Shown here piece by piece: positions 1 through 64,000 of a stretch of DNA of 64,000 nt. Within the stretch, counting starts at the first letter, position 1; every line of letters begins with the position of its first letter. The DNA lies in the NCBI GenBank assembly GCA_903911145.1, contig CAIWCD010000018.1, positions 1-64,000 of the forward strand, in the 5' to 3' direction. A program made the translations under genes and the position numbers. This DNA comes from an uncultured delta proteobacterium. Lineage in GTDB: Bacteria; Myxococcota; Myxococcia; Myxococcales; 40CM-4-68-19. The notes beneath the pieces were generated by a model. The model searched no databases. It was given only the letters and a program-made list of their open reading frames with translations, and was not told where the DNA came from.

Positions 1-131
1 AGTCGAGTAACGCCCCGCCACGCTGCTCGCCTCAGCTCACGTTCGTGTCGCGGATCCCCGCGCCGCGGACGCCTGCCTGACGGCTCCAGCGATCGCGCTC
101 GCCGCGATCGTTCCGCCGCGGTTCTTGGTGA

Positions 132-728
132 TCGCTTCCAAACAAGCACTGGGCGGGCGTCGCTACCGACTCCAGCTTCGTCTACCTCGTCGCAGTTGAA
201 CAGGGTGGAAATATCTGGACTTCAACGAATGGCGGCACGGCCTGGACCGACATGAGTCAGGGGGATCCGCGACTCGAAGGGCTGAAATGGACGTCCGTGA
301 CTTCTGACTCGAGCGGCCAGAACATGGCGGCGACAGCGTTGGGCAGTATGGTCTGGACCTCCAAGGATTCCGGCGCGACCTGGAGCAGCGGGGACGGTGA
401 TGGGGCCGGCCAGAGCTGGCTGCAGGTCGCCTCGGATTCAAGCGGCCAGAATCTCGCGGCCGTTACCTACGGGGGCGACATCTGGACCTCCCACGATTAC
501 GGGCAGACGTTCATCCGTTCCACCACGGTCGGTGCATGGCGCAGCGTCGCCTCCAACGCGGCGGGCAGCCAGCTCTCGGCCGTTGAGATGGCAGGAGATA
601 TCTGGACCGCAACTCCGTTTGACCAGACTCTGGTGGTGGGTGGTCCTGGGGCGACGCTTACCTTGGTCTATGTCGGAGGCGGGGTCTTTGAGGTCCGCGA
701 CGCTACGGGAGTATGGACCTACTACTAG
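132..728 (+). pseudogene. 5'-truncated BNR/WD-like repeat protein remnant
   Basis: The frame is open from 132 to the TAG at 726-728 and encodes about four degenerate repeats of roughly 45 residues, each with an SSGQN-like turn and an (I/V)WTS strand, as in BNR/YCF48 or YVTN-type beta-propellers. The first repeat lies upstream of the only ATG (252), and in-frame stops at 78-80 and 129-131 cut the frame off, so the amino-terminal part of the gene is missing. A start at 252 would give 158 residues but would split a repeat. No signal peptide remains. The carboxy-terminus (YVGGGVFEVRDATGVWTYY) looks like a natural protein end. I read it as the tail of a larger exported propeller protein; function unknown. 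Confidence 0.55.
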
Positions 729-945
729 GAGCAAATCCCCGATCGTAGAATGCAGCTGCGGTGGTTCGGCTTCCGCCCCGGTGCCCTCGGCATCTGGGCG
801 GGAGTTTGGTGCGGATCGCCGCGTCCGCCCGCTCCGGAGCGCCGACCTGCGTCAGCCGCGACGAAATGAAGCGGGGGCTGCGCCCTTCGCGATCTGCTAA
901 ACCACTATCGCGTCTGCTTGTATGGGATGCGAATGGGGACGGGAT

Positions 946-2337
946 ATGTCCGAATCAACGCGATCGTTTGACTCTACGGTAAAAGAGTTTGCTGAACGGG
1001 CGCGAGGATTGGGCATACAGATCGGTGACGTTGCCGGGAATGTCAACGACGCCACCGCCCGGATGAATGCACAGGAAAAGGTCGTTTCCAATATCCGCGA
1101 GGATATGCAGACCGTCATTGGTTGTAATGCCGGCACGATGGCAGCGGTTGCATCGAGCATCGACATCGCGACGAAGGCAGAACGCCAGCTCTCCTCCTCT
1201 CAAGCGGGCCTGCTCGCCGCGATCGCGCAGATCGATGCGATGGCCCAGACTGCAGTGCAGGGTAAGGCCTTGCTCGAGGGATTAAGCAGCGCGCTCGCTC
1301 AGGTCAGCGCGGTGGTCTTGACCATCGAGCATGTCGCGATGCGAACGAAGGTCCTCGGGCTCAATGCAACGATTGAAGCGGCTCGTGCTGGTGACGCTGG
1401 AAGAGGATTCGCGGTTGTCGCATCGGAGGTAAAATCGCTGGCGGAGCAGACGGGCCAGGCGACGCAGCAGATTTCATTCACGATGGACGACCTTCGCGCC
1501 AAGGCGCAGCAGCTCATTTCGCAAGGGAACTCGAACATCGAGGTTGCCCACTCGGTGAGCGGCGGGACGCGCGTCATCCACGAGGCCTTTCGCTCCGTCG
1601 GAGGAATCGTTCACGATATCTCGCGCGAGGTTGAGCGGATTGAAAGCAATGCGAAGGTCGCGCGCGATCACACCGAGAAGCTATCCGCATCTGTCGAGGC
1701 CTTCTCGCAGGGGATTCGCGATTCGACCAGCAGCCTGAATACCGCCGACGAGCGGCTCCGCTCGCTCCTGGGAGCGGGAGAGAAGCTCCTCGCCATGACC
1801 GTCAACTCCGGCGTGGAGACTGAAGATGCCTTCTTCGTCGCTGCTGCCGAGCGGACCGCCGCCAGCGTAAGTGCAATCGTTGAAGAGACAGTGCGCGCCG
1901 GCCGGCTCTCCCTGGATGAAGTGTTTGATGAGGAGTACAAACCGATCCTGGGCAGCAACCCGCTCCAGTATTCCACTCGATATGTGTCGGCGTTTGATCT
2001 GCTGCTGACGCCGATCTTCGACGGCGCGCTCCAGCTTCGGAACAACGTAGTCTTCTGCGCCGCGGTCGATCGGCACGGATATCTCCCCACGCACAACAGC
2101 AAGTTCTCCATGCCGCAGGGGGCGGATGCCGTGTGGAATGCTGCCCATTGCCGCAATCGGCGAATCTTCAACGACCGTGTGGGGCTTTCGGCCGCAGTCA
2201 ATGAAGAACGCTTTCTCGTGCAGACCTATCGCCGCGATATGGGCGGCGGGAAGACGGCGCTGATGATCGATACGTCCGCGCCGCTGCGAATCTTCGGTCG
2301 CCATTGGGGCGCGATCCGCATTGCATACCAGGCCTGA
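946..2337 (+). CDS. Soluble methyl-accepting chemotaxis protein
   Basis: This is a cytoplasmic chemoreceptor: it has no hydrophobic segment. The central helical region holds the conserved MCP hairpin tip (LNATIEAARAGDAGRGFAVV, then ASEVKSLAEQT), which binds CheA/CheW in known receptors. The last 150 residues form a separate globular domain with HGYLPTHN, CRNRR and QTYRRDMGGG motifs, as seen carboxy-terminal to the signalling hairpin in some soluble MCPs; it is probably the sensor. An in-frame ATG at 922 would add eight residues; I prefer 946 (MSESTRSF). No che genes lie nearby, so it is an orphan receptor. The signal it senses cannot be read from the sequence. Confidence 0.88.
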   Translation: MSESTRSFDSTVKEFAERARGLGIQIGDVAGNVNDATARMNAQEKVVSNIREDMQTVIGCNAGTMAAVASSIDIATKAERQLSSSQAGLLAAIAQIDAMAQTAVQGKALLEGLSSALAQVSAVVLTIEHVAMRTKVLGLNATIEAARAGDAGRGFAVVASEVKSLAEQTGQATQQISFTMDDLRAKAQQLISQGNSNIEVAHSVSGGTRVIHEAFRSVGGIVHDISREVERIESNAKVARDHTEKLSASVEAFSQGIRDSTSSLNTADERLRSLLGAGEKLLAMTVNSGVETEDAFFVAAAERTAASVSAIVEETVRAGRLSLDEVFDEEYKPILGSNPLQYSTRYVSAFDLLLTPIFDGALQLRNNVVFCAAVDRHGYLPTHNSKFSMPQGADAVWNAAHCRNRRIFNDRVGLSAAVNEERFLVQTYRRDMGGGKTALMIDTSAPLRIFGRHWGAIRIAYQA

Positions 2338-2510
2338 TCGGGCGCGACAGGCGCGTCCCGCGTCTGCTCCTCTGTCACGCAGCCTCGGTTCGCTCCGCCG
2401 GCCCGATCAACGACGCTGGAGCCGACTTCGGCGCCCGTTGATCCTCTCGCCCCCGACGACTCTTCCCGACGCAGAACCCAATCGACGGAGAGGATCCTCG
2501 AACTCCCTTC

Positions 2511-2539
2511 TTGACGACCTGATGCGCGTGATCTAGAAG
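2511..2539 (+). promoter_or_regulatory. Candidate sigma-70 promoter of tRNA-Ser(GCT)
   Basis: TTGACG at 2511-2516, a 17-bp spacer and TAGAAG at 2534-2539 lie about 67 bp before the tRNA-Ser gene in otherwise gene-free sequence (2338-2605). Only the -35 hexamer is strong, so this is a pattern-based guess. Confidence 0.35.
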
Positions 2540-2605
2540 GCCACCCTCTTTGCGGCGACGAATGCCGTGGAGCCAGTGCAGTCGGAGGCAAAAACGGACG
2601 TTTGA

Positions 2606-2697
2606 GGAGAGGTGGCCGAGAGGCTGAAGGCGCTGGTTTGCTAAACCAGTATACGGGTCAAACTGTATCCAGGGTTCGAATCCCTGCCTCTCCGCCA
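2606..2697 (+). tRNA. tRNA-Ser(GCT)
   Basis: The acceptor stem GGAGAGG pairs with CCTCTCC and the encoded CCA ends at 2697. The anticodon arm CTGGT-TTGCTAA-ACCAG gives anticodon GCT (reads AGC/AGU). A long class II variable arm and the T arm CAGGG-TTCGAAT-CCCTG complete the fold. The last codons of the minus-strand integrase frame run antisense through its 3' end. Confidence 0.97.
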
Positions 2698-4262
2698 ACA
2701 CCGTCGCAGCAGCAGTCGAAGGGCCCATAGCTCAGTTGGATAGAGCGTCGGACTACGAATCCGAAGGCCGTAGGTTCGAATCCTACTGGGCCCGCCAGTT
2801 TATCTCCTCGATAACAATCGTCTTCTGAGAGCCCCTCCGCGGGGTGATCGATGCCGCTCGCCGCTCGCTGGGGCAGCCCTGGGGCAAGGCCGGCAAATTC
2901 GGCAGATCCGATCGAAGAAGAAGACTCTCGGAAACCTGCTTCTAAGGACAAAACGGACGAAAGGGACATAAGCCCCTTTTCCGAGGGGGCGAGTAACGTC
3001 CCGTCTATCTTCCGTCCCTGGACCTTGGGGACATAAGCCCCCCTGCTCGAGCGCATCGGAGGAGCTTCCACCGGCGCCGCCAGTGAAGCGCCCAGCGATA
3101 CCTTGTCGATCTGGTCCCGCAGGTAACCAGGCACGAGGTGCGAATAGGTCTCGAACGTCACGCGCGGATCCTTGTGCCGGAGGATCTTCGCCACCGCATA
3201 GAGATCGACTCCCGCCGCGAGCATGAGCGTCGCCGCCGTGTGCCGCGTGTCGTGCAAGCGGAAGCGGCGCGGGATCGCCTTCGGGAAGAGCATGCGCTGG
3301 CAGACGGTGCAGCGGCGGCGCTCGTTATCGGGATGCCGCTCCTCGTACTTCGCCGGCTTCGGGTGCAGCTTCCACCAGCGGCAGACGTGCAGCCATCCAT
3401 CGACGATATTGGCGCGATTCATTGCGCCCCGCAGCCGATCGCCGAGCTTGTCCTCTTCCGTTCGGTGCGTGCCGTCCGGCTTCGGGAAGAGCAGCTCTCC
3501 CGGCGCCGCGGAGAGCGCGTGCTCGAGGTACGGCACGAGGTCGCGCGAGATCGGCACCGGCTCCTCGGACTTGCCCTTTGTCGTCTCTCGATCGTAGCTC
3601 CTGCCCACCATGAGCAGGCCGCGCTCGAGATCCACGTCGCGCTTGCGGAGCCCGAACAGCTCTCCCTTGCGCAATCCCGCGTAGACGGCCACAGCCACCA
3701 GATCGCGATCGGTGGTGCCCAGCTGCGCCAGGACGAGCGGCACCTCGTGCGCCTCGAGGAAGCTCGGCTTGCGCTTCGGCACCTTCCGGCGCGCCACATC
3801 GGTCGCGGGGTTGTCGCCGTGGAGCTTCTCGGCCTTGCGGGCGCAGTTCCAGGCGGCGCGCACCATCGAGCGCAGGTGATTGACGCTCGCCGGAGCCATT
3901 CCGCCCTGGACCTTCTCTTGTAGGAACGCCTCGAGCCGTCCCGGCGTCAGCGCTGCCGCGGGCAGGCGCACGAGATCGGAGCCTTCGAAATGCACGCGCC
4001 ACCGGCTGCGCTCGCGACCTTCTGACGGGCCGCCCTTCACATATGTTTCGAGCCACCACCCGAGGAGCGCGCCTACGGTGAAGCTGCGATCGACGGGGAG
4101 CGGTTCAAGCCCTTCGCGCTGGCGCCAGCCCTTCAAGCGCAGCTCGGCCTCGTGCCTCTTGGCCTCTTCTCTGGTGCGCGCCTCGGGCAGCGGCACCTTG
4201 CGGTTGATTCCCGCGGCGTCCTTCACCCTGGTCACCCACTGATCACCGTGTTTCCAAGGCAT
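2658..4262 (-). CDS. Tyrosine integrase of the element
   Basis: This is the site-specific recombinase that integrates and excises the element. The catalytic set is visible: Arg198 (GLRKGE), His337-x-x-Arg340 (LHDTRHTAA), His363 (LRHKD) and nucleophile Tyr373 (FETYSHL). A SAM-like core-binding domain lies at about 60-145. An unusual insertion around 290-325 has Cys294 and C318-x2-C321 and may bind zinc. About 160 residues follow the catalytic tyrosine; the final 45 or so are read antisense through tRNA-Arg and tRNA-Ser, so the present carboxy-terminus is created by the insertion site. It starts with ATG at 4262, 24 bp after vapC, at the end of a coupled minus-strand operon. Confidence 0.93.
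   Translation of the reverse strand: MPWKHGDQWVTRVKDAAGINRKVPLPEARTREEAKRHEAELRLKGWRQREGLEPLPVDRSFTVGALLGWWLETYVKGGPSEGRERSRWRVHFEGSDLVRLPAAALTPGRLEAFLQEKVQGGMAPASVNHLRSMVRAAWNCARKAEKLHGDNPATDVARRKVPKRKPSFLEAHEVPLVLAQLGTTDRDLVAVAVYAGLRKGELFGLRKRDVDLERGLLMVGRSYDRETTKGKSEEPVPISRDLVPYLEHALSAAPGELLFPKPDGTHRTEEDKLGDRLRGAMNRANIVDGWLHVCRWWKLHPKPAKYEERHPDNERRRCTVCQRMLFPKAIPRRFRLHDTRHTAATLMLAAGVDLYAVAKILRHKDPRVTFETYSHLVPGYLRDQIDKVSLGASLAAPVEAPPMRSSRGAYVPKVQGRKIDGTLLAPSEKGLMSLSSVLSLEAGFRESSSSIGSAEFAGLAPGLPQRAASGIDHPAEGLSEDDCYRGDKLAGPVGFEPTAFGFVVRRSIQLSYGPFDCCCDGVGGEAGIRTLDTV
2721..2797 (+). tRNA. tRNA-Arg(ACG), integration target
   Basis: The acceptor GGGCCCA pairs with TGGGCCC, CCA is encoded, and the anticodon arm TCGGA-CTACGAA-TCCGA gives ACG. 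The A34 must be deaminated to inosine to read CGC and CGA codons; the enzyme for this (tadA, 14772-15236) is in this window. The 3' half from position 2752 is shared with a second copy at 12059-12114, showing that an element integrated here and rebuilt the gene. Its T stem has U50:A64, whereas the displaced copy has C50:G64. Confidence 0.97.
2752..2807 (+). repeat. attL (tRNA-Arg 3' half)
   Basis: This is the left copy of the 56-bp direct repeat. It starts in the anticodon loop and runs past the CCA end. The uninterrupted identical core is 2752-2770; mismatches to the right copy are at 2771 (T versus C) and 2785 (A versus G), which are the two partners of one T-stem base pair. Confidence 0.93.
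2869..2886 (+). repeat. Left candidate integrase arm-type sites
   Basis: TGGGGCA occurs twice with an 11-bp period (2869 and 2880) inside TGGGGCAGCC-CTGGGGCA, 61 bp inside attL. The same arrangement in the same orientation occurs at 11923-11940 near attR. Paired direct repeats flanking an attachment core are what arm-binding tyrosine integrases use. The sites also lie in the integrase coding frame, so binding is inferred. Confidence 0.5.
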
Positions 4263-4286
4263 GCAGTGCCTCCACTCTCGATGCGA

Positions 4287-4664
4287 CTACACAACGACAA
4301 GGCGAAGCGACGGTCCGAGCCGAGCGAGATCGTCGGGGTCCGAGGTCAGGACCCCTTGGCCGCGCGCCTGCGCGCAGAGTGCGACAGAGGCGTCGATCAC
4401 GTCGGATGTTCCGGTCGCGCCGCATAGCTGGCCGGCCGCGCGCGCGCGCCCATCGTCGAGCGCCTCGATCTCGACCACGTTGGACGCCAAGAGCCGCGCC
4501 AATCGAGCCTGCTTGCGACCATCCCGCCACACCTGCCCGACCACGCCCGCCGGCACGGCCAGCTTCATCCGATGCTCGAGGGCGCGCGCCACGATGGCGA
4601 CGACCGATCGCTCTCCGCGCTCGAACGCGATCAGGGCGCCGCTGTCCAGCGTCAGGCCGCTCAT
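4287..4664 (-). CDS. vapC: VapC-type PIN-domain toxin
   Basis: The 125-residue PIN-domain protein has the first acidic residue at Asp7 (LTLDSGALIAFERG), a TSDVIDASVALCA segment and a carboxy-terminal LTSDPDDL motif, as in VapC ribonucleases. The conserved segment before VWR has Gln rather than Glu (VVGQVWR), so one metal ligand may be supplied elsewhere or be absent. Its ATG overlaps the stop of the upstream antitoxin gene (ATGA, 4661-4664), the usual VapBC layout. It probably cleaves RNA when unopposed and stabilises the element; the target is unknown. Confidence 0.85.
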   Translation of the reverse strand: MSGLTLDSGALIAFERGERSVVAIVARALEHRMKLAVPAGVVGQVWRDGRKQARLARLLASNVVEIEALDDGRARAAGQLCGATGTSDVIDASVALCAQARGQGVLTSDPDDLARLGPSLRLVVV

Positions 4665-4945
4665 CGCGCCCGGCGCTGCTTCACGGGGAGGCCGAGGGCG
4701 TGATCGGCAGCGTGCTTCTCGCTGGCGCTGAGAGGACCGCCAGAAGACGCAAGCATCTCCACGAGGAGCGAATCGAGATCGTCGAGCATGACCTTTTGCT
4801 CCATCGCCCGGCTGATGTACGCGCTCAAGCTGCGCGCGCTGCCTTTGCGAACCGATCGGCGCGCCTTCTCCAGCACGTCTTCCGGTACCGTGATCGCGAT
4901 CTTGGCGGTTGTCATACCCGAAATACTACCTTCGTGGACCTGCAT
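4661..4945 (-). CDS. vapB: VapB-type ribbon-helix-helix antitoxin
   Basis: A short DNA-binding antitoxin. The amino-terminal half (AKIAITVPEDVLEKARRSV) looks like a ribbon-helix-helix strand and first helix, followed by an acidic, hydrophobic tail that would wrap the PIN toxin. The start at 4945 (MQVHEG) overlaps the stop of the upstream HTH gene (ATGA-type junction); an alternative ATG at 4915 gives 84 residues and begins right at the RHH fold. It overlaps vapC by 4 nt. It would neutralise VapC and perhaps autoregulate, although its placement inside a longer operon makes control by other promoters likely. Confidence 0.82.
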   Translation of the reverse strand: MQVHEGSISGMTTAKIAITVPEDVLEKARRSVRKGSARSLSAYISRAMEQKVMLDDLDSLLVEMLASSGGPLSASEKHAADHALGLPVKQRRAR

Positions 4946-5184
4946 CACGCAACCCCCTTGGTTATCGGAAGCACGGCCGCATCCGGCGCGCGTTGGCGAT
5001 CGAGCCAGGCGCGGATCTCCTCCGGCACGAACCGCACGCGAGCGCCGATTCGCAGACTCGGAAGCGCCCCGCTCTGTGCCATCTCGTAGACGGTGTTTCG
5101 GCCGACGCGGAGAAACGCCGCAACCTCTCGCACCGTCCAGAGGCATTCCGCCGGGATCAACGGCCGTGCTGGCGCGTTAGTCAT
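4945..5184 (-). CDS. AlpA/excisionase-type HTH protein
   Basis: The 79-residue protein carries a MerR-like winged helix of the helix_turn_helix_17/excisionase type: LWTVREVAAFLRVGRNTVYE, then a wing (LPSLRIGARVRFVPEEIRAWL). Such proteins bend DNA at att sites or regulate int. Its ATG lies eight bases inside the end of the DUF3987 gene (overlap 5177-5184) and its stop overlaps the vapB start, so it is the middle cistron of the coupled operon. The element has a second protein of this type at the far end (11608-12036), so the true directionality factor is uncertain. Confidence 0.8.
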   Translation of the reverse strand: MTNAPARPLIPAECLWTVREVAAFLRVGRNTVYEMAQSGALPSLRIGARVRFVPEEIRAWLDRQRAPDAAVLPITKGVA

Positions 5185-6835
5185 TGGCCACCTCCGCGAG
5201 ATCGGGATGAATCTCGAACGCCGTCTTGCACGGAGCGCCGCCGGTGTCCTTTGCGGCTGCAACTTCGCGGATCGCCGCGTGCCGCTTGAGCAGGATGAGC
5301 AACGGATTGATCTCATCCACCGGCTTGTTTTTGGCGATCGCCTTATGCAGCTCACTCCGAGTGAAGACGCGAGGACCACCGGCCTTGCATCGTTCGCGGA
5401 TCCACCGAATCGCGCGCTGCGCTCGCTTCGTCTCGGGGTCCGCTTGCATCTCGAATCGGGCCGCCTTCGCGTGCGCGATGAAGTAGGGCGCGAAGTTGAT
5501 CGCGCGCTGCATGGTGTCCACCTCGATCGGCGTGCCCCACGGCTCCGCCCGAACCTTCGAGGCATGAAGGAGCCCGGCAAGACGGACGATCTGTGCAACG
5601 AGTTTGGCGCCCCACGAGCCGAGCCCGGCCAGATCCCCGACATGCTCTTTGAGTCTCGGCTCGATCTCCGCCTGGAAAGCGCCCAGCGCCGCGGCGGCTT
5701 CCTCGGAGACACGCAGCACGGGGATCTCATTCTCTGAGCAGTCGGGGAACGGTTCGGGCATCTCGAGCAGCTCCCCCATCTTCTTCTCGTATTCGTCGAG
5801 CACACGCGCCGGCGCCGCGGGCGGCTTGATCTTGCGGTCGCCGACCATCGAGCGCGGCAACGCGAAGAGGAACCGCCAGAGGAATCCGGTGTCCGCAAAT
5901 GCCTCCGAGCTGCGCAGCAGCGGAAGCGCCACGTCCGGCTGCGGCGCCAACCCGATGGTGACGTGCGCCGCCTCCGCATGGCGATCGCCGCCGCTGCCAT
6001 CAGGGCGCTTCATGCGCCCGACGTGGACGGTGCAGCCCTCGTAGCCCTTGAGGAATGGATCCAGGTTCGGTGCGCTCTTTCCCGCTCGATAACGACCCGC
6101 GAGAAGCCCGAGCAGTCCCGCCTCGTCGGCGAGAAGCGCAGCACGCCCCCGCTCGACGAGCATCTCCTCGAGGCGCTCCGGCGTCGCCTCCGAGAGAAAC
6201 AAGAGCGGGTCGGGCGTCAGGCGGAACTTCTCCACTTGGCGAGCGAGTTCCTGCGCTTCGCGCTTCGCGTCCTCTCTCTCCTGTTGCTTCTTCGAGGTGC
6301 TCGCAGTTCTCTCCGCATGAACGAGGCTGCCCTTGAGCATGCGCAACTCGCCATGTTCGGCCGCGATACGCTCGGCCAGCTCGAGGCCCTTTCGCTTCGT
6401 AAATGCGCGCAGCGGCCGCGTCGCGAACTCGAAGGCGGCTGTCTTGCGGTTGCCGCTGGCAAGCATGACCAGCGTCCAGAGCAACGCCGGCTGCCGCCAC
6501 CCTGGAGACGCCTCGATCCAGAAACGGCGCTGGCACACTGCTGAGAGGGCAGACAGACCGCACATTGCAACCAGGTCAGGCGGCACCTGGATCTGCTCCG
6601 ACACCGCCTCGACGAAGCGGGCGAGCCAATCGTCGAGCAACTCGAGCGGAAAGGCCGGGAGGTTTTCCGGTGCCCCGATCGGAACCAGCTCCGGCCATGG
6701 TCCAGGCGTCGCCTCGTCTGCTGACGTGCGGTGCGATTGGCGACGAGACTGCCCCGCGGGACGTGTTCCCGCGCGATGATCCGTCGGGAGCGCGCCGGCG
6801 CGCAGCCTATCGTTATCGTCCTTGATATGGGTCAC
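5177..6835 (-). CDS. DUF3987-family replication-associated protein
   Basis: A 552-residue protein of the DUF3987 (YfjI-like) family. The characteristic start of the domain is at about 58-110 (LPAFPLELLDDWLARFVEAV, then a PPDLVA helix), followed by a degenerate P-loop-like ASGNRKT near 126-132, a charged coiled coil at about 150-200 and LADEAGLL. Family members occur in phages and integrative elements next to primases and are thought to act in replication initiation as helicase-like proteins. The GTG start at 6835 overlaps the primase stop (GTGA). The glycine-poor P-loop leaves ATPase activity uncertain. Confidence 0.82.
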   Translation of the reverse strand: MTHIKDDNDRLRAGALPTDHRAGTRPAGQSRRQSHRTSADEATPGPWPELVPIGAPENLPAFPLELLDDWLARFVEAVSEQIQVPPDLVAMCGLSALSAVCQRRFWIEASPGWRQPALLWTLVMLASGNRKTAAFEFATRPLRAFTKRKGLELAERIAAEHGELRMLKGSLVHAERTASTSKKQQEREDAKREAQELARQVEKFRLTPDPLLFLSEATPERLEEMLVERGRAALLADEAGLLGLLAGRYRAGKSAPNLDPFLKGYEGCTVHVGRMKRPDGSGGDRHAEAAHVTIGLAPQPDVALPLLRSSEAFADTGFLWRFLFALPRSMVGDRKIKPPAAPARVLDEYEKKMGELLEMPEPFPDCSENEIPVLRVSEEAAAALGAFQAEIEPRLKEHVGDLAGLGSWGAKLVAQIVRLAGLLHASKVRAEPWGTPIEVDTMQRAINFAPYFIAHAKAARFEMQADPETKRAQRAIRWIRERCKAGGPRVFTRSELHKAIAKNKPVDEINPLLILLKRHAAIREVAAAKDTGGAPCKTAFEIHPDLAEVAND

Positions 6836-7902
6836 GGCGCACCTCCGGCACCGGCCTCTGTCACGAAGACGGAACAGCGGTCTCCGAGCGTCTCGACTAT
6901 GCGCGCGCTGTACTTCGCTCCCGCGGCGTCCGCGTGCTGGCGCAGGTACACAGCAGTACCTTTGGGTACGCGAGCCGCGACTGCCTCAGTCCAGCTTCCC
7001 GCGATCATTCCCAGGATCGCCGGTGCGCCTGTTGCTCGTTCGTTGAAGCGGGTTGCCCAGGTCAGAAAGTCGGGCACGCCCTCTGTGATCACCAGATCGC
7101 ACCGCCGCACGACATTCGCGCTGGGCTCATCATCCCCGCAGGGTTCGCCCGCGAGCATGAGGCGTGTCAGCGGGTCGGCCATGACGAGCCCGACGATCGT
7201 GCAGCCGAGCGGCGAAAGACCTTTCGGCTTTCCATGTGGCGCCACGGCCGCACGCGCATGCAGCGACGCGAGCCGGCCATTGCAGTCATGGAGAGGCACG
7301 ATCAGTCGATATGGCCCTTCGCTCCACCGCTCGCCGGCGCCGAAGGCCCAGCGCGGTACCTCGACACCGCGGGGCAGCGCGCGGGCGAGGCTGCGATCCT
7401 CAGCGTGGCCGACGTCGATCCCGCGAGCAGCCCACGCCGCAGCGATCTCCGGCTCGAGGCCCAGCGGCGCGCAGCGGCTCCAGAGTTTGGCCACCTCCTG
7501 CGCGGGTGGGTATGCAGGCGGCGCAACCGGCTTCCGCGGTGGCGGCGACGGGTGGTGCGGGACGCGCGAGTCGATTCCGGCGATCCGCTCCAATTCTCCG
7601 ACGGCCTCGACAGGATCGATACTCCGCGCGAGAGCGAGGAAGTCGATGGCGGTGCCGCGATGCTGTTCGTCGCGTTGGCATTTCCAGACTCCGCAGCCGT
7701 CGCGCTCGCCGATGCTCACGCCGCGCACGTCGCCGTTGCGGCAACCGGGGCACTCGCTTCGATTGCGGCCGCTGCCTCGGTGGTGCAGTCCCTCCGCCTG
7801 CGCCAATTCGAGCAGAGCGGCGGCGCCGAAGTGACGCTTGATATCGCCGAAGCGATCACTCTGCGGAGATCGCGCATGCGCGCCGGATTGTGCGCGACTC
7901 AC
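6832..7902 (-). CDS. Element-encoded DNA primase (CHC2-like zinc finger, TOPRIM)
   Basis: A 356-residue protein with an amino-terminal zinc-binding module (Cys51, Cys54, Cys70, Cys75, His81) like those of DnaG/TraC primases, a proline-rich linker at about 115-133, and a TOPRIM core whose glutamate strand is LVITEGVPDFLTW (Glu274). The following acidic site is degenerate (HADAAG). It would lay down primers for autonomous replication of the excised element. The GTG start overlaps the stop of the 64-residue gene by 4 nt, and its own stop overlaps the DUF3987 start, forming a replication cassette. Confidence 0.82.
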   Translation of the reverse strand: MSRAQSGAHARSPQSDRFGDIKRHFGAAALLELAQAEGLHHRGSGRNRSECPGCRNGDVRGVSIGERDGCGVWKCQRDEQHRGTAIDFLALARSIDPVEAVGELERIAGIDSRVPHHPSPPPRKPVAPPAYPPAQEVAKLWSRCAPLGLEPEIAAAWAARGIDVGHAEDRSLARALPRGVEVPRWAFGAGERWSEGPYRLIVPLHDCNGRLASLHARAAVAPHGKPKGLSPLGCTIVGLVMADPLTRLMLAGEPCGDDEPSANVVRRCDLVITEGVPDFLTWATRFNERATGAPAILGMIAGSWTEAVAARVPKGTAVYLRQHADAAGAKYSARIVETLGDRCSVFVTEAGAGGAP

Positions 7903-8093
7903 GACCTGCGCTCCGGCAAGAGGTGTTCCATCCGGTGCTCGACCAGCACGCGGCGAATGCGAGCGAGCGTGCTTGGGCGCACACGCTCGCCACGCAAGGC
8001 GCGATCAAAAGTTGAGCGGTCAACCTCCGCGAGCGCGGAGTACAGCTTCCGACGGGGAAGCTCGAGGATAGCTTCGAGGGATGTGCTTTTCAT
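7899..8093 (-). CDS. Small HTH-like regulator, first gene of the operon
   Basis: This 64-residue basic protein (MKSTSLEAILELPRRKLYSA...) has a predicted helix-turn-helix-like middle (AEVDRSTFDRALRGERVRPS, then TLARIRRVLVEHR), resembling a minimal lambda-repressor-like fold. I do not recognise a named family. It opens the minus-strand operon and is coupled to the primase by a GTGA overlap. A perfect 7-bp-arm palindrome sits one base upstream of its ATG, where a ribosome-binding site should be, so it may regulate its own synthesis at DNA or RNA level. Confidence 0.6.
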   Translation of the reverse strand: MKSTSLEAILELPRRKLYSALAEVDRSTFDRALRGERVRPSTLARIRRVLVEHRMEHLLPERRS

Positions 8094-8094
8094 G

Positions 8095-8117
8095 GACGGT
8101 GTTCTTAAGTCACCGTC
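8095..8117 (-). promoter_or_regulatory. Palindrome covering the start of the primase operon
   Basis: GACGGTG and CACCGTC form perfect 7-bp arms around a 9-base centre, ending one base before the ATG at 8093. It replaces a normal Shine-Dalgarno site. It could be an operator for the 64-residue protein or for the Cro/CI protein, or an RNA hairpin that hides the start. Confidence 0.55.
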
Positions 8118-8136
8118 GTTCTTCCCTTGCAGATGC

Positions 8137-8160
8137 GGGACAGGGGGAGGGGGCTGTCCC
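8137..8160. terminator. Hairpin after the 306-residue gene
   Basis: GGGACAG and CTGTCCC, perfect 7-bp arms around a 10-base G-rich centre, start four bases past the stop of the gene ending at 8165. No T run follows on the minus strand, so this may be a factor-dependent terminator or processing hairpin, or a binding site, rather than a strong intrinsic terminator. Confidence 0.4.
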
Positions 8161-8164
8161 AGAA

Positions 8165-9085
8165 TTATCGGCGGCGCTTCTTGCTGCGCTCGCGAAGGTC
8201 GCCGTGAGATCCTGCGAGTTGACGCAGCCGATCAATGATCCCCTCGGCGAACAGCTGTACTGACGGGACCGAACGGGAACGCCGCCTGTCGCTCCCCACT
8301 TGATAGACTGTATCGGCGATGACCGGTATCCACTGCTCTCCTGAGCCGGTAAACCCGAGCAGGCCGGCGCTGCCCTTGTCTCGTTTGCACCAACTTGCGA
8401 GCATCTCTGCGATGGGCTTCGCCGCTTGGCGGGCCTTGCCGAATTCGAGCTCCGGGTGCTCGGCGAGGAAACCTTCGACCCTCGAAATCAACTGAACTCG
8501 AACCTCGCGATCAGTGCTGCCGACTCCATACCGGCCGAGCAGATTTTGCCGGAAGGGTATCCGATCCAATGGCGGTGGCGACGGTATACCCATGGCCGCT
8601 AACCTCTCCCGCGTTGTCTCTTCGTGCTTTGCTTTCTGTTCGTTGTAAATCCGCTCGGCGAGACTCAAAAGCTGTCTGGATAATCGACTCGCCAGCTCCC
8701 GATCGTCGGTGCAAAGCATGTGTAGAAGTAGCTCTGCACCTGCGGCGCCGGCCAGTTCACGGCTATTCCCCCTGCGTGCTCTCAGGTCGGCGCCGATCAT
8801 GAGCACAAACGCAATTTCCTCGAGGCTTGCGGCTGCGAAATGCGCGGGATATTCGCTGCGAAGCCGGCGAAGCGCCCCGACGAGCTGTCCGGGGGGATAT
8901 CTTGAGTCGCCTGAGTTCGCGACCAGCGGAATCTCGGCTGGCGGCTGCGTGCTGCCGACCGGATTCGAAGCATGCTGGGCAAGCGTGGCGTCCGTCGGTC
9001 TCGCGCGTGCGGAGAGCTTGTCGATTCTCTTGACCTTCGCTACCCTCTTGCCCATCAATCGCGACCTCCAACCGCGTTCGATCAT
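8165..9085 (-). CDS. Hypothetical element protein (306 aa)
   Basis: I do not recognise this protein. It is 306 residues with a basic, low-complexity amino-terminus, no signal peptide and no membrane helix, then a mostly helical body (LEEIAFVLMIGADLRA, LSRQLLSLAERIYNEQKAKH) and a strongly basic tail ending in SKKRRR that suggests nucleic-acid contact. The start at 9085 is the first in-frame ATG; a second at MGKRVAKVKR is equally possible. It lies between the replication operon and the 298-residue gene on the same strand, with a 64-bp gap to the latter. It may be element cargo. Confidence 0.6.
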   Translation of the reverse strand: MIERGWRSRLMGKRVAKVKRIDKLSARARPTDATLAQHASNPVGSTQPPAEIPLVANSGDSRYPPGQLVGALRRLRSEYPAHFAAASLEEIAFVLMIGADLRARRGNSRELAGAAGAELLLHMLCTDDRELASRLSRQLLSLAERIYNEQKAKHEETTRERLAAMGIPSPPPLDRIPFRQNLLGRYGVGSTDREVRVQLISRVEGFLAEHPELEFGKARQAAKPIAEMLASWCKRDKGSAGLLGFTGSGEQWIPVIADTVYQVGSDRRRSRSVPSVQLFAEGIIDRLRQLAGSHGDLRERSKKRRR

Positions 9086-9149
9086 GAGGCGGGCCGTTAG
9101 CGCGGCGCCGCCTTTTCTTTTCCCTCCAATAGTTGTGCACGCAGGCCTG

Positions 9150-10046
9150 TCAGCTTGCCGGCTCTTGGTTGACCTGTGCGGTTGCGTTTATGAGGTTTCT
9201 CAACCAACCCGGTACGATTACATCGCTGGCCTGCATAGCTCGTAGTCGTCGCATTGTTCCGTAGTGTGGACCGCTCGCCGTTGGGATCACGAATCGTGCG
9301 CGAAGAAGGCCAACATAGGCCAAGACGTTATTGGGCCGAGCATTTCTCCCTTGGACCCACGTTGGAATTTTCGCACCCAAGCGATCTAGGCTTTTGAGAA
9401 GAAGCGGCGCAATATCATTCGTAACCGCATTATGGTCTGCGACGGTCCGAACTTGAGAATGCTCCGGGGCAAGTTCGGCTAGATCCAAAAATAGCACACC
9501 AGTTCCCCCCGCCTTCACGAGCTGGTCCCTGCCATTCTTAACGAGCTTCTCCAGGTTCTTAAAAGAAACTGGCCGCTTGGCCGCGAGACTGACGACGCGC
9601 CCAAGATACTCAGCCCGTACGTCGGGCTCTTCAAACATCACTCGCGCACCGGCGGATCGTAGCATTCCAGCAGCGAGAAGCTCTACCTGGATCGCCCGCG
9701 CATCGTCGTGTGCAGCTCCTGTAGTGGTTAGCGGCCCCCCCTGGATCCGCTTGAAGAGCGTTTCCCATCCGTCAACTTCTGGAGGCATCGACAGATGTTC
9801 TACAGCCGAGACGATTTCATCTGCGTCCGATCGCACCTTGGACATTTGTTCAAGGCGTTCCTGGGCCGGTTGGGCAGCACCCTCTTCGCGCATGAGGGTT
9901 ACGTATTGGCGTAGCCGACTCGATTCATCGATGCGAACTCTGCGGGAAACGACCCGATCAAGAATGCCATCAAGAGTATCGGCAATCTCACCCCACGGTC
10001 GTATGCGAAGGCTTTTTCTTGGTGTGGCGTCGCTGGTGTCGGGCAT
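9150..10046 (-). CDS. Hypothetical protein with degenerate PD-(D/E)XK-like core
   Basis: A 298-residue soluble protein. Residues 118-190 read like a restriction-endonuclease-like fold: a helix with Glu122 (VELLAAGMLRSAG), a strand ending in EEPD (139-142), then VVSLAAKRP (151-159) where a nuclease would have (D/E)xK, followed by a helix and the strand GTGVLFLDLA. The acidic residue before Lys157 is Ala155, so it may be an inactive or variant nuclease. The start has a good ribosome-binding site (GGAG about six bases before ATG at 10046). Possible roles are defence, replication or DNA processing; none can be shown from the sequence. Confidence 0.6.
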   Translation of the reverse strand: MPDTSDATPRKSLRIRPWGEIADTLDGILDRVVSRRVRIDESSRLRQYVTLMREEGAAQPAQERLEQMSKVRSDADEIVSAVEHLSMPPEVDGWETLFKRIQGGPLTTTGAAHDDARAIQVELLAAGMLRSAGARVMFEEPDVRAEYLGRVVSLAAKRPVSFKNLEKLVKNGRDQLVKAGGTGVLFLDLAELAPEHSQVRTVADHNAVTNDIAPLLLKSLDRLGAKIPTWVQGRNARPNNVLAYVGLLRARFVIPTASGPHYGTMRRLRAMQASDVIVPGWLRNLINATAQVNQEPAS

Positions 10047-10182
10047 AGTTTCTCCGGGGTATGGCTTTCTTCCCGCGGAGGCAGATCAGCACGAAGCCTC
10101 GCGGTCCGTCGACAAGCAGGGCCGTTACGGTTTCGCGTGCATACCAACGCCCAGGTAGTATCCGCGTAAGTCTGCATCGCTG

Positions 10183-10602
10183 TTAGAACCCGCACTCGAC
10201 CTGTCGATCGACGGCGGCGCTTGGTGGAGCCTTGTTCTTGTTGTTGGACCAATCATCAAAAGATCTTGCCCATCGTTCATCTATCCTTAAGAAGCATCCA
10301 CATTGGGCCATGCCGCGGGCAGCCTGCACCGCCATTCTTTCTCGATCCGCTGTATGCTTGTCCAGCTCGGTGCGAGTAGCTACGTGATATCCAATTCCAA
10401 TCATATCTTTAATGTGATCTGGGTTCGGATCCTCTTCCATTTCGCTGCCGTACCTGTCGATCATCAGCACTGCACCGGCCGTCGTCGCCGGCACGGTCCA
10501 TTCTTGCTTGCAAACGTACATGTAGCGTTCGCGATCCTTGGCCGACCAGCCGCACGACGTAGCCATCCCCACCAGTAGAGCCGCAGCGATGTCGCGCTTC
10601 AT
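10183..10602 (-). CDS. Putative lipoprotein (139 aa)
   Basis: MKRDIAAALLVGMATSCGWS is a short lipoprotein-type signal with the acylated cysteine at position 17 (TSC), although the -3 residue is not the ideal Leu. The mature part is hydrophilic, with a second Cys pair (AQCGC) near residue 101. I know no homologue. It lies at the end of the minus-strand genes, divergent from the HTH regulator at 10700, and shares with it the 97-bp region that holds two operator-like palindromes, so it may be under that regulator. The 136 bp between it and 9150-10046 hold no feature I can identify. Confidence 0.55.
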   Translation of the reverse strand: MKRDIAAALLVGMATSCGWSAKDRERYMYVCKQEWTVPATTAGAVLMIDRYGSEMEEDPNPDHIKDMIGIGYHVATRTELDKHTADRERMAVQAARGMAQCGCFLRIDERWARSFDDWSNNKNKAPPSAAVDRQVECGF

Positions 10603-10642
10603 GAGTCCCCACTCCCGGTTTGTGGCATTTCGTCGACGTCAT

Positions 10643-10680
10643 TTGAAACCTATTGGGTTCTACAACCCATAGGGTTTCAA
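10643..10680. promoter_or_regulatory. Two operator-like palindromes between divergent genes
   Basis: AACCTATTGGGTT (10647-10659) and AACCCATAGGGTT (10664-10676) are each near-palindromic and their centres are 17 bp apart. Together they form a larger imperfect inverted repeat with TTGAAACC-type outer ends. They lie between a minus-strand gene (start 10602) and the plus-strand Cro/CI gene (start 10700). This is the expected position for autoregulatory operators. Confidence 0.65.
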
Positions 10681-10699
10681 TGGAAGCGTCGGTGCTGCG

Positions 10700-10954
10700 A
10701 TGCGTGCGCAGCGGCCCCCACTTGAAACGTTGCGAAAGGCGCTGCGTGGGCGCTTGGCCGAAAACCTACGAGTCGAGCGCAAGCGGCTCGGACTGACCCA
10801 AGAGCGGACAGCGGAGAAGGCTGGTTTTTCCCTGCAATATTTTCAGCGGATCGAGCGGGAGATGGTCAACGTCCCGCTGGACACAATCGCTCGGCTCGCG
10901 CACGCGTTGCAGATTGATCCCGCCCAACTTGTCGGTGCGCTGCCTCGTGGGTAA
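10700..10954 (+). CDS. Cro/CI-family HTH transcription regulator
   Basis: An 84-residue single-domain XRE-type protein: RLAENLRVERKRLGLTQERT, AEKAGFSLQYFQRIEREMVN, then PLDTIARLAHALQIDPAQLV, the standard five-helix repressor layout. It is the only plus-strand gene in the element. No Shine-Dalgarno site precedes the ATG at 10700, and the paired palindromes end 20 bases upstream, so it may be leaderless and self-repressing. It probably controls the switch between the quiescent and excised states of the element. It has no dimerisation or LexA-like cleavage domain, so induction would not be by RecA-stimulated self-cleavage. Confidence 0.87.
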   Translation: MRAQRPPLETLRKALRGRLAENLRVERKRLGLTQERTAEKAGFSLQYFQRIEREMVNVPLDTIARLAHALQIDPAQLVGALPRG

Positions 10955-11005
10955 CCCGTCCCCCTGCATCCTGGTGCCGCGCGTGCGCGTGCGCGCGTGA
11001 GAGCC

Positions 11006-11611
11006 TCAATAATCGGTGCCACCGCCGTAGTCCTTGGCCAGCCCTCGAGCATTTGCGATCCGCCGTGCCGCGTTTCGCTGCTCCAGTCGTGCCACCGGCC
11101 CGGCCTGCTCGGTAGCCTTGAACGCCAGTTCGAGCACCGTCCTCGCGGCTAGGAAGCGATCTCGCGGCGTCGGGTTGTCGTAGGCCCCCGGCACCGCCGG
11201 CCGCATCAGCTCTCGCAGGACTTCCACCGCCTCTCCTGCCGCTTCACGCAGCCGCAGTCCGGCCGCCTCCGTTAGCTCAGCCGCGCGCGCCCTGAGTGAC
11301 GCCGCCACGTGCTGGTGTGCGAGCGTGCGTTCGATGGTTCGGCGATGGACTCGGAGCGCCTCGGCCGCCCTGGCGACCGTTCCATGCGCAAGCATGGCGA
11401 GAACGATCCTCTCTTCCTTCGCGGTTAAACTCGGCCCAAAGGCTCCCACCGCGCCAGCCACCGGCGCCGCATCGAACTCCTCGCGCTCCTCCGCGGCCAA
11501 CTCCTCCTCGGATTGAACCACCTCGAGCTTCTGGCCGTCCATCGGATCAGGAATTACTTCCATGCCGCACCTCTCCGTGTTTTGCCGCATTTGTGGGAAT
11601 GCTGAGATCAT
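11006..11611 (-). CDS. HTH protein, possibly terminase-small-subunit-like
   Basis: A 201-residue protein with a central helix-turn-helix (SLTAKEERIVLAMLAHGTVA, RAAEALRVHRRTIERTL) followed by a long helical region. This layout resembles the HTH plus helical domain of some phage small terminase subunits and other element-encoded DNA-binding proteins; I cannot choose between these. Its start overlaps the stop of the excisionase-like gene by 4 nt (ATGA at 11608-11611), so both come from one message. Alternating purine-pyrimidine sequence lies just downstream (about 10979-10999). Confidence 0.6.
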   Translation of the reverse strand: MISAFPQMRQNTERCGMEVIPDPMDGQKLEVVQSEEELAAEEREEFDAAPVAGAVGAFGPSLTAKEERIVLAMLAHGTVARAAEALRVHRRTIERTLAHQHVAASLRARAAELTEAAGLRLREAAGEAVEVLRELMRPAVPGAYDNPTPRDRFLAARTVLELAFKATEQAGPVARLEQRNAARRIANARGLAKDYGGGTDY

Positions 11612-12036
11612 CGCGACGCCGCTCGATTGACTGAGAGATAAGCCGCGAGCGCGATGCGCGGGATGCGGATCAGCGAGCCGACATAGATGTGCGCGAGCTG
11701 CCCGGTCGTCGTGAGTTTGTAGATCGTCGCGCGGCAGACGCCGAGGAACTCGGCCACCTGGGCAGGAGAGAGCAACTCGGGAAGCTGTCGCGCTTGAACT
11801 GCTCGAAGCCGGCGATCTGGTGCTTTCGGCCCTTTTGTCCCTTCAGTCCTTAGCGATGAAGGAAAGAGGGCAGAGGGGGCGGTGAGAACGCCGGCAACCG
11901 GGATAGCCGGCCGTGCCGTCCGTGGGGCAGCCGTGGGGCAGCCCGAGCGTGTTTCTGCATCCCGGAGCATCCCTGCGTGTTGAGGGACTTCGTTGTAACC
12001 GTGCGGAGAGACACGATCCGGGACGCGCGAGGACAT
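11608..12036 (-). CDS. Excisionase-like HTH protein next to attR
   Basis: The last 55 residues form an AlpA/excisionase-type winged helix (LLSPAQVAEFLGVCRATIYK, then a wing with HIYVGSLIRIPR). The first 85 residues are low in structure, so the true start may lie inside. The gene lies 23 bp inside attR and reads into the element. Its frame stays open back through the attachment core: joining the core to attL, as in the excised circle, would put the integrase in frame with this protein. It may act as directionality factor. Confidence 0.68.
   Translation of the reverse strand: MSSRVPDRVSPHGYNEVPQHAGMLRDAETRSGCPTAAPRTARPAIPVAGVLTAPSALFPSSLRTEGTKGPKAPDRRLRAVQARQLPELLSPAQVAEFLGVCRATIYKLTTTGQLAHIYVGSLIRIPRIALAAYLSVNRAASR
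11923..11940 (+). repeat. Right candidate integrase arm-type sites
   Basis: TGGGGCA occurs at 11923 and 11934 (11-bp period) inside TGGGGCAGCC-GTGGGGCA, 119 bp inside attR and in the same orientation as the left pair at 2869-2886. In the circular form the two pairs would flank the recombined core. Confidence 0.5.
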
Positions 12037-12058
12037 TGCCGCACGAGGGAGATCCCCA

Positions 12059-12114
12059 ACTACGAATCCGAAGGCCGCAGGTTCGAATCCTGCTGGGCCC
12101 GCCAGTTTATCTCC
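12059..12114 (+). repeat. attR (displaced tRNA-Arg 3' half)
   Basis: An orphan 3' half of a tRNA-Arg gene with no 5' half upstream. Its T stem GCAGG/CCTGC differs from the intact gene (GTAGG/CCTAC) by a compensated pair. It marks the right border; host sequence resumes after 12114. Confidence 0.93.
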
Positions 12115-12186
12115 CCTCGAACTGAATCGATGTCTGACTCCCCTCCGTCTGGGAGTCGCCTGCAGGCAGCTGGCGGTCGCTCGGCA

Positions 12187-14610
12187 CTACTCCAGCGTCA
12201 GCAACATCTGCGCGGGCTCTTCCAACCAACCCTGTCCGTCGAGCCCCATCGCATCGGCGATCGACAGCGCAATGGGGCGTAGTTGGTGCTCCAGATAGTG
12301 GCTGTAATCGAGCGGTGAACCCGATCGTGCCTCCACTGCCTCAGCGCCGGCGCTGGTCATGACATAGGAAATCCGCCCGCGCCGATCTGTCCATCCGAGC
12401 TGTCTGGCTGCCCGGACCTGCGGCGTCTGCGTTTCATACTCCTGCGCGGAGCGGCGCAGCGACTTCCGGTAGATCAACTCATGGTCCAATATTCCATGTC
12501 TGAGATTCGTGGCGAGCGTCCGGCAGTATCTGCGAATCGCCTCCTCACCACCTCCAGCGAATACCAATGCGAGCAGCTCGAGTTGGAAACGCCGCGCGAG
12601 CGGAGTGAAGTCGCTGCGCACGGCCTCCATTCCCTTGACCTCCAGTTCAGAGTTCCCACCCTCGCCCATGCGGAGGCCGGCGTATCCCTTCGCGCGACCG
12701 CGCCCGGAGCCAGTGGAGTCTGAGCGAATGCGCGGAATGAAGAAGCGTCGGTAGACCTTCTCGCAGCGAATCCTGAGATGGGAAGAGAGTCGATATTCAT
12801 TCTCGATCGCAGCGCCGAGTTGGGCATTGAGTTCCGCGGCAAGGTTGGACCCGGACGTCGTCAACTCAGCGTGCCCGGCACCATCCCCTGAACCAGAAAG
12901 CACGAATACAGAGTCGGTATCTCCGTAGAGAACGCGCATTCCACGCTGCTCGAAGAAGTCCCGTGCCGCAGTCAGGAACTTCTTCCCGAACGAGGTGATT
13001 GCCCCTGCGAGTTCTGTACGTGCGTAGCGGCAACCGCTTGCGCCGAGCACGCCATAGAACGAGTTCTGCAGGATCTTGTAGACGTAGTCCGCCGTCTCAT
13101 CTCCGGAGGCGAGCGCCTGTTCACGTTCAGCGGCATAGCGACTGATGATGTCAGGGAGGATTCCTGAGTCGCGCTGGAAGCGGGCACCGTTGGGCGCGCG
13201 GATGTCGTCTGGAGCAGGCCGCACGTCTGCGCGCGCATGACCCAGCGGGTCGATGTTGAACGTGCGGATGATCGATGGGTAGAGACTCCGGAAATCGAAC
13301 ACCAGAACGTTTGGGAAGATCCCAGGAAACGCTTCCAGGACTGTTCCTCCTGCAGCTCCGGAGACGCGGCGTTCTTCGCGCTCAGGTGGAAGCACGTGCC
13401 GCATTCGCAGTTGTGCACCATAGATGCGTTCGAACGCAGGAATGCTGGTCCAGGCGAGTTCAAGGGGGACGCCGGTGAGTGCCGCGCGCTTTGCCGTCAG
13501 GGTATCAAGCCCTGTCTGGGTAAGAATCCGAAGCACCAACTCTGAGTCGCGCAGACAGTAAGCACAGAACTGTTCTGGATCTTCCCTGCGCTGCCGATCC
13601 AACTCGGCGAGCTTGGCCTCGCCGTGAAGCGCGATCGATTTGCCCTCGCCGAGTAAGGTCTGGGAGACCGCTTCGAGCGAGAGCGCGTCGAATCGCTCCC
13701 CCGATGCGCGGACCAGCCGCATCGCATCCAGCACCGCGCGCCCCGGAAGCCGGAGCGCCTGGCGTGTACCAACTCGCGAAATCAGCTCGTTCGTCCTCCC
13801 GATATCAAAGGGAATGGAGTGGGCGGCGCAGCGGCGGATGAGAACGTCGAAATCAAAATCGATGACGTTCCAACCCGTGATCACGTCGGGATCGCGCGCG
13901 ACGATTCGAACCGCGAGTGCGGCGAGCAGCTCCGCCTCGGTCGGATAGGAGGCGGTGAACGGTGCGCGGAGCGGTGGACCAAGGAAGAGCACTTCGCCGG
14001 GGCCACCCGCGCCCGCGAGTGAAACTGCAACGACGCGACCGGATCGATCGGTCTCGATATCCAGCGCCATCCAGTTGAGAGGTACCCCTTCTCGGCACGG
14101 CGACAGCTCTGGATCGACGAAGACCGCATCGACGCGGCGTCCCGGCTGCGACTCTCCGCGAATGGTCACCGGACCCGAAAGTCCGAGTTCCGTGAGCGTC
14201 TCGGCAGCGCGCGGCCGCTCCTGTGCCGCCACGCGGATTCCCGATGCGCCAAGTTCCCTCTCCGCTCGGGCGAGCGCTCCGCGTGCAACGATCAGCCGAG
14301 CGAGCGGGGTGCCGACGAGGTCCGACCAGTGCGCAGCGTCGAGGCGTGTCCGATCGCGATCGTCGCCGTGTTCATGACCTTCCGTCGATCCATCGCGTGC
14401 TCCGCGACGCACGGCCTCGAGCGCTGCGGCGCCGTCGGAAGCAGCCACATAGAGCGCTGGAGACGCAGCAGGTACGACCGCCGCGAAGCTGCGTCCGTCC
14501 TCGAGGCGGCCCGTCAGGAAGACCCGGTCGTGACCTCTCGCAACGCGTTCGCCGGCGGCGGCCTCACGGCGCTCCTCCCAGGCGGAGACAATGAATCCTC
14601 GAATCTCCAT
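12187..14610 (-). CDS. polB: Family B DNA polymerase (DNA polymerase II)
   Basis: An 807-residue polymerase with 3'-5' exonuclease. The exonuclease DIET motif is at residues 184-187 and a second exonuclease segment reads ITGWNVIDFDFDVL. Polymerase motif A is DFRSLYPSI (about 440), motif B contains ILQNSFYGVLG, and motif C is YGDTDSV (about 562). The length is close to the E. coli enzyme (783). In known bacteria it works in replication restart and lesion bypass. It is the first host gene to the right of attR, 70 bp away, and divergent from tadA across a 161-bp region with no clear regulatory site. Confidence 0.95.
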   Translation of the reverse strand: MEIRGFIVSAWEERREAAAGERVARGHDRVFLTGRLEDGRSFAAVVPAASPALYVAASDGAAALEAVRRGARDGSTEGHEHGDDRDRTRLDAAHWSDLVGTPLARLIVARGALARAERELGASGIRVAAQERPRAAETLTELGLSGPVTIRGESQPGRRVDAVFVDPELSPCREGVPLNWMALDIETDRSGRVVAVSLAGAGGPGEVLFLGPPLRAPFTASYPTEAELLAALAVRIVARDPDVITGWNVIDFDFDVLIRRCAAHSIPFDIGRTNELISRVGTRQALRLPGRAVLDAMRLVRASGERFDALSLEAVSQTLLGEGKSIALHGEAKLAELDRQRREDPEQFCAYCLRDSELVLRILTQTGLDTLTAKRAALTGVPLELAWTSIPAFERIYGAQLRMRHVLPPEREERRVSGAAGGTVLEAFPGIFPNVLVFDFRSLYPSIIRTFNIDPLGHARADVRPAPDDIRAPNGARFQRDSGILPDIISRYAAEREQALASGDETADYVYKILQNSFYGVLGASGCRYARTELAGAITSFGKKFLTAARDFFEQRGMRVLYGDTDSVFVLSGSGDGAGHAELTTSGSNLAAELNAQLGAAIENEYRLSSHLRIRCEKVYRRFFIPRIRSDSTGSGRGRAKGYAGLRMGEGGNSELEVKGMEAVRSDFTPLARRFQLELLALVFAGGGEEAIRRYCRTLATNLRHGILDHELIYRKSLRRSAQEYETQTPQVRAARQLGWTDRRGRISYVMTSAGAEAVEARSGSPLDYSHYLEHQLRPIALSIADAMGLDGQGWLEEPAQMLLTLE

Positions 14611-14771
14611 CTGCGCTCACCATACGCGCGACTGCTCCGCGCACGTGCTCACGAAGGAACTCGCGTCGAGGCGGTTGCGTCGGTGGCGGCGGTCTGGTGC
14701 AAGGCAACGCCGCTGTCTTCTTGCAGCGGCACACCCTGCGTGATAGACCGCGCGCCCGCTCTTTGGAAACA

Positions 14772-15236
14772 ATGGATGAATCGTGGATGGCTGAGGCGCT
14801 CGCTGAGGCCCGGCTCGCAGCCGCAGAAGGCGAGGTGCCCGTCGGCGCCGTCGTCGTCTGTGATGGGCTCGTCGTCGGCCGTGGACGCAACGCGCGCGAA
14901 AGACTTCGCGACCCGACCGCACACGCCGAGATCGTGGCGATGCAGGAGGCGTCGCGCTCGTTGAGTCGCTGGCGCCTGTCGCGCTGCACGCTTTATGTGA
15001 CGCTCGAGCCCTGCTTCATGTGCGCGGGCGCGCTCGTCAACGCCCGTCTGGATCGCCTGGTCTTCTCCGTGCGAGATCCCAAGGCTGGCGCGGTCGGCTC
15101 GCTCTCCGATGTCTGCCGAGACGCGCGCCTGAATCACCAACTCGAGGTTTCAGAGGGGCTCCTGACGAGCGAATCTGGCGAACTGTTGCGCAGCTTCTTC
15201 CGCGAACGGCGCAAGCCGAAAGCAGGCGAGCCCTGA
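14772..15236 (+). CDS. tadA: tRNA adenosine(34) deaminase
   Basis: This 154-residue zinc deaminase converts A34 of tRNA-Arg(ACG) to inosine. His51-Ala-Glu53 (TAHAEI) supplies a zinc ligand and the catalytic glutamate; PCFMC (Cys81, Cys84) supplies the other two ligands. I chose the ATG at 14772 (MDESWMAEAL), which gives the normal family start; the frame is open further upstream but without similarity. The substrate tRNA-Arg(ACG) lies at 2721-2797. tRNA-Ser(GGA) starts 23 bp downstream. Confidence 0.95.
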   Translation: MDESWMAEALAEARLAAAEGEVPVGAVVVCDGLVVGRGRNARERLRDPTAHAEIVAMQEASRSLSRWRLSRCTLYVTLEPCFMCAGALVNARLDRLVFSVRDPKAGAVGSLSDVCRDARLNHQLEVSEGLLTSESGELLRSFFRERRKPKAGEP

Positions 15237-15259
15237 TCATCCACGAATGCGCTCAATAT

Positions 15260-15347
15260 GGAGAGGTGGCCGAGCGGCCGAAGGCGCACGCTTGGAAAGC
15301 GTGTATACCGAAAGGTATCGTGGGTTCGAATCCCACCCTCTCCGCCA
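15260..15347 (+). tRNA. tRNA-Ser(GGA)
   Basis: The acceptor GGAGAGG pairs with CCTCTCC, with encoded CCA. The anticodon arm CACGC-TTGGAAA-GCGTG gives GGA (reads UCC/UCU). The class II variable arm TACCGAAAGGTA and the T arm GTGGG-TTCGAAT-CCCAC are shared almost unchanged with the next tRNA-Ser. Confidence 0.97.
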
Positions 15348-15439
15348 ACAAGCGGCGTCACAATCCCGCCAGAAGTGCTTGACGACAGATGCCCGATCGA
15401 TGCAGTGAAGCGCGAACGAAGTGCAGAGCAGGACATTTT

Positions 15440-15527
15440 GGAGAGCTGGCCGAGCGGCTGAAGGCACCTGATTCGAAATCAGGAGTACCGAAAGGTATCG
15501 TGGGTTCGAATCCCACGCTCTCCTCCA
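15440..15527 (+). tRNA. tRNA-Ser(CGA)
   Basis: The acceptor GGAGAGC pairs with GCTCTCC, with encoded CCA. The anticodon arm CCTGA-TTCGAAA-TCAGG gives CGA (reads UCG). The variable and T arms match tRNA-Ser(GGA) 92 bp upstream, so the pair probably arose by duplication. The base before CCA is T, where Ser tRNAs usually have G. Confidence 0.95.
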
Positions 15528-15793
15528 ATCCTCATCATTCAGATTTTCCGCAGGCGCGAATCACGCGCACCGGCAGGGCTTCGCCGCAAGCTCTCGCGCG
15601 TCATCGCGCGTCACCCATTTTCGGGAGCGACGTTGGTCACAGGGGTTTCTCCCATCCGAAGCCAGAAACCTCCCCACTGGACCTGGCTCCTCATCTGGGC
15701 GAAGGTCACGCGCTTGATTTAGCTTTGGCGATAGTTCGGTACTGCGAAGGCACCACTGTTGTCTGCGTGCGTTCGCAAAACAGGGAGCAACCG
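15528..15793 (+). other. Gene-free leader before the giant operon
   Basis: There are 266 bp between tRNA-Ser(CGA) and the ATG at 15794. I see no clear promoter or terminator; only the Shine-Dalgarno site AGGGAG at the 3' end, six bases before the ATG, is convincing. Confidence 0.4.
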
Positions 15794-18700
15794 ATGGCTC
15801 GATGCATGGAAGTGATCAGTGCTGGATATGGGCAGCGCGCGCTGGCTGACGGATGCCGCGGGCCCTCTACGCCAGCGCCACGGAGCACCGGGATTCGCGC
15901 CATCGCCCGCCGGATGGGTCTCCTCGCCGCTGCACTCTGCTTTATCGGCTGGAGTGCTGCCCGCGCGGACCAGAGCGCCAACGGCCGCGTCTTCGAGTTT
16001 GACTGGACCAACCTTGAAGTTGGCTCAGGCGGAAATCCGCGCCCGCTGACGAGTAATAACAACGGCCAGATGGTGCTGATCTATCCCTCCGCGCCTGCCT
16101 GGGTGACGATTCCATTCAACGGCGTCACGAATGGGGATGTTGCATCCTTCAGCTATCAATATGTCCCTGCGCCCGCGGACGGTGGTTCCTATCAGTACAC
16201 GGGTGATATGTTCATCTATTACCAGGAGGATCCGAATCACGGAAATACTCCGACCCGCCTGCTGAACGACCAGTCTCTTCCTTCGTTCGCGTCACCCACC
16301 GGCGCGAACTATACCGATCCGACTGACCTGACGCATCTTTGCAGTCTCCGGATTCTGGTGGACCAGAATTGCAACGTTCCTGCCGCGCTCTATCTCAACG
16401 CCCAGTCGCCGATCTCAAACTACTACAGTTGGTGCGTTGGTTGGAATCAGGACGGCAACTGTATCTACTATAATAGTTCATTTGGTTCGACCCACCAGGA
16501 CACGAGCATCAACGATGTGAGCAACCCGGCCGTTCTCGAGAGCGCGCTTGGTTATGTGGTCGCTCCGGTCAGCGGCGGAATGCCCGTATGTACACTTAAC
16601 CAGAATCACAATGGTTGGACCAACGCCGGGTCATGCGAAGAGTATGTCGCGGGCGAGTTTCTCGTGCAGCCGAATACCCATAACAGCATGGGCGTTCCGG
16701 ATGCCGGTGTCAGCTTCAGCGTCGGCCTCCATTTCGCGACCGGAGAGAATCCATTCTATTACAGCGGGACCGCTGACCTGACTACGGTCGGAAACGAGTG
16801 CTCCTCTACGGTCGTCGTCTCGATGCCCCTCGATGGCGGCGCCTGCACCATGCCGGTCTATACTCCGCCGCCATTGAACGATCAGGAGACGATTCCTCTC
16901 ACGATTACCCTGACCGAACCGACCAGCGGCTGCTCCACCAGCGTCTTCACGCTCCCTGATGGTGGTTCCACCTTCGACGGCGGTTGCCCTGTCATCACCA
17001 ACATCGAGACGTTCATCTCGCTCGGCGACCACGTGCTCCCGCAGAACAGCGGCTCGCAGCAGTGGGGGCAGTATAGAGGAGGATATGCCTGGACGAATAA
17101 TTACAATACCTACCAGCAGGTCGCGCCGGTGATTACCTCCACGCCCACGGCGACGACCGAGAAGATTGATATGTTGGCCTGGGCAGGCACCGGCTATCTC
17201 TATTCGTGCAATTGGAATGGCTGCTGGGCCTCCAATGAGCCGGCTGTCTCGCTTGCATTTCCGGACGGCCGAACAGAGATGATTCAACTTCCGCGCACGG
17301 TATCGGATGGCGGGCCCAACAGCGATCAGAACGTCTGGACGCCTGCCTACCGTGCCGTGGATGGCACGAGCACCGGCGGGCCCGGTTCCGGATTCTTCCC
17401 CAACGGCTCGTACGCCATTACCGACGGTGGAAGCATCTCCGGAGGCAACTATGCGACGTACAAGGGCCAGACTGGCGTCATCAGCGGCCAGATGGACTTC
17501 CAGGGCTGTCTTGCTCCGGGCAATACGCAGAACGGATACTACGTAATCACGTCGTCAATGAGGTCCGCTGGCTCCTTCTCCTTTCCGACCTACTATAGCC
17601 AGCGCTGGATCTATGACACCGACGGGAATGTATATGCTCCGAACGCAGGAGCGGGCTTGTATGTGCCATTCTCCTCCAGCCAGAACGGCGCGTTTGAAGG
17701 AGTCGGTCTCGTCGGATCATACGATAGCCAGGCCGTCGCCTATACAATCACCAAGGGGACCAACCAGGTCGACGGCGGCTTTGTCAGCCAGACGATTGCC
17801 TACGACCTGCCGAACGCTGTCGAGCTGCAGTCGAATTCACCAGCCGACGCGGGCGTGCCGTTAATCGGCTTCGGCAAGCTCAATATTCGCATTGCGGTGA
17901 GAAACGCTTCCGATGTGCCGTTGGAGATCAACAACGCGCAGATCTATAACCAGGGGACGTATCTTCTCGCCGATGGAGGCTACGGCGGCAGCTATCACGG
18001 TTATTCCTATGGAACCGCTGAATTCAGCGATACCAACTATGTGCTGCACGTGCTCGCTCCTGTCGGCACCTATTCGGGAAGCAGCCTCCAGGTCAATATC
18101 CAGGGGTCCACTGGCCAACCGTTCTCGAACTTCAACCCCATTGGCCCGGTCACGATTCTTCCCATCGCCGGGAATGCCTGCGTCTCAAGCTGCGTCGATG
18201 TCAGCAACCCGTCGCAGAGCTGGTTCGACGATGAGCTCGCGCCGGTTCTCTACGTCGATGGCGGCTCGCTCCCCCCCTCGGGCGCGGGCGGCTACTCGGT
18301 CCACGCCGGGAGCAACATCAACATCACGGGAGGCGTGCAATCCTCGTCGCCTGTCGACGTCGTTTCCATTCTCGCGAAGTTCGGTGCGACCACGGAGACG
18401 TTCTCGGTCAGCCCAGCGGTCGACGCCGGTGTCTCCCTCGACGGCGGCATCGAGAAGCTGACGAAGTTCTCGATTCCCGTGCAGGTCGCCTGCGGTGATC
18501 ACAACGTCAACCTTGACCTGACTGTTTCCAACAAGTGCGGAGAGAGCACGAGCCTCGACGCCGGCACGTTCCGCATCATTGGAACGGACAATCCGCCGAC
18601 CTCGATTGATCAGACGACGACGTTCGTCGCTGATCAGGCAAACAGCTACACCGTCACTGCGTCCGACCCTGACCATGATGCGCTGACGTTCGTGCTCGTC

Positions 18701-21700
18701 GCCGCCGACGGAGGACCAACGACTGGTCCGCTCAACGCCGACGGCAGCAGCCACGCCACGCTCGATCCCTCGAGCGGCCTCTTCTCCTGGAATCCTCCGG
18801 CCGATCCCATCGTCAACGGCCACACCACGAACTGCACGCAGCCCGATGGCACCTCAAACGTCATCGGCGTGCCGCACCACCTCTTGTTTACGGCGACCGA
18901 CTTCTGCAGTGAGTCCGTCCAGAAGACGCTCACCGTTCTGGTGGACGGAGACAGCGCTCCCTACCTCGCGCCGATCCCGAGCCAGACCGTCGCGGAGGGC
19001 GCCGCGGCCAGCGTCGATCTTGCGGGAATCGACTACGACACCGCGACCGGCGACAGCATCACCTACAGCTGCACGGGGCTGCCGGCCTGGGCCACGCTCG
19101 ACAACAAGGGCCGGGTCACGATGATGCCCGGCATGACGGTCACCGGAACTTCCGACTCGCAGGAGTTCGTCGCCTTCTGCCAGGCAACAGACTCGTTCGG
19201 TGCTCTCAACTGCGCAGGTCCGCAGGAGCTCGACATCTTCGTCACCAAGACCGGAGTAGCGCCGGTCATCGCCCACCTGGGCGACCTGACAATTCCGGAA
19301 AACCAGCAGGTCGGTTTCACACCCGTGATCACGGATTCGAACGGCGACCCCACCATCCTGACGATGGAGATGACCGATGGGGACGGCACGCATTACACGA
19401 CGACCCATTTCGGTGCGACGCTCTCCGATGGTTCGTTCAGCTGGGTCCCGACCTACCTGCAGGCTGGGGTCTATACGGTGCTCGTGACCGCGACGAAGAA
19501 CGTCACGGATTGCACCGGCGCTTCGGCGGGGCCTGCGTGGTGCGCGACGACGGTGCCGGTCAAGATCACGGTAACGAACGTCAACCGCGCGCCCAAGCTG
19601 GATGCGGTCGCGAATCAATCGACGGTTGAACTCTCCTTGCTCTCGTTCAACCTCGTCGGCCACGATCTCGACATTCCCGTCACGGGCATCAACGCGAGCG
19701 GGCAGTCCTACAGCGACCACCTGGCCTACTCGCCGGTCAGCTACGTCGAGACGCAGGGCAGTTCTGTTCACGCGCCCGTTGTCGGTCTTCCCACCGGGAT
19801 GACGATGACCCAGTCGGCGGCGAATCCCTCCGTCGCCACCTTCAGGTGGACCCCCGCTCTCGGCCAGTGGGGCGATTACGTCCTCACCCTCAAGGTCACC
19901 GACGACCCGGGATTGACGGCCACTGGCGTGGTCAAAATCCACGTCGCCTACTTCAACGAGCCTCCGGTGATCGTCGCCGATCCCCAGGAGCAGGGATTCG
20001 AGGGAAGCTGGATTCACTTCGTGACTGCGGTAACCGACCCGCGCTCGCGCCCTGATGTCTGCACGATGACGGGTCTGCCGAGCGGTTCGGCCTACGACAC
20101 CACGACGAACCAGTTCACCTGGTTGCCGGCGTCGGGGACGAGCCAGAACTCGCCCTACACGGTGACAACACAGTGCTGCAGCGAGGCGCCAGCCGGTGCA
20201 GACGAGTTCAACAAGCCGCTTCCTGCTGCGGACTGCACCACCACGAAGACGCAGATCGACGTGCTGCCCGTCGCGCACGCGCCGGTGCTCGATCCCATCC
20301 CGCTCCAGATCGTCCATGAGGCGAGCCTGCTGACATTCACTGTGACGGCGACCGATCCGGACGGCACTTCCGGACTGACTTTCTCGGCGGCGTCGCTCCC
20401 CGCCGGGGCTATCTTCAACGCCGCGACGCAGGTCTTCAGCTGGACCCCGACCTATACGCAGGCGGGCCAATATGAAGTGACGTTCACGGTCTCAGATGGA
20501 ACGCTGAGCGACAGCAAGCCGGGACGCATCCAGGTGCTCAACACCGATCGCCCTCCGGTCATCGCGACGATTCCGACCGTGGTGGCGACGGTGGATCTGC
20601 CGGTCAGCTTCACCGCGCACGTGACCGATCCCGACAACGACTGGACGACCTGCTCTTTGAGTGGCGCGCCCACCGGCGTCTCGTTCACGCCGGCAAACAA
20701 CCAGGGCAACTGGACGCCGGGCGCGAATGAAGTCGGCACATATCAAGCGACGCTCACCTGCTGCGACCAGCCGGGCTTCCCCGAATCGGCGCCGATGTGC
20801 ACGACCGCCCCGGTCAATTTCGTCGTCAGTCCGGCGGCACCTCCCGGCTCGCTCATCATTGCGCCGGAAGGTCCCTTCACGGTCTATGAAGGCGATGCGG
20901 TCAACTTCCCTGTGCAGGCGACCGAACTCGATGGCGGTGCAGCCGCGCCGCTGACCTGCTCGATCACGCCGCTGCCGACGGGCGCAGTGTTCAACGCGAT
21001 CGCGATGCAATTCTCCTGGACGACGACGTTCGGCCAGGCGGGCAACTACGCAGTCGTGGCGACCTGCAGCGACGGAAAGAATACGGGCAGCATCACGGTG
21101 AAGATCACTGTGCTCAAACAGATCGTCGATCGCGTCGGTGGTGGCATCGCAACGGCGGGCTGCTCGCAGGCCGCGCCCACTTCGCGCAACCTTGCGTTCC
21201 TTCCCTTGCTCGCGATGCTGCTGCTCTGGCCGCGCCGCAAGCGAGCCGCGAACATCGTGCGCAGGTCGTCGATGGTCTCGCTGGCAGCCGCCGGTAGCGC
21301 GCTGCTGATTGCAGGCTGCTCGTCGAGCACCAAGACCGGCTCGCTCTCAGGTGTCGTTGCCCTCGTGGGCGGCGGCGATCAATCGCAGACGCTGGTCAGC
21401 GCAGTCGGCGCTGCTGCGGCCGAGACGCGGACGGATACGAATGGCAAGTACGCGCTCAGCGGGCTGGTCGAGGGAAGCTACGCGTTGGTCGTTGCCGCGC
21501 CGAACACGCTCGAGGGCTCGCTGACGATCTCGGCACAGGTGCGCGCGGGCGCGACCACTGCCGTTCCGCTGCAGACCCTCACGCCGGTTGGCGTCATCGC
21601 GGGCCAGGTGTCGCTCGGTGCCTTGACGGGGAACGCGGGCGTTGTCGTGTCGGTGCCTGGAACTTCGTCGTTGGCGGTGACCGATGATGCCGGCAACTAC

Positions 21701-24700
21701 CAGCTCAACCTTGTGCCGGCCGGCAGTCAGACGGTGGTCGCGGCCCGCGCTGGACGTGGCTCGGCCACTGCGACGGTCGCGGTCGTGCGCGGCCAGGTGG
21801 TGCAGGCCCCGCTCCTCAACCTGGTCGGGTCGGCGGGCGGCGGAACCGCCAGCATCAAGGGCAAGGTCATCCTCGATGGCCAGGCGGCTCCGCAGGGAGT
21901 TCCCGTCGGTCTCTCCGGAAACTCGCCGAGCGGCACCACGACCGATGCCACTGGAGCCTTCAGCTTCACCAATCTCGCCTCGGGCCAGTACACGGTTGTC
22001 GTGGCGATTCCGTCCGCTGCGCCGGCCGTCCAGAGCGCCACGGTGCAGCTCGCCGCGGGCGCGACGTCGACTCTTCCAGATATGCACTTCACGCCGCTTG
22101 GTACGATCAACGGCAGCGCGATTCTGCTCGGTGCCGCCGCAAGCAACGGCATCGCGATCTCCTCGCCCGGTGCGGTTGGAATCGCGCTCACGGACGTGGC
22201 AGGCAACTACTCGCTGCAGGGCGTTCCCGCGGGTGCGCGCCAGGTAACCGCGACCTATCCGGGCCGCGCAATCGGCACCGCGAGCGTCGTGGTTCCGTGG
22301 GACGGTTCGGTGACGGCGGCGCAGATGTCACTCTCCCCGCAGGCGGCGGGCGGACAGATCAACGGCACGGTGTCGATCTCCACCGCGGCCGACGCTGGTG
22401 GCGTGAAGCTGTCACTTGCTGGAACTGTGGGCGGTGCCCAGGTCAGTGCAGCCAATGGCTCATTCACGTTTGCCCAACTCCCCGACGGCCTCTATGCAGT
22501 CACCGCAGTGGCCAGCAACACCGTCGAGGCGCAGCAGACTCTCTCCGTGGGCATCCAGGACGGCGGCGTTTCCACGCTGCCGATCTCCTTCACTGGCGCG
22601 GGAGCGATCGCCGGTCTGGTCACGCTCAACGGGCAGCCCGCAGCGGGCGCATCCGTCTACGTCTCGGGCGGGTCGGGGTCGGCAGTCACCGACTCCTCGG
22701 GGCACTATCAAATCTCATCGTTGCCCGCGGGACAGGGCTACAGCCTGACGGCCGCGACTGCCGGCTATCTCTCTGCTGCGGTGTCCGTCGGAACTGTTGG
22801 ATATGCCCAGACGCTGCAGGCGGCGACGCTTGTGCTGCGTCCTGAAGGTGCAAGCGCGACGGTCTCTGGTGCTGCGACCGTGGTTGGGTTTGGCGCAAAG
22901 CCCGGGATCAACGCGACGGTCGACGGGCCGGTCGTTGCTTCCGTCGGCACCGACAGCGACGGCGGCTTCTCCCTCGCCGTGACCCCCGGCGTCTACGAGT
23001 TGACGCTGGCGCTCCCGTTCGACGGGGGCAGCGGCTACGAGGCGAAGATCCCCAACGTGGTCGCACTCGCGGGAACCAACGGAACCTTCTTCGACGACGG
23101 GTCTGCCTGGTCTCTTCCCAACCCGATCGAGCTCCAGTGGGGTCACCAGTTGACCGCCGGAGACAACATCCTTCCCTCAGACGCGGACCCGACGACACAC
23201 GATCTCGCTGCGCTTCTGGACTCAGACTGCACGGTCGCCACGAACGACATCTATGGAACGTGCACTGGAACTCCCGCTCTGATCTCGGGAGGCGTCGGGC
23301 AGCGTTTTGCGTTCAACGATGTGCCCACCGCGGGCCTCGGGATCGGACCGCGCCAAGGCGCCGGGCAGCAGCACTCGATCTGGTTCCTGACCGGAATCAG
23401 CCTCGACCAGTCCATCGCGGGTTCCGGATCTCAGACCGGTACGAACACAGCAACCATGATGATCGGAACGTCTGATGGCACTGCGACGAAGATCGCTGAC
23501 ATCGGCCTGTACGCGAACAGCGGCAGCTGCCTCAAGTGCGGAGTGATCAACAGCACTGCCTACGCACCGCAGGTAGAAGCCGCAGGGCAGGGGTTGGTGT
23601 TCACCTCCGTGGAGTCAGACGGAACGCACTTGATCTACGCCGACGTCTCCAGCGCGCAGCCGAGAGTGGCCAACCTCGGCCTCCTGCAGATGGACCGGGC
23701 TGCGGCCGGCTCGTCCGCGACGGCCACGTTCTATCTCGCTCCGAACGGTAAGGTTGTCTGGTTCCGCAGCGGCGCCAGCGGAGACCTCGTGGTCGGCCCG
23801 ACAGCGGCACGTTCAAGCTCGGCTCCGGTCACCGACGTTGAAACGCAGGTGACAGGTGGAATCGACGACAGCACGTTCTTCCAGTTCTCCGCGGATGCCA
23901 CCACGGTCGCCTTTGTAGACGCCAACGGTTGCTCCATTCCGTTGACCGATGGCCAGGGCAACGACGCAGGAACCACCCAGCCGAGTGGCTGCGCAGGACT
24001 CTGGACGGCTGCCGCCGATGGTACGCAGCTTCAGGAAGTCATTCCATATGTTCTCGGCGGCAAGTTGGGACTGTTCAGCCCTGCAGACAGCAGCGCCCAA
24101 CTGCTCGGTGCGCCGGCCTATGGAGTCGATGGTGCCACTACATTCCTGGAACTTGTGGTCGCTCCGTTTGTTGCCGGATCTCAGACCCAGAGGATCCTGT
24201 TCAGCTCTGAGCCCTTCGGGGGGCTGGTTGGTGGCGTCGGACTGTACGGTTCGAAGATCTACGCCGCGTTTCCAAACACGGATGGTGGATCATTTACTCT
24301 TGTTGGTGGCCAGCCAACTCTGACCAGTTCACTGTCTGAGATCTCAGACTCGGCAATCGACTGGCTCGTCTCTGATGATGGCGACACAGTCTTCTATCGA
24401 TATGCGGCGGGAACGGATGGGGGCGCGGCTGGAGGAGGGACGCCGCTCGGTGCCCGCTTCGAGGGATCTGCTGCGGTTGCAACCGTGGCCTCTGACGGCG
24501 GAATCCACCAGACGCAGATCGTGTCGGACGGCACCGCCCTCAGGGTCGCGGCGATCGCGGTCAATGGCGCCTCGATCTACGCGGACTATTCGCAGCAGCG
24601 GAAGAACACGGGGAAGGCCCTCCCGCACGGAAGCCTGTTCCAGACACCCAGTGCATGGAATACCAAAGCCGCCGCGGTTGCATACTCAAGCCTGGACGCA

Positions 24701-25621
24701 GCCGGCTTCCACCTGCGCGTCTCGACGCTGGATGGAACGTCTCAGACTGAGGTCGCCTCTCTGGGCACGGATGGAGGGCTCGAGCAGCTCAAGCAGTTGG
24801 AGGAGGTCATCGCGGGAGGGCGCGGGTTCGCGCTCATGTCTCCTGACTCCAACGAGGTTGTCTGGTCGACGACTGGTGTCGATCTCAACCTTGGACTCGC
24901 GGCTCCATCGGCTCCCTATGGTCTGCTCGCGGACCCTTCGGCCCAGATGATTCCTGTTACTGCCCAGAAGATCACGACTGACGCTCTTGGTTTTCTGGTC
25001 GATGGTCGACTCGTGGGAGAGAGCAGCGTTCCAAACCCGGATGGTGGCGGGACCGAGTTTGTCATCGGCGTTGCCACCACTGGAAGTTCTGGAGTGGACG
25101 CGGGCACGATCCGCACAGGGAACACGCTCATCTCCTTCGCGCCGCTGGGCGATGGCGTCTTCTATGACGGTCTCGACACCAACACGGGTCTCCTCGGCGC
25201 ATACCGGTTTGTCTCGGGCGCGACCCAGGACGAACTGATCGCCCTCGGTGTGACGGGCGCCGCAGTCTCTCCGGATGGAGAGAGAATTCTGGTTGCAGGG
25301 ACCGCAGCCGGTCCCTCTCTCCCGGACACTGTTTCCTCAGGTGCGAATCTACTCATCGAGGCGGCGGCCAGCGGCCCCCCAGCACGCATTCTGATGGACT
25401 TCCTCGTCTCTCAGATCTCAGCCCAGTCTCAGGCCAGGCAAAGCATCGCTGCTCAGGGAGCGACCGCCGCAGCACCTGCACAATCCAGCAACGTGGTCGG
25501 CTACTACAGTCAACTCAACGGCGCGATCTGGGCCGGGAAGTCGACCTATTACGGCCTGCGCGCAGGCAACCGGGCTCCACTCAACTTCCAGGACGGTCTC
25601 TACACAGGAGTTGTTCCATGA
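15794..25621 (+). CDS. Giant exported Ig-repeat protein fused in frame to a lipoprotein
   Basis: A 3,275-residue frame with a good ribosome-binding site (AGGGAG) at 15794; an earlier start would run through tRNA-Ser(CGA). A signal-type hydrophobic stretch lies at about 41-58. Residues about 925-1770 contain eight cadherin/He_PIG-like Ig repeats (APVLDPIPLQIV..., FSWTPTYTQAGQYEVTFTVSDG-type). A MYXO-CTERM-like segment follows at about 1780-1820, then at M1827 a second lipoprotein signal with the acylated Cys at 1842. The remaining 1,449 residues (from 21272) match the length and layout of the next two genes: carboxypeptidase-regulatory-like Ig repeats, then beta-propeller-like sequence. It may be two genes whose stop was lost, or a true fusion. 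Function unknown; outer-surface role inferred. Confidence 0.8.
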   Translation: MARCMEVISAGYGQRALADGCRGPSTPAPRSTGIRAIARRMGLLAAALCFIGWSAARADQSANGRVFEFDWTNLEVGSGGNPRPLTSNNNGQMVLIYPSAPAWVTIPFNGVTNGDVASFSYQYVPAPADGGSYQYTGDMFIYYQEDPNHGNTPTRLLNDQSLPSFASPTGANYTDPTDLTHLCSLRILVDQNCNVPAALYLNAQSPISNYYSWCVGWNQDGNCIYYNSSFGSTHQDTSINDVSNPAVLESALGYVVAPVSGGMPVCTLNQNHNGWTNAGSCEEYVAGEFLVQPNTHNSMGVPDAGVSFSVGLHFATGENPFYYSGTADLTTVGNECSSTVVVSMPLDGGACTMPVYTPPPLNDQETIPLTITLTEPTSGCSTSVFTLPDGGSTFDGGCPVITNIETFISLGDHVLPQNSGSQQWGQYRGGYAWTNNYNTYQQVAPVITSTPTATTEKIDMLAWAGTGYLYSCNWNGCWASNEPAVSLAFPDGRTEMIQLPRTVSDGGPNSDQNVWTPAYRAVDGTSTGGPGSGFFPNGSYAITDGGSISGGNYATYKGQTGVISGQMDFQGCLAPGNTQNGYYVITSSMRSAGSFSFPTYYSQRWIYDTDGNVYAPNAGAGLYVPFSSSQNGAFEGVGLVGSYDSQAVAYTITKGTNQVDGGFVSQTIAYDLPNAVELQSNSPADAGVPLIGFGKLNIRIAVRNASDVPLEINNAQIYNQGTYLLADGGYGGSYHGYSYGTAEFSDTNYVLHVLAPVGTYSGSSLQVNIQGSTGQPFSNFNPIGPVTILPIAGNACVSSCVDVSNPSQSWFDDELAPVLYVDGGSLPPSGAGGYSVHAGSNINITGGVQSSSPVDVVSILAKFGATTETFSVSPAVDAGVSLDGGIEKLTKFSIPVQVACGDHNVNLDLTVSNKCGESTSLDAGTFRIIGTDNPPTSIDQTTTFVADQANSYTVTASDPDHDALTFVLVAADGGPTTGPLNADGSSHATLDPSSGLFSWNPPADPIVNGHTTNCTQPDGTSNVIGVPHHLLFTATDFCSESVQKTLTVLVDGDSAPYLAPIPSQTVAEGAAASVDLAGIDYDTATGDSITYSCTGLPAWATLDNKGRVTMMPGMTVTGTSDSQEFVAFCQATDSFGALNCAGPQELDIFVTKTGVAPVIAHLGDLTIPENQQVGFTPVITDSNGDPTILTMEMTDGDGTHYTTTHFGATLSDGSFSWVPTYLQAGVYTVLVTATKNVTDCTGASAGPAWCATTVPVKITVTNVNRAPKLDAVANQSTVELSLLSFNLVGHDLDIPVTGINASGQSYSDHLAYSPVSYVETQGSSVHAPVVGLPTGMTMTQSAANPSVATFRWTPALGQWGDYVLTLKVTDDPGLTATGVVKIHVAYFNEPPVIVADPQEQGFEGSWIHFVTAVTDPRSRPDVCTMTGLPSGSAYDTTTNQFTWLPASGTSQNSPYTVTTQCCSEAPAGADEFNKPLPAADCTTTKTQIDVLPVAHAPVLDPIPLQIVHEASLLTFTVTATDPDGTSGLTFSAASLPAGAIFNAATQVFSWTPTYTQAGQYEVTFTVSDGTLSDSKPGRIQVLNTDRPPVIATIPTVVATVDLPVSFTAHVTDPDNDWTTCSLSGAPTGVSFTPANNQGNWTPGANEVGTYQATLTCCDQPGFPESAPMCTTAPVNFVVSPAAPPGSLIIAPEGPFTVYEGDAVNFPVQATELDGGAAAPLTCSITPLPTGAVFNAIAMQFSWTTTFGQAGNYAVVATCSDGKNTGSITVKITVLKQIVDRVGGGIATAGCSQAAPTSRNLAFLPLLAMLLLWPRRKRAANIVRRSSMVSLAAAGSALLIAGCSSSTKTGSLSGVVALVGGGDQSQTLVSAVGAAAAETRTDTNGKYALSGLVEGSYALVVAAPNTLEGSLTISAQVRAGATTAVPLQTLTPVGVIAGQVSLGALTGNAGVVVSVPGTSSLAVTDDAGNYQLNLVPAGSQTVVAARAGRGSATATVAVVRGQVVQAPLLNLVGSAGGGTASIKGKVILDGQAAPQGVPVGLSGNSPSGTTTDATGAFSFTNLASGQYTVVVAIPSAAPAVQSATVQLAAGATSTLPDMHFTPLGTINGSAILLGAAASNGIAISSPGAVGIALTDVAGNYSLQGVPAGARQVTATYPGRAIGTASVVVPWDGSVTAAQMSLSPQAAGGQINGTVSISTAADAGGVKLSLAGTVGGAQVSAANGSFTFAQLPDGLYAVTAVASNTVEAQQTLSVGIQDGGVSTLPISFTGAGAIAGLVTLNGQPAAGASVYVSGGSGSAVTDSSGHYQISSLPAGQGYSLTAATAGYLSAAVSVGTVGYAQTLQAATLVLRPEGASATVSGAATVVGFGAKPGINATVDGPVVASVGTDSDGGFSLAVTPGVYELTLALPFDGGSGYEAKIPNVVALAGTNGTFFDDGSAWSLPNPIELQWGHQLTAGDNILPSDADPTTHDLAALLDSDCTVATNDIYGTCTGTPALISGGVGQRFAFNDVPTAGLGIGPRQGAGQQHSIWFLTGISLDQSIAGSGSQTGTNTATMMIGTSDGTATKIADIGLYANSGSCLKCGVINSTAYAPQVEAAGQGLVFTSVESDGTHLIYADVSSAQPRVANLGLLQMDRAAAGSSATATFYLAPNGKVVWFRSGASGDLVVGPTAARSSSAPVTDVETQVTGGIDDSTFFQFSADATTVAFVDANGCSIPLTDGQGNDAGTTQPSGCAGLWTAAADGTQLQEVIPYVLGGKLGLFSPADSSAQLLGAPAYGVDGATTFLELVVAPFVAGSQTQRILFSSEPFGGLVGGVGLYGSKIYAAFPNTDGGSFTLVGGQPTLTSSLSEISDSAIDWLVSDDGDTVFYRYAAGTDGGAAGGGTPLGARFEGSAAVATVASDGGIHQTQIVSDGTALRVAAIAVNGASIYADYSQQRKNTGKALPHGSLFQTPSAWNTKAAAVAYSSLDAAGFHLRVSTLDGTSQTEVASLGTDGGLEQLKQLEEVIAGGRGFALMSPDSNEVVWSTTGVDLNLGLAAPSAPYGLLADPSAQMIPVTAQKITTDALGFLVDGRLVGESSVPNPDGGGTEFVIGVATTGSSGVDAGTIRTGNTLISFAPLGDGVFYDGLDTNTGLLGAYRFVSGATQDELIALGVTGAAVSPDGERILVAGTAAGPSLPDTVSSGANLLIEAAASGPPARILMDFLVSQISAQSQARQSIAAQGATAAAPAQSSNVVGYYSQLNGAIWAGKSTYYGLRAGNRAPLNFQDGLYTGVVP
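21130..21319 (+). other. Internal MYXO-CTERM segment followed by internal lipobox
   Basis: The coding sequence reads AGCSQ, then a hydrophobic stretch (LAFLPLLAMLLLW) and PRRKR: the Gly-Cys, transmembrane and Arg-rich layout of MYXO-CTERM sorting tails, which normally end a protein. Eight residues later comes ATG 21272 and MVSLAAAGSALLIAGCSSS, a textbook lipoprotein signal. A weak AGG lies about ten bases before this ATG. No in-frame stop separates them. Confidence 0.75.
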
Positions 25622-28600
25622 TGGGCCGCTCCAGTCTGATTCTTGCGATGCTCTGCGCCCTTGCGGGCTGCACCAGCGCGCCAATTCCCATCTACTCGGG
25701 AAGCATCTCCGGACATGCCACGTACAAGGATGGTGGCGACTCGTCTGGAATCGTCGTCACCGTCTATGGCCCGGCCAGCGGGGCGGCGTTGACCGATGCC
25801 AATGGCAGTTGGTCGATCGCTGGCCTTCCTGCGGGAAGCTATGTGGTCAGCGCAGTTGCGCCCGCGGGCCTTGAGCCCTTCCTCGAAACGAACGTCGAGG
25901 TCTCCTCGGGCGCGGTCGTCGCGCCTGCGCTCTCCTTCACCGGCGTTGGCGCGATTTCGGGAAACGTCGCGATCGGAAGCACCGGCGTGCCTGGAGCCAT
26001 CGTCATCATCGCCGGGACGGGTTTCGTCGCCGCCACCGACGCTTCGGGCAACTTCCTGCTGCGCGGTCTGATTGCCGGGACCTATGACCTTGTTGCGTCG
26101 CTCGGCGGCGCTGCGGGTGCGACCCGGACGGGCGTCGTGGTTGTGCACGGCCAGACGACGCAGGCGCCGCAGTTGTCTCTCTCTCCTGCTCCGGTCGGCG
26201 GAACCACAATCTCCGGTTCGCTCTCCATTGTCGGGGTTTCGCCGCAGCAGGGTCTTCCCGTCTCGCTCCAGGGGCCGACCTCCTCCGCCGCCATCACCGC
26301 AGCTGACGGTTCGTTCGTCTTCAATGGCGTGATCGATGGCCAGTACACGGTCGCGGCGCAGGTTCGCTCGACGTTGCCCAACATGCAGACCCAGGCTGTC
26401 ACTGTGACCGGCGGCCAGTCTGTCTCGGGCGTCTCTCTGTCGTTCGCCCCCGTCGGCATCGTGCGAGGCAAGGCGGTTCTATCGGCGCACGCGACGGCGA
26501 ACGCGGGCATCGCGGTGACGGCGCAGGGAACGGCCTCGTCGTCGGTCACCGACCAGCTCGGTCGCTACCAACTCGCGAATGTGCCTGCGACCCAGATGGC
26601 CAAGATCCAGGCGTCGATCATCGGCGGCGGAACTGCATCGACGCAGGTCGCGGTGCTCTGGAACCAGGAGGTCGTTGCCCCGGATCTCGATCTGTCGAGC
26701 TCGATCATCTATCCGACTGGCGAGATCAGCGGGACGGCGCTCTTTGCGAGCAGTGAAGACAACTCAGGGATCACCGTGACGCTGCGGGGCCCCACCGAGA
26801 CGATGCAGGTGACGGGCACCGACGGCGCCTTCGATTTCATCCACGTCGAGCCGGGGAACTACCTCATCACTGCGTCGGCGACGGGCACGCGCGAGGGCAG
26901 CAAGTCGCTTTCTGTGACGCTCGGTGCGACGGCGATTTCCGCTCTCTCGCTGTCGTTGACTCCGCAGGCCGAACTGCGCGGCTACGTGACTGAGCAGGAC
27001 GGCACGCCGAAGCCGTCGGCGCTGGTGTTCCTCAACGGCGGCTCCGCGAGCGCGGTCTCCGCTGTCGACGGTTCTTACATCCTGCGAGGCGTTCCGGTCG
27101 GTATCGCGTTGGCCGTCCAGGCCAGCACGGCCTCAGAGCTCTCGCAGCTGCAGGCGGTCGCTCCTCTCGCACGCGGAGATGAGGGGCACCCTGCGACTCT
27201 CATTCTGACTGCTCACGGACAGGCCGCTCTCTTGACTGGCCGCGCCCTCGACACGGATGGAACTCCCGCCGCGCTCGCCCAGCTCGATGCCGTTGGCACA
27301 GGGCTCGCCAGTGTCGCTGCTGCTGCTGACAGCTCCGGCGCCTTCTCGTTCTCTGCCGCTGAAGGAATCTACTCGCTGAGCATCACCGCTGCGGACGGCT
27401 CGCACGAGTCGATCCCGGTTGCGTCGCTGCCTGGCTCGACCGGGCTGGTCTGGGGCGGCGCGCTTCCCGGTGCGATCGGCACGGTCGAACTGCAGGGGGC
27501 GACGCGCATCGCCGCGTCTGCGAAGGGCGCCGCGATCATCGGGCGAGCCTCGACCTATCTCGATCCGACCATCAGCGGGACCAACGATGCCCTCATCATC
27601 AGCAACTACGCGGCCTACTCCACACCTGCGACGATTGCGAATGGGCCGACTGGCATCGGTGAGGGAACGCTGTGGCTCGAGAGCGGAGGCGTCGCGGTCC
27701 GCCTTCCGAGCGCTGGCGTCTTCATCGAGGACAACAGCTGTGGCCTGTCGACGGCACTGCAGGGCACACAGCAGCCCTCGCCGGTGATTGGTCCGTCGCA
27801 TACCGCGCTCTACTCGCTCCCTGTCCTGCCGGGGACGGCCGGGCCGCTCGAGATCGGGCGCAGCGACGGCAAGGTCGTCGAGGCTTTCGGTCCTCTGGTT
27901 GAGAACAAGCAGGCTGCACCGGCAAGCCCTGGAAGCTGCCGGTGCACCATTAAACCGGTAGTCTGCACCTGCTCTGGCGCGAGCTCCGGCATCACCGCGC
28001 CAATCGCCAGCGGAGGCTCCACGGTCGTGTATCTCGGCTGGGAGAGTTCAATTGACGTCGAGGACGGCGGGATCGCGCTCGACCAGCTCTACTCGTTCAA
28101 TATCAACGATGCGCTCGGCGATGGCGTGCCGATGCCTGTGCAGGTCACCTGTCAGAACGACCTGGGCGCATCGCCGATCTTCGTCTCTCCGGATGGCCTC
28201 TGGGTCTGGTACAGCGCGAACGGATCGATCGCGGTCGCATCGACGAGCGGGGTTGACCTCGACGGCGGCTGCCCAAGCCCCGTGCTGCTCAAGCCGTCGG
28301 GCGGTGGCAAGGCGAGCGGCGCGGTCAACGCCGACGCCAAGGTGATCGACGTCTCTGCCGACGGCACGTCGGTCCTCCTCTGCGCCGCTCCTGGTACGCA
28401 GGCGGGGAGCACGAAGGTCACCTGCGGCGACATCCTGCTCGCCAGCGCCGACGGGACGATCGTCACCGATCTGCACAGCGGGAACTTCGAAGAGCTCTCG
28501 ACCTCCAGCGACGGCAAGAAGTACATCGTCTACGACGACAGCTCGCGTACCAACTTCGCTGGCGAGGCGATCATCGCGAGGGAGTTCTCGGCGCTGGCGC

Positions 28601-30006
28601 CTCGCTCGGCGGTGCTTTTTTCCGCCAAGCTGATCTGCGACTGGCAGGTGATGACCGATGGAACGGGAATCGTCGGTTGGGCCGCCACTGACGACGCGTG
28701 CAAGCAGGCGTCGGGCAACGGTGGCCTTCGTCCGACGGTGATCGCGGGCTTGCCTCTCAACTTCGCGGATGGCGATGTGTCGGGGCAGGCGGTCGACTCG
28801 GCCGGATTCAACTGCGTTGCGCCGGTCAGCGGCACCAAGGTCGCGTATGCGGTCACGACCGTCTATGGACCGGAGGGGGCCTCCACTACCACCAGCGCAC
28901 TGAACCTCTCCGACTACTCCGCTGGCGCAGTGGGCGAAACCGTTGTGCTCGATGATGGCACCTCGGTCGCTGGCGGAGTCATCGGATGCGGCGCGGGCCA
29001 GCAGACCAGCGCGAGCACGTTTGTGCCGAGCGGGGACCGCGTCGCCTGGGTTGGGGGAACTCCGCACGCCTCCGGCAGCGGTTACTTCACGCTCAGCGTT
29101 GCCAACGCATCGCAGTCGATCGCGAACAAGGCTCCGGCCATCACCGCGACACTGGCGCTCCCGCAGGTCTCCACCGACTGCTCCCTGATTTCGAGCGGGC
29201 AGAACAACAATCTGTTGCTCTCGGGAGAGGACGGCAGCCCGCTCATCGTGCGCGCATCGGCGGACGGGTCGACCAGCCTGGCGATCTCGTGTGGGCTCGC
29301 CGCCACCCCGTCGGTCGGGAGCGTGACCGAGTTGGCCAACGACGGCTCGCGCTCCGGTACCCAGCCCACCGGGGTCTCCGCACAGATGAACTTCATGCTT
29401 GCCGATGGCACGCTGGCGTTCCTCAATGTCGACCCGACGACCAAGGCGGCCGCGATGTACACGGCAAGCCTCACGACGAGCACGTTGCAGCTCGCCGCGA
29501 TCCCTGGGGCAGCCGGCACTCCAAGTTCTGCATTCGTCGGTGCGGGAGCAAGCAGCATCGCCCTCCTCATGGTTCCCGCGTCGACGGTCACGACGAGCTA
29601 CGGAGTTCTGGGAAATCTCGTCTACCTCGGAGCCAAGGCAAGCTCGTTCGTTGCCGGCACCAACGTGCTCGTTCCAGGCAGCGGCGTATCGCAAGGCAGC
29701 AGCTGCACGCCCGAAAAAACGACGGGCGCACTCCCTGGCACGCTCGAGGTTTCGGCCGACGGAAAGTACCTGCTGTTCCACTCTGACGTCATCGGCTCGC
29801 CCGTGCAGATCTACGAGCAGCAGGAGATGTCGGGCGTGCTCAAGACGATGCGGATGAGCGACGGCGCGGTCCATTCGCTCGTCGGCCGCTCGGCGCAAGG
29901 CACATTCCTGCCGGACAACTCAATCCTGGGCGTTCGACAGCACTCGCCCGATACGTACTCGTTCCAAGACGGCGTCTACTTCTCGGCGCCCTGGGTGCAG
30001 CCATGA
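25618..30006 (+). CDS. Large lipoprotein: Ig-like repeats plus beta-propeller (paralogue 2)
   Basis: A 1,462-residue lipoprotein. The signal MMGRSSLILAMLCALAGCTS ends in a lipobox (LAGC). About the first 500 residues hold five or six carboxypeptidase-regulatory-like repeats of the form SGxVxxVxxLxDGQYTVAA. The remaining 900 or so look like blades of a beta-propeller (SPDGLWVWYSA, SADGKYLLFHS). The ATG at 25618 overlaps the previous stop (ATGA) and has AGGAG upstream. It ends in FQDGVYFSAPW, matching the ends of both sister proteins. Probably outer-membrane anchored and facing out; the ligand or partner is unknown. Confidence 0.82.
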   Translation: MMGRSSLILAMLCALAGCTSAPIPIYSGSISGHATYKDGGDSSGIVVTVYGPASGAALTDANGSWSIAGLPAGSYVVSAVAPAGLEPFLETNVEVSSGAVVAPALSFTGVGAISGNVAIGSTGVPGAIVIIAGTGFVAATDASGNFLLRGLIAGTYDLVASLGGAAGATRTGVVVVHGQTTQAPQLSLSPAPVGGTTISGSLSIVGVSPQQGLPVSLQGPTSSAAITAADGSFVFNGVIDGQYTVAAQVRSTLPNMQTQAVTVTGGQSVSGVSLSFAPVGIVRGKAVLSAHATANAGIAVTAQGTASSSVTDQLGRYQLANVPATQMAKIQASIIGGGTASTQVAVLWNQEVVAPDLDLSSSIIYPTGEISGTALFASSEDNSGITVTLRGPTETMQVTGTDGAFDFIHVEPGNYLITASATGTREGSKSLSVTLGATAISALSLSLTPQAELRGYVTEQDGTPKPSALVFLNGGSASAVSAVDGSYILRGVPVGIALAVQASTASELSQLQAVAPLARGDEGHPATLILTAHGQAALLTGRALDTDGTPAALAQLDAVGTGLASVAAAADSSGAFSFSAAEGIYSLSITAADGSHESIPVASLPGSTGLVWGGALPGAIGTVELQGATRIAASAKGAAIIGRASTYLDPTISGTNDALIISNYAAYSTPATIANGPTGIGEGTLWLESGGVAVRLPSAGVFIEDNSCGLSTALQGTQQPSPVIGPSHTALYSLPVLPGTAGPLEIGRSDGKVVEAFGPLVENKQAAPASPGSCRCTIKPVVCTCSGASSGITAPIASGGSTVVYLGWESSIDVEDGGIALDQLYSFNINDALGDGVPMPVQVTCQNDLGASPIFVSPDGLWVWYSANGSIAVASTSGVDLDGGCPSPVLLKPSGGGKASGAVNADAKVIDVSADGTSVLLCAAPGTQAGSTKVTCGDILLASADGTIVTDLHSGNFEELSTSSDGKKYIVYDDSSRTNFAGEAIIAREFSALAPRSAVLFSAKLICDWQVMTDGTGIVGWAATDDACKQASGNGGLRPTVIAGLPLNFADGDVSGQAVDSAGFNCVAPVSGTKVAYAVTTVYGPEGASTTTSALNLSDYSAGAVGETVVLDDGTSVAGGVIGCGAGQQTSASTFVPSGDRVAWVGGTPHASGSGYFTLSVANASQSIANKAPAITATLALPQVSTDCSLISSGQNNNLLLSGEDGSPLIVRASADGSTSLAISCGLAATPSVGSVTELANDGSRSGTQPTGVSAQMNFMLADGTLAFLNVDPTTKAAAMYTASLTTSTLQLAAIPGAAGTPSSAFVGAGASSIALLMVPASTVTTSYGVLGNLVYLGAKASSFVAGTNVLVPGSGVSQGSSCTPEKTTGALPGTLEVSADGKYLLFHSDVIGSPVQIYEQQEMSGVLKTMRMSDGAVHSLVGRSAQGTFLPDNSILGVRQHSPDTYSFQDGVYFSAPWVQP

Positions 30007-33000
30007 GGACCACTGTGGTCAATCGGATTGTCTGGTCGGCGCTGCCGTTCGCGGCGCTGCTCGTTGCAGGTTGCGCGGGGAGCAAGACGGAGCCCGCGAC
30101 CGGAACGCTGACGGGCAAGGCGATCTACGCCAATGAGAGCGACTCGAGCGGCATCTCGGTCGCACTCGATGGGCCTGTGCACCAGAGCGCGCTGACGGCG
30201 GCCGACGGAACCTATACGTTCCAGAGTCTGCCTGCGGGAAGCTACGCGCTGCTCTTCACTCCCACCGCGGCGCAGGAGCGTCCGCAGATCCGCACCGCGT
30301 CCGTCTCCGCCACTCCGGGGAGCACGGTCGCGAACGTCGTCTTCACGGCGATCGGCGCGCTGAGCGGTACCGCTACGTTCGGGTCCACCACGGGCAACAG
30401 CGGCATCCTCGTTGTCTCTCCCGGAAGCGCGGCTGTCGCGGTGACGGACGATGCAGGCAACTTCACTCTGCGCGGGCTCCCGACCGGAACGGTCGATGTC
30501 ATCGCCAGCGCTCCGGGCTTTGCTTCTGCGAGCGATCACGCAGTGGCGGTCGTCCACAACACGACGCAGCCCGCGCCGGCGTTGACTCTGCAGGCCGGTT
30601 CGGCGGGAATCGGCGCGATCACGGGTCAGGTCATTCTCGCGGGCATGTCGGCGCAGGCGGGTATTCCGGTCACGCTGCAAGGAATCAACTCGTCGGCCGC
30701 TGTCCTCACTGATGCGACCGGCGCGATCACCTTCACGGGCCTTCCTGATGGCCAGTACGCGCTGACCGCGATCGTCCACGATGCGCTCCGCGTCTCGGAA
30801 ACGCTTGCCGTGCAGGTTCTCGGAGGGCAGCAACTCTCGTCGCCGCAGTTCCATTTCACGCCGACCGGACTCGTCTCCGGCATCGCCACGTTGCAGGGGG
30901 CGACCGCAGGCAACGCGGGGATTACGACCACCGCGCTTGGCGCGCCGTCCGTGACAGTGACGAATGACAGCGGCGCCTATTTGTTGCTGGCCGTTCCCGT
31001 GGGCAGCTTCAACATCGTCGCCTCCTACCCCGATCGTCAGAGTGCGGTGACCTCCGCGCCTGTGCAGGTCGCGTGGGGGCAGACCACGACCGCGCCTGCG
31101 TTGACGCTTGGCCCGCCACTCGACGCGATCGGCCAGGTGCAGGGGACGGTCACGCTCACTGGCCTCTCCGACGCGCATGGCATCATCGTCACGCTCTCGG
31201 GCGCGACGCCGGGCGTGTACATCACAGGCAACAGCGGTGGATTCACCTTCAAGAATCTCGTCGCGGGCAACTACACGTTGACTGCCTCGGCGCTCTCGAC
31301 GGCAGAGAGCACGGCGACGATCGGGTTCACGATCTCCGCGGCCGCCCCCTTTGTCGCCGGCGCGAATTTCACCTTCACGCCCGTCGGGTCTGCGCAAGGC
31401 AAGGTCGCAAACCAGCAAGGGGCGTCCGTGGCGGGCGCGCTCGTGGTTGCCCAGGGGACGAGTCGGAGCACGCTCAGCGATACGAGCGGTAACTTCCTTC
31501 TCAGTGGGATTCCCGCGGGACCGGCTGCGGTGCTCTCCGCAAGCGTGGTTGGCAGTGAATCGGCTCCCGTGTCGGTTGCCATCACCTACGCACCGCAAGC
31601 GCCATCCATTGCAGACGCGGGCACGCTCACGCTCTCGAACGTCGTCCAGGCCAACGTCGCCATCGCAGGTCAATTCTCGCTCTACGGCGGCCCGTTCGGC
31701 ACGACGCCCGATCCGTCGAAGCTCACGGTGAACTGGACTGGCGCGGCCGCCGGATCGACGAAGGTCGACAGTTCCGGTGCATGGAATGCGGTGACTCCCG
31801 TTGGCTTCTACTCGCTCTCGGTCGGCGAGGATGATGCGCTCAGGAGCGCGACGATTCCGAACGCGCTGGCGATGTCGGGTGGCGAGGGATTCGTGGTCGC
31901 GGATCAGCTCTATCCTCTCGCCTCTCCGCTTGAGCTTGAGTACGGGACGCAGGTCGTGAGTGGCCAGAAGGTCTCGCCGATTCTGACCGACCCTCGCTAT
32001 CTGGGGAACGCCATTTTCACGGTAAGCTACGGCACGGTCGCAGTGAACCAGCCGCGGCAGGCGGAGGGGACGCTTGCACTGTTTCACAATCACCATGTGA
32101 CGCTGGTTCCGGGAGCTGTTCCCGACATCGGCAACAGTGCGGCGACCGGGAAGGAGATGCAGGTCGCCGCGGCCGGCACGCTTCCAGAGATGCAAATCGG
32201 CCCGCAGGGCTCGGCGGTCTACCTGGAGAACGGCATGGCGAACCTCGCCCTCGCCGATGGGAGCATCCATCCTCTCGGAATTCAGGTGACCGACCCGAAC
32301 TCAGGTGCGCCGCCGGGTCGTCTGAGCCCGTTCCAGCTCAACGGCAATGTGGCCTCCGGTGGGAACGTAATTGCGATCATCGGCATGAACCAGGGCGCTG
32401 GCGCCTGTGCTTCCGATCGGTTCAACGGGAACTCTCTCTATCCGGTCTATGCGGTCAACGTGACTACCCCCTCCTCGGTCAAGCTCGTCGGATGCGCAAC
32501 CAATGCCAACGACGGAACCCGCTCGCTGTTTGTTTCTCCGGACGGACTTGGCGTCTGGATCGAGTGGACGGGAAATGGGAATGGTCTGGTCGACACGGTG
32601 GTGCAGAGCAATTGCGACCTGAACGATCAGAACAGCGACTGCCCGGCAAATAATATCGGCGGCGATTACAACAACAGCACTGGATTGAACCTCTACTTCT
32701 CCTCTGACGGCTCGGCTGTCGTGATGAGTTCCCAGTCGGGCGTGTTGCTGGCGTCCTCGGATGGGACGTCGCTGACCGAACTGACTAACAATGTTGGTAC
32801 GCAGCCTGCCAACGATTCGTTCACCGTCTATCCGGCCCAGTTCGCGGGAACCGCCGTGGATGTGCTGGAAGTTGACGTGAGCGGGGCGCTGCAGAACTAC
32901 GGTTGCTGCTACACCACGAGCATGTATCTGATGCCGTTCCAGGCCGCGGCGGGCCTGCCGGGCGAGCCAACGGCCCAGACGTCGGAATATCCCGGCATCA

Positions 33001-34331
33001 GCAGCGCAAACTGGCCGTTCCAGAACTTCAATCAGAACAATCAAAGATCGGGTGGAGTGGTGATTGCGCCACAGGCCCCCTGGTATGCACCGTCGCATCT
33101 CGCCTACACGGTCGGTGGATATCCGGCGTCGGACGGCACGGTCGTCGCGGTTTCGTTCTCCGACGTCGTTACCGGCTCGACCACGGGCAAGACGTTGTCG
33201 ACCACCGCGAACGTAAACCTCGGTCAAGCGCAGATGCTGACGGTCAATGGGAACGATTATGTCCTGTTCCTCGATCAGCAGTCTGATGGAGGGTCTTCGA
33301 CAACGGTGCTGGAAGAGTACTCTTTCACGGCGGGAGGAGCAGCGACGCCGATCGCCTCCGACGTAACTCAGATGATGACGCAGCAAAGCCAATGGTTCTA
33401 CGGAAACGTCGCAGCGCCGAACTGGATCGGCTGGGCGACCAGCGGAGGAGAGGCCTCTGTTTACCCGCTGTGTTTCGCCACGCGCATCGATGTCCCAAGC
33501 TCTCCGATCGTGAGCCTCGGGCCGTGCCAGCCGGGTTATTCAATGACGTTCAGCGACGATGGAAAGGTTGTCTTGTTCACGCAGCCTGCGGCGCTGACGG
33601 GAGCGAACAATGACGTTCCTGCGCTCGCGGATCTCTCCACGACCAGTCCCGTTCCGGTGCCGATCGTCGTCGATGGGCTCGACTACATCTCGACTGACAC
33701 GCAGGCCTTCCTTTCCGACGATCGCATCGCTCTCTCGGGTTGGAACCAGAACGAAACGCTCGGCGAGTCGCTCGTGGTCGGACTCGATGCAAACGCTCCT
33801 GGCGGTTTTTCCCTGTTGACCCTCGCCAACCACAACTATGGCGCTGATGTAGCCAACAATTGGGGAGACATGCCTGCGCAGAAGCTGGGCGGACTCGTGC
33901 GGTGGAGCATGAACCAGGTCCCCTCGCGGCAGACGGCCTGGGGCCTGTTCGATGTTGAGATCCTGGCGGCGGGCTCAACACACCCAATCGATCTGGGTAC
34001 GCTGTCGATGAACCTGAATGCGCGTGAGAGCAAGTTCCCGTTCAAGCTCGCACTGCTCGCGGATGGCTCGAATCTGATGCTGATGCGTGCAGGCGTAGAG
34101 GGCGTAACGGACCCTGACACGGGCGTCGGCTCGCTGGTCGCGGCAAGCACGAGTGGATGGGCCGTGCACATGCTCTCGCATGCGAGCGACAGTTACGCCA
34201 TCGTTCCGGGCACGATGGAGATTCTCGGTACGCAGCAACGCACGCAGGCGCCTTGGGGAATGCAGGACGGCGTGTACGTGCTCGCTTCACCGCCAGCGCC
34301 GGCGGTTCGGTCGGCGCAGGCGCGTCGATAG
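30003..34331 (+). CDS. Large lipoprotein: Ig-like repeats plus beta-propeller (paralogue 3)
   Basis: A 1,442-residue sister of the preceding gene, coupled to it by ATGA at 30003-30006. The signal (SALPFAALLVAGCAGS) carries a lipobox. The amino-terminal part has about six regulatory-like Ig repeats (LTGKAIYANESDSSGISVAL, then DGTYTFQSLPAGSYALL) and the carboxy-terminal part has propeller-like segments (FVSPDGLGVWIEW, FSDDGKVVLFTQPA). It ends with MQDGVYVLAS. Compared with its sisters it has more Asn/Tyr-rich propeller loops around residues 850-1050. The three paralogues presumably form one surface assembly; function unknown. Confidence 0.82.
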   Translation: MRTTVVNRIVWSALPFAALLVAGCAGSKTEPATGTLTGKAIYANESDSSGISVALDGPVHQSALTAADGTYTFQSLPAGSYALLFTPTAAQERPQIRTASVSATPGSTVANVVFTAIGALSGTATFGSTTGNSGILVVSPGSAAVAVTDDAGNFTLRGLPTGTVDVIASAPGFASASDHAVAVVHNTTQPAPALTLQAGSAGIGAITGQVILAGMSAQAGIPVTLQGINSSAAVLTDATGAITFTGLPDGQYALTAIVHDALRVSETLAVQVLGGQQLSSPQFHFTPTGLVSGIATLQGATAGNAGITTTALGAPSVTVTNDSGAYLLLAVPVGSFNIVASYPDRQSAVTSAPVQVAWGQTTTAPALTLGPPLDAIGQVQGTVTLTGLSDAHGIIVTLSGATPGVYITGNSGGFTFKNLVAGNYTLTASALSTAESTATIGFTISAAAPFVAGANFTFTPVGSAQGKVANQQGASVAGALVVAQGTSRSTLSDTSGNFLLSGIPAGPAAVLSASVVGSESAPVSVAITYAPQAPSIADAGTLTLSNVVQANVAIAGQFSLYGGPFGTTPDPSKLTVNWTGAAAGSTKVDSSGAWNAVTPVGFYSLSVGEDDALRSATIPNALAMSGGEGFVVADQLYPLASPLELEYGTQVVSGQKVSPILTDPRYLGNAIFTVSYGTVAVNQPRQAEGTLALFHNHHVTLVPGAVPDIGNSAATGKEMQVAAAGTLPEMQIGPQGSAVYLENGMANLALADGSIHPLGIQVTDPNSGAPPGRLSPFQLNGNVASGGNVIAIIGMNQGAGACASDRFNGNSLYPVYAVNVTTPSSVKLVGCATNANDGTRSLFVSPDGLGVWIEWTGNGNGLVDTVVQSNCDLNDQNSDCPANNIGGDYNNSTGLNLYFSSDGSAVVMSSQSGVLLASSDGTSLTELTNNVGTQPANDSFTVYPAQFAGTAVDVLEVDVSGALQNYGCCYTTSMYLMPFQAAAGLPGEPTAQTSEYPGISSANWPFQNFNQNNQRSGGVVIAPQAPWYAPSHLAYTVGGYPASDGTVVAVSFSDVVTGSTTGKTLSTTANVNLGQAQMLTVNGNDYVLFLDQQSDGGSSTTVLEEYSFTAGGAATPIASDVTQMMTQQSQWFYGNVAAPNWIGWATSGGEASVYPLCFATRIDVPSSPIVSLGPCQPGYSMTFSDDGKVVLFTQPAALTGANNDVPALADLSTTSPVPVPIVVDGLDYISTDTQAFLSDDRIALSGWNQNETLGESLVVGLDANAPGGFSLLTLANHNYGADVANNWGDMPAQKLGGLVRWSMNQVPSRQTAWGLFDVEILAAGSTHPIDLGTLSMNLNARESKFPFKLALLADGSNLMLMRAGVEGVTDPDTGVGSLVAASTSGWAVHMLSHASDSYAIVPGTMEILGTQQRTQAPWGMQDGVYVLASPPAPAVRSAQARR

Positions 34332-34350
34332 CGCCGCCGGCCGAATCGCC

Positions 34351-34959
34351 ATGAGGCAAGCGGACGAGAGCGCACGACGGGAGGGGACCGGTCGCGCGCT
34401 CTCGCTGTTTCTGGCTGGGCTGATCGCTGGAGCAGCGCTGCCGGCCTGCCACGCCTCGAATGCAGCCGGGGCCGCAGTCATCACGTCACTCGCTGGAGGC
34501 TATTCGGCGATCCGGCGCGCGAACGGCGAGTGCTATGTCGACTGCCTTCCGGGCTCGAGTTGCAATCGAACGACCGGACTCTGTGACCCCCTCGCCTGCC
34601 GGGGAAAGTGCGCGGAGGGCTTGAGCTGCGAACAGACGGAGACTGGCTCGGCGTGCGTGCCGCGCTCGACGATGCCGCACATGCAGGTGGTTGAGAGCGG
34701 AGCGCGGCCATTCGGCGACGGCCAGGCGGCGCAAGGGCCCGCCGGTTCGATCGGGATCTCGAGCGCGGGCGCGGGCGCAGGCAGCAGTACGGCACCTACC
34801 AACGCTGTGCAGGGCCTGGGTGTCAAGCGCGTGAATGATCCGCCGGCAACTTCAGGATCCACTGCACCTGGCCTCGACCTGATGAACAATGCGTGGGATC
34901 GCAATCACGCTGATCCACTGCCGCAGATGAGCAATCCGAATCTGCCCCCGCCGCACTGA
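34351..34959 (+). CDS. Small cysteine-rich lipoprotein
   Basis: A 202-residue protein starting at ATG 34351, 19 bp after the giant lipoprotein gene. ALSLFLAGLIAGAALPACHA ends in a lipobox-like LPAC. Residues about 60-110 hold eight Cys in a compact disulfide-type module (ECYVDCLPGSSCNRTTGLCD and RGKCAEGLSCEQTETGSAC), as in secreted Cys-rich modules of myxobacterial lipoproteins. The rest is Gly/Ala/Pro-rich and probably unstructured. It lies at the end of the lipoprotein operon and may belong to the same surface complex. Confidence 0.7.
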   Translation: MRQADESARREGTGRALSLFLAGLIAGAALPACHASNAAGAAVITSLAGGYSAIRRANGECYVDCLPGSSCNRTTGLCDPLACRGKCAEGLSCEQTETGSACVPRSTMPHMQVVESGARPFGDGQAAQGPAGSIGISSAGAGAGSSTAPTNAVQGLGVKRVNDPPATSGSTAPGLDLMNNAWDRNHADPLPQMSNPNLPPPH

Positions 34960-35066
34960 GTGTCGCGCAGGAGGACTCGGGTTGCGTCTCCAGCGCGGCC
35001 CTGATAGATCGCCGCGTCCGATCGGCCTTGCGCAGAGACGGGCGGAGTGTGGTAGAAGCCTCCGCC

Positions 35067-35190
<124 letters not shown>

Positions 35191-35229
35191 TTCTCGCCCC
35201 GACCACCCACAGGATTCGACAAACGCGAT

Positions 35230-37215
35230 ATGGCGCCAGAAACCGCTGAGAGCGCAGGTTCCGCATTGGCCTCGGCTCCGTATCTGGTGCTGGCGCGCAA
35301 GTATCGGCCGCAGAAGTTCGCCGACCTGACCGGGCAGGAGCATGTTGTCCGCACGCTCGCGAACGCGCTCAAGACAGGCCGCGTCGCCCACGCGTTTCTC
35401 TTCTGCGGACCGCGCGGCTGCGGCAAGACCACGAGCGCGCGCATTCTCGCTCGCGCGCTGAACTGCGTGAATCTTCCTCGTCCCGCGGGAGCGTCCGATC
35501 CCGACAGCGCCGAGCCGTGCGGGACCTGCGCGCCGTGTCTCGAGATCGCTGCGGGCACCGACATCGACGTGCAGGAGATCGATGCGGCGAGCAACAACGG
35601 TGTCGATGACGTGCGCGCGCTGCGCGAGGCGGCGCGCTATCTGCCCGCGCGCGATCGCTACAAGATCTACATCGTCGACGAAGTGCACATGCTCTCGAGC
35701 GCGGCCTTCAATGCGCTGCTCAAGACGCTCGAGGAGCCGCCGGGTCACATCAAGTTTCTCCTCGCGACCACCGATCCGCAGAAGCTGCCGGCGACGATTC
35801 TCTCTCGCGTGCAGCGGCACAATTTCCAGCTCGTGCCGCTCGGGAAGATCGTCGCCCGCCTGCGCGAGATCCTCGTCGCGGAGAAGGTGTCCGCAAGCGA
35901 TGGCGCGCTCTCGCTCGTCGCGCGCCAGGCCGCGGGATCGATGCGCGATGCGCTCAGCCTGCTCGATCAGCTGCTCTCGGCGCACGACCCGGCTGCAGGA
36001 GAGATCGGCGATGTCGAGGCCGCAGAGATCCTCGGTGCACTCGATCGGCGCGTCGCTGCCGATGCAGTGACGGCCGTGCTTCGCCGCGACGCCGCAGGTG
36101 CGCTGGCCGCGGTCGTGCGCGCATATGAGGCGGGCGCGGAGATGAAGCGGTTCGCCGAGGAGCTTGCGGCGCACGCGCGCAATCTGCTCCTCGTGCAGAT
36201 GAACGGCGTCACGCTCGATCTTCCCGATCACGAGCTGCGCGAGCTGAAAGCCCAGGGTGCCGAGTGCGATCCAGCGCAGCTCGCGCGCGTGTTCGAGCTG
36301 CTCCAGGCCGCGCAGGATGAGGTCGCGCGCGCGGCGACTCCTCGGCATGCAATCGAGGTTGCGCTCCTGCGCGCAGTGCATCTCGCGCCGTCGAGTGGGC
36401 TGCCGGAACTCATCGCGCGGGTCGAGCAGTTGGCGGGAAAGCTGGGAGGCGCAGCGATTCCCGCGGGCGTTTCTCCCGAGGGAAAGCCGCGTCCGTCGAC
36501 TCCTCCGTGGGGCTCGCGGGGCCTGCCTGGCGCGGGTGCGCCGCTCGTCCGCGCCGAGGCCGCACTGGTCGCTTCGGAGCCGACCCGGACTGCCGCGGAG
36601 CCTTCGCATCCGATCATGCAGGCAGGCAGCGTCGCGCCGAGATCTGTTGAACACCAACAATTGGTACACCAAGCATCTCCGCCTGCCGTGAGTGCAGCGC
36701 GCGCGATGCCGCCTGCTCCGGCGAGCACGCCGCCTGCGTCGTTCCCTCCGCCCGTCGCACCGGCTGTTGCGACTGCCCCGACCGCGCTGGACGTGGCTTC
36801 GCGCTCGCTTGAGGAAAACTGGAAGCGTCTGGTGGAGTCGGTCCGGGCGGCGCGCAAGGCGGCTCTCGCGGCGGTGCTGGAGCAGGGAGTGCCGCAGGAG
36901 ATCACGGCCGACCTGGTGTCGTTCACTCTGCCGCGGGCCCAGGCGCGCGCGGGTCTTCTCGATGATCGCGACAATCGCGCGGCCCTCGAAATCGCGTTCG
37001 AACGGGCGCTCGGGAAGAAGCCGCAGATCCTGATTCGCGAGCAGGTGGACGCTCCGGAAGGCGCGCCCAAGAGTCTCGCCGAGCAGAAGCGCGAGGTGCG
37101 CGCGCGGGCCTCGAACGCGCGCGTGGCACTCGGGCGCGAGCATCCGCACGTTCGTGCAGCAGTCGAGATCTTCGCTGGCGAGATCGAAGACGTCCGGGAT
37201 CTGGGGGAGGAATAG
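35230..37215 (+). CDS. dnaX: DNA polymerase III subunits gamma/tau
   Basis: The clamp-loader ATPase (661 residues from ATG 35230). It shows ARKYRPQKFADLTGQEHV at the start, Walker A GPRGCGKTT (about 60-68), the zinc-binding cysteines (LNC, then PCGTCAPC), a DEVHMLS Walker B and the SRVQ arginine-finger motif. The carboxy-terminal half is a long Ala/Pro-rich linker followed by a tau-like domain. The frame is open upstream but that stretch encodes SRP RNA, so 35230 is the sensible start. Whether a gamma form is made by frameshifting cannot be seen; no obvious A6 slippery site was noted. Confidence 0.93.
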   Translation: MAPETAESAGSALASAPYLVLARKYRPQKFADLTGQEHVVRTLANALKTGRVAHAFLFCGPRGCGKTTSARILARALNCVNLPRPAGASDPDSAEPCGTCAPCLEIAAGTDIDVQEIDAASNNGVDDVRALREAARYLPARDRYKIYIVDEVHMLSSAAFNALLKTLEEPPGHIKFLLATTDPQKLPATILSRVQRHNFQLVPLGKIVARLREILVAEKVSASDGALSLVARQAAGSMRDALSLLDQLLSAHDPAAGEIGDVEAAEILGALDRRVAADAVTAVLRRDAAGALAAVVRAYEAGAEMKRFAEELAAHARNLLLVQMNGVTLDLPDHELRELKAQGAECDPAQLARVFELLQAAQDEVARAATPRHAIEVALLRAVHLAPSSGLPELIARVEQLAGKLGGAAIPAGVSPEGKPRPSTPPWGSRGLPGAGAPLVRAEAALVASEPTRTAAEPSHPIMQAGSVAPRSVEHQQLVHQASPPAVSAARAMPPAPASTPPASFPPPVAPAVATAPTALDVASRSLEENWKRLVESVRAARKAALAAVLEQGVPQEITADLVSFTLPRAQARAGLLDDRDNRAALEIAFERALGKKPQILIREQVDAPEGAPKSLAEQKREVRARASNARVALGREHPHVRAAVEIFAGEIEDVRDLGEE

Positions 37216-37218
37216 TTC

Positions 37219-38124
37219 ATGAAGAAGCTCAACTCGAATCGGCAGAGCAGGGCGGCAGGCGTCAGATCGACCAGGCTGGTGGCGGCTCTGCGCGTTTGTG
37301 CTCTCGCGCTCTGCGTGCTCCCGCACCTCGCCTACGCACAGTCGGATGCGGACGCGAAGCTCGACACCGATGCGGCCGCGGCAGCAGCTGCAGCAGCTCC
37401 AAAGCCGACCGGCGGTCCCGTGGGCGCGTCGCTCGACAAGCTGCTCAAGGGCATTCACGCCGACGGGCCGATCAAGCTGAACGATGGCGTGAAGGCCGAT
37501 TTGATCGCGCTGTTGCCCTCGGCCCGTCGCGGCGAGGAGTGCCCGACGCCCGCTGCCGGTGCGTCTGATGCGAGCGCGATCGCGAGCCGCGGTGACGGCG
37601 CCATGCTCATCGCGCAGATCACGAGCTGCCAGGGTTCGTTCCTGATGATCTACTCGCCGGGTGTTCGCATCCGTGCCGCTCGCCTTCTCGACCTCGAGGA
37701 GGGACAGACGCTCGAGGACGCGCACCTGCTCAACCTGCGCGAAGCCAAGCGCGAGGACGACCTGGCGATCACGTTGCACGTCGGACTGACGCGCGAGGAG
37801 ACGCGCCTGTTTCTGCGACGCGGCGACGGGTTCGCGTTTGGTGCGTCGGGCACGCTGCCGGCCTTTGGCGAGAAGGGCGACTGCGCAGGCGGAGGCGACG
37901 TCACTGGCGGCTACACTTCCTTTTTGAAAGTGGATGCCAAAGGTCGCCTCGAAGTTCTGCGCGTCGATACCGAGTGCGTGGGCGGCACGCCGTGGCAGGC
38001 TCGCTGCGATCTCTGGACCGTCGCTGCAGGCGCCACCGAGCAGGCGGGCGTGAACCAGGTCGGTGTCTGCGCACTGCCGGCGAAGCTCGACGCCAAGAGC
38101 CTGCACAGCTCCGGGTGGCGATGA
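37219..38124 (+). CDS. Secreted hypothetical protein between dnaX and recR
   Basis: A 301-residue protein with a long basic n-region and signal peptide ([21 protein letters not shown], cleavage after AYA), an Ala-rich linker (about 50-62) and a globular domain with six Cys. I do not recognise the family. It starts three bases after dnaX and overlaps recR by ATGA, so it is co-transcribed with both. Many bacteria have ybaB/ebfC in this place; this exported protein is unrelated to YbaB. A role in DNA repair is unlikely given the signal peptide. Confidence 0.7.
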
Positions 38125-38765
38125 GCGAGCGCGTTCACGATCCGATCGCGCGCCTCGCGGTGCTTCTGTCGCGCCTGCCCGGTGTGGGCGAGAAGACGGC
38201 GCAGCGGCTCGCGTTCCACATTCTCGAGTCGCCGAAAGAGTACGCGCGCGAACTCTCGCAGGCTCTTCTCGCGCTCGAACACGACGTGCGCCTCTGCTCG
38301 CGCTGCTGCAATCTGACCGCGCAGGAGCCGTGCGCGCTCTGCCGCGATCCGCTGCGGGATGGCCGCCTGCTCTGCGTCGTCGAGACGGTGCCTGATCTGC
38401 TCGCCATCGAGCGCACGCGTGAATTCCGCGGCCGCTACCATGTGCTGCACGGCGCGCTTTCTCCTCTCGATGGCGTTGGCCCCGATCGGCTGAAGATCAA
38501 GGAGCTGCTCGCCCGGTTGAGTCACGACGGTGCGCGCACCGAGAGCGATGCGGCAGGCGCGTCGTCGGAGAAGATCGAAGAGATCATTCTCGCCACCGAC
38601 CCCACGGTGGAGGGCGAGGCGACCGCGCTCTACCTCTCTCGTCTGCTCAAGCCTCTCGGGCTGCGCATCACGCGCATCGCGCAGGGATTGCCGATGGGCG
38701 GCGATCTCGAATATGCCGATCAGGTCACGCTTGCCCGCGCGATGTCAGGCCGCAGGGAGCTCTGA
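38121..38765 (+). CDS. recR: Recombination mediator RecR
   Basis: A 214-residue RecR with the helix-hairpin-helix motif [20 protein letters not shown], a four-Cys zinc finger ([19 protein letters not shown]), and a TOPRIM core beginning [15 protein letters not shown] with a later [15 protein letters not shown]. It helps RecF/RecO load RecA on gapped DNA. ATG 38121 overlaps the upstream stop and gives the normal family start. A small insertion ([17 protein letters not shown]) precedes the ATDPT motif. Confidence 0.94.
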
Positions 38766-38882
38766 ACCCGCGACCGCGGCGTGGCGTCCGTCGATCGTCG
38801 GCCGATCGGTTGTTTGCCCCTCTGCGGCCCCTCTGTTAGCGTCGGCAACTTCTGGCAGTTTTGCGCAAGCGAGGACCGCTCC

Positions 38883-39362
38883 ATGCAGCCGCAGATGGTC
38901 ATGTACGACGAGGAGTTCCAGCACATCAGCCTCGTGTGTGACCGACTTGCGCGCGAGGCGAATGCGAAGGTCGTCTTCCTCGTCGACAAGAACGGCCAGC
39001 TGATTGCGTCGGTGGGCGCGACCGAAAACCTCGACACGACATCGCTCGCGTCGCTGACGGCGGGCAACATCGCCGCGACGGGCGGCCTCGCCAAACTCAT
39101 CGGGGAAAAAGAATTTTCCATCCTCTTTCACGAGGGAGAGCGCGACAATCTGCACATCAGCATCGTCGGCGGCCGGGTGATTCTGGTCGTCATCTTCGAC
39201 GCCCGCTCAAGTCTCGGACTCGTCCGCCTGCGCGTGCGCAAGGCCTCCGATGAGCTGGCGAAGATCTTCGAGGCGCTGACCAAGAAGGCCGCTGGGCCGG
39301 GCGCCGGATCTCCCTTCGCGGAGATCACCGACGATGACATTGACAGCCTGTTCAGCGAGTAA
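38883..39362 (+). CDS. mglB: Roadblock/LC7 protein MglB, GAP for MglA
   Basis: A 159-residue roadblock-domain protein. The ATG at 38883 has GAGGA upstream and gives MQPQMVMYDEEFQHISLVCD. The segment KVVFLVDKNGQLIASVGATE matches the roadblock strand pair. In Myxococcus MglB is the GTPase-activating protein for MglA and marks the lagging pole. The length matches the Myxococcus protein and mglA follows 18 bp later. The 117 bp upstream separate it from recR, so it may start a new transcript. Confidence 0.92.
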   Translation: MQPQMVMYDEEFQHISLVCDRLAREANAKVVFLVDKNGQLIASVGATENLDTTSLASLTAGNIAATGGLAKLIGEKEFSILFHEGERDNLHISIVGGRVILVVIFDARSSLGLVRLRVRKASDELAKIFEALTKKAAGPGAGSPFAEITDDDIDSLFSE

Positions 39363-39380
39363 AGGCGCGGCTCGACGACA

Positions 39381-39968
39381 ATGAGTTACATCAACTACAG
39401 CTCGCGCGAGATGCACTGCAAGATCGTCTATTACGGCCCTGGCCTGGGCGGTAAGACGACCAACATCGAGTATCTGCACGCGACCACGCCTGAGGCGTCG
39501 CGCGGCAAGATGATCAAGCTCGCGACCGACACCGACCGCACGCTCTTCTTCGATTTCATGCCGCTCGCGCTCGGGCAGATCAAAGGCTTCAAGACCCGGT
39601 TCCACCTCTACTCGGTGCCCGGACAGTTCCACTACGATGCGATGCGCAAGCTCATCCTCAAGGGCATCGACGGCGTCGTCTTCGTCGCCGACAGCCAGGT
39701 CGAGCGCACCGAAGCGAACGACGAATCGATGATCAATCTGCGCTCGAATCTCGAGGAGCATGCGTATGATCTCGACAAGCTCCCGTTCGTGATTCAATAC
39801 AACAAGCGGGATCTTCCCAACGCAGCCTCCATCGAGGAGATGCAGAGTCTGCTCAATCCACGGAACGTTCCGTTCTTCGAGGCAGTGGCTCCGAAGGGCG
39901 AGGGCGTCTATGAAACGCTGAAGGCGATCATTCGCCAGATCATCATCACGCAGCGGAAGGGATCCTGA
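39381..39968 (+). CDS. mglA: Ras-like polarity GTPase MglA
   Basis: A 195-residue small GTPase. The P-loop is GPGLGGKTT (residues 19-27), the switch II segment is SVPGQF, the guanine-specificity motif is NKRD, and DRTLFFDFMPLALGQIKGFK is a family signature. In myxobacteria MglA-GTP sits at the leading pole and switches gliding and type IV pilus polarity. mglB is directly upstream and the envelope operon begins 5 bp downstream, which suggests that the switch and its output are coexpressed here. Confidence 0.95.
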   Translation: MSYINYSSREMHCKIVYYGPGLGGKTTNIEYLHATTPEASRGKMIKLATDTDRTLFFDFMPLALGQIKGFKTRFHLYSVPGQFHYDAMRKLILKGIDGVVFVADSQVERTEANDESMINLRSNLEEHAYDLDKLPFVIQYNKRDLPNAASIEEMQSLLNPRNVPFFEAVAPKGEGVYETLKAIIRQIIITQRKGS

Positions 39969-39973
39969 CGTTC

Positions 39974-40978
39974 GTGCGCAGCCGAGCTCAAGCAGTCATG
40001 TGCCTGATCGGCACTCTCCTCCTCTCGGCCGCAGTGACCCGGGCCGATGACGCGCGTGCTGGCGCTCCGGCCGCGGCTCCTGCTGCGTCGGGTGCTCCTT
40101 CCAGTGACGCGACGCCGCCCGCGAGCGGCGCTCCGGCGGCAGCAGCATCGACTGTCGCCGCGCCTTCTGGGCCAGCGACGCCGCCGACCGCGTCCGCCCC
40201 TTCGGCATCCGCTCCCGCTGCGGTGCCGCCGGCATCGGCGCAGCCTGCCGTCGGTGCGCCAGCGACCGCTCCGTCGTCCACCGCGCCCGCTGCTCCGGCG
40301 ACGGCTGGAGCTCCCGCCAATCCCGCGATCACACCGGGCGCACTGGCTGCGGCAGAGGCTTCGAAGACGTCAGGGGTCGACGAAGCGTTCGAGCTGAAGG
40401 TCAAGTCGCTCGAAGAGAACGTCAATGAGCTCAAGGAGAAGATCTTCCGCACCAAGGCGCGCCTCCTGCTGCTTCAGGAAACGGTCCTCGGCGGCGATAT
40501 CACGGCGGGCGCCAAGGCCGTGCTGGTGCACCGCAACGAGATGGGCAGCCAGTTTGTGCTCGAATCGGTCAGCTATGCGCTCGACGGTGCGCCGATCTTC
40601 ACGCGCGTCGACAGCGAAGGCGACCTCGATAAGAAGCAAGAGATTGAAATCTTCAATGGCCGCATCGTCGCGGGCAATCACGCCATCAGCGTGAAGCTCC
40701 AGTATCGCGGCCACGGATATGGAGTATTTTCTTATCTCGAGGGATATAAGTTCCACCTGCAATCGAGCTACACCTTCGACGCCGAGGGCGGGAAGGTTAC
40801 GCAGATTAAAATCGTGGGATATGAGAAGGGGAATATCACCACCGATTTGAAGGATCGTCCGGCGGTGAAGTACGACGTCGAAGTGACGCGCGATGCAGTC
40901 AAGCGCGCTTCGGCGGACGCGAGCGATGCCGCAGCACCTGCGGCGGGAGCGGCTCCGGCCGACGCGAGACCGCAGTGA
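39974..40978 (+). CDS. Periplasmic Ala/Pro-rich coiled-coil protein, envelope operon
   Basis: A 334-residue protein with GTG start at 39974 (AAGGGA 11 bases upstream). The signal peptide is CLIGTLLLSAAVTRAD. Residues about 27-125 are almost only Ala, Pro, Ser and Thr, a likely wall-spanning or flexible linker. A short coiled coil (ELKVKSLEENVNELKEKIFR) and a beta-rich domain (150-310, FVLESVSYALDGAPIFTRVD) follow. Ala/Pro-rich proteins in this position of myxobacterial operons are often misnamed dihydrolipoamide acetyltransferase; no lipoyl or catalytic domain is visible. It is probably a periplasmic component of the Glt-like machine. Confidence 0.7.
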   Translation: MRSRAQAVMCLIGTLLLSAAVTRADDARAGAPAAAPAASGAPSSDATPPASGAPAAAASTVAAPSGPATPPTASAPSASAPAAVPPASAQPAVGAPATAPSSTAPAAPATAGAPANPAITPGALAAAEASKTSGVDEAFELKVKSLEENVNELKEKIFRTKARLLLLQETVLGGDITAGAKAVLVHRNEMGSQFVLESVSYALDGAPIFTRVDSEGDLDKKQEIEIFNGRIVAGNHAISVKLQYRGHGYGVFSYLEGYKFHLQSSYTFDAEGGKVTQIKIVGYEKGNITTDLKDRPAVKYDVEVTRDAVKRASADASDAAAPAAGAAPADARPQ

Positions 40979-43440
40979 CCTGCGTGCGCTTCACCTCAGT
41001 GTTGGCCGCGATGGCCATGTTGTCCTGGGGTGGGGCTGCGCGCGCGGCGCCCGCAGAGGAGGAGCCGTCGCTCGTCAAGGACGATGCGGCGGAGGTCGAG
41101 CGCGTCGAAACCGTCGTCCAGACCGTCTCCGATCGCCTCAACCTGGTTGAACGTGAATATGGCCAGGCCGAGGATCCGAGTGAGTTGCTCGAGCTGCGCC
41201 ATCGCTTTGCCGAGGCCGAGACGCAATATCTCCTCGGCGAATATGCGAACGCGGCCGCGCTGCTCTACGACGTGGTCGATGCGCCCAGCTATAAGAACGA
41301 AGAGAATCGCCCCGACGCTCTCTATTACCTGGGAGACGCGCTCTATCGCGAAGGCAGCTGGCTCGAATCGCGCCGATACTTCCGCGAGCTGGCCGAGCTG
41401 CGCGTGCCGCGTCACCTCCAGGGGAGCATGCTGCGCCTGATCGATCTCTCCGAGAAGGTCAGCGACCATACCGGGATTGAAGAGCTGTACCAGGCGCTGC
41501 TCGTGCAGGCGGGCAGCGAAGGGAAGGTCAAGCCCGAGGTCGTCTATGTCCACGCGAAGTGGACTGCGCGCCGTTCGGATATCCCGGACGCCGAGCGGAT
41601 CTCGCGTGCTCTGGCCGCGTTCAGCCGCATTCCCGATGAGAGTGAGTATGGCCCCCAGTCCCGTTATTTCGAGGGGGCGTTGCTGGTGCAGCGGGGCGCT
41701 CTCGAGGAGGCGCACCAGGCGTTCGAGCACGTTCTGGGGATGCCACAGATCGACAGCGCCCCGACCGCGGCGGACGTCGCGCATACTCCTGCGGGACTCA
41801 CGGGCGAGGCTGCGGTCAAGGCGGCGCACGAGGCGAAGAACTCGCGCCTGCGCGATCTGGCTCTGCTCGCGGTCGGCCGTGTTCTCTATGAGCAGGGCAA
41901 GGTGATCGAAGCGACCGAGCGATATGAGCGCATTGAACACGATTCAGAGAGCTTTAATGACGCGCTCTATGAACTATCTGCCTGCTGGCAGAAGCAGGGT
42001 GAATACGAGAAGGCGCTGCATACGACCGAGCTCTTGCTCCTGCTCGTCGAGGATTCGACCATTGCTCCCGAGGCGCGGCTGCAGCAGGCGCAGCTCCTCT
42101 TGCGCATCAAGCGATATGAGAAGGCGATTGAATCCTATGAGCAGCTTGGCAATGAAATGCGTCCCGTGCAGGCGCGAATCCAGGAGCTGGTCTCGGTTCC
42201 CGACCCGGTCGCCTATTATAACCAACTCCTCGAGCGTGGAGAGCGCTCGCTCGATACCACGCAGCTATTGCCCGAAGTGGCGCGCAAGTATGTAACCGGA
42301 CGCGACGCGAGTACTGCCCGGGTGATTATCGATGAGCTCGGCGCGGGTCGTCAGGGGTTGCAGGAGTCGAAGGCTCTTCTCGATACCCTGTCCGCGGCGC
42401 TGCAGTCCGGGCGGCTCGAGCTGTTTCCCACGCTGCAAGAGGGAAATCTGCGCGCGCTCGAGGTGGAGAATGCGCTCGTCCGCGCGGATGGCGAGCTGAC
42501 GGCTGTCGAGTCGCGGCTGGTTGTTCGCGCAGATCCGGCGATCGCGGCGCAGCTTCAATCGGCACGGCAGTCTCGATTTGTGCTGGATACCCGCGTCGCG
42601 AAGCTGCCCGATTCGGCTGCGGCGTTTGCCCAGCGCAAGGCGACGGCGCTCGCGCGAGTGACTGAATTGTCGAAGGCGTCGTTTCGTCTCGGCCAGCAGA
42701 TCGACAGTCTCGGTGCGCAGCTGATTGCCGCTGAGAAATGGCAGAAGGATTCCGCCGCGAGCCGCAAGGCGAAGGCGGGCAAGGCGAGCGCTGAGGTTGC
42801 GCAGGCCGAGAGCGAGTTTGCCAATCGCATCGCCGGAGATCGCGCGGTCGTTCGCGAACTCGAGGATGAGCGGCAGCGCATTGACCATGCGATCGACGCA
42901 GCTCGTGGATCGGTGGCCGGCGCGGTCGCGGGTGCAGAGGGCGACGAGAAGCTGCGTGCGGATTATCTCGCGGCAGCCGATGCGGAGCGAAAGGCCTCCA
43001 ACGCATTTGCGGCCCAGCTGCCGCCGGCGGCGCGTGCACTCGAGACCCGTATCCAGACCTCGATTGCAATGCTCGGCGAGCTGCGCTTGCGCGCCGTCGA
43101 AGTGCGTCGCTCGATTCGCAGCCGGGCGCAGGACAAGCTTGCGGTGCTGCGCAGCCGGCTGCAGCGCGAGGCGGAGAATCTCTCGGGATACAGCCGGGAA
43201 GTGAGCGACGTCGAAGGAGGCACCAAGCATCTGCTCGGCCGCATTACCACCGAGACGTTTGCGCGCGTGGGCCGCATCTTCGGTGACCTGGTGATTAAAG
43301 CCGACGTTGGCGTGATTGATACGGCCTGGGCGCAGAAGCGCGATCGCACCGATTCAATCACCGAGCTCGAAGAGAAGAAGCAGAAGGAGCTCAAGACGCT
43401 CGCTGACGAGTTCTCCGAAGTTCTCAAGGAGGTCGAGTGA
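40975..43440 (+). CDS. Periplasmic TPR and coiled-coil protein (821 aa)
   Basis: The GTG start overlaps the previous stop (GTGA). A signal peptide (VLAAMAMLSWGGAARAAP) leads into TPR-type repeats to about residue 460 (YLLGEYANAAALLYDVV, DALYYLGDALYREGSWLES, ALYELSACWQKQGEYEKAL). From about 480 to 780 the sequence becomes long coiled coil with heptads rich in Arg, Glu and Ala. It is a scaffold-type protein in the periplasm. Its position between the Ala/Pro protein and a second large TPR protein fits the TPR-rich operons of the myxobacterial gliding machinery; the exact Glt name cannot be assigned by eye. Confidence 0.75.
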   Translation: MTCVRFTSVLAAMAMLSWGGAARAAPAEEEPSLVKDDAAEVERVETVVQTVSDRLNLVEREYGQAEDPSELLELRHRFAEAETQYLLGEYANAAALLYDVVDAPSYKNEENRPDALYYLGDALYREGSWLESRRYFRELAELRVPRHLQGSMLRLIDLSEKVSDHTGIEELYQALLVQAGSEGKVKPEVVYVHAKWTARRSDIPDAERISRALAAFSRIPDESEYGPQSRYFEGALLVQRGALEEAHQAFEHVLGMPQIDSAPTAADVAHTPAGLTGEAAVKAAHEAKNSRLRDLALLAVGRVLYEQGKVIEATERYERIEHDSESFNDALYELSACWQKQGEYEKALHTTELLLLLVEDSTIAPEARLQQAQLLLRIKRYEKAIESYEQLGNEMRPVQARIQELVSVPDPVAYYNQLLERGERSLDTTQLLPEVARKYVTGRDASTARVIIDELGAGRQGLQESKALLDTLSAALQSGRLELFPTLQEGNLRALEVENALVRADGELTAVESRLVVRADPAIAAQLQSARQSRFVLDTRVAKLPDSAAAFAQRKATALARVTELSKASFRLGQQIDSLGAQLIAAEKWQKDSAASRKAKAGKASAEVAQAESEFANRIAGDRAVVRELEDERQRIDHAIDAARGSVAGAVAGAEGDEKLRADYLAAADAERKASNAFAAQLPPAARALETRIQTSIAMLGELRLRAVEVRRSIRSRAQDKLAVLRSRLQREAENLSGYSREVSDVEGGTKHLLGRITTETFARVGRIFGDLVIKADVGVIDTAWAQKRDRTDSITELEEKKQKELKTLADEFSEVLKEVE

Positions 43441-46400
43441 GCGGGCGCGTACTTCTCGCGCTCTCGGTTGCGCTCTGCTCATTGGCAGTGCGTGCCGCCA
43501 CGCCTGCGCCCGCTCCGGTTGCGCCGCCGCCGCCGAAGGTCGAGCAGATTCCTTCGAGCAGCGATGCCGACCAGCGTGAGCTGCAGGATTTCCTCGACGC
43601 GCATGCGCGCTGGGACGTGGAGAACAGCGAGTTTCGCAAAGAGGTCGCGCTGCTCGTCCAGCGCAAATACGAAGAGCGCCGCAGCAAGCTCACCGAGACG
43701 TACGAGGCGCAGATTCGCGAACTCGAAGTCGACGAGCGTGCGCTGCGCAAGACGGCGATCGAACGGTTCGAGAACTTCATCGCCCATTATCCCGATGAGC
43801 AGCGCGCCACGCCCGACGCGATGTTCCGCCTCTCCGAACTCTACTTTGAAGAGGCGAAGGACCAGCAGCAGATGGCGCAGAAGGAGCTCGAGGAGCGGAT
43901 GAAGACGCTCGGGCCCGGGGAAGAGCCACCGCCTGAGCCGCCGGTCCGTTTCGATAAGTCGGTCTCGCTCTATCGGACGCTGATCTCCAAGTTTCCCACC
44001 TATCGCCTCATCGATGGCGTCCAATACCTGCTCGGATATGTCCTCGAGCAGCAGGGCGAACTCGAAGAGTCGCGCGACGCGTTCGCCGAGTTGATTGCCA
44101 AGTATCCCGATTCGAAGTTCGTTCCTGAGTCGTGGATGCGCGTGGGTGAATACTGGTTTGATAATCCGGGCGCAGATGCGAACTCGAGTCTGCTCCTCGC
44201 CGCGGCAGCCTACGGGCACGTCACGGATAAGCCGGATAGCCCCCTATATGACAAGGGTCTCTATAAGCTCGGTTGGACCTGGTATCGGCTCGATCGATAT
44301 GACGACGCCGTCGGATCATTCGTCGAGCTCATCGATACCTACGACGCGCGCACGAAGAAGAAGAACGACGCGGAGAAGCTGCCGGGACAGGGGCAGGGCG
44401 CGGTCGCTGCACAGAAGAAGGGCGAATCGGGCGGCGAGCTTCGCGACGAGGCGTTGCAATATACGGCCATTTCGTTCGCGGATGAGCAGTGGGGCGGCGT
44501 GGATAAGGCCAAGGCCTTCTTCGTCAAGCTCGGAGGCCGCTCGTGGGAGCCGCTCTTCTGGCGCAAACTCGGCGATATCTACTTCGATCAGACGAAGAAT
44601 GCGCCGGCGATCGACTGCTATCACATCGTCATGGAGAAGAATCCGACGGCGCCTTATGCGCCTCAGATTCAACAGAAGATTGTCCAGGCCTATGATCGCG
44701 ATCGCGACTTCGAAAAGTCGCGAGCCGAGAGGGATATCCTCGTCAAGCAGTTCGCCGAGGGCAGCCCCTGGTTTGAGGCAAACAAGAACGACGCGGAAGT
44801 GCTCGCGCAGACGCGGCAGATCATGGAGAAGTCGCTCTATTCGAGCGCCAATTTCCATCACCTCCAGGCGCAGGAATACAAAAAGTCGCAGAAGTATGAA
44901 CTCGCACTCAAAGAGTTTCAGGCGGCGGCCACCGCATATGGCACCTATCTCGCGCGATTCCCTCACGCGAAGAATCTCTACGAGACGCGCTTCTATCACG
45001 CCGAGACTCTCTATAACTCGCTCCAGTTCGAGGCGGCCGCGGCTGAATATGCCGGGGTTCGCGACGACCAGACGGACGGCAAGTATCTGAACGATTCAGC
45101 CTTCGCTGTCGTGGCTTCGCTCGACAAGGAGATCGAGCGTTTGGAAAAAGCAGGGAAGCTTGAGCTGCCTCCGCTCCTGTTATCCAACGCGCGCCCGAAG
45201 GATCAGAAGATTGCGCCGATTGAACTCGACGAACTGCGCAAGAAGGAGGTCGACGCGGTCGATATGTTCGTCCGCCTGCTTCCGAAGGACGAGAAGGCAG
45301 CGAACCTGCTCTATACGTCGGGCGAGACCTACTATCGACATAACCAGTTCGATGAGGCCCGCCGGCGTTTCAAGCTTGTCATCGATAACTATCCTGAAGC
45401 GGAGGAAGCGAAGTTCGCTTCGAACCTGACTCTCGAGACGTTCATCGCGGAGCAGGATTGGGCGAAGGTCGAGAATTTCTCTGCCGCCGTGCTCAAGCAG
45501 AACGGCAAGAAGATGGATGACAAGCAGCGCGTTGAGTTGACGGGCATTGAATTGAAGGCCCGTGCAAGTCGCGCGACTGCGTTGATGGATAGCAAGAACT
45601 ATGAAGAGGCCGCGAAGCTCTTTATCGCGGCGGTTGATGAAGATCCCAAAGTGGACTTCGCAGATAAGGCGCTGAACAACGCCGCCTTCTGCTACCAGCA
45701 GGCGTTCCGCAACGATTCAGCGCAGAAGGTCTATGAGCGGCTCTTCACGCAATATCCGCAGAGTCCGTTCGCGGAGTCCGCGCTCTTCCTGGTCGGATTG
45801 AACGCGGAGAAGGCCTTTGATTTCGATAAGGCGATTGAGCGCTATGGAACGCTCGTCGATAAGTATCCGCAGAGCCAGAAGCGCGCCGACGCGGCCTTCA
45901 ATCTCGCGAAGGCGCTCGAGGAGCTGCAGCGTTATCCCGAAGCGCAGGCGGCCTATGCGCGCTATGCGCAGCTCTTCCCCGATCGCGAAGACGCGCCGTC
46001 GATGCTCTTCAAGGGCGCGCTGGTGGCGGAGCACACGAAGAACTGGAAGCAGGAGATCGCTGATCTCACCGATTACATCCGGCGCTTCAAGAAGAACGAG
46101 AAGGAGAAGGAGCGCGTCGTTCAGGCCTATTTGAAGATTGGTCTGGCATTCAAGCAGCTCAATAGCGAGACCGCGGCGAGGCAGGCGTTCGCCGATGCGG
46201 TGGCTGAATATGATGCGCGCAAGTTGGTCCCGTCTGATCTGGTGGGATCGGCGGCGGCAGCGGAGGCCAAGTTCAACCTCGCGGAGATTGAGTTTGTTGA
46301 TTACGACAAGGTGAAGATCGAAGCTCACGGCAGAGGCAGCGCATTCGAAAAGTCGCTGAAGGCGGCATTGACGAAGAAAGCCGAGGAGCGCGAGAAGGTC

Positions 46401-47069
46401 ATGGCGCTCTATCGAGATGTCGCGGTGAAATACAAGCGACCCGATTGGATCGTGGCTGCATTGTATCGAGTTGGTTATATCGACGAGCAGTTCGCGGCAG
46501 CGCTCAACAACGCGCCGGTTCCCTCCGAGATCAAGAAGATGGGCGATGAAGGTGTTGCGGCCTATTCAGACCAGCTCAACCAGATTGCATTGCCCATCGA
46601 TGAGCGTGCGCTGGAGGCCTACAAGAAAGCCGTTGCGACAGCGCGCGACCTGAAGATCGCCAACGAGTGGACGCGGAAGATTCTCGAGTCGCTTGATCAC
46701 TACGATCATAAGAGCTTCCCGCTGCTGAAGGATCCGAAACAGGAGTATCTGCTCGAGCCGGTCTCGCCGACGGCGCTGGCGGAACTCGACGGCACCTTGA
46801 TCCGGCCGCCGCCGCCTACGCCTCCTCCGTCTGCGGCTCCTGCCGCGGCTCCCACGCCGGCACCCGCGCCGGCACCCGCGCCTGTTGCGGCACCGGCGAA
46901 TGGTGCACCAGCTCCGGCTCCGACTGGTGCTCCTGCGCCCGCTCCCTCGGGCGCGACGGGAACTCCGCTCACGCCTCAGTCTGCTCCCGCAGTCGCTTCT
47001 CCTCCTCCCGCGACCGCGGCTCCGGCAGGCGCGGCTCCCGCCAACAAACTCGGCGGAGATGGCAAATGA
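43437..47069 (+). CDS. Large TPR protein with Pro/Ala-rich tail (1,210 aa)
   Basis: The GTG start overlaps the upstream stop by 4 nt. A signal peptide (LALSVALCSLAVRAAT) is followed by many TPR/YbgF-like repeats spread over most of the protein (DAMFRLSELYFEEAKDQQQM, YLLGYVLEQQGELEESRDAF, LYTSGETYYRHNQFDEARRR, AAFNLAKALEELQRYPEAQA). The last 90 residues are a Pro/Ala tail of the kind that crosses the periplasm or binds partners. It ends at an ATGA junction with the TPR lipoprotein gene. Role inferred: periplasmic scaffold of a gliding/secretion-like complex. Confidence 0.78.
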   Translation: MSGRVLLALSVALCSLAVRAATPAPAPVAPPPPKVEQIPSSSDADQRELQDFLDAHARWDVENSEFRKEVALLVQRKYEERRSKLTETYEAQIRELEVDERALRKTAIERFENFIAHYPDEQRATPDAMFRLSELYFEEAKDQQQMAQKELEERMKTLGPGEEPPPEPPVRFDKSVSLYRTLISKFPTYRLIDGVQYLLGYVLEQQGELEESRDAFAELIAKYPDSKFVPESWMRVGEYWFDNPGADANSSLLLAAAAYGHVTDKPDSPLYDKGLYKLGWTWYRLDRYDDAVGSFVELIDTYDARTKKKNDAEKLPGQGQGAVAAQKKGESGGELRDEALQYTAISFADEQWGGVDKAKAFFVKLGGRSWEPLFWRKLGDIYFDQTKNAPAIDCYHIVMEKNPTAPYAPQIQQKIVQAYDRDRDFEKSRAERDILVKQFAEGSPWFEANKNDAEVLAQTRQIMEKSLYSSANFHHLQAQEYKKSQKYELALKEFQAAATAYGTYLARFPHAKNLYETRFYHAETLYNSLQFEAAAAEYAGVRDDQTDGKYLNDSAFAVVASLDKEIERLEKAGKLELPPLLLSNARPKDQKIAPIELDELRKKEVDAVDMFVRLLPKDEKAANLLYTSGETYYRHNQFDEARRRFKLVIDNYPEAEEAKFASNLTLETFIAEQDWAKVENFSAAVLKQNGKKMDDKQRVELTGIELKARASRATALMDSKNYEEAAKLFIAAVDEDPKVDFADKALNNAAFCYQQAFRNDSAQKVYERLFTQYPQSPFAESALFLVGLNAEKAFDFDKAIERYGTLVDKYPQSQKRADAAFNLAKALEELQRYPEAQAAYARYAQLFPDREDAPSMLFKGALVAEHTKNWKQEIADLTDYIRRFKKNEKEKERVVQAYLKIGLAFKQLNSETAARQAFADAVAEYDARKLVPSDLVGSAAAAEAKFNLAEIEFVDYDKVKIEAHGRGSAFEKSLKAALTKKAEEREKVMALYRDVAVKYKRPDWIVAALYRVGYIDEQFAAALNNAPVPSEIKKMGDEGVAAYSDQLNQIALPIDERALEAYKKAVATARDLKIANEWTRKILESLDHYDHKSFPLLKDPKQEYLLEPVSPTALAELDGTLIRPPPPTPPPSAAPAAAPTPAPAPAPAPVAAPANGAPAPAPTGAPAPAPSGATGTPLTPQSAPAVASPPPATAAPAGAAPANKLGGDGK

Positions 47070-48475
47070 TGCGCTTCTCGCTCTGCCGCATCGGCCTCAT
47101 CTCGGCACTCGCGCTCTTCGCCGCGTGCGCAACGGCGGAGCTCAAGCCGACGGAAGACAACGCAGACGGTGGAGCAGATGGAGGCGAGTCCTCTGAGGTT
47201 CAGGCGGTGCCCGAGGTCTCGAGCGCCGCCCCAGCGACCCCGGTTCCCGTGGTTCCCACCGTCTCTTCCGAGGATCAAGAGAAGGCCAAGCAGAGTTTCG
47301 CGTCGGGCCAGGAGGCGATGAAGCGCGGTGATGTGGCGCGTGCGCAGCAGTTCTTCGCCGATGCGGCGAAGGCCGATCCGCAGCAGTGCTCGGCGTCGAT
47401 GAACCAGGCGGTGCTGCTCGCGCGCGCCGGAAAGAACGACGACGCGAAGGAGGTGCTGCGCGCGGCGCTGAAAGCGCGACCCGATTGCATCGAGGCGTCG
47501 GCGAACCTTACCCGGCTGCACCTCAAGCTCGGTGAACTGCGCGACGCGGAGAGCGAACTGGTTGCTCGCATCCGGCAATATCCCGCGCTGCTCGCGCTGC
47601 GCATCCAATATGTGCGCGTGCTGATCGCCGGGCAGAAGTTCGACGCGGCGCTCGCTGAGGCGAAACGCGTGCGCAAGGAGGACGAGAAGAACGTCCCGGC
47701 GATCCAGGCGCTCGCCGACGTCTGGTATCGCGAGAAGAAATACGAACTCGCGCGAGACGTGCTCGAGACCGCGGCCGCGATCGATCCGCTCAACGCGGAG
47801 ACAGCGAACGCGCAGGGCTTCGTCTTCCTTGCGCTCGATCAGAAGCCGCTCGCCATCGAGGCCTTCCGCCGTGCGGTCGCGCTCTCTCCAGAGCTGGCCG
47901 AGGCGCGCAATAATCTCGGCGTGCTCCTCACGGAAGCGAGCGACTTCGCGGGCGCAGCCGATCTGCTCAGCGAGGCGATCAAGCTCCTGCCCGATCGCGG
48001 CGCGCTCTGGGTGAACTATGGAAATGCGCTGCGCGGTGCCAAGCGCCTCGAGGAGGCGGAGACGGCCTATCGCAAGGCGATCGAGCTGAGCCCCAACGAT
48101 CTCAACCCGATCTTCAATCTCGGCGTTCTCTATCTGGATGGCGACTTCAAGGGAAAGACGCCGGTCGATCGGCTCACGCAGGCCGGGACCTTCTTCGCTG
48201 ACTTCCTGAAGAAGGGTGGATCGGATGCGAAGCTTGCGCGTTACCAGGCGGAGACAGAGAAGCTGCTCAAGCAGGCGAAGGATAAGATCGCGCGCGATGA
48301 GCGGGACCGCCTGAAGAAGGCCGATGCGGCCGCGAAGGCTGAGCAGGAGAAGCAGAAGCGCGAGTCGAGCAAGCTGGGCAAGATCGACGATGATGCGGAC
48401 GCGCCGGCGAAGTCGACGCTCGAGCCCGCACCTGCGAAGGGCAAGCTCGGCGATGGCAAGGAGGACGAAAAGTGA
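47066..48475 (+). CDS. TPR lipoprotein, envelope operon
   Basis: A 469-residue lipoprotein: LISALALFAACATAE has a lipobox (FAAC). After a Pro/Ala linker come about eight TPR units from residue 75 to 395 (EKAKQSFASGQEAMKRGDVA, ARNNLGVLLTEASDFAGAAD, GALWVNYGNALRGAKRLEEA), then a charged coiled-coil tail rich in Lys. Its layout resembles myxobacterial TPR lipoproteins GltE and AglT, required for gliding; I cannot tell which is closer. ATGA overlap upstream and GTGA overlap downstream show tight coupling. Confidence 0.78.
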   Translation: MMRFSLCRIGLISALALFAACATAELKPTEDNADGGADGGESSEVQAVPEVSSAAPATPVPVVPTVSSEDQEKAKQSFASGQEAMKRGDVARAQQFFADAAKADPQQCSASMNQAVLLARAGKNDDAKEVLRAALKARPDCIEASANLTRLHLKLGELRDAESELVARIRQYPALLALRIQYVRVLIAGQKFDAALAEAKRVRKEDEKNVPAIQALADVWYREKKYELARDVLETAAAIDPLNAETANAQGFVFLALDQKPLAIEAFRRAVALSPELAEARNNLGVLLTEASDFAGAADLLSEAIKLLPDRGALWVNYGNALRGAKRLEEAETAYRKAIELSPNDLNPIFNLGVLYLDGDFKGKTPVDRLTQAGTFFADFLKKGGSDAKLARYQAETEKLLKQAKDKIARDERDRLKKADAAAKAEQEKQKRESSKLGKIDDDADAPAKSTLEPAPAKGKLGDGKEDEK

Positions 48476-48801
48476 TCGACTCCAATTCACGCACTTCGTC
48501 GCGCGGCCGCGCCCAGCCTGTGTTTACGGCATTCGCTCTGGTTGCACTCCTCTCGCTCGGCAGCGCTCCGGTCCGTGCTGACGACCCGCCTGCGAAGGCC
48601 GATTCGGCGGCTGCACCTGCCCGTGCTGGCGCTCCCGCGAAGAAGGTTCTGCGCCTCGAGGAGTTCACGGTTGAAGGCCGTCTGCAGAAGCCGCAGGCCT
48701 TCTTCATCCTCCCGAGAAACAACCAGACGTTCGATGACGGGGACAAAAAGGAAAGCTTCCTCCCCAAAATCGTGAAGACCTGCGACAAGGATCCGTTCTA
48801 G
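48472..48801 (+). CDS. Small exported protein, envelope operon
   Basis: A 109-residue protein. The GTG start overlaps the TPR lipoprotein stop. The signal peptide is FALVALLSLGSAPVRADD; after a short Ala/Pro linker the mature part has the compact motif LRLEEFTVEGRLQKPQAFFI and NQTFDDGDKKESFLPKIVKT. No known domain. Its position directly before the PglI-like gene suggests a small periplasmic partner. A 47-bp gap without a terminator separates it from the next gene. Confidence 0.7.
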   Translation: MIDSNSRTSSRGRAQPVFTAFALVALLSLGSAPVRADDPPAKADSAAAPARAGAPAKKVLRLEEFTVEGRLQKPQAFFILPRNNQTFDDGDKKESFLPKIVKTCDKDPF

Positions 48802-48848
48802 AAGGTCCGCTGCAAATAGATTCCGACAACCTGCCCGCAACGATCCCG

Positions 48849-50180
48849 ATGACCAAGACTGTTCAAACGTCCAAGAAGGCCCTCCACGTCGGCGTGGTTC
48901 GTGAGGGCCGTTTCATCGAGGATCGCTGGTTCCTCGGCCAGCAGCCGATCACTGTCGGCACGGCTGCGAAGAATACCTTCGCGTTCCCGCTCTCGACTCT
49001 CGCCGCCACGCAGCCGCTCTTCACGCACAACAAGCAAGGTCAGCTGCTGCTGCACTTTGACGAGAATGCGCGCGGGAAGATCACGATCAACAATCGCGAT
49101 CACGAACTGGCCGATACGCGGAAAGAGGGGCTCGCGGTTCCCAACGCGGGCTTCTTCGAGATCCCGCTGACCGAATCGATGCGCGGACGCGTCACGCTTG
49201 GCGAGGTCTCGTTCGTCTTCAACTTCGCGCCCGCACCGCCGAAGCCTCCGACGCCGAAGTTGCCGAAGGAGATCCGCGGGACGATCTGGAACATCACCGA
49301 CCACACGTTCATGTCGGTGCTCTTCATCAGCCTCGCGATCCATACCTGCGCCGTCGGCGCCATCTCGCGTCGCGATCTGCCGCCCGAAGATACGGCGATG
49401 GACGTGATGGAAGATCGCTTTGCCAAGCTGCTCATCCCCGAGAAGCCGCCGGAAGAAGAGAAGCCGAAGGAGGAGGAGAAGGTCGAAGACGCTCCTGCCG
49501 AGGACAAGAAGGAAGAGAAGAAGGAGGCGAAGAAGGAGCCTCCGAAGGATTCGGCCGAGCACAAGGCCGAGGTGCAGAAGGCGGTTGCTTCGAAGGGCCT
49601 GGTGCACATTCTCGGCGCGGTCGGAACGAGCGGCGGCGCTCTTGCGAACGTGCTCGCGGCCGGTGGCGGATTCACCGATGACATCGGTGCAGCACTCGCG
49701 GGCGCCGGCGGCGTGGCGATCGCGACGGAAGCTGGTGGCGGGTCGCGGCGCGGAGAAGGCGCGGCACAGGCAGCGACGCTCGGCGGAATCAGCACGGGCG
49801 GCGGCGGCAACGTGAAGATGCGCGAGAAGCAGGACGTCGCGGTCCACGGCTCGGTCTCTTCGGACGGCGAGGCCGACGTCGATTCATCGACGGTCGACAA
49901 GGACGCGCTCGGGCGCTTCATCAAGATCCGCCTGCGCTCGGTCCAGGGCTGCTACGAAGCCCAGCTCAAGCGAAGCCCCACGCTGCGCGGCAAGCTCGTG
50001 ATCCGCTTCACAATCGGAACAAACGGTCAAGTCACCGAGGTCAACGTCGACTCCGACAGCATGGGATCCGACGAGGTCGCCTCGTGCGTCATGCGCCTCA
50101 TCAAGACCTGGCACTTCCCGTTCAAGCCCGATTCTGACACGACAGTTTCCTTCCCGTTCCTCTTCGCGCCGGCTGGGTAG
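48849..50180 (+). CDS. PglI/GltG-like protein: FHA-like domain, TM helix, TonB-type tail
   Basis: A 443-residue inner-membrane protein. Residues about 10-125 form a beta-rich FHA-like cytoplasmic domain; the single TM helix is near 153-172 (FMSVLFISLAIHTCAVGAI). A Glu/Lys/Pro-rich periplasmic stretch (185-235) and a Gly-rich region lead to the AgmX/PglI carboxy-terminal domain (QGCYEAQLKRSPTLRGKLVI, RFTIGTNGQVTEV), which is TonB-like. In Myxococcus, PglI (GltG) and AgmX (GltJ) have this architecture and link the inner-membrane motor to periplasmic gliding parts. The FHA-like rather than GYF amino-terminus favours the PglI/GltG type. Confidence 0.82.
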   Translation: MTKTVQTSKKALHVGVVREGRFIEDRWFLGQQPITVGTAAKNTFAFPLSTLAATQPLFTHNKQGQLLLHFDENARGKITINNRDHELADTRKEGLAVPNAGFFEIPLTESMRGRVTLGEVSFVFNFAPAPPKPPTPKLPKEIRGTIWNITDHTFMSVLFISLAIHTCAVGAISRRDLPPEDTAMDVMEDRFAKLLIPEKPPEEEKPKEEEKVEDAPAEDKKEEKKEAKKEPPKDSAEHKAEVQKAVASKGLVHILGAVGTSGGALANVLAAGGGFTDDIGAALAGAGGVAIATEAGGGSRRGEGAAQAATLGGISTGGGGNVKMREKQDVAVHGSVSSDGEADVDSSTVDKDALGRFIKIRLRSVQGCYEAQLKRSPTLRGKLVIRFTIGTNGQVTEVNVDSDSMGSDEVASCVMRLIKTWHFPFKPDSDTTVSFPFLFAPAG

Positions 50181-50226
50181 CCGGACCAACTGAAATGAAC
50201 CGAGCCGCCCTGAGCGGCGGCGGCGA

Positions 50227-50244
50227 CCCCGATTCTCGTCGGGG
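50227..50244 (+). terminator. Possible terminator after the PglI-like gene
   Basis: CCCCGA-TTCTCG-TCGGGG, a perfect 6-bp stem with a 6-base loop, 46 bp past the stop. A second small GC hairpin (GCCGC/GCGGC, 50204-50218) precedes it. There is no T run, so the evidence is weak. Confidence 0.35.
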
Positions 50245-50309
50245 AATTCGCCATTTGTCCTATGGCCAGTTCGTTGCCCCCTTGTCCATCCCCCTCTAGA
50301 GTGTTCAAC

Positions 50310-50897
50310 GTGGCGTATACTCTCAGGACACTTCTGGCTGTGAGCGCGGTTCTCTGCGTGGCGATGGCCGCGCGTGCAGAGTCTTCTCCACCCGCGAACA
50401 GTGCTTCGAATAAGAGCCAGTCGCAGGCTGCGCAGACCACGCCTCCCGAAGAGCGATTGTCGTTTGGTGAACGGGAATCGCGCATGGAAAAGCTGGTCGA
50501 GCAGATGCACCAGCAGACGGCCGCGATGGAAAAGATCGGAGTGCAGGCGCGCAAAGAGAAGGACATCGTCAAGCTCGACTGCGTCAATGCGAAGGTCAAC
50601 CAGGTCAAGGGGCTCGTGAAGATCTCCGAGCAGGCCGCGGCGGATCTCCACGAAGCCAACGCGCGCAACGACGACGACACTTCGCAGAATCACTTCACCA
50701 AGGCGACGATGGCGGGCCGAAAGGTCTCGCAGCTGCGGCAGGACGCCGAGCAGTGCATCGGACAGCTCGCCTATTACACCGACGACAAGACGCACGTTGA
50801 CGTCGAGGTGCCGCCGGGACTGCCGAGCAATGACTCGACATTCTCTCCGTTGCCGACGCCAATCGACAATCGACCTGCGCCAGCGAGCGGGTTCTGA
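50310..50897 (+). CDS. Exported coiled-coil protein (195 aa)
   Basis: The GTG at 50310 gives VAYTLRTLLAVSAVLCVAMA-type signal peptide ending in ARA; the frame is open to an ATG at 50262, but that would add 16 residues before a normal signal. The mature protein is helical, with a likely coiled coil (GERESRMEKLVEQMHQQTAA) and two Cys (KLDCVNAK, EQCIGQL) that may pair. No known domain. It is followed after seven bases by the beta-barrel gene and probably acts with it in the periplasm. Confidence 0.65.
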   Translation: MAYTLRTLLAVSAVLCVAMAARAESSPPANSASNKSQSQAAQTTPPEERLSFGERESRMEKLVEQMHQQTAAMEKIGVQARKEKDIVKLDCVNAKVNQVKGLVKISEQAAADLHEANARNDDDTSQNHFTKATMAGRKVSQLRQDAEQCIGQLAYYTDDKTHVDVEVPPGLPSNDSTFSPLPTPIDNRPAPASGF

Positions 50898-50904
50898 GAC
50901 CGAT

Positions 50905-52143
50905 GTGACCCTCCGCTCGCTCTCTGCTGCGCTGCTGTTGGCGCTGCTCGTGGCGCCACGCGCTGCGCGAGCGGAAGGGCCGGGCCTTGCGCTCGGTGAG
51001 AACTCACGCCTGCACCTGTCCTTCGAGTCCGAACTTCGCTTCGATACGCTGGCAGGGCAGGGCGGCATCGGAACCACCGCCAATCCCGTCTGGGATCCGG
51101 CCGATTTCATTCTCCACATTCGACCCGGCGCGCGCTTCGTGGAGCAGGGCACGACGGTTGGATTCACTGGCGCAGCAAACATCGATTACGTCGATTACAC
51201 CGGCTGGCTCAACCCGACTCACGACCTCTCTTATCTCGCCGCTTCGGTCGCGGCCGCGCTCGACGTGGCCAAGAGCGGGCCGATTGGCTTCAGCGCGACA
51301 GAGAACTTCACGCGCAGCGATCACTCGAGCAATCCCTCGCTCGCGATCGGCACGATCACGGACGCCAACGACATCGGCGGGCGCTTGTCGTTCCGTCCAG
51401 GAGGCGGAGCGATCGAGGGCGGCGTCGCCTATAACTTCGGTCTCGAAGCCTACGAATTGCACGCGCAGGGAAACCTCACCTGCGGCAACGACCCGACGTG
51501 CAACGGCGCCGACTACGGAAACTTCAACTCCACGACCCACCGTTTTGCGCTCGACGCCCGGTGGCGCTTCTTCCCCAAGACGGCCGTCGTCTTCGATTCT
51601 TCGTTCCAGTTGCGCAACTATGGCAATGGCGCGGCGAACGTCTCCACGATGCCCCTCGTCGTCCAGGCGGGCCTCGCGGGCCTCGTCACCGAGAAGGTCC
51701 GCGTCGTCCTCAAGGTCGGCTACGCCAATTCGTTCTCGGCCGCTGGCGACGGATTCAGCAGCGTGGTTGGACAGGTCGAAGCGGGATGGGACCCGAGCGA
51801 GACTGCAGGCATCTCGATCGGTGCGTCGAGGAGCGTCCAGCCCGTATCTGGCGCCTATGGTTGGTACGACGACTGGCGCGGGTTTCTGACCGGCAAGCTT
51901 CAGCTCTGGGGCCGCGTGCAGCTGACGGCGAACGGAGGAGTCGACATCATCAGCTACGCCAACGATCCGCAGGGTCGGCAGGATACCCAGATGTCGGGCG
52001 AGCTCGCCGCGTCGGTGGAGATCTTCCGCATGCTGCATGTGACGGTCGGTGCGATTGGCTCTGAGCGCATCTCCAGCCTGACCAACCCGGTCTATGGCTA
52101 CCAGCGCCTCGAAGCCTACGTTCGCTTGAACTTCACTTATTGA
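50905..52143 (+). CDS. Putative outer-membrane beta-barrel protein
   Basis: A 412-residue protein with GTG start at 50905 (VTLRSLSAALLLALLVAPRA, then a cleavage site ARA). The mature protein consists of alternating amphipathic strands and ends in LEAYVRLNFTY, with a terminal aromatic as expected for Bam substrates. About 16 strands seem possible by eye. Repeated motifs such as GGVAYNFGLEAYELHA and FRPGGGAIEG suit a barrel of the porin/outer-membrane-efflux size class. Gliding operons of Myxococcus include barrels (GltA, GltB, GltH); equivalence is a guess. It ends four bases from a possible downstream TTG start. Confidence 0.7.
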   Translation: MTLRSLSAALLLALLVAPRAARAEGPGLALGENSRLHLSFESELRFDTLAGQGGIGTTANPVWDPADFILHIRPGARFVEQGTTVGFTGAANIDYVDYTGWLNPTHDLSYLAASVAAALDVAKSGPIGFSATENFTRSDHSSNPSLAIGTITDANDIGGRLSFRPGGGAIEGGVAYNFGLEAYELHAQGNLTCGNDPTCNGADYGNFNSTTHRFALDARWRFFPKTAVVFDSSFQLRNYGNGAANVSTMPLVVQAGLAGLVTEKVRVVLKVGYANSFSAAGDGFSSVVGQVEAGWDPSETAGISIGASRSVQPVSGAYGWYDDWRGFLTGKLQLWGRVQLTANGGVDIISYANDPQGRQDTQMSGELAASVEIFRMLHVTVGAIGSERISSLTNPVYGYQRLEAYVRLNFTY

Positions 52144-52199
52144 TTCAACCCTCGCTCACGTTGCGGCCAGCGATGATCTCGCGAACGGATCGGCGAACC

Positions 52200-52835
52200 A
52201 TGAACCAGTCGATGACACGCAGGGCCGCGCTGGTGGCGGGTTTGCTGCTCTCGGGGCTTTCTGCTTGCCGCGCGGTGCAGGGGAACGGTCCGGGTGTCGA
52301 GTCGACCAATCCGGCAGTCGCGCGGGCGGCCGATGCGCTGCCTGCCTCTGCGCTTGGCTCGGGCGATGTCTTCGAGGTGCGTGTCTTTCAGGAGCCGGAT
52401 CTTTCAGGCGCGTTTCGCGTTGGACCTGATGGCAATGTCGAGTTTCCGCTCTGCAAGAGCGTGAAGGTCGGTGGGCTCACGGCCAACGCCGCCGCCGACG
52501 CGATCGCGGCCTGCCTGCAGCACGGATATTTCAAGAATCCGCAAGTGACGGTGTTTCTGCGCGAACTCAATTCGCGCAAGATCTTCGTCTTCGGCGAAGT
52601 GCAGAAGCCAGGGACCTTCTCGTACGAGGACGGTCTCTCGGTGGTGCAGGCGGTCGCGCTCGCGGGAGGGTTCACGCGCATGGCTGCGAAGAACGGATGC
52701 ACGGTGACGCGCGTCGCGAGCCCGGGCAACGAAGAGCGAATCAAGGTCCCTCTCGACGATATCGTCGGTGGCCGCGCGCCGGATTTCCGGCTGCTCCCGG
52801 GAGATATTCTCTACGTGCCGGAATCGCTGTTCTAA
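52200..52835 (+). CDS. Wza-like polysaccharide export lipoprotein
   Basis: From ATG 52200 a 211-residue protein: AALVAGLLLSGLSACRA has a lipobox (LSAC). A Poly_export (PES) domain follows (LGSGDVFEVRVFQEPDLSGA) and then one SLBB domain (RKIFVFGEVQKPGTFSYEDG, LAGGFTRMAAKNG). It is short compared with E. coli Wza, having a single SLBB and no carboxy-terminal amphipathic helix, so outer-membrane passage may need a partner barrel such as the preceding gene. An earlier ATG at 52173 is possible. No glycosyltransferases or Wzc-like kinase lie nearby. Confidence 0.82.
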   Translation: MNQSMTRRAALVAGLLLSGLSACRAVQGNGPGVESTNPAVARAADALPASALGSGDVFEVRVFQEPDLSGAFRVGPDGNVEFPLCKSVKVGGLTANAAADAIAACLQHGYFKNPQVTVFLRELNSRKIFVFGEVQKPGTFSYEDGLSVVQAVALAGGFTRMAAKNGCTVTRVASPGNEERIKVPLDDIVGGRAPDFRLLPGDILYVPESLF

Positions 52836-52850
52836 CCGTTGCGTTACGCT

Positions 52851-52884
52851 GATTAAAAACGATTAAAAAGCATTAAAATAGATT
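52851..52884 (+). repeat. Phased AT-rich decamer repeats
   Basis: GATTAAAAAC, GATTAAAAAG, CATTAAAATA, then GATT: three tandem decamers with an exact 10-bp period in very GC-rich surroundings, 78 bp before the next ATG. A-tracts in phase with the helix imply a bent segment; it may be a promoter upstream element. Confidence 0.7.
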
Positions 52885-52961
52885 CGCGAAGAACGCGAAC
52901 TCTCCCAGTGCTGCGTGTTGACGGAACGAACGCGAACCCCGAACTGGCGTAGATTCCCCGC

Positions 52962-53462
52962 ATGGACGAACCGCTTCGACGAATTGCCGCGCTGGCGTGG
53001 AGGAGCGTTCCGGCCCGAGACGCGAATGAGGCGATGGCGCGGGCGCGGCGCGCGACGGCCGCTGGAGAAGAAGCGGCTCGCAAAGGCAAGCTGGATGCGC
53101 CGGCCGACGTCGATGTGAGCGTGGCGGAAGAGAGCGAGGATGCGCCGATGGCCCGTGCGTACGAGCTGGCGCTCGCTCCTGACACGACGTTTGCGGCGTT
53201 CGCGCGTGAGCAGCTGCCGCGGCTCGTCTACCATCTCGAATCGACCGGAGTGCACCTGCCGCGCGCGCCGGGCGTCGTCATCTGTCTCTTCGCCGGGGAC
53301 GAGCTTCACTTCCTGCAGGCGGGCGAGTTCATCGCGGCGGTCTGCGCGGAGCTGGGCCAGACTCCCGAGGAGCTTGTGCGCCTTTATGGGACTGGCGAGT
53401 TGCGCACCGCGGTCCGCTTGCGCCCGTCGCTTGCGCTCGGGTCTGGAGAGGAGAAGTCGTAG
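52962..53462 (+). CDS. Hypothetical cytoplasmic protein (166 aa)
   Basis: I do not recognise this 166-residue protein. It has no signal peptide or TM helix. The first 60 residues are Ala/Arg/Glu-rich and helical; the rest is a compact domain (LVYHLESTGVHLPRAPGVVI, CLFAGDELHFLQAGEFIAAV) of mixed alpha/beta character. ATG 52962 follows AT-rich, possibly curved DNA. The zinc-ribbon gene starts two bases after its stop, so the two are probably expressed together. Confidence 0.6.
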   Translation: MDEPLRRIAALAWRSVPARDANEAMARARRATAAGEEAARKGKLDAPADVDVSVAEESEDAPMARAYELALAPDTTFAAFAREQLPRLVYHLESTGVHLPRAPGVVICLFAGDELHFLQAGEFIAAVCAELGQTPEELVRLYGTGELRTAVRLRPSLALGSGEEKS

Positions 53463-53464
53463 CG

Positions 53465-53809
53465 ATGACCCCGTTCAGTCCGTCTGCGTCCGGCGCCAGT
53501 CGCGTTCGCGCCGAGGTCCACTGCCCGAACTGCTGCGCGCGCGTCTCGGTTCTGGTCCTCTATCGCTACGGCGAACCCGGCACGTTCGCGCTTGGCGATG
53601 CGGTGCGCGGCCTGGGCGCTCCTGCCGTGCTCGCGGACGGCGCCGCCGAGAGCCCCTGCCCGTCGTGCGCGTGGGAAGGGGCCTGGCCCGTCGAGGTCTG
53701 GCTCGAGCAGGATCGCCTGGCGGCGGTGCGCCCGCCATCGCGCCGCTTCAACTGGGTCGGCAAGGGCAGCTACATCACGCTCGACGTGCTGCCTGCTCCG
53801 CGCGGATAG
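53465..53809 (+). CDS. Small zinc-ribbon-like protein
   Basis: A 114-residue protein with two CPxC knuckles, HCPNCCARV (about 20-24) and SPCPSCAWEG (about 64-69), a typical four-Cys zinc ribbon with a long middle insert. No membrane segment. It starts two bases after the preceding gene. Function unknown; such ribbons often bind nucleic acid or act as metal-stabilised adaptors. A bidirectional hairpin follows 16 bp after its stop, between it and the convergent HU gene. Confidence 0.6.
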   Translation: MTPFSPSASGASRVRAEVHCPNCCARVSVLVLYRYGEPGTFALGDAVRGLGAPAVLADGAAESPCPSCAWEGAWPVEVWLEQDRLAAVRPPSRRFNWVGKGSYITLDVLPAPRG

Positions 53810-53824
53810 CGTCCCCGAAGCAGA

Positions 53825-53856
53825 ACGCCCCCGACCGCCGTGAGGCGATCGAGGGC
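53825..53856. terminator. Bidirectional terminator between convergent genes
   Basis: CGCCCCCGACCGCC and GGCGATCGAGGGCG pair over 14 positions with two mismatches around the loop GTGA. It lies between the stops of the zinc-ribbon gene (53809) and the HU gene (53881). T-rich tails are short on both strands. Confidence 0.55.
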
Positions 53857-53880
53857 GCTCTTCGCGAAGCAGAGTCTGAA

Positions 53881-54147
53881 TTACAGACCCTTCTTCAGCT
53901 CCTTCGACGGCTTGAACCCAACCGTCTTCGAGGCCTTGATCTTGATGGCCTCGCCGGTCTGCGGGTTGCGGCCCATGCGGGGCTTGCGCTCACGGACCGT
54001 CCAGGTGCCGAAGCCAGGGTACGAGAAGCGCTTCTCCTTCTTGATGGCCTTGCCAATGGTCTCGAAGAGCGAGTCGACGAGCTCCGCCGACGCCTTCTTG
54101 GTGAGACCCTTGCCCGCGACCACGTGAACCAGTTCTGCCTTCGTCAT
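53881..54147 (-). CDS. HU-family DNA-binding protein
   Basis: An 88-residue histone-like protein. MTKAELVHVVAG, FSYPGFGTWTVRERKPRMGR and NPQTGEAIKIKASKTVGFKP are standard HU features; the proline at the tip of the beta arm is in RNPQTGE. It binds and bends DNA without sequence specificity as a dimer. It is close to the standard length of about 90, with a slightly extended Lys-rich tail (SKELKKGL). A candidate promoter lies 96 bp upstream, and a hairpin terminator follows, so it is monocistronic. Confidence 0.95.
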   Translation of the reverse strand: MTKAELVHVVAGKGLTKKASAELVDSLFETIGKAIKKEKRFSYPGFGTWTVRERKPRMGRNPQTGEAIKIKASKTVGFKPSKELKKGL

Positions 54148-54242
54148 GGTGTGTTCTCCGATGGATGCTGTTGGCGTTCACGATTGCCGGATCTCTCCGG
54201 CCCGCTCCAGGCTTGGTCTGCAGCGATCGAAACGCGCCGAGA

Positions 54243-54271
54243 CCGCTACCAGAGCGGATTTGAGCTGTCAA
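54243..54271 (-). promoter_or_regulatory. Candidate promoter of the HU gene
   Basis: On the minus strand, TTGACA (54271-54266), a 17-bp spacer and TAGCGG (54248-54243) lie about 96 bp before the HU ATG. An A8 tract (54302-54295) 24 bp further upstream could be an UP element. The -35 match is perfect, the -10 weak. Confidence 0.5.
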
Positions 54272-54364
54272 CAGCGATCCACAAGGGGTAGTCGTTTTTT
54301 TTCGATCACCCACTCCGAATGGTGGATCGCTCACGGACAGCGACTGCGTGATAGCTTCCCGCCA

Positions 54365-55285
54365 ATGTCCGGAGATCTCCGCGCCCGTCGCAGCCGTCGC
54401 GACCTGCGCAAGCTCATGTTCGTGCTGCCCAACCTGTTCACGGTGAGCAGCATCTTCTGCGGCATCTACTCGATCGCGCTCTGTGCGGGAGAGCAGACCG
54501 GCGACAACTTCTATCGAGCCGCGATCGCGATCTTCTTCGGCACGTTCTTCGACGCGTTCGACGGACGCGTCGCGCGCATGACAAAGACGCAGAGCGAGTT
54601 CGGGGTGGAGCTCGACTCGCTCGCGGATGTGATCACGTTCGGCGTCGCGCCCTCGATCCTCGTCTACAAGTGGGCGCTCTCGGGGATGGGCACGCTGGGC
54701 ATCTTCATCTGCGCGGCCTATGCGTCGTGCGGTGCGATTCGCCTCGCCCGCTTCAACGTCCTCACGCACGCGGAGCACGAGAAGTCCCCGAGCGGCGTCT
54801 CGCGCTACTTTGTGGGGCTGCCGATTCCTCTCGCGGCCGGCATGATCGTCGCGCTGGTGATCGCTCTGCGCGCGCCCGGAACAGATGGTCCGACTCCGAT
54901 CGCGGCACTGATGGTGGGCCTCTCGTTCCTGATGGTCTCGACGGTGCGCTACCGCACGTTCAAGGACGCCGGCCTCTCGGCGCGCACACTCGTCATCTTC
55001 GCCTGCGTGCTGCTCGTCTTCCTGGGCTTCGCGCTGACGGGCAGGGCGCATCAAGTGCTGCTTGTCTACTTCTCGAGCTACCTCGTGCTCGGGCTTGCCG
55101 AGGAGCTGCTCTTCGGACGCAAGCGTCGCGCGGCGGCACGAGCTGCGGCGACCGACAGCCAGCCCGTCGACAGCGGTGATCTCGACGAGCTCGAGTCGAG
55201 CGCGGAGGCGGAGTCGGAAGAGCTGCTGCCTGCGGAAGAGGACGAGCTCGAGAGCACGCCGGCGCCGAGCGGTCTGAAGCGCTAG
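54365..55285 (+). CDS. pssA: CDP-diacylglycerol-serine O-phosphatidyltransferase
   Basis: A 306-residue CDP-alcohol phosphatidyltransferase. The signature D-G-x2-A-R-x8-G-x3-D-x3-D is complete: Asp66-Gly67, Ala70-Arg71, Gly80, Asp84, Asp88. Several TM helices follow (AALMVGLSFLMVSTV, TLVIFACVLLVFLGFALTG). It makes phosphatidylserine, the precursor of phosphatidylethanolamine. The last 60 residues are an acidic, Glu-rich cytoplasmic tail beyond the usual enzyme. ATG 54365 is the natural start (MSGDLRARRSRRDLRKLMFV). pgpA follows 47 bp later, forming a phospholipid pair. A phosphatidylglycerophosphate synthase is less likely because neighbours and length fit PssA. Confidence 0.9.
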   Translation: MSGDLRARRSRRDLRKLMFVLPNLFTVSSIFCGIYSIALCAGEQTGDNFYRAAIAIFFGTFFDAFDGRVARMTKTQSEFGVELDSLADVITFGVAPSILVYKWALSGMGTLGIFICAAYASCGAIRLARFNVLTHAEHEKSPSGVSRYFVGLPIPLAAGMIVALVIALRAPGTDGPTPIAALMVGLSFLMVSTVRYRTFKDAGLSARTLVIFACVLLVFLGFALTGRAHQVLLVYFSSYLVLGLAEELLFGRKRRAAARAAATDSQPVDSGDLDELESSAEAESEELLPAEEDELESTPAPSGLKR

Positions 55286-55332
55286 CCTGTCGCGCATCCG
55301 CAACGTGCACGCTCTCTGCTAGAAGGCTCGCC

Positions 55333-55941
55333 ATGCCGAGCGAGACAGGCAGCACCGAACCGAGCAGCGCTTCCGCGGGCGAACCCAGGCGCGTCGCGGT
55401 CGTGATCAAGAAGCCGCTGCGCCTCGCGGGCGATCGCGGCAAGCCCCCGATGCTCGCGCTCACCTGGTCGAGCTTCTTCGGCTCGGGATACTTCCCGGTC
55501 GCGCCAGGCACGGCCGGGACCGCCGCCGCGATCCCTCTCTTCTGGCTCTTGATGTTCGTGCTCGCGCCGCTGCCTCTGCTCTCGCGGGTGATGCTCTACG
55601 GGGCCGCTACGCTTGTCGTGACCGTCACCGGGATCGCCGCCGCCGATCGCGCAGGCAAGTACTACGGCGTCGCCGACTCGGGACACATCGTCATCGACGA
55701 AGTGGCTGGCTATCTGGTGACGATGTTCATGCTGCCGTGGGAACCCAGGCTGGCGCTGGTCGGCTTCGTCTGGTTCCGCATCTGCGACGTGCTCAAGCCG
55801 TGGCCCGCGCGCTTCTTCGATCGCGATCCGCGCTGGAAGAATGGCGCCGGCGTCGTGCTCGACGACGTCTTCGCCGCGGTCTGGGCCGCGGGCCTGACGC
55901 GCGCGACGTGGGCGCTGCTGGTGCACCAGAACTGGGTCTAA
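55333..55941 (+). CDS. pgpA: Phosphatidylglycerophosphatase A
   Basis: A 202-residue membrane phosphatase. SGYFPVAPGTAGT and the catalytic DSGHIVIDEVAGY (about 115-127) together with WFRICDVLKPWPARFFD are the PgpA signatures. It dephosphorylates phosphatidylglycerol phosphate to phosphatidylglycerol. About 30 extra residues precede the family's usual start. It lies between pssA and cinA; cinA-pgpA-recA proximity is common in bacteria and recA lies further on here, on the other strand. Confidence 0.92.
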   Translation: MPSETGSTEPSSASAGEPRRVAVVIKKPLRLAGDRGKPPMLALTWSSFFGSGYFPVAPGTAGTAAAIPLFWLLMFVLAPLPLLSRVMLYGAATLVVTVTGIAAADRAGKYYGVADSGHIVIDEVAGYLVTMFMLPWEPRLALVGFVWFRICDVLKPWPARFFDRDPRWKNGAGVVLDDVFAAVWAAGLTRATWALLVHQNWV

Positions 55942-55979
55942 TCAAATTGAATCGAGGCGATTGAATCTCCTCGAGAGCT

Positions 55980-56018
55980 GATATCCAGTGCATATCAAGT
56001 TCATATCCGCTTCATATC
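55980..56018 (+). repeat. Four 11-bp iterons upstream of cinA
   Basis: GATATC (55980) and three CATATC hexamers (55991, 56002, 56013) are spaced exactly 11 bp apart, ending about 28 bp before the cinA ATG. One helical turn per repeat suggests cooperative binding of a regulator on one DNA face. Confidence 0.7.
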
Positions 56019-56046
56019 CACGCAGATCCTTCCCGATGAGCTCCCG

Positions 56047-57465
56047 ATGAGCGCCAATCCTCCGATCGATGCCCCGCCGGCGCACGCGCCGATCGTCGAG
56101 TTCCTCGTCACGGGCGACGAGGTTCTGCGCGGGACGATCTCCGATACCAACTCGTCGATCACGGCCGCGAAGCTCTATCCACTGGGGCTCTCTCTGCGGC
56201 GCACGACCGTGGTGGGCGATCGCGGCGAGGACATTCGCAGAGCGCTGCTCGAGATCTCGGTGCGCGCGGATTTCTGCATTGTCAGCGGAGGCCTCGGGCC
56301 GACCTCCGATGATCTGACGGCGGAGTGTGCGGCGCAGGCCGCAGGCGTCGAGTTGCGGCTCGATGCGGTGTGGCTCGCGAAGCTGCGCGCGGGTTGGGCG
56401 GCCAGACGCAAGGAGCCGATGCCGCTCAACAACGAGCGGCAGGCCTGCGTTCCCGAGGGAAGCGAGCTGCTGGGAAATCCCGACGGGAGTGCGCCCGCGT
56501 TCGCGCTTCGCATCGACCGCTGCCACTTCTTCTTCCTGCCGGGCGTGCCGCGCGAGTACCACCGGATCATCGATGAGCTCGTGCTGCCGCGGATCGTCGT
56601 CGCGATCGGCCGCGCCACGGGCCACACGGCGATGCGCTCGCGCACGCTGCAGTGCATCGGCATCACCGAGAGCGCGCTCGACGAGGCGGTGTCGGCGATC
56701 CGGCTCGCACACACTGGAGTGCGGTTCGGCTTCCGCACGAAGTTTCCCGAGAATCATCTCTCGCTCGCGGCGCTCGCCTCGAGTGACGCCGAGGCCGCGC
56801 GCCTGCTCGCGGCCGCCGAGGCCGACTGCCGCTCAGCTCTCTCGTCGCACGTCTACGGACAGGACGGCGTGACCTTCGCGCAGTCAATCGGCGAACTGCT
56901 CGGCGCCCGCGGAGAGACGCTCGCTGTTGCTGAGAGCTGCACCGGTGGCCTTCTCGCGCAGCTCTGCACCGAGTTTGCCGGCGCGTCGAAATTCTTCGTC
57001 GGCGGAAATATTACGTACTCAAACGATCTCAAGCAGCGAGCACTGGGCGTGCCTGCGAGCGCGCTGCTGCAATTCGGTGCGGTCAGCCCCGAGGTCGCAA
57101 TGCTGATGGCGCAAGGCGCGCGCGCGGCCAGTGGCGCCACCTGGTCGATCGCGATCACTGGCATCGCCGGTCCCGACGGCGGCACCCCCGACAAGCCGGT
57201 CGGCACGGTCTGCATCTGCATCGACGGTCCGCACACAGACGCCACCTCAAACACGAGCAGCGATGCGAATACCGTTGCGGGCGCAACTGACGCATCGTCT
57301 CCCGACCGCGCTGGAGGCGGTCGAGCGCGCACGCACCGGTTCCGCGGCGATCGCGGGCAGGTTCGCCTCCAGTCCGCATTTGCCGCGCTCCAGATGCTGC
57401 GCGAAGCGCTCGGCGTTCCTCCTCTGCCTCGCCCCGCGCGCACCGCCCGCGCGTCCAACTCGTGA
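56047..57465 (+). CDS. cinA: CinA-family nicotinamide-nucleotide amidase/pyrophosphatase
   Basis: A 472-residue two-domain CinA. The amino-terminal molybdopterin-binding-like domain (about 15-180) includes FLVTGDEVLRGTISDTNSS and VSGGLGPTSDD. The carboxy-terminal amidase domain has the catalytic serine region VAESCTGGLLAQL (about 293-305), GNITYSNDLKQRALGV and ITGIAGPDGGTPDKPVGTV. It recycles NMN and is competence-associated in some bacteria. Around residues 395-430 an insertion rich in Ser, Asp, Thr and Ala interrupts the end of the amidase domain before RTHRFRGDRGQVR. comM and recA are close by but convergent. Confidence 0.93.
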   Translation: MSANPPIDAPPAHAPIVEFLVTGDEVLRGTISDTNSSITAAKLYPLGLSLRRTTVVGDRGEDIRRALLEISVRADFCIVSGGLGPTSDDLTAECAAQAAGVELRLDAVWLAKLRAGWAARRKEPMPLNNERQACVPEGSELLGNPDGSAPAFALRIDRCHFFFLPGVPREYHRIIDELVLPRIVVAIGRATGHTAMRSRTLQCIGITESALDEAVSAIRLAHTGVRFGFRTKFPENHLSLAALASSDAEAARLLAAAEADCRSALSSHVYGQDGVTFAQSIGELLGARGETLAVAESCTGGLLAQLCTEFAGASKFFVGGNITYSNDLKQRALGVPASALLQFGAVSPEVAMLMAQGARAASGATWSIAITGIAGPDGGTPDKPVGTVCICIDGPHTDATSNTSSDANTVAGATDASSPDRAGGGRARTHRFRGDRGQVRLQSAFAALQMLREALGVPPLPRPARTARASNS

Positions 57466-57501
57466 TCGAGCCACGCGCTCCATGACCCTCGCCCCCACGC
57501 C

Positions 57502-58950
57502 ATGACCGCATCTTCCAGCGCCGCTGCCTCCTCCTCGAACGCCGCCACAAACTCCGCAGGCCCGCTCTGGGCAAGGCTTTCCGCACGCTACCGCGTCGAG
57601 TTGATGCTCTTCGGATTCGCGTTCTTCGCCTACGCGCTCTCCAGTTGGGGAATGTTCTGGCAACAGTCGCACGCACCGCAGTTCGTCTGGCAGGCGGACG
57701 GGTTTCTCCACGGACACCTCGACGTCGCCAAGCCCCCGAACCTCAACGACTGGGTCCTGCAAGAGGGGCGCTGGTACTCGTCGTTCCCTCCGTTCCCCGC
57801 AGTCCTGATGATGCCGCTGGTGGCGATCTTCGGACTCGCCTTCAACGACACCGTCTTCACCATCGCGTTCGCTGCGCTCAACGTCGCGCTCATCTACCGC
57901 TTCCTTCGCGAACTCTCACAGCAGGGAGAAGAGCTCTCGGCCGCACCAGGAGCGGTTCTGCGCGATTCGGCCGATCACGCCTGGCTCGCTCTGCTCTTCG
58001 GCTTCGGCACTGTCGCGTGGAGTTGCTCGATCCGCGGCGAGGTCTGGTACACGGCCGAGACCGTCGGTGTCACGCTGACGCTCTGCTACCTGCTCGCGTC
58101 GCTGCACGCGCGCGCACCGATGCTCGCAGGACTTGCGCTTGGTTGCGCAACCATCACGCGCACGCCCCTCGCGTTCTCGATTGTCTTCTTCGTGCTCGAG
58201 GCGATCCTCTCGCCCGCGCCTGGCGCGGACGCGCGCGATCGCGAGGAGTCGGGCAAGAGCCGACGTGCGCAGAAGAACGCCTCGTTGCGAGGACAGGCAG
58301 AGAAGGGTGTACATGCGCCGGACCGCGCCCAGCTTGAGGTTCCGCGCGCCACGCTCTCCGCGATCAGAGACGCACTCACCAATCCAGCGCAGCGCGCGCT
58401 CGCGTTCAAGAGGCTCGTGCTCTTCGCCATTCCTCTCGCGGCCGTGGGACTCCCGATGGCTGCGATGAACATCGCCCGCTTCGGCAGCGCGGGCGAGTTC
58501 GGCCACAGCCACCTCTACATGAACCGCGTCAACGAGCAGGTCGCGAAGTACGGCTTGTTCAACTACGCCTTCCTCGAGCGAAACCTCCACGCTGCGTTTA
58601 CGCGCCTGCCGCAGATCGAGTTCAACCCGTTCAAGCTTGGTTTCGATGCCCACGGCATCAGCATTCTGGTCACGACGCCGCTCTTCCTGTTTCTCCTCTG
58701 GCCGATGCGCACACCGCGCATCACCCGCGCGCTCTGGCTCACCGTCGCGGCCGTTTCCGTGCCGGGCTTCTTCTACCAAAACGACGGCTTCGCCCAGTTC
58801 GGCTTCCGCTTCTCGCTCGACTACACCCCGTATCTCTTTGCGCTCTTGAGCCTGGGCGCTCGCCCGCTGAATGGACTGTTCTGGGCGGTCGCGTTCTTCG
58901 GCGTCGCGGTCAACGCGTGGGGCGCAACGGTGTTCAACCGGTTCTTCTAG
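57502..58950 (+). CDS. Polytopic membrane protein, possible GT-C type glycosyltransferase
   Basis: A 482-residue protein with about 9-11 TM helices (LMLFGFAFFAYALSSWGMFW, VLMMPLVAIFGLAFND, AGLALGCATITRTPLAFSIV). Large periplasmic loops contain WQADGFLHGHLDVAKPPNLN and GRWYSSFPPFPAVL, the place where GT-C (PMT/ArnT-like) enzymes carry their acidic catalytic motif. A charged loop rich in Arg/Glu lies at about 238-285. It starts 36 bp after cinA. It likely transfers sugar from a lipid carrier to an envelope substrate, but I cannot prove a GT-C fold by eye. Confidence 0.65.
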   Translation: MTASSSAAASSSNAATNSAGPLWARLSARYRVELMLFGFAFFAYALSSWGMFWQQSHAPQFVWQADGFLHGHLDVAKPPNLNDWVLQEGRWYSSFPPFPAVLMMPLVAIFGLAFNDTVFTIAFAALNVALIYRFLRELSQQGEELSAAPGAVLRDSADHAWLALLFGFGTVAWSCSIRGEVWYTAETVGVTLTLCYLLASLHARAPMLAGLALGCATITRTPLAFSIVFFVLEAILSPAPGADARDREESGKSRRAQKNASLRGQAEKGVHAPDRAQLEVPRATLSAIRDALTNPAQRALAFKRLVLFAIPLAAVGLPMAAMNIARFGSAGEFGHSHLYMNRVNEQVAKYGLFNYAFLERNLHAAFTRLPQIEFNPFKLGFDAHGISILVTTPLFLFLLWPMRTPRITRALWLTVAAVSVPGFFYQNDGFAQFGFRFSLDYTPYLFALLSLGARPLNGLFWAVAFFGVAVNAWGATVFNRFF

Positions 58951-59218
58951 GGGGGAGCGCCGCGGAGCACCGTGCTGCCCTGCCGTGCTCAAACATGCAT
59001 TCGCAGCCGACGTGCATGCTTGATGCGGGGAGGGTTTCAGCCGCTCCTGAACTGCGCGCGGCAGGGCAACACGGCTGCTCCGCGGCTTGGTCCGGAGGTG
59101 CACGTCGCGATGTTCGGTCGGCACGTCGCGGTGCTTCTTGCTTCGTTGCCGCCTCGCACCGCCGCGTCGGGAGCCGGCCCGGCGCGGCGGTGCGTTCCTC
59201 CTCGCTCGATTGCGCTCG
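58951..59218. other. Convergent intergenic region with inverted repeats
   Basis: There are 268 bp between the membrane-protein stop and the recA stop. GAGCAC/GTGCTC (58965-58990) and CATGCA/TGCATG (58994-59018) could form two consecutive hairpins that end transcription. No coding or tRNA signal is seen in the rest. Confidence 0.4.
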
Positions 59219-60249
<1,031 letters not shown>

Positions 60250-60253
<4 letters not shown>

Positions 60254-61905
60254 TGCATTCTCCGTTCGAGGACAGCGTGGGTTTCCCGCGAGCGTTCGTG
60301 CTCGAGAGTCGGTTGCGCGGTGGCCGCAGAACGCGGGCGCGAAAGATCGGGCGGAAGCTCGGGGCCGACCGGCTCGTAGGAGCGGTCGAGCGAGCGCATC
60401 TGGATCGCCTCGCCGACGTGGCGCTTCTCGACGCGCCCGCTTCCCGCGAGATCGGCGATCGTGCGCGCGACTTTCAGGATGCGATCGTGAGCGCGCGCCG
60501 AGAGGTTCAGGCCCTGGATCGCCTGCGCCACCATCGACCGCGCCTCGTCCGTCGCGTCGCATAGCTCGCGCAGCAGTCGCCCGTGGAGCTGCGCGTTGCA
60601 GCTCAGCTCGGCCGTGTTGTTCTGGCGCAGACGCGCGAGCCGCTTCGATTGCACGTCTCTGGCCGAGATCACGCGGGCGCGGACAGTCTCGCTCGATGCG
60701 CCGTCGAGTGGCCCCATCAGATCGCTCGGCCCAAGCGCGGGAGCATCGATGTGCAGATCGAAGCGATCGAGGATCGGCCCGGAGATGCGCGCACGGTATC
60801 GATTGCGCAGAAGCGCGCCGCAGCGGCAGGCTTGGGGATCTGGATCGTTCGCCCGGCCGCAAGGGCAGGGGTTCATCGTCGCGACCACCATGCAGCGGGC
60901 TGGCAGTGTTACGGCCCCTCGCGCGCGCACGACCGTGAGCACGCCATCCTCGAGCGGTTGGCGCAGCGACTCCAGAGCGGAGCGAGAGAACTCGGGCAGC
61001 TCGTCGAGCAGCAGCGCGCCTTGGTGTGCGAGCGAGATCTCTCCAGGCCGCGGCGGCGCTCCTCCTCCGACGAGCCCCGCGACCGAGATGGAGTGATGCG
61101 GCGCGCGCATCGGCCGCTCGACGAGCAGGCCCTGAGCCGGAAGCTTTCCCGCCACCGACCAGATCGACGTGACCTCGACCGCTTCGTCGAAAGAGAGCGG
61201 CGGCAGGATCCCCGCGAGCCTGCGCGCGAGCATTGTCTTGCCCGAGCCGGGCGGTCCGATGAAGAGCAGATTGTGTCCGCCGGCTGCGGCGATCTCGAGC
61301 GCCCGCTTGCAGCTCTGCTGCCCGCGCACGTCCGCGAGGTCGAGAGACTGTGCAGACCGCGCTGGTGGCGGCTGCGCGAAGTTTCCTGGTGCGCGCTCTT
61401 CTTCGAGAGCCTGCACTGCATCCCGCAGCGAGGAGACGCCGATGACCGGAGCGGCCACGGCCAGCGCGGCCTCGCGCTCGTTGGCCTGCGGGACGAGCAG
61501 ACGCTTGATGCCCTGCGCGCGAGCGAGCAGCGCGATCGGGAGCGCCCCTCGGATGGGCAGCACTGAGCCTGAGAGCGCGAGCTCACCCGCGGCCATCACG
61601 CCGTCGAGCGACTCGGCGCGCAGATGTCCGGACGCCGCAAGCAGGCCCAGCGCGATCGGGAGATCGAACGCGGCTCCCTCTTTGCGCAGCTCGGACGGCG
61701 CGAGATTGATGGTCGCGCGCTTCTGCGGCAGCGCGAATCCCGAGTTGCGCAGAGCTGTGCCGCAGCGGACTTTCGCCTCGACGCAGGAGGCGTCGGGAAG
61801 CCCGACGAGGAAGAAGCCGGGCAGTCCGAGCGCGAGATCGACCTGCACCTCGACCGCGGCTGCCGCTGCGCCCGCGAGGGCCGCGCTCTGGATGGATGCG
61901 TGCAC
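60250..61905 (-). CDS. comM: ComM/YifB-family Mg chelatase-like AAA+ ATPase
   Basis: A 551-residue protein with an amino-terminal ChlI/Lon-like domain ([20 protein letters not shown]), an AAA+ core with Walker [17 protein letters not shown] (about 217-232), the [20 protein letters not shown] Walker B/sensor region, and the zinc-like CPCG...CRCG loop. ComM is a hexameric branch-migration helicase that aids integration of donor DNA during natural transformation. The carboxy-terminus has an extension of about 45 Arg/Pro/Glu residues beyond the family. recA follows with a 4-nt overlap, joining strand invasion and branch migration in one operon. Confidence 0.93.
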
Positions 61906-62020
61906 GCCGCGAAAGAGAGCGAACGGCGTGCCAGCCGTGTTTCACGAGTGAAGCGCTCGATCGCGCCCGGTGCGGAGCGGAGCGATTCGAGACCCTCCCA
62001 GGTCTCGAAATGGACCCGCT

Positions 62021-62893
62021 CTAAAAGGACAGGCCGAGTGCGACGCCGCGGTCTTGAGCAGACACCAGCGGCATCACGCGCAGAGTTTCGAGCGACCGCA
62101 GCGCGAGCTGCCGCGGGGTCGCAGCGTCTGGTTTCACCTCGCGCACGTTCGCTCCGTTCAGCTCGGCAGGCCCCGCCTTCTGTGCGTCGCTGCGTGGCGC
62201 GCGCGCGTTGTACTCGTCGAGCAGATCGCGCCGCTCGTCCTCGCCGCCCTCGTCGGGATGGATGCCGACGAGGCTGCCCACCAGCACGCCGCCGCCGAGG
62301 ACGAGTCCTGCGACTCCGCCGATGGCGACACCGGCGGTGACGTGCGAGTTGGTCGTGGTCCCTCCAGTGCATCCGTGCGAGCCGACCATCTGGACGCAAT
62401 CGACGTAGTTGCTCGCGACGTAGATGAGGTCGCCGAGGAGCGCGGCGACTCCGAGTCCCATCAGCACTCCGCCACCGACCGCCATGCGCACCTTGTGCAT
62501 CCGCCGCTCATGCAGCTCGTCGGCGAGATCGCGTCGGCCAATCGCCTTGTAGAACTGCTCCGAAGACAGATCGGTGGTGACGCCGTTGCGCGTCCGGGTC
62601 GCGTTGCCGTCCTCGTCGATCGCGAGCGTCGCACGCTTGCGGGAGTGTCGCGCGGGAGGAGGTGGCGGCGGCGCGTCCGCATCCAGAGCGGGCGGGGCGC
62701 TCTCGGAGGATTCTCCAGCGTTGCTCATTGCAGGAGGCGGCTTAACCGGAGCAGGCCGCGCCGGTGCCGCGTTGTCGAGGATGAGCGGATGCGCAGGTGC
62801 GCTCGCGTCCGCTCCCAGCGCCGGTTTGCGCGCGACGAGGGAGACGAGAGCGAACGACGTCACGGCGAGCAGTCGAGCAGTTGCGCGGTTCAT
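62021..62893 (-). CDS. Exported Gly-rich membrane protein of unknown family (copy 1)
   Basis: A 290-residue protein with a signal peptide (LLAVTSFALVSLVARKPALG), a Pro-rich linker (about 45-85), a small domain (RATLAIDEDGNATRTRNGVT) that includes SEQFYKAIGRRDLADELHER, and two Gly-rich hydrophobic segments (VRMAVGGGVLMGLGVAALLG and TAGVAIGGVAGLVLGGGVLV) flanking a Cys-pair loop. I do not recognise the family. Copies 2 and 3 follow in tandem on the same strand (62976-63803 and 63882-64000), with about 55-60% of residues shared between copies 1 and 2. Confidence 0.7.
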   Translation of the reverse strand: MNRATARLLAVTSFALVSLVARKPALGADASAPAHPLILDNAAPARPAPVKPPPAMSNAGESSESAPPALDADAPPPPPPARHSRKRATLAIDEDGNATRTRNGVTTDLSSEQFYKAIGRRDLADELHERRMHKVRMAVGGGVLMGLGVAALLGDLIYVASNYVDCVQMVGSHGCTGGTTTNSHVTAGVAIGGVAGLVLGGGVLVGSLVGIHPDEGGEDERRDLLDEYNARAPRSDAQKAGPAELNGANVREVKPDAATPRQLALRSLETLRVMPLVSAQDRGVALGLSF

Positions 62894-62975
62894 GGGACCC
62901 CTTCACGAGGAGAGCAGAGAGTGGCAGGTGACTTGCGCCCGCGGGACGCGGCCACTCGGGCGCAAGCGCCTCAAC

Positions 62976-63803
62976 TCAGAACGCCATGCGCAGCGTCACG
63001 CCGCGCGCCTCATCGTTCACCAGCGGCGCCAGAGAGAGCGTTGCGAGCGAGCGAAGCGCAAGCTGCCGCGGAGTCGCATTTGCCGGTTGCGCACTGTGCG
63101 TGTCCGTCTCGTTGCGCTCCTGCATCGCATTCGGCGCCGCGTCTCGCCGGGCCGCGCGCAGGTTGTACTCGTCGAGCAGGTCGCGCCGCTCGTCGTCGCC
63201 GCCCGCGTCCGGACGGATCCCGACGAGGCTGCCGACGAGCACTCCGCCGCCGGCAAGGAGTCCGGCGAATCCGCCGATGGCGAGACCAGACGCGAGGCGG
63301 GAGTTGCCCGTGAAGCGGTCTGTGCATCCGCGCGAGCCGACCGTCACTCCACAACCGATGGTGTTGTTCACGACGTAGATGAAATCCCCGATGAGCAGAG
63401 CGGCTGAGAGACCGATCAACACTCCGCCACCGACCGCCATGCGCACCTTGTGCAACTTCCGCTCGTGCAGCGCCTCGGCGAGATCCTTGCGGCCGACCGC
63501 CTTGTAGAACTGCTCGGGAGTCAGGTCGGTGGTGACTCCATTGCGCGTCTTCGTCGCGTTGCCGTCCTCATCGATCGCGATGGTCGCGCGCGCCCGGGGG
63601 CGCCGCGCAGCAGCAGGGGGCGGCGCGTCCACATCCGGAGCGTTCGGCGGGGCGACAATCACAGGCTGCGCGGGGACCGCGTTGTCGATCACCAGCGGAT
63701 GCTCCGGTGCGCTCGCGTCCGCGCCCAGTGCGGGCTTGCGCGCGACGAGGGCGATGATGGTGAATGAGGCGACGGCGAGCAGACGAGCATTCGTGCGGTT
63801 CAT
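62976..63803 (-). CDS. Exported Gly-rich membrane protein (copy 2)
   Basis: A 275-residue paralogue of copy 1: the same order of signal peptide, Pro-rich linker, the strand pair RATIAIDEDGNATKTRNGVT, the helix EQFYKAVGRKDLAEALHERK, and two Gly-rich segments (VRMAVGGGVLIGLSAALLIG, ASGLAIGGFAGLLAGGGVLV). The linker is about 15 residues shorter than in copy 1, and the Cys loop has C-G-V-T-V-G-S-R-G-C. The carboxy-terminus RQLALRSLATLSLAPLVNDE is shared with copy 3. The 82 bp between copies 1 and 2 hold no terminator I can identify. Confidence 0.7.
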   Translation of the reverse strand: MNRTNARLLAVASFTIIALVARKPALGADASAPEHPLVIDNAVPAQPVIVAPPNAPDVDAPPPAAARRPRARATIAIDEDGNATKTRNGVTTDLTPEQFYKAVGRKDLAEALHERKLHKVRMAVGGGVLIGLSAALLIGDFIYVVNNTIGCGVTVGSRGCTDRFTGNSRLASGLAIGGFAGLLAGGGVLVGSLVGIRPDAGGDDERRDLLDEYNLRAARRDAAPNAMQERNETDTHSAQPANATPRQLALRSLATLSLAPLVNDEARGVTLRMAF

Positions 63804-63881
63804 GAGACCCTTCCTGAGAGCGATCGGTGCGCGGCAGGTGACTTGCGCGAATCAGCTCCGGCCACGCGCAGCACAACCCGC

Positions 63882-64000
63882 TCAGAATGACATGCGCAGA
63901 GTCATGCCGCGCGCTTGATCGCCGAGCAGCGGCGCGACGGAGAGCGTCGAGAGCGGGCGGAGCGCGAGCAGTCTCGTTCCCGCACCGTCACGCGGAGCGC
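63882..64000 (-). CDS. Exported Gly-rich membrane protein (copy 3, cut by window end)
   Basis: From the TGA at 63884-63882 the minus strand reads LSTLSVAPLLGDQARGMTLR then MSF, colinear with the end of copy 2 (LATLSLAPLVNDEARGVTLR, MAF). Only the last 38 or so residues lie in the window. It shows that the array has at least three members and continues to the right. Confidence 0.8.
   Translation of the reverse strand, partial: APRDGAGTRLLALRPLSTLSVAPLLGDQARGMTLRMSF

Follow-up and report, generated by a model that had tools for sequence, protein, structure and literature searches.

A MYXO-CTERM-type sorting tail followed by a lipoprotein signal inside one open reading frame of an uncultured member of the Myxococcota

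The fused gene and its neighbors

The + strand of the window (the whole 64,000-nt stretch of contig CAIWCD010000018.1 that was analyzed) holds a frame at 15389-25621 that is free of stops. The first ATG of this ORF (15389) is unlikely to serve as the start because an ORF counted from it takes in a tRNA-Ser gene. Two tRNA-Ser genes, at 15260-15347 and 15440-15527 (anticodons GGA and CGA), are found directly upstream of the fused gene, the latter being the one within the ORF. The ATG at 15794 is preceded by the SD-like stretch CAGGGAGC (-6.9 kcal) and is likely the start of a gene that runs to the stop at 25621 and encodes 3,275 aa. Two secreted proteins are joined in this single frame (15794-25621). 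The original prediction had placed a MYXO-CTERM-type tail and a lipoprotein signal inside one open frame of 3,275 residues, and the unbroken translation from ATG 15794 bears this out.

The first half carries an apparent Sec-type export signal (MGLLAAALCFIGWSAARA, 15914-15967, recognized by inspection of the translation) and an Ig-like repeat region (He_PIG / Big_9 in Pfam), the C-terminal part of which spans 20276-21100 and is kept in the congener described below. Six CarboxypepD_reg repeats (Pfam) and a C-terminal domain of unknown fold make up the second half (21317-25618). The AlphaFold2 model of this C-terminal domain was not usable (mean pLDDT 30.4), and a Pfam search gave no OmpA match in the second half. 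Counted from ATG 21272, this part measures 1,449 aa. It shares about 35% identity with its homologues, the two genes that come next (1,462 and 1,442 aa), which had been said to match it in size and layout.

These two genes encode free-standing lipoprotein paralogues of the second half. The first (25618-30006, + strand) shares 4 nt (ATGA) with the end of the fused gene, at its stop, and the second (30003-34331, + strand) overlaps the preceding paralogue in the same way. The ATGA overlaps at 25618 and 30003 thus join three tandem CarboxypepD-repeat lipoprotein units, of which the first is the adhesin-fused one, an arrangement that suggests translational coupling. An adhesin paralogue in the same genome (C30) has a stop 9 codons after its RRRR, so that both halves belong to types of protein that also occur on their own. 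In the three other MYXO-CTERM tails of this genome that were examined, the stop comes 2-11 codons after the Arg cluster.

The junction and its counterpart in the congener

The tail of the first half reads GGGIATAGCSQAAPTSRNLAFLPLLAMLLLWPRRKR. Its sorting segment at 21131-21244 (RVGGGIATAGCSQAAPTSRNLAFLPLLAMLLLWPRRKR) contains all three MYXO-CTERM parts: the RVGGGIATAGCS motif with the invariant Cys (21161-21163) in the Gly-rich GGGIATAGCS, the hydrophobic helix NLAFLPLLAMLLLW (21191-21229; peak mean hydropathy 2.49), and RRKR at 21233-21244. The NCBIfam profile TIGR03901 matched it over positions 5-33 of 34 with 15.0 bits (E 0.024) and did not reach the curated cut-off of 20 bits; by profile, the tail is a sub-threshold MYXO-CTERM member. 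It is also not C-terminal, as more than 1,400 in-frame residues follow.

The linker AANIVRRSS (21245-21271), a predicted cytoplasmic turn with an in-frame GTG at 21257, leads from RRKR to ATG 21272. The internal lipoprotein signal (21257-21319) reads VRRSSMVSLAAAGSALLIAG up to the lipobox Cys (21317-21319). It conforms to PROSITE PS51257 in the stretch MVSLAAAGSALLIAG plus Cys (GSALLIAGC with RR upstream), and both its position and its Cys are kept in the congener. The signal had been described as perfect and as lying 8 residues beyond the tail; the fit to PS51257 holds, and the gap to ATG 21272 is nine residues. It lies inside the open frame, and the in-frame GTG and ATG before its lipobox show SD pairing at background level. 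The statement that no forward frame stops nearby did not hold up, since TAG 21295 and TGA 21306 lie in the other two frames. A frameshift reading of the junction was rejected: the other forward frames stop at these codons, and the junction reads through without any change of frame. AlphaFold2 models of the junction (two sequences, mean pLDDT 50.9) were not usable.

The congener (G001, MAG SZAS-2, a separate draft assembly) was the one further member of the genus available for comparison. On its contig JAFEBC010000241.1 the orthologue is likewise joined in frame, with 42% identity over the aligned region. Here ERAGGGIATGCSTDPQSTNTAWVGVLALLVMWPRRR is followed, after a linker 18 alignment columns longer, by MGSLVLLHGC, the lipobox LLHGC being non-canonical at -2. 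The two genes agree fully in the Cys of the MYXO-CTERM tail, in the RR cluster and in the lipobox Cys, and the helix is conserved as well. Comparison with an orthologue had been proposed as a check for a stop before the equivalent of ATG 21272, and the congener has none there. In the congener too, an overlapping lipoprotein paralogue follows the fused gene. The adhesin/CarboxypepD-lipoprotein fusion is carried by these two genomes only; a contig scan for relatives added the same congener contig and, from other phyla, distantly similar Ig-repeat proteins, and nothing else.

Roughly 300 codons past the junction, the congener gene has an in-frame TAG (GGC TAG CCC; L035 complement ~6301-6303, G001:C230), beyond which a homologous frame of 964 codons continues. 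This TAG is either a draft error, a point nonsense mutation or a sign of decay. Another internal MYXO-CTERM fusion of the congener, distinct from this one, has a signal of the SPase-I type (L125, G001:C575).

Internal sorting tails across the Myxococcota

To estimate how often such tails stay open, we sampled 70 MYXO-CTERM matches from the order without choosing for fusion. A stop follows within 0-23 codons in 66 of the 70 and at 49 codons in one, and three stay open. Among the 30 best loci the stop came within 0-7 codons in 28 and two were open, while the 40 further matches gave 38 stops within 0-23 codons, the one at 49 and one open tail. All three open tails run into a second export signal. 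Since most tails stop soon and every open one meets a further signal, the tail-to-signal junction is more than chance.

A profile of four junctions was searched against 195 Myxococcota genomes, and the type of the second signal was assigned by inspection. An internal MYXO-CTERM followed by a second export signal was found in several unrelated families. Lipobox-type fusions occur in G059, G047, G055 and G132, the last (from another family of the phylum) being a third protein with an internal MYXO-CTERM and a lipobox. SPase-I-type fusions occur in G001, G003, G017, G056, G093, G102, G140 and G158, and less certainly in G032. At L126 (G017), L229 (G029) and L134 (G032) the internal MYXO-CTERM is followed by an in-frame hydrophobic SPase-I-type signal.

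The second fused family with a lipobox is a MopE-motif protein with an internal MYXO-CTERM, a lipobox and TIG domains (Pfam). All 16 orthologues that cover both halves are fused, and they come from three families of the order. In 14 of the 16 there is no ATG, GTG or TTG 15 codons or more ahead of the lipobox Cys, in a count confined to the linker, downstream of the first helix. Therefore, no separately started lipoprotein with a full signal could arise from that stretch in these 14. Both cleavage cysteines are kept in all lipobox-type fusions listed.

In a further family, a large adhesin is combined with an OmpA-type protein. Its 28 loci (L172-L199) comprise 13 fused and 15 split ones, and the tree requires four changes between the two states, at least three of them on well-supported branches. 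The split relatives read RRRSRHASH, a stop and then PARHPLSRMDFTLRTQARSWALAALISSIAPNALAQ, whereas the sequence of fused L178 is RRRSRTRARSWALAALIASIAPNALAQ, which retains the core of the signal peptide but has no stop, spacer or start. Fused L189 independently shows the same absence, with the signal core kept. These loci are likely orthologues of MXAN_5598 of Myxococcus xanthus, as judged from domain order and not from the M. xanthus sequence itself.

Proposed processing of the junction and comparison with known systems

The genome of the window encodes a myxosortase homologue (G000:C13) that scored 100.1 bits with Mrt_core (cut-off 100) and 159 bits with the MrtX model, below that model's cut-off of 180. 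Two LspA-type signal peptidase II genes (L202 and L203; G000:C34 and C28) are also present. We consider it probable, at roughly two in three, that the window gene encodes a secreted polyprotein whose back-to-back signals would form a membrane hairpin, to be released by myxosortase and signal peptidase II. Ribosomes would finish the Ig-repeat adhesin and carry on, without terminating, into the lipoprotein with its CarboxypepD repeats. Sec would export the adhesin half until the MYXO-CTERM helix halts in the inner membrane, oriented out-to-in with RRKR in the cytoplasm, and the lipoprotein signal would re-enter the membrane as a second, in-to-out helix and set off export of the second half. The two helices would form a hairpin with a basic cytoplasmic loop. 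Myxosortase would then cut on the periplasmic side of the first helix and free the adhesin for surface anchoring, and Lgt and signal peptidase II would act on Cys 21317-21319 and free the lipid-anchored second protein. One translation event could in this way yield two differently anchored surface proteins at 1:1. The hairpin topology, both cleavages and the 1:1 stoichiometry at the window junction are what we infer from these signals. Of the earlier readings, the best supported is the one in which processing of the junction would leave one half at the cell surface and the other anchored by lipid, because the arrangement recurs in unrelated families whose second half lacks its own start codon. 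In favor of the polyprotein are the unbroken frame and its conservation in the congener, the stand-alone paralogues of both halves, the recurrence in unrelated families and the myxosortase and LspA genes. The sub-threshold score of the tail, the in-frame starts before the lipobox, the non-canonical lipobox and the TAG of the congener gene, and the small number of carriers weigh against it.

For the window gene, unlike most MopE/TIG members, internal initiation is a live rival, since in-frame GTG and ATG codons exist there and the congener has a strong SD. The lipoprotein would then be made mainly from GTG 21257 or ATG 21272, as a nested gene, and read-through would be a by-product. The GTG is 20 codons and the ATG 15 codons upstream of the lipobox Cys, and a start at the GTG would yield the textbook signal MRRSSMVSL.... 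The congener has a GTG 23 codons upstream of its Cys, with an SD energy of -8.6 kcal, in the top 1% of background. Unlike most MopE/TIG fusions, the two genes keep such in-frame starts. The SD energies at the window junction, however, are no better than background (-3.4 kcal for GTG 21257 and -3.8 kcal for ATG 21272, with 45 and 36% of background internal codons as strong), and most MopE/TIG fusions manage without a usable start, so the architecture needs none. We therefore regard nested genes as unlikely for the window. A single giant protein that stays uncleaved, with both hydrophobic segments as a permanent membrane hairpin tying two exported domains together, seems less likely again. The conserved frame in the congener and the MopE/TIG family, fused throughout, would fit it, but the retention of both cleavage cysteines would not, and the free halves in paralogues and the fused/split interchange in the MXAN_5598-like family fit two independent products better.

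Sequencing error was a further proposal, and the draft state of the genome (53 contigs) could be held to favor a faulty assembly or a stop codon lost only very recently. The separately assembled congener has the same fused frame with an in-frame linker of a different length, and the same arrangement occurs in unrelated families. The fusion at 42% identity thus refutes both, unless the two assemblies share independent errors, and we give this explanation hardly any weight. The related idea of a two-gene chimera that arose when a stop was lost keeps its value as history, as both halves have stand-alone paralogues, but not as a recent event, given that the congener gene is fused. Comparison with the relatives shows that the joined chains are real and recurrent and not sequencing mistakes.

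Returning to the processed polyprotein, we lean, by a small margin of confidence, toward a wider reading in which recurrent secreted polyproteins of the Myxococcota use an internal tail plus lipoprotein signal as a cleavable membrane hinge. Such a hinge would give 1:1 products from one start, and for the second protein of the MopE/TIG family it may be the sole route. Export signals in bacteria are taken as marks of protein ends. In several unrelated families, however, two such signals adjoin each other in mid-chain, and in some cases the second protein lacks a start codon. Fused and split orthologues provide a natural series for testing myxosortase and signal peptidase II on internal sites. 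As a warning for annotation, "C-terminal" sorting tails and "N-terminal" lipoprotein signals may be overlooked within long ORFs. In the literature searched, which included few subscription journals, we found neither bacterial polyproteins with signal peptides nor the lipobox variant, and nothing on its repeated occurrence in unrelated families, on missing start codons or on the alternation of fused and split genes.

One internal MYXO-CTERM fusion is already published. MXAN_5598 was proposed by its authors to be processed at the internal motif, and such internal cases were called rare and MXAN_5598 atypical (PMC11980579). The window gene resembles it in that a large adhesin with an internal MYXO-CTERM, here sub-threshold by profile, continues in the same frame into another exported protein. 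It differs in the second half, which in MXAN_5598 is an outer membrane beta-barrel/OmpA protein with an SPase-I-type signal and in the window a lipobox lipoprotein with carboxypeptidase-regulatory-like repeats and no OmpA match in Pfam. Cleavage of terminal MYXO-CTERM segments by MrtX is experimentally established (PMC11980579). With the MrtX-processed TraA-type proteins, the window tail shares the Cys motif, the transmembrane helix and the Arg cluster, and a myxosortase homologue is encoded in the genome; unlike those tails, it is not C-terminal, has the next export signal 9 residues on and scores below the HMM cut-off. Bacterial lipoproteins handled by Lgt and LspA likewise have the PS51257 lipobox; in addition, two lipoprotein paralogues follow the fused gene immediately and the genome encodes LspA. 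The signal of such lipoproteins is at the N-terminus, and that of the window gene lies within a longer open frame. In TraA/TraB, as in the window, a MYXO-CTERM surface protein is followed by a partner envelope protein; TraA and TraB are separate overlapping ORFs (PMC11980579), whereas the two parts of the window gene share one unbroken frame.
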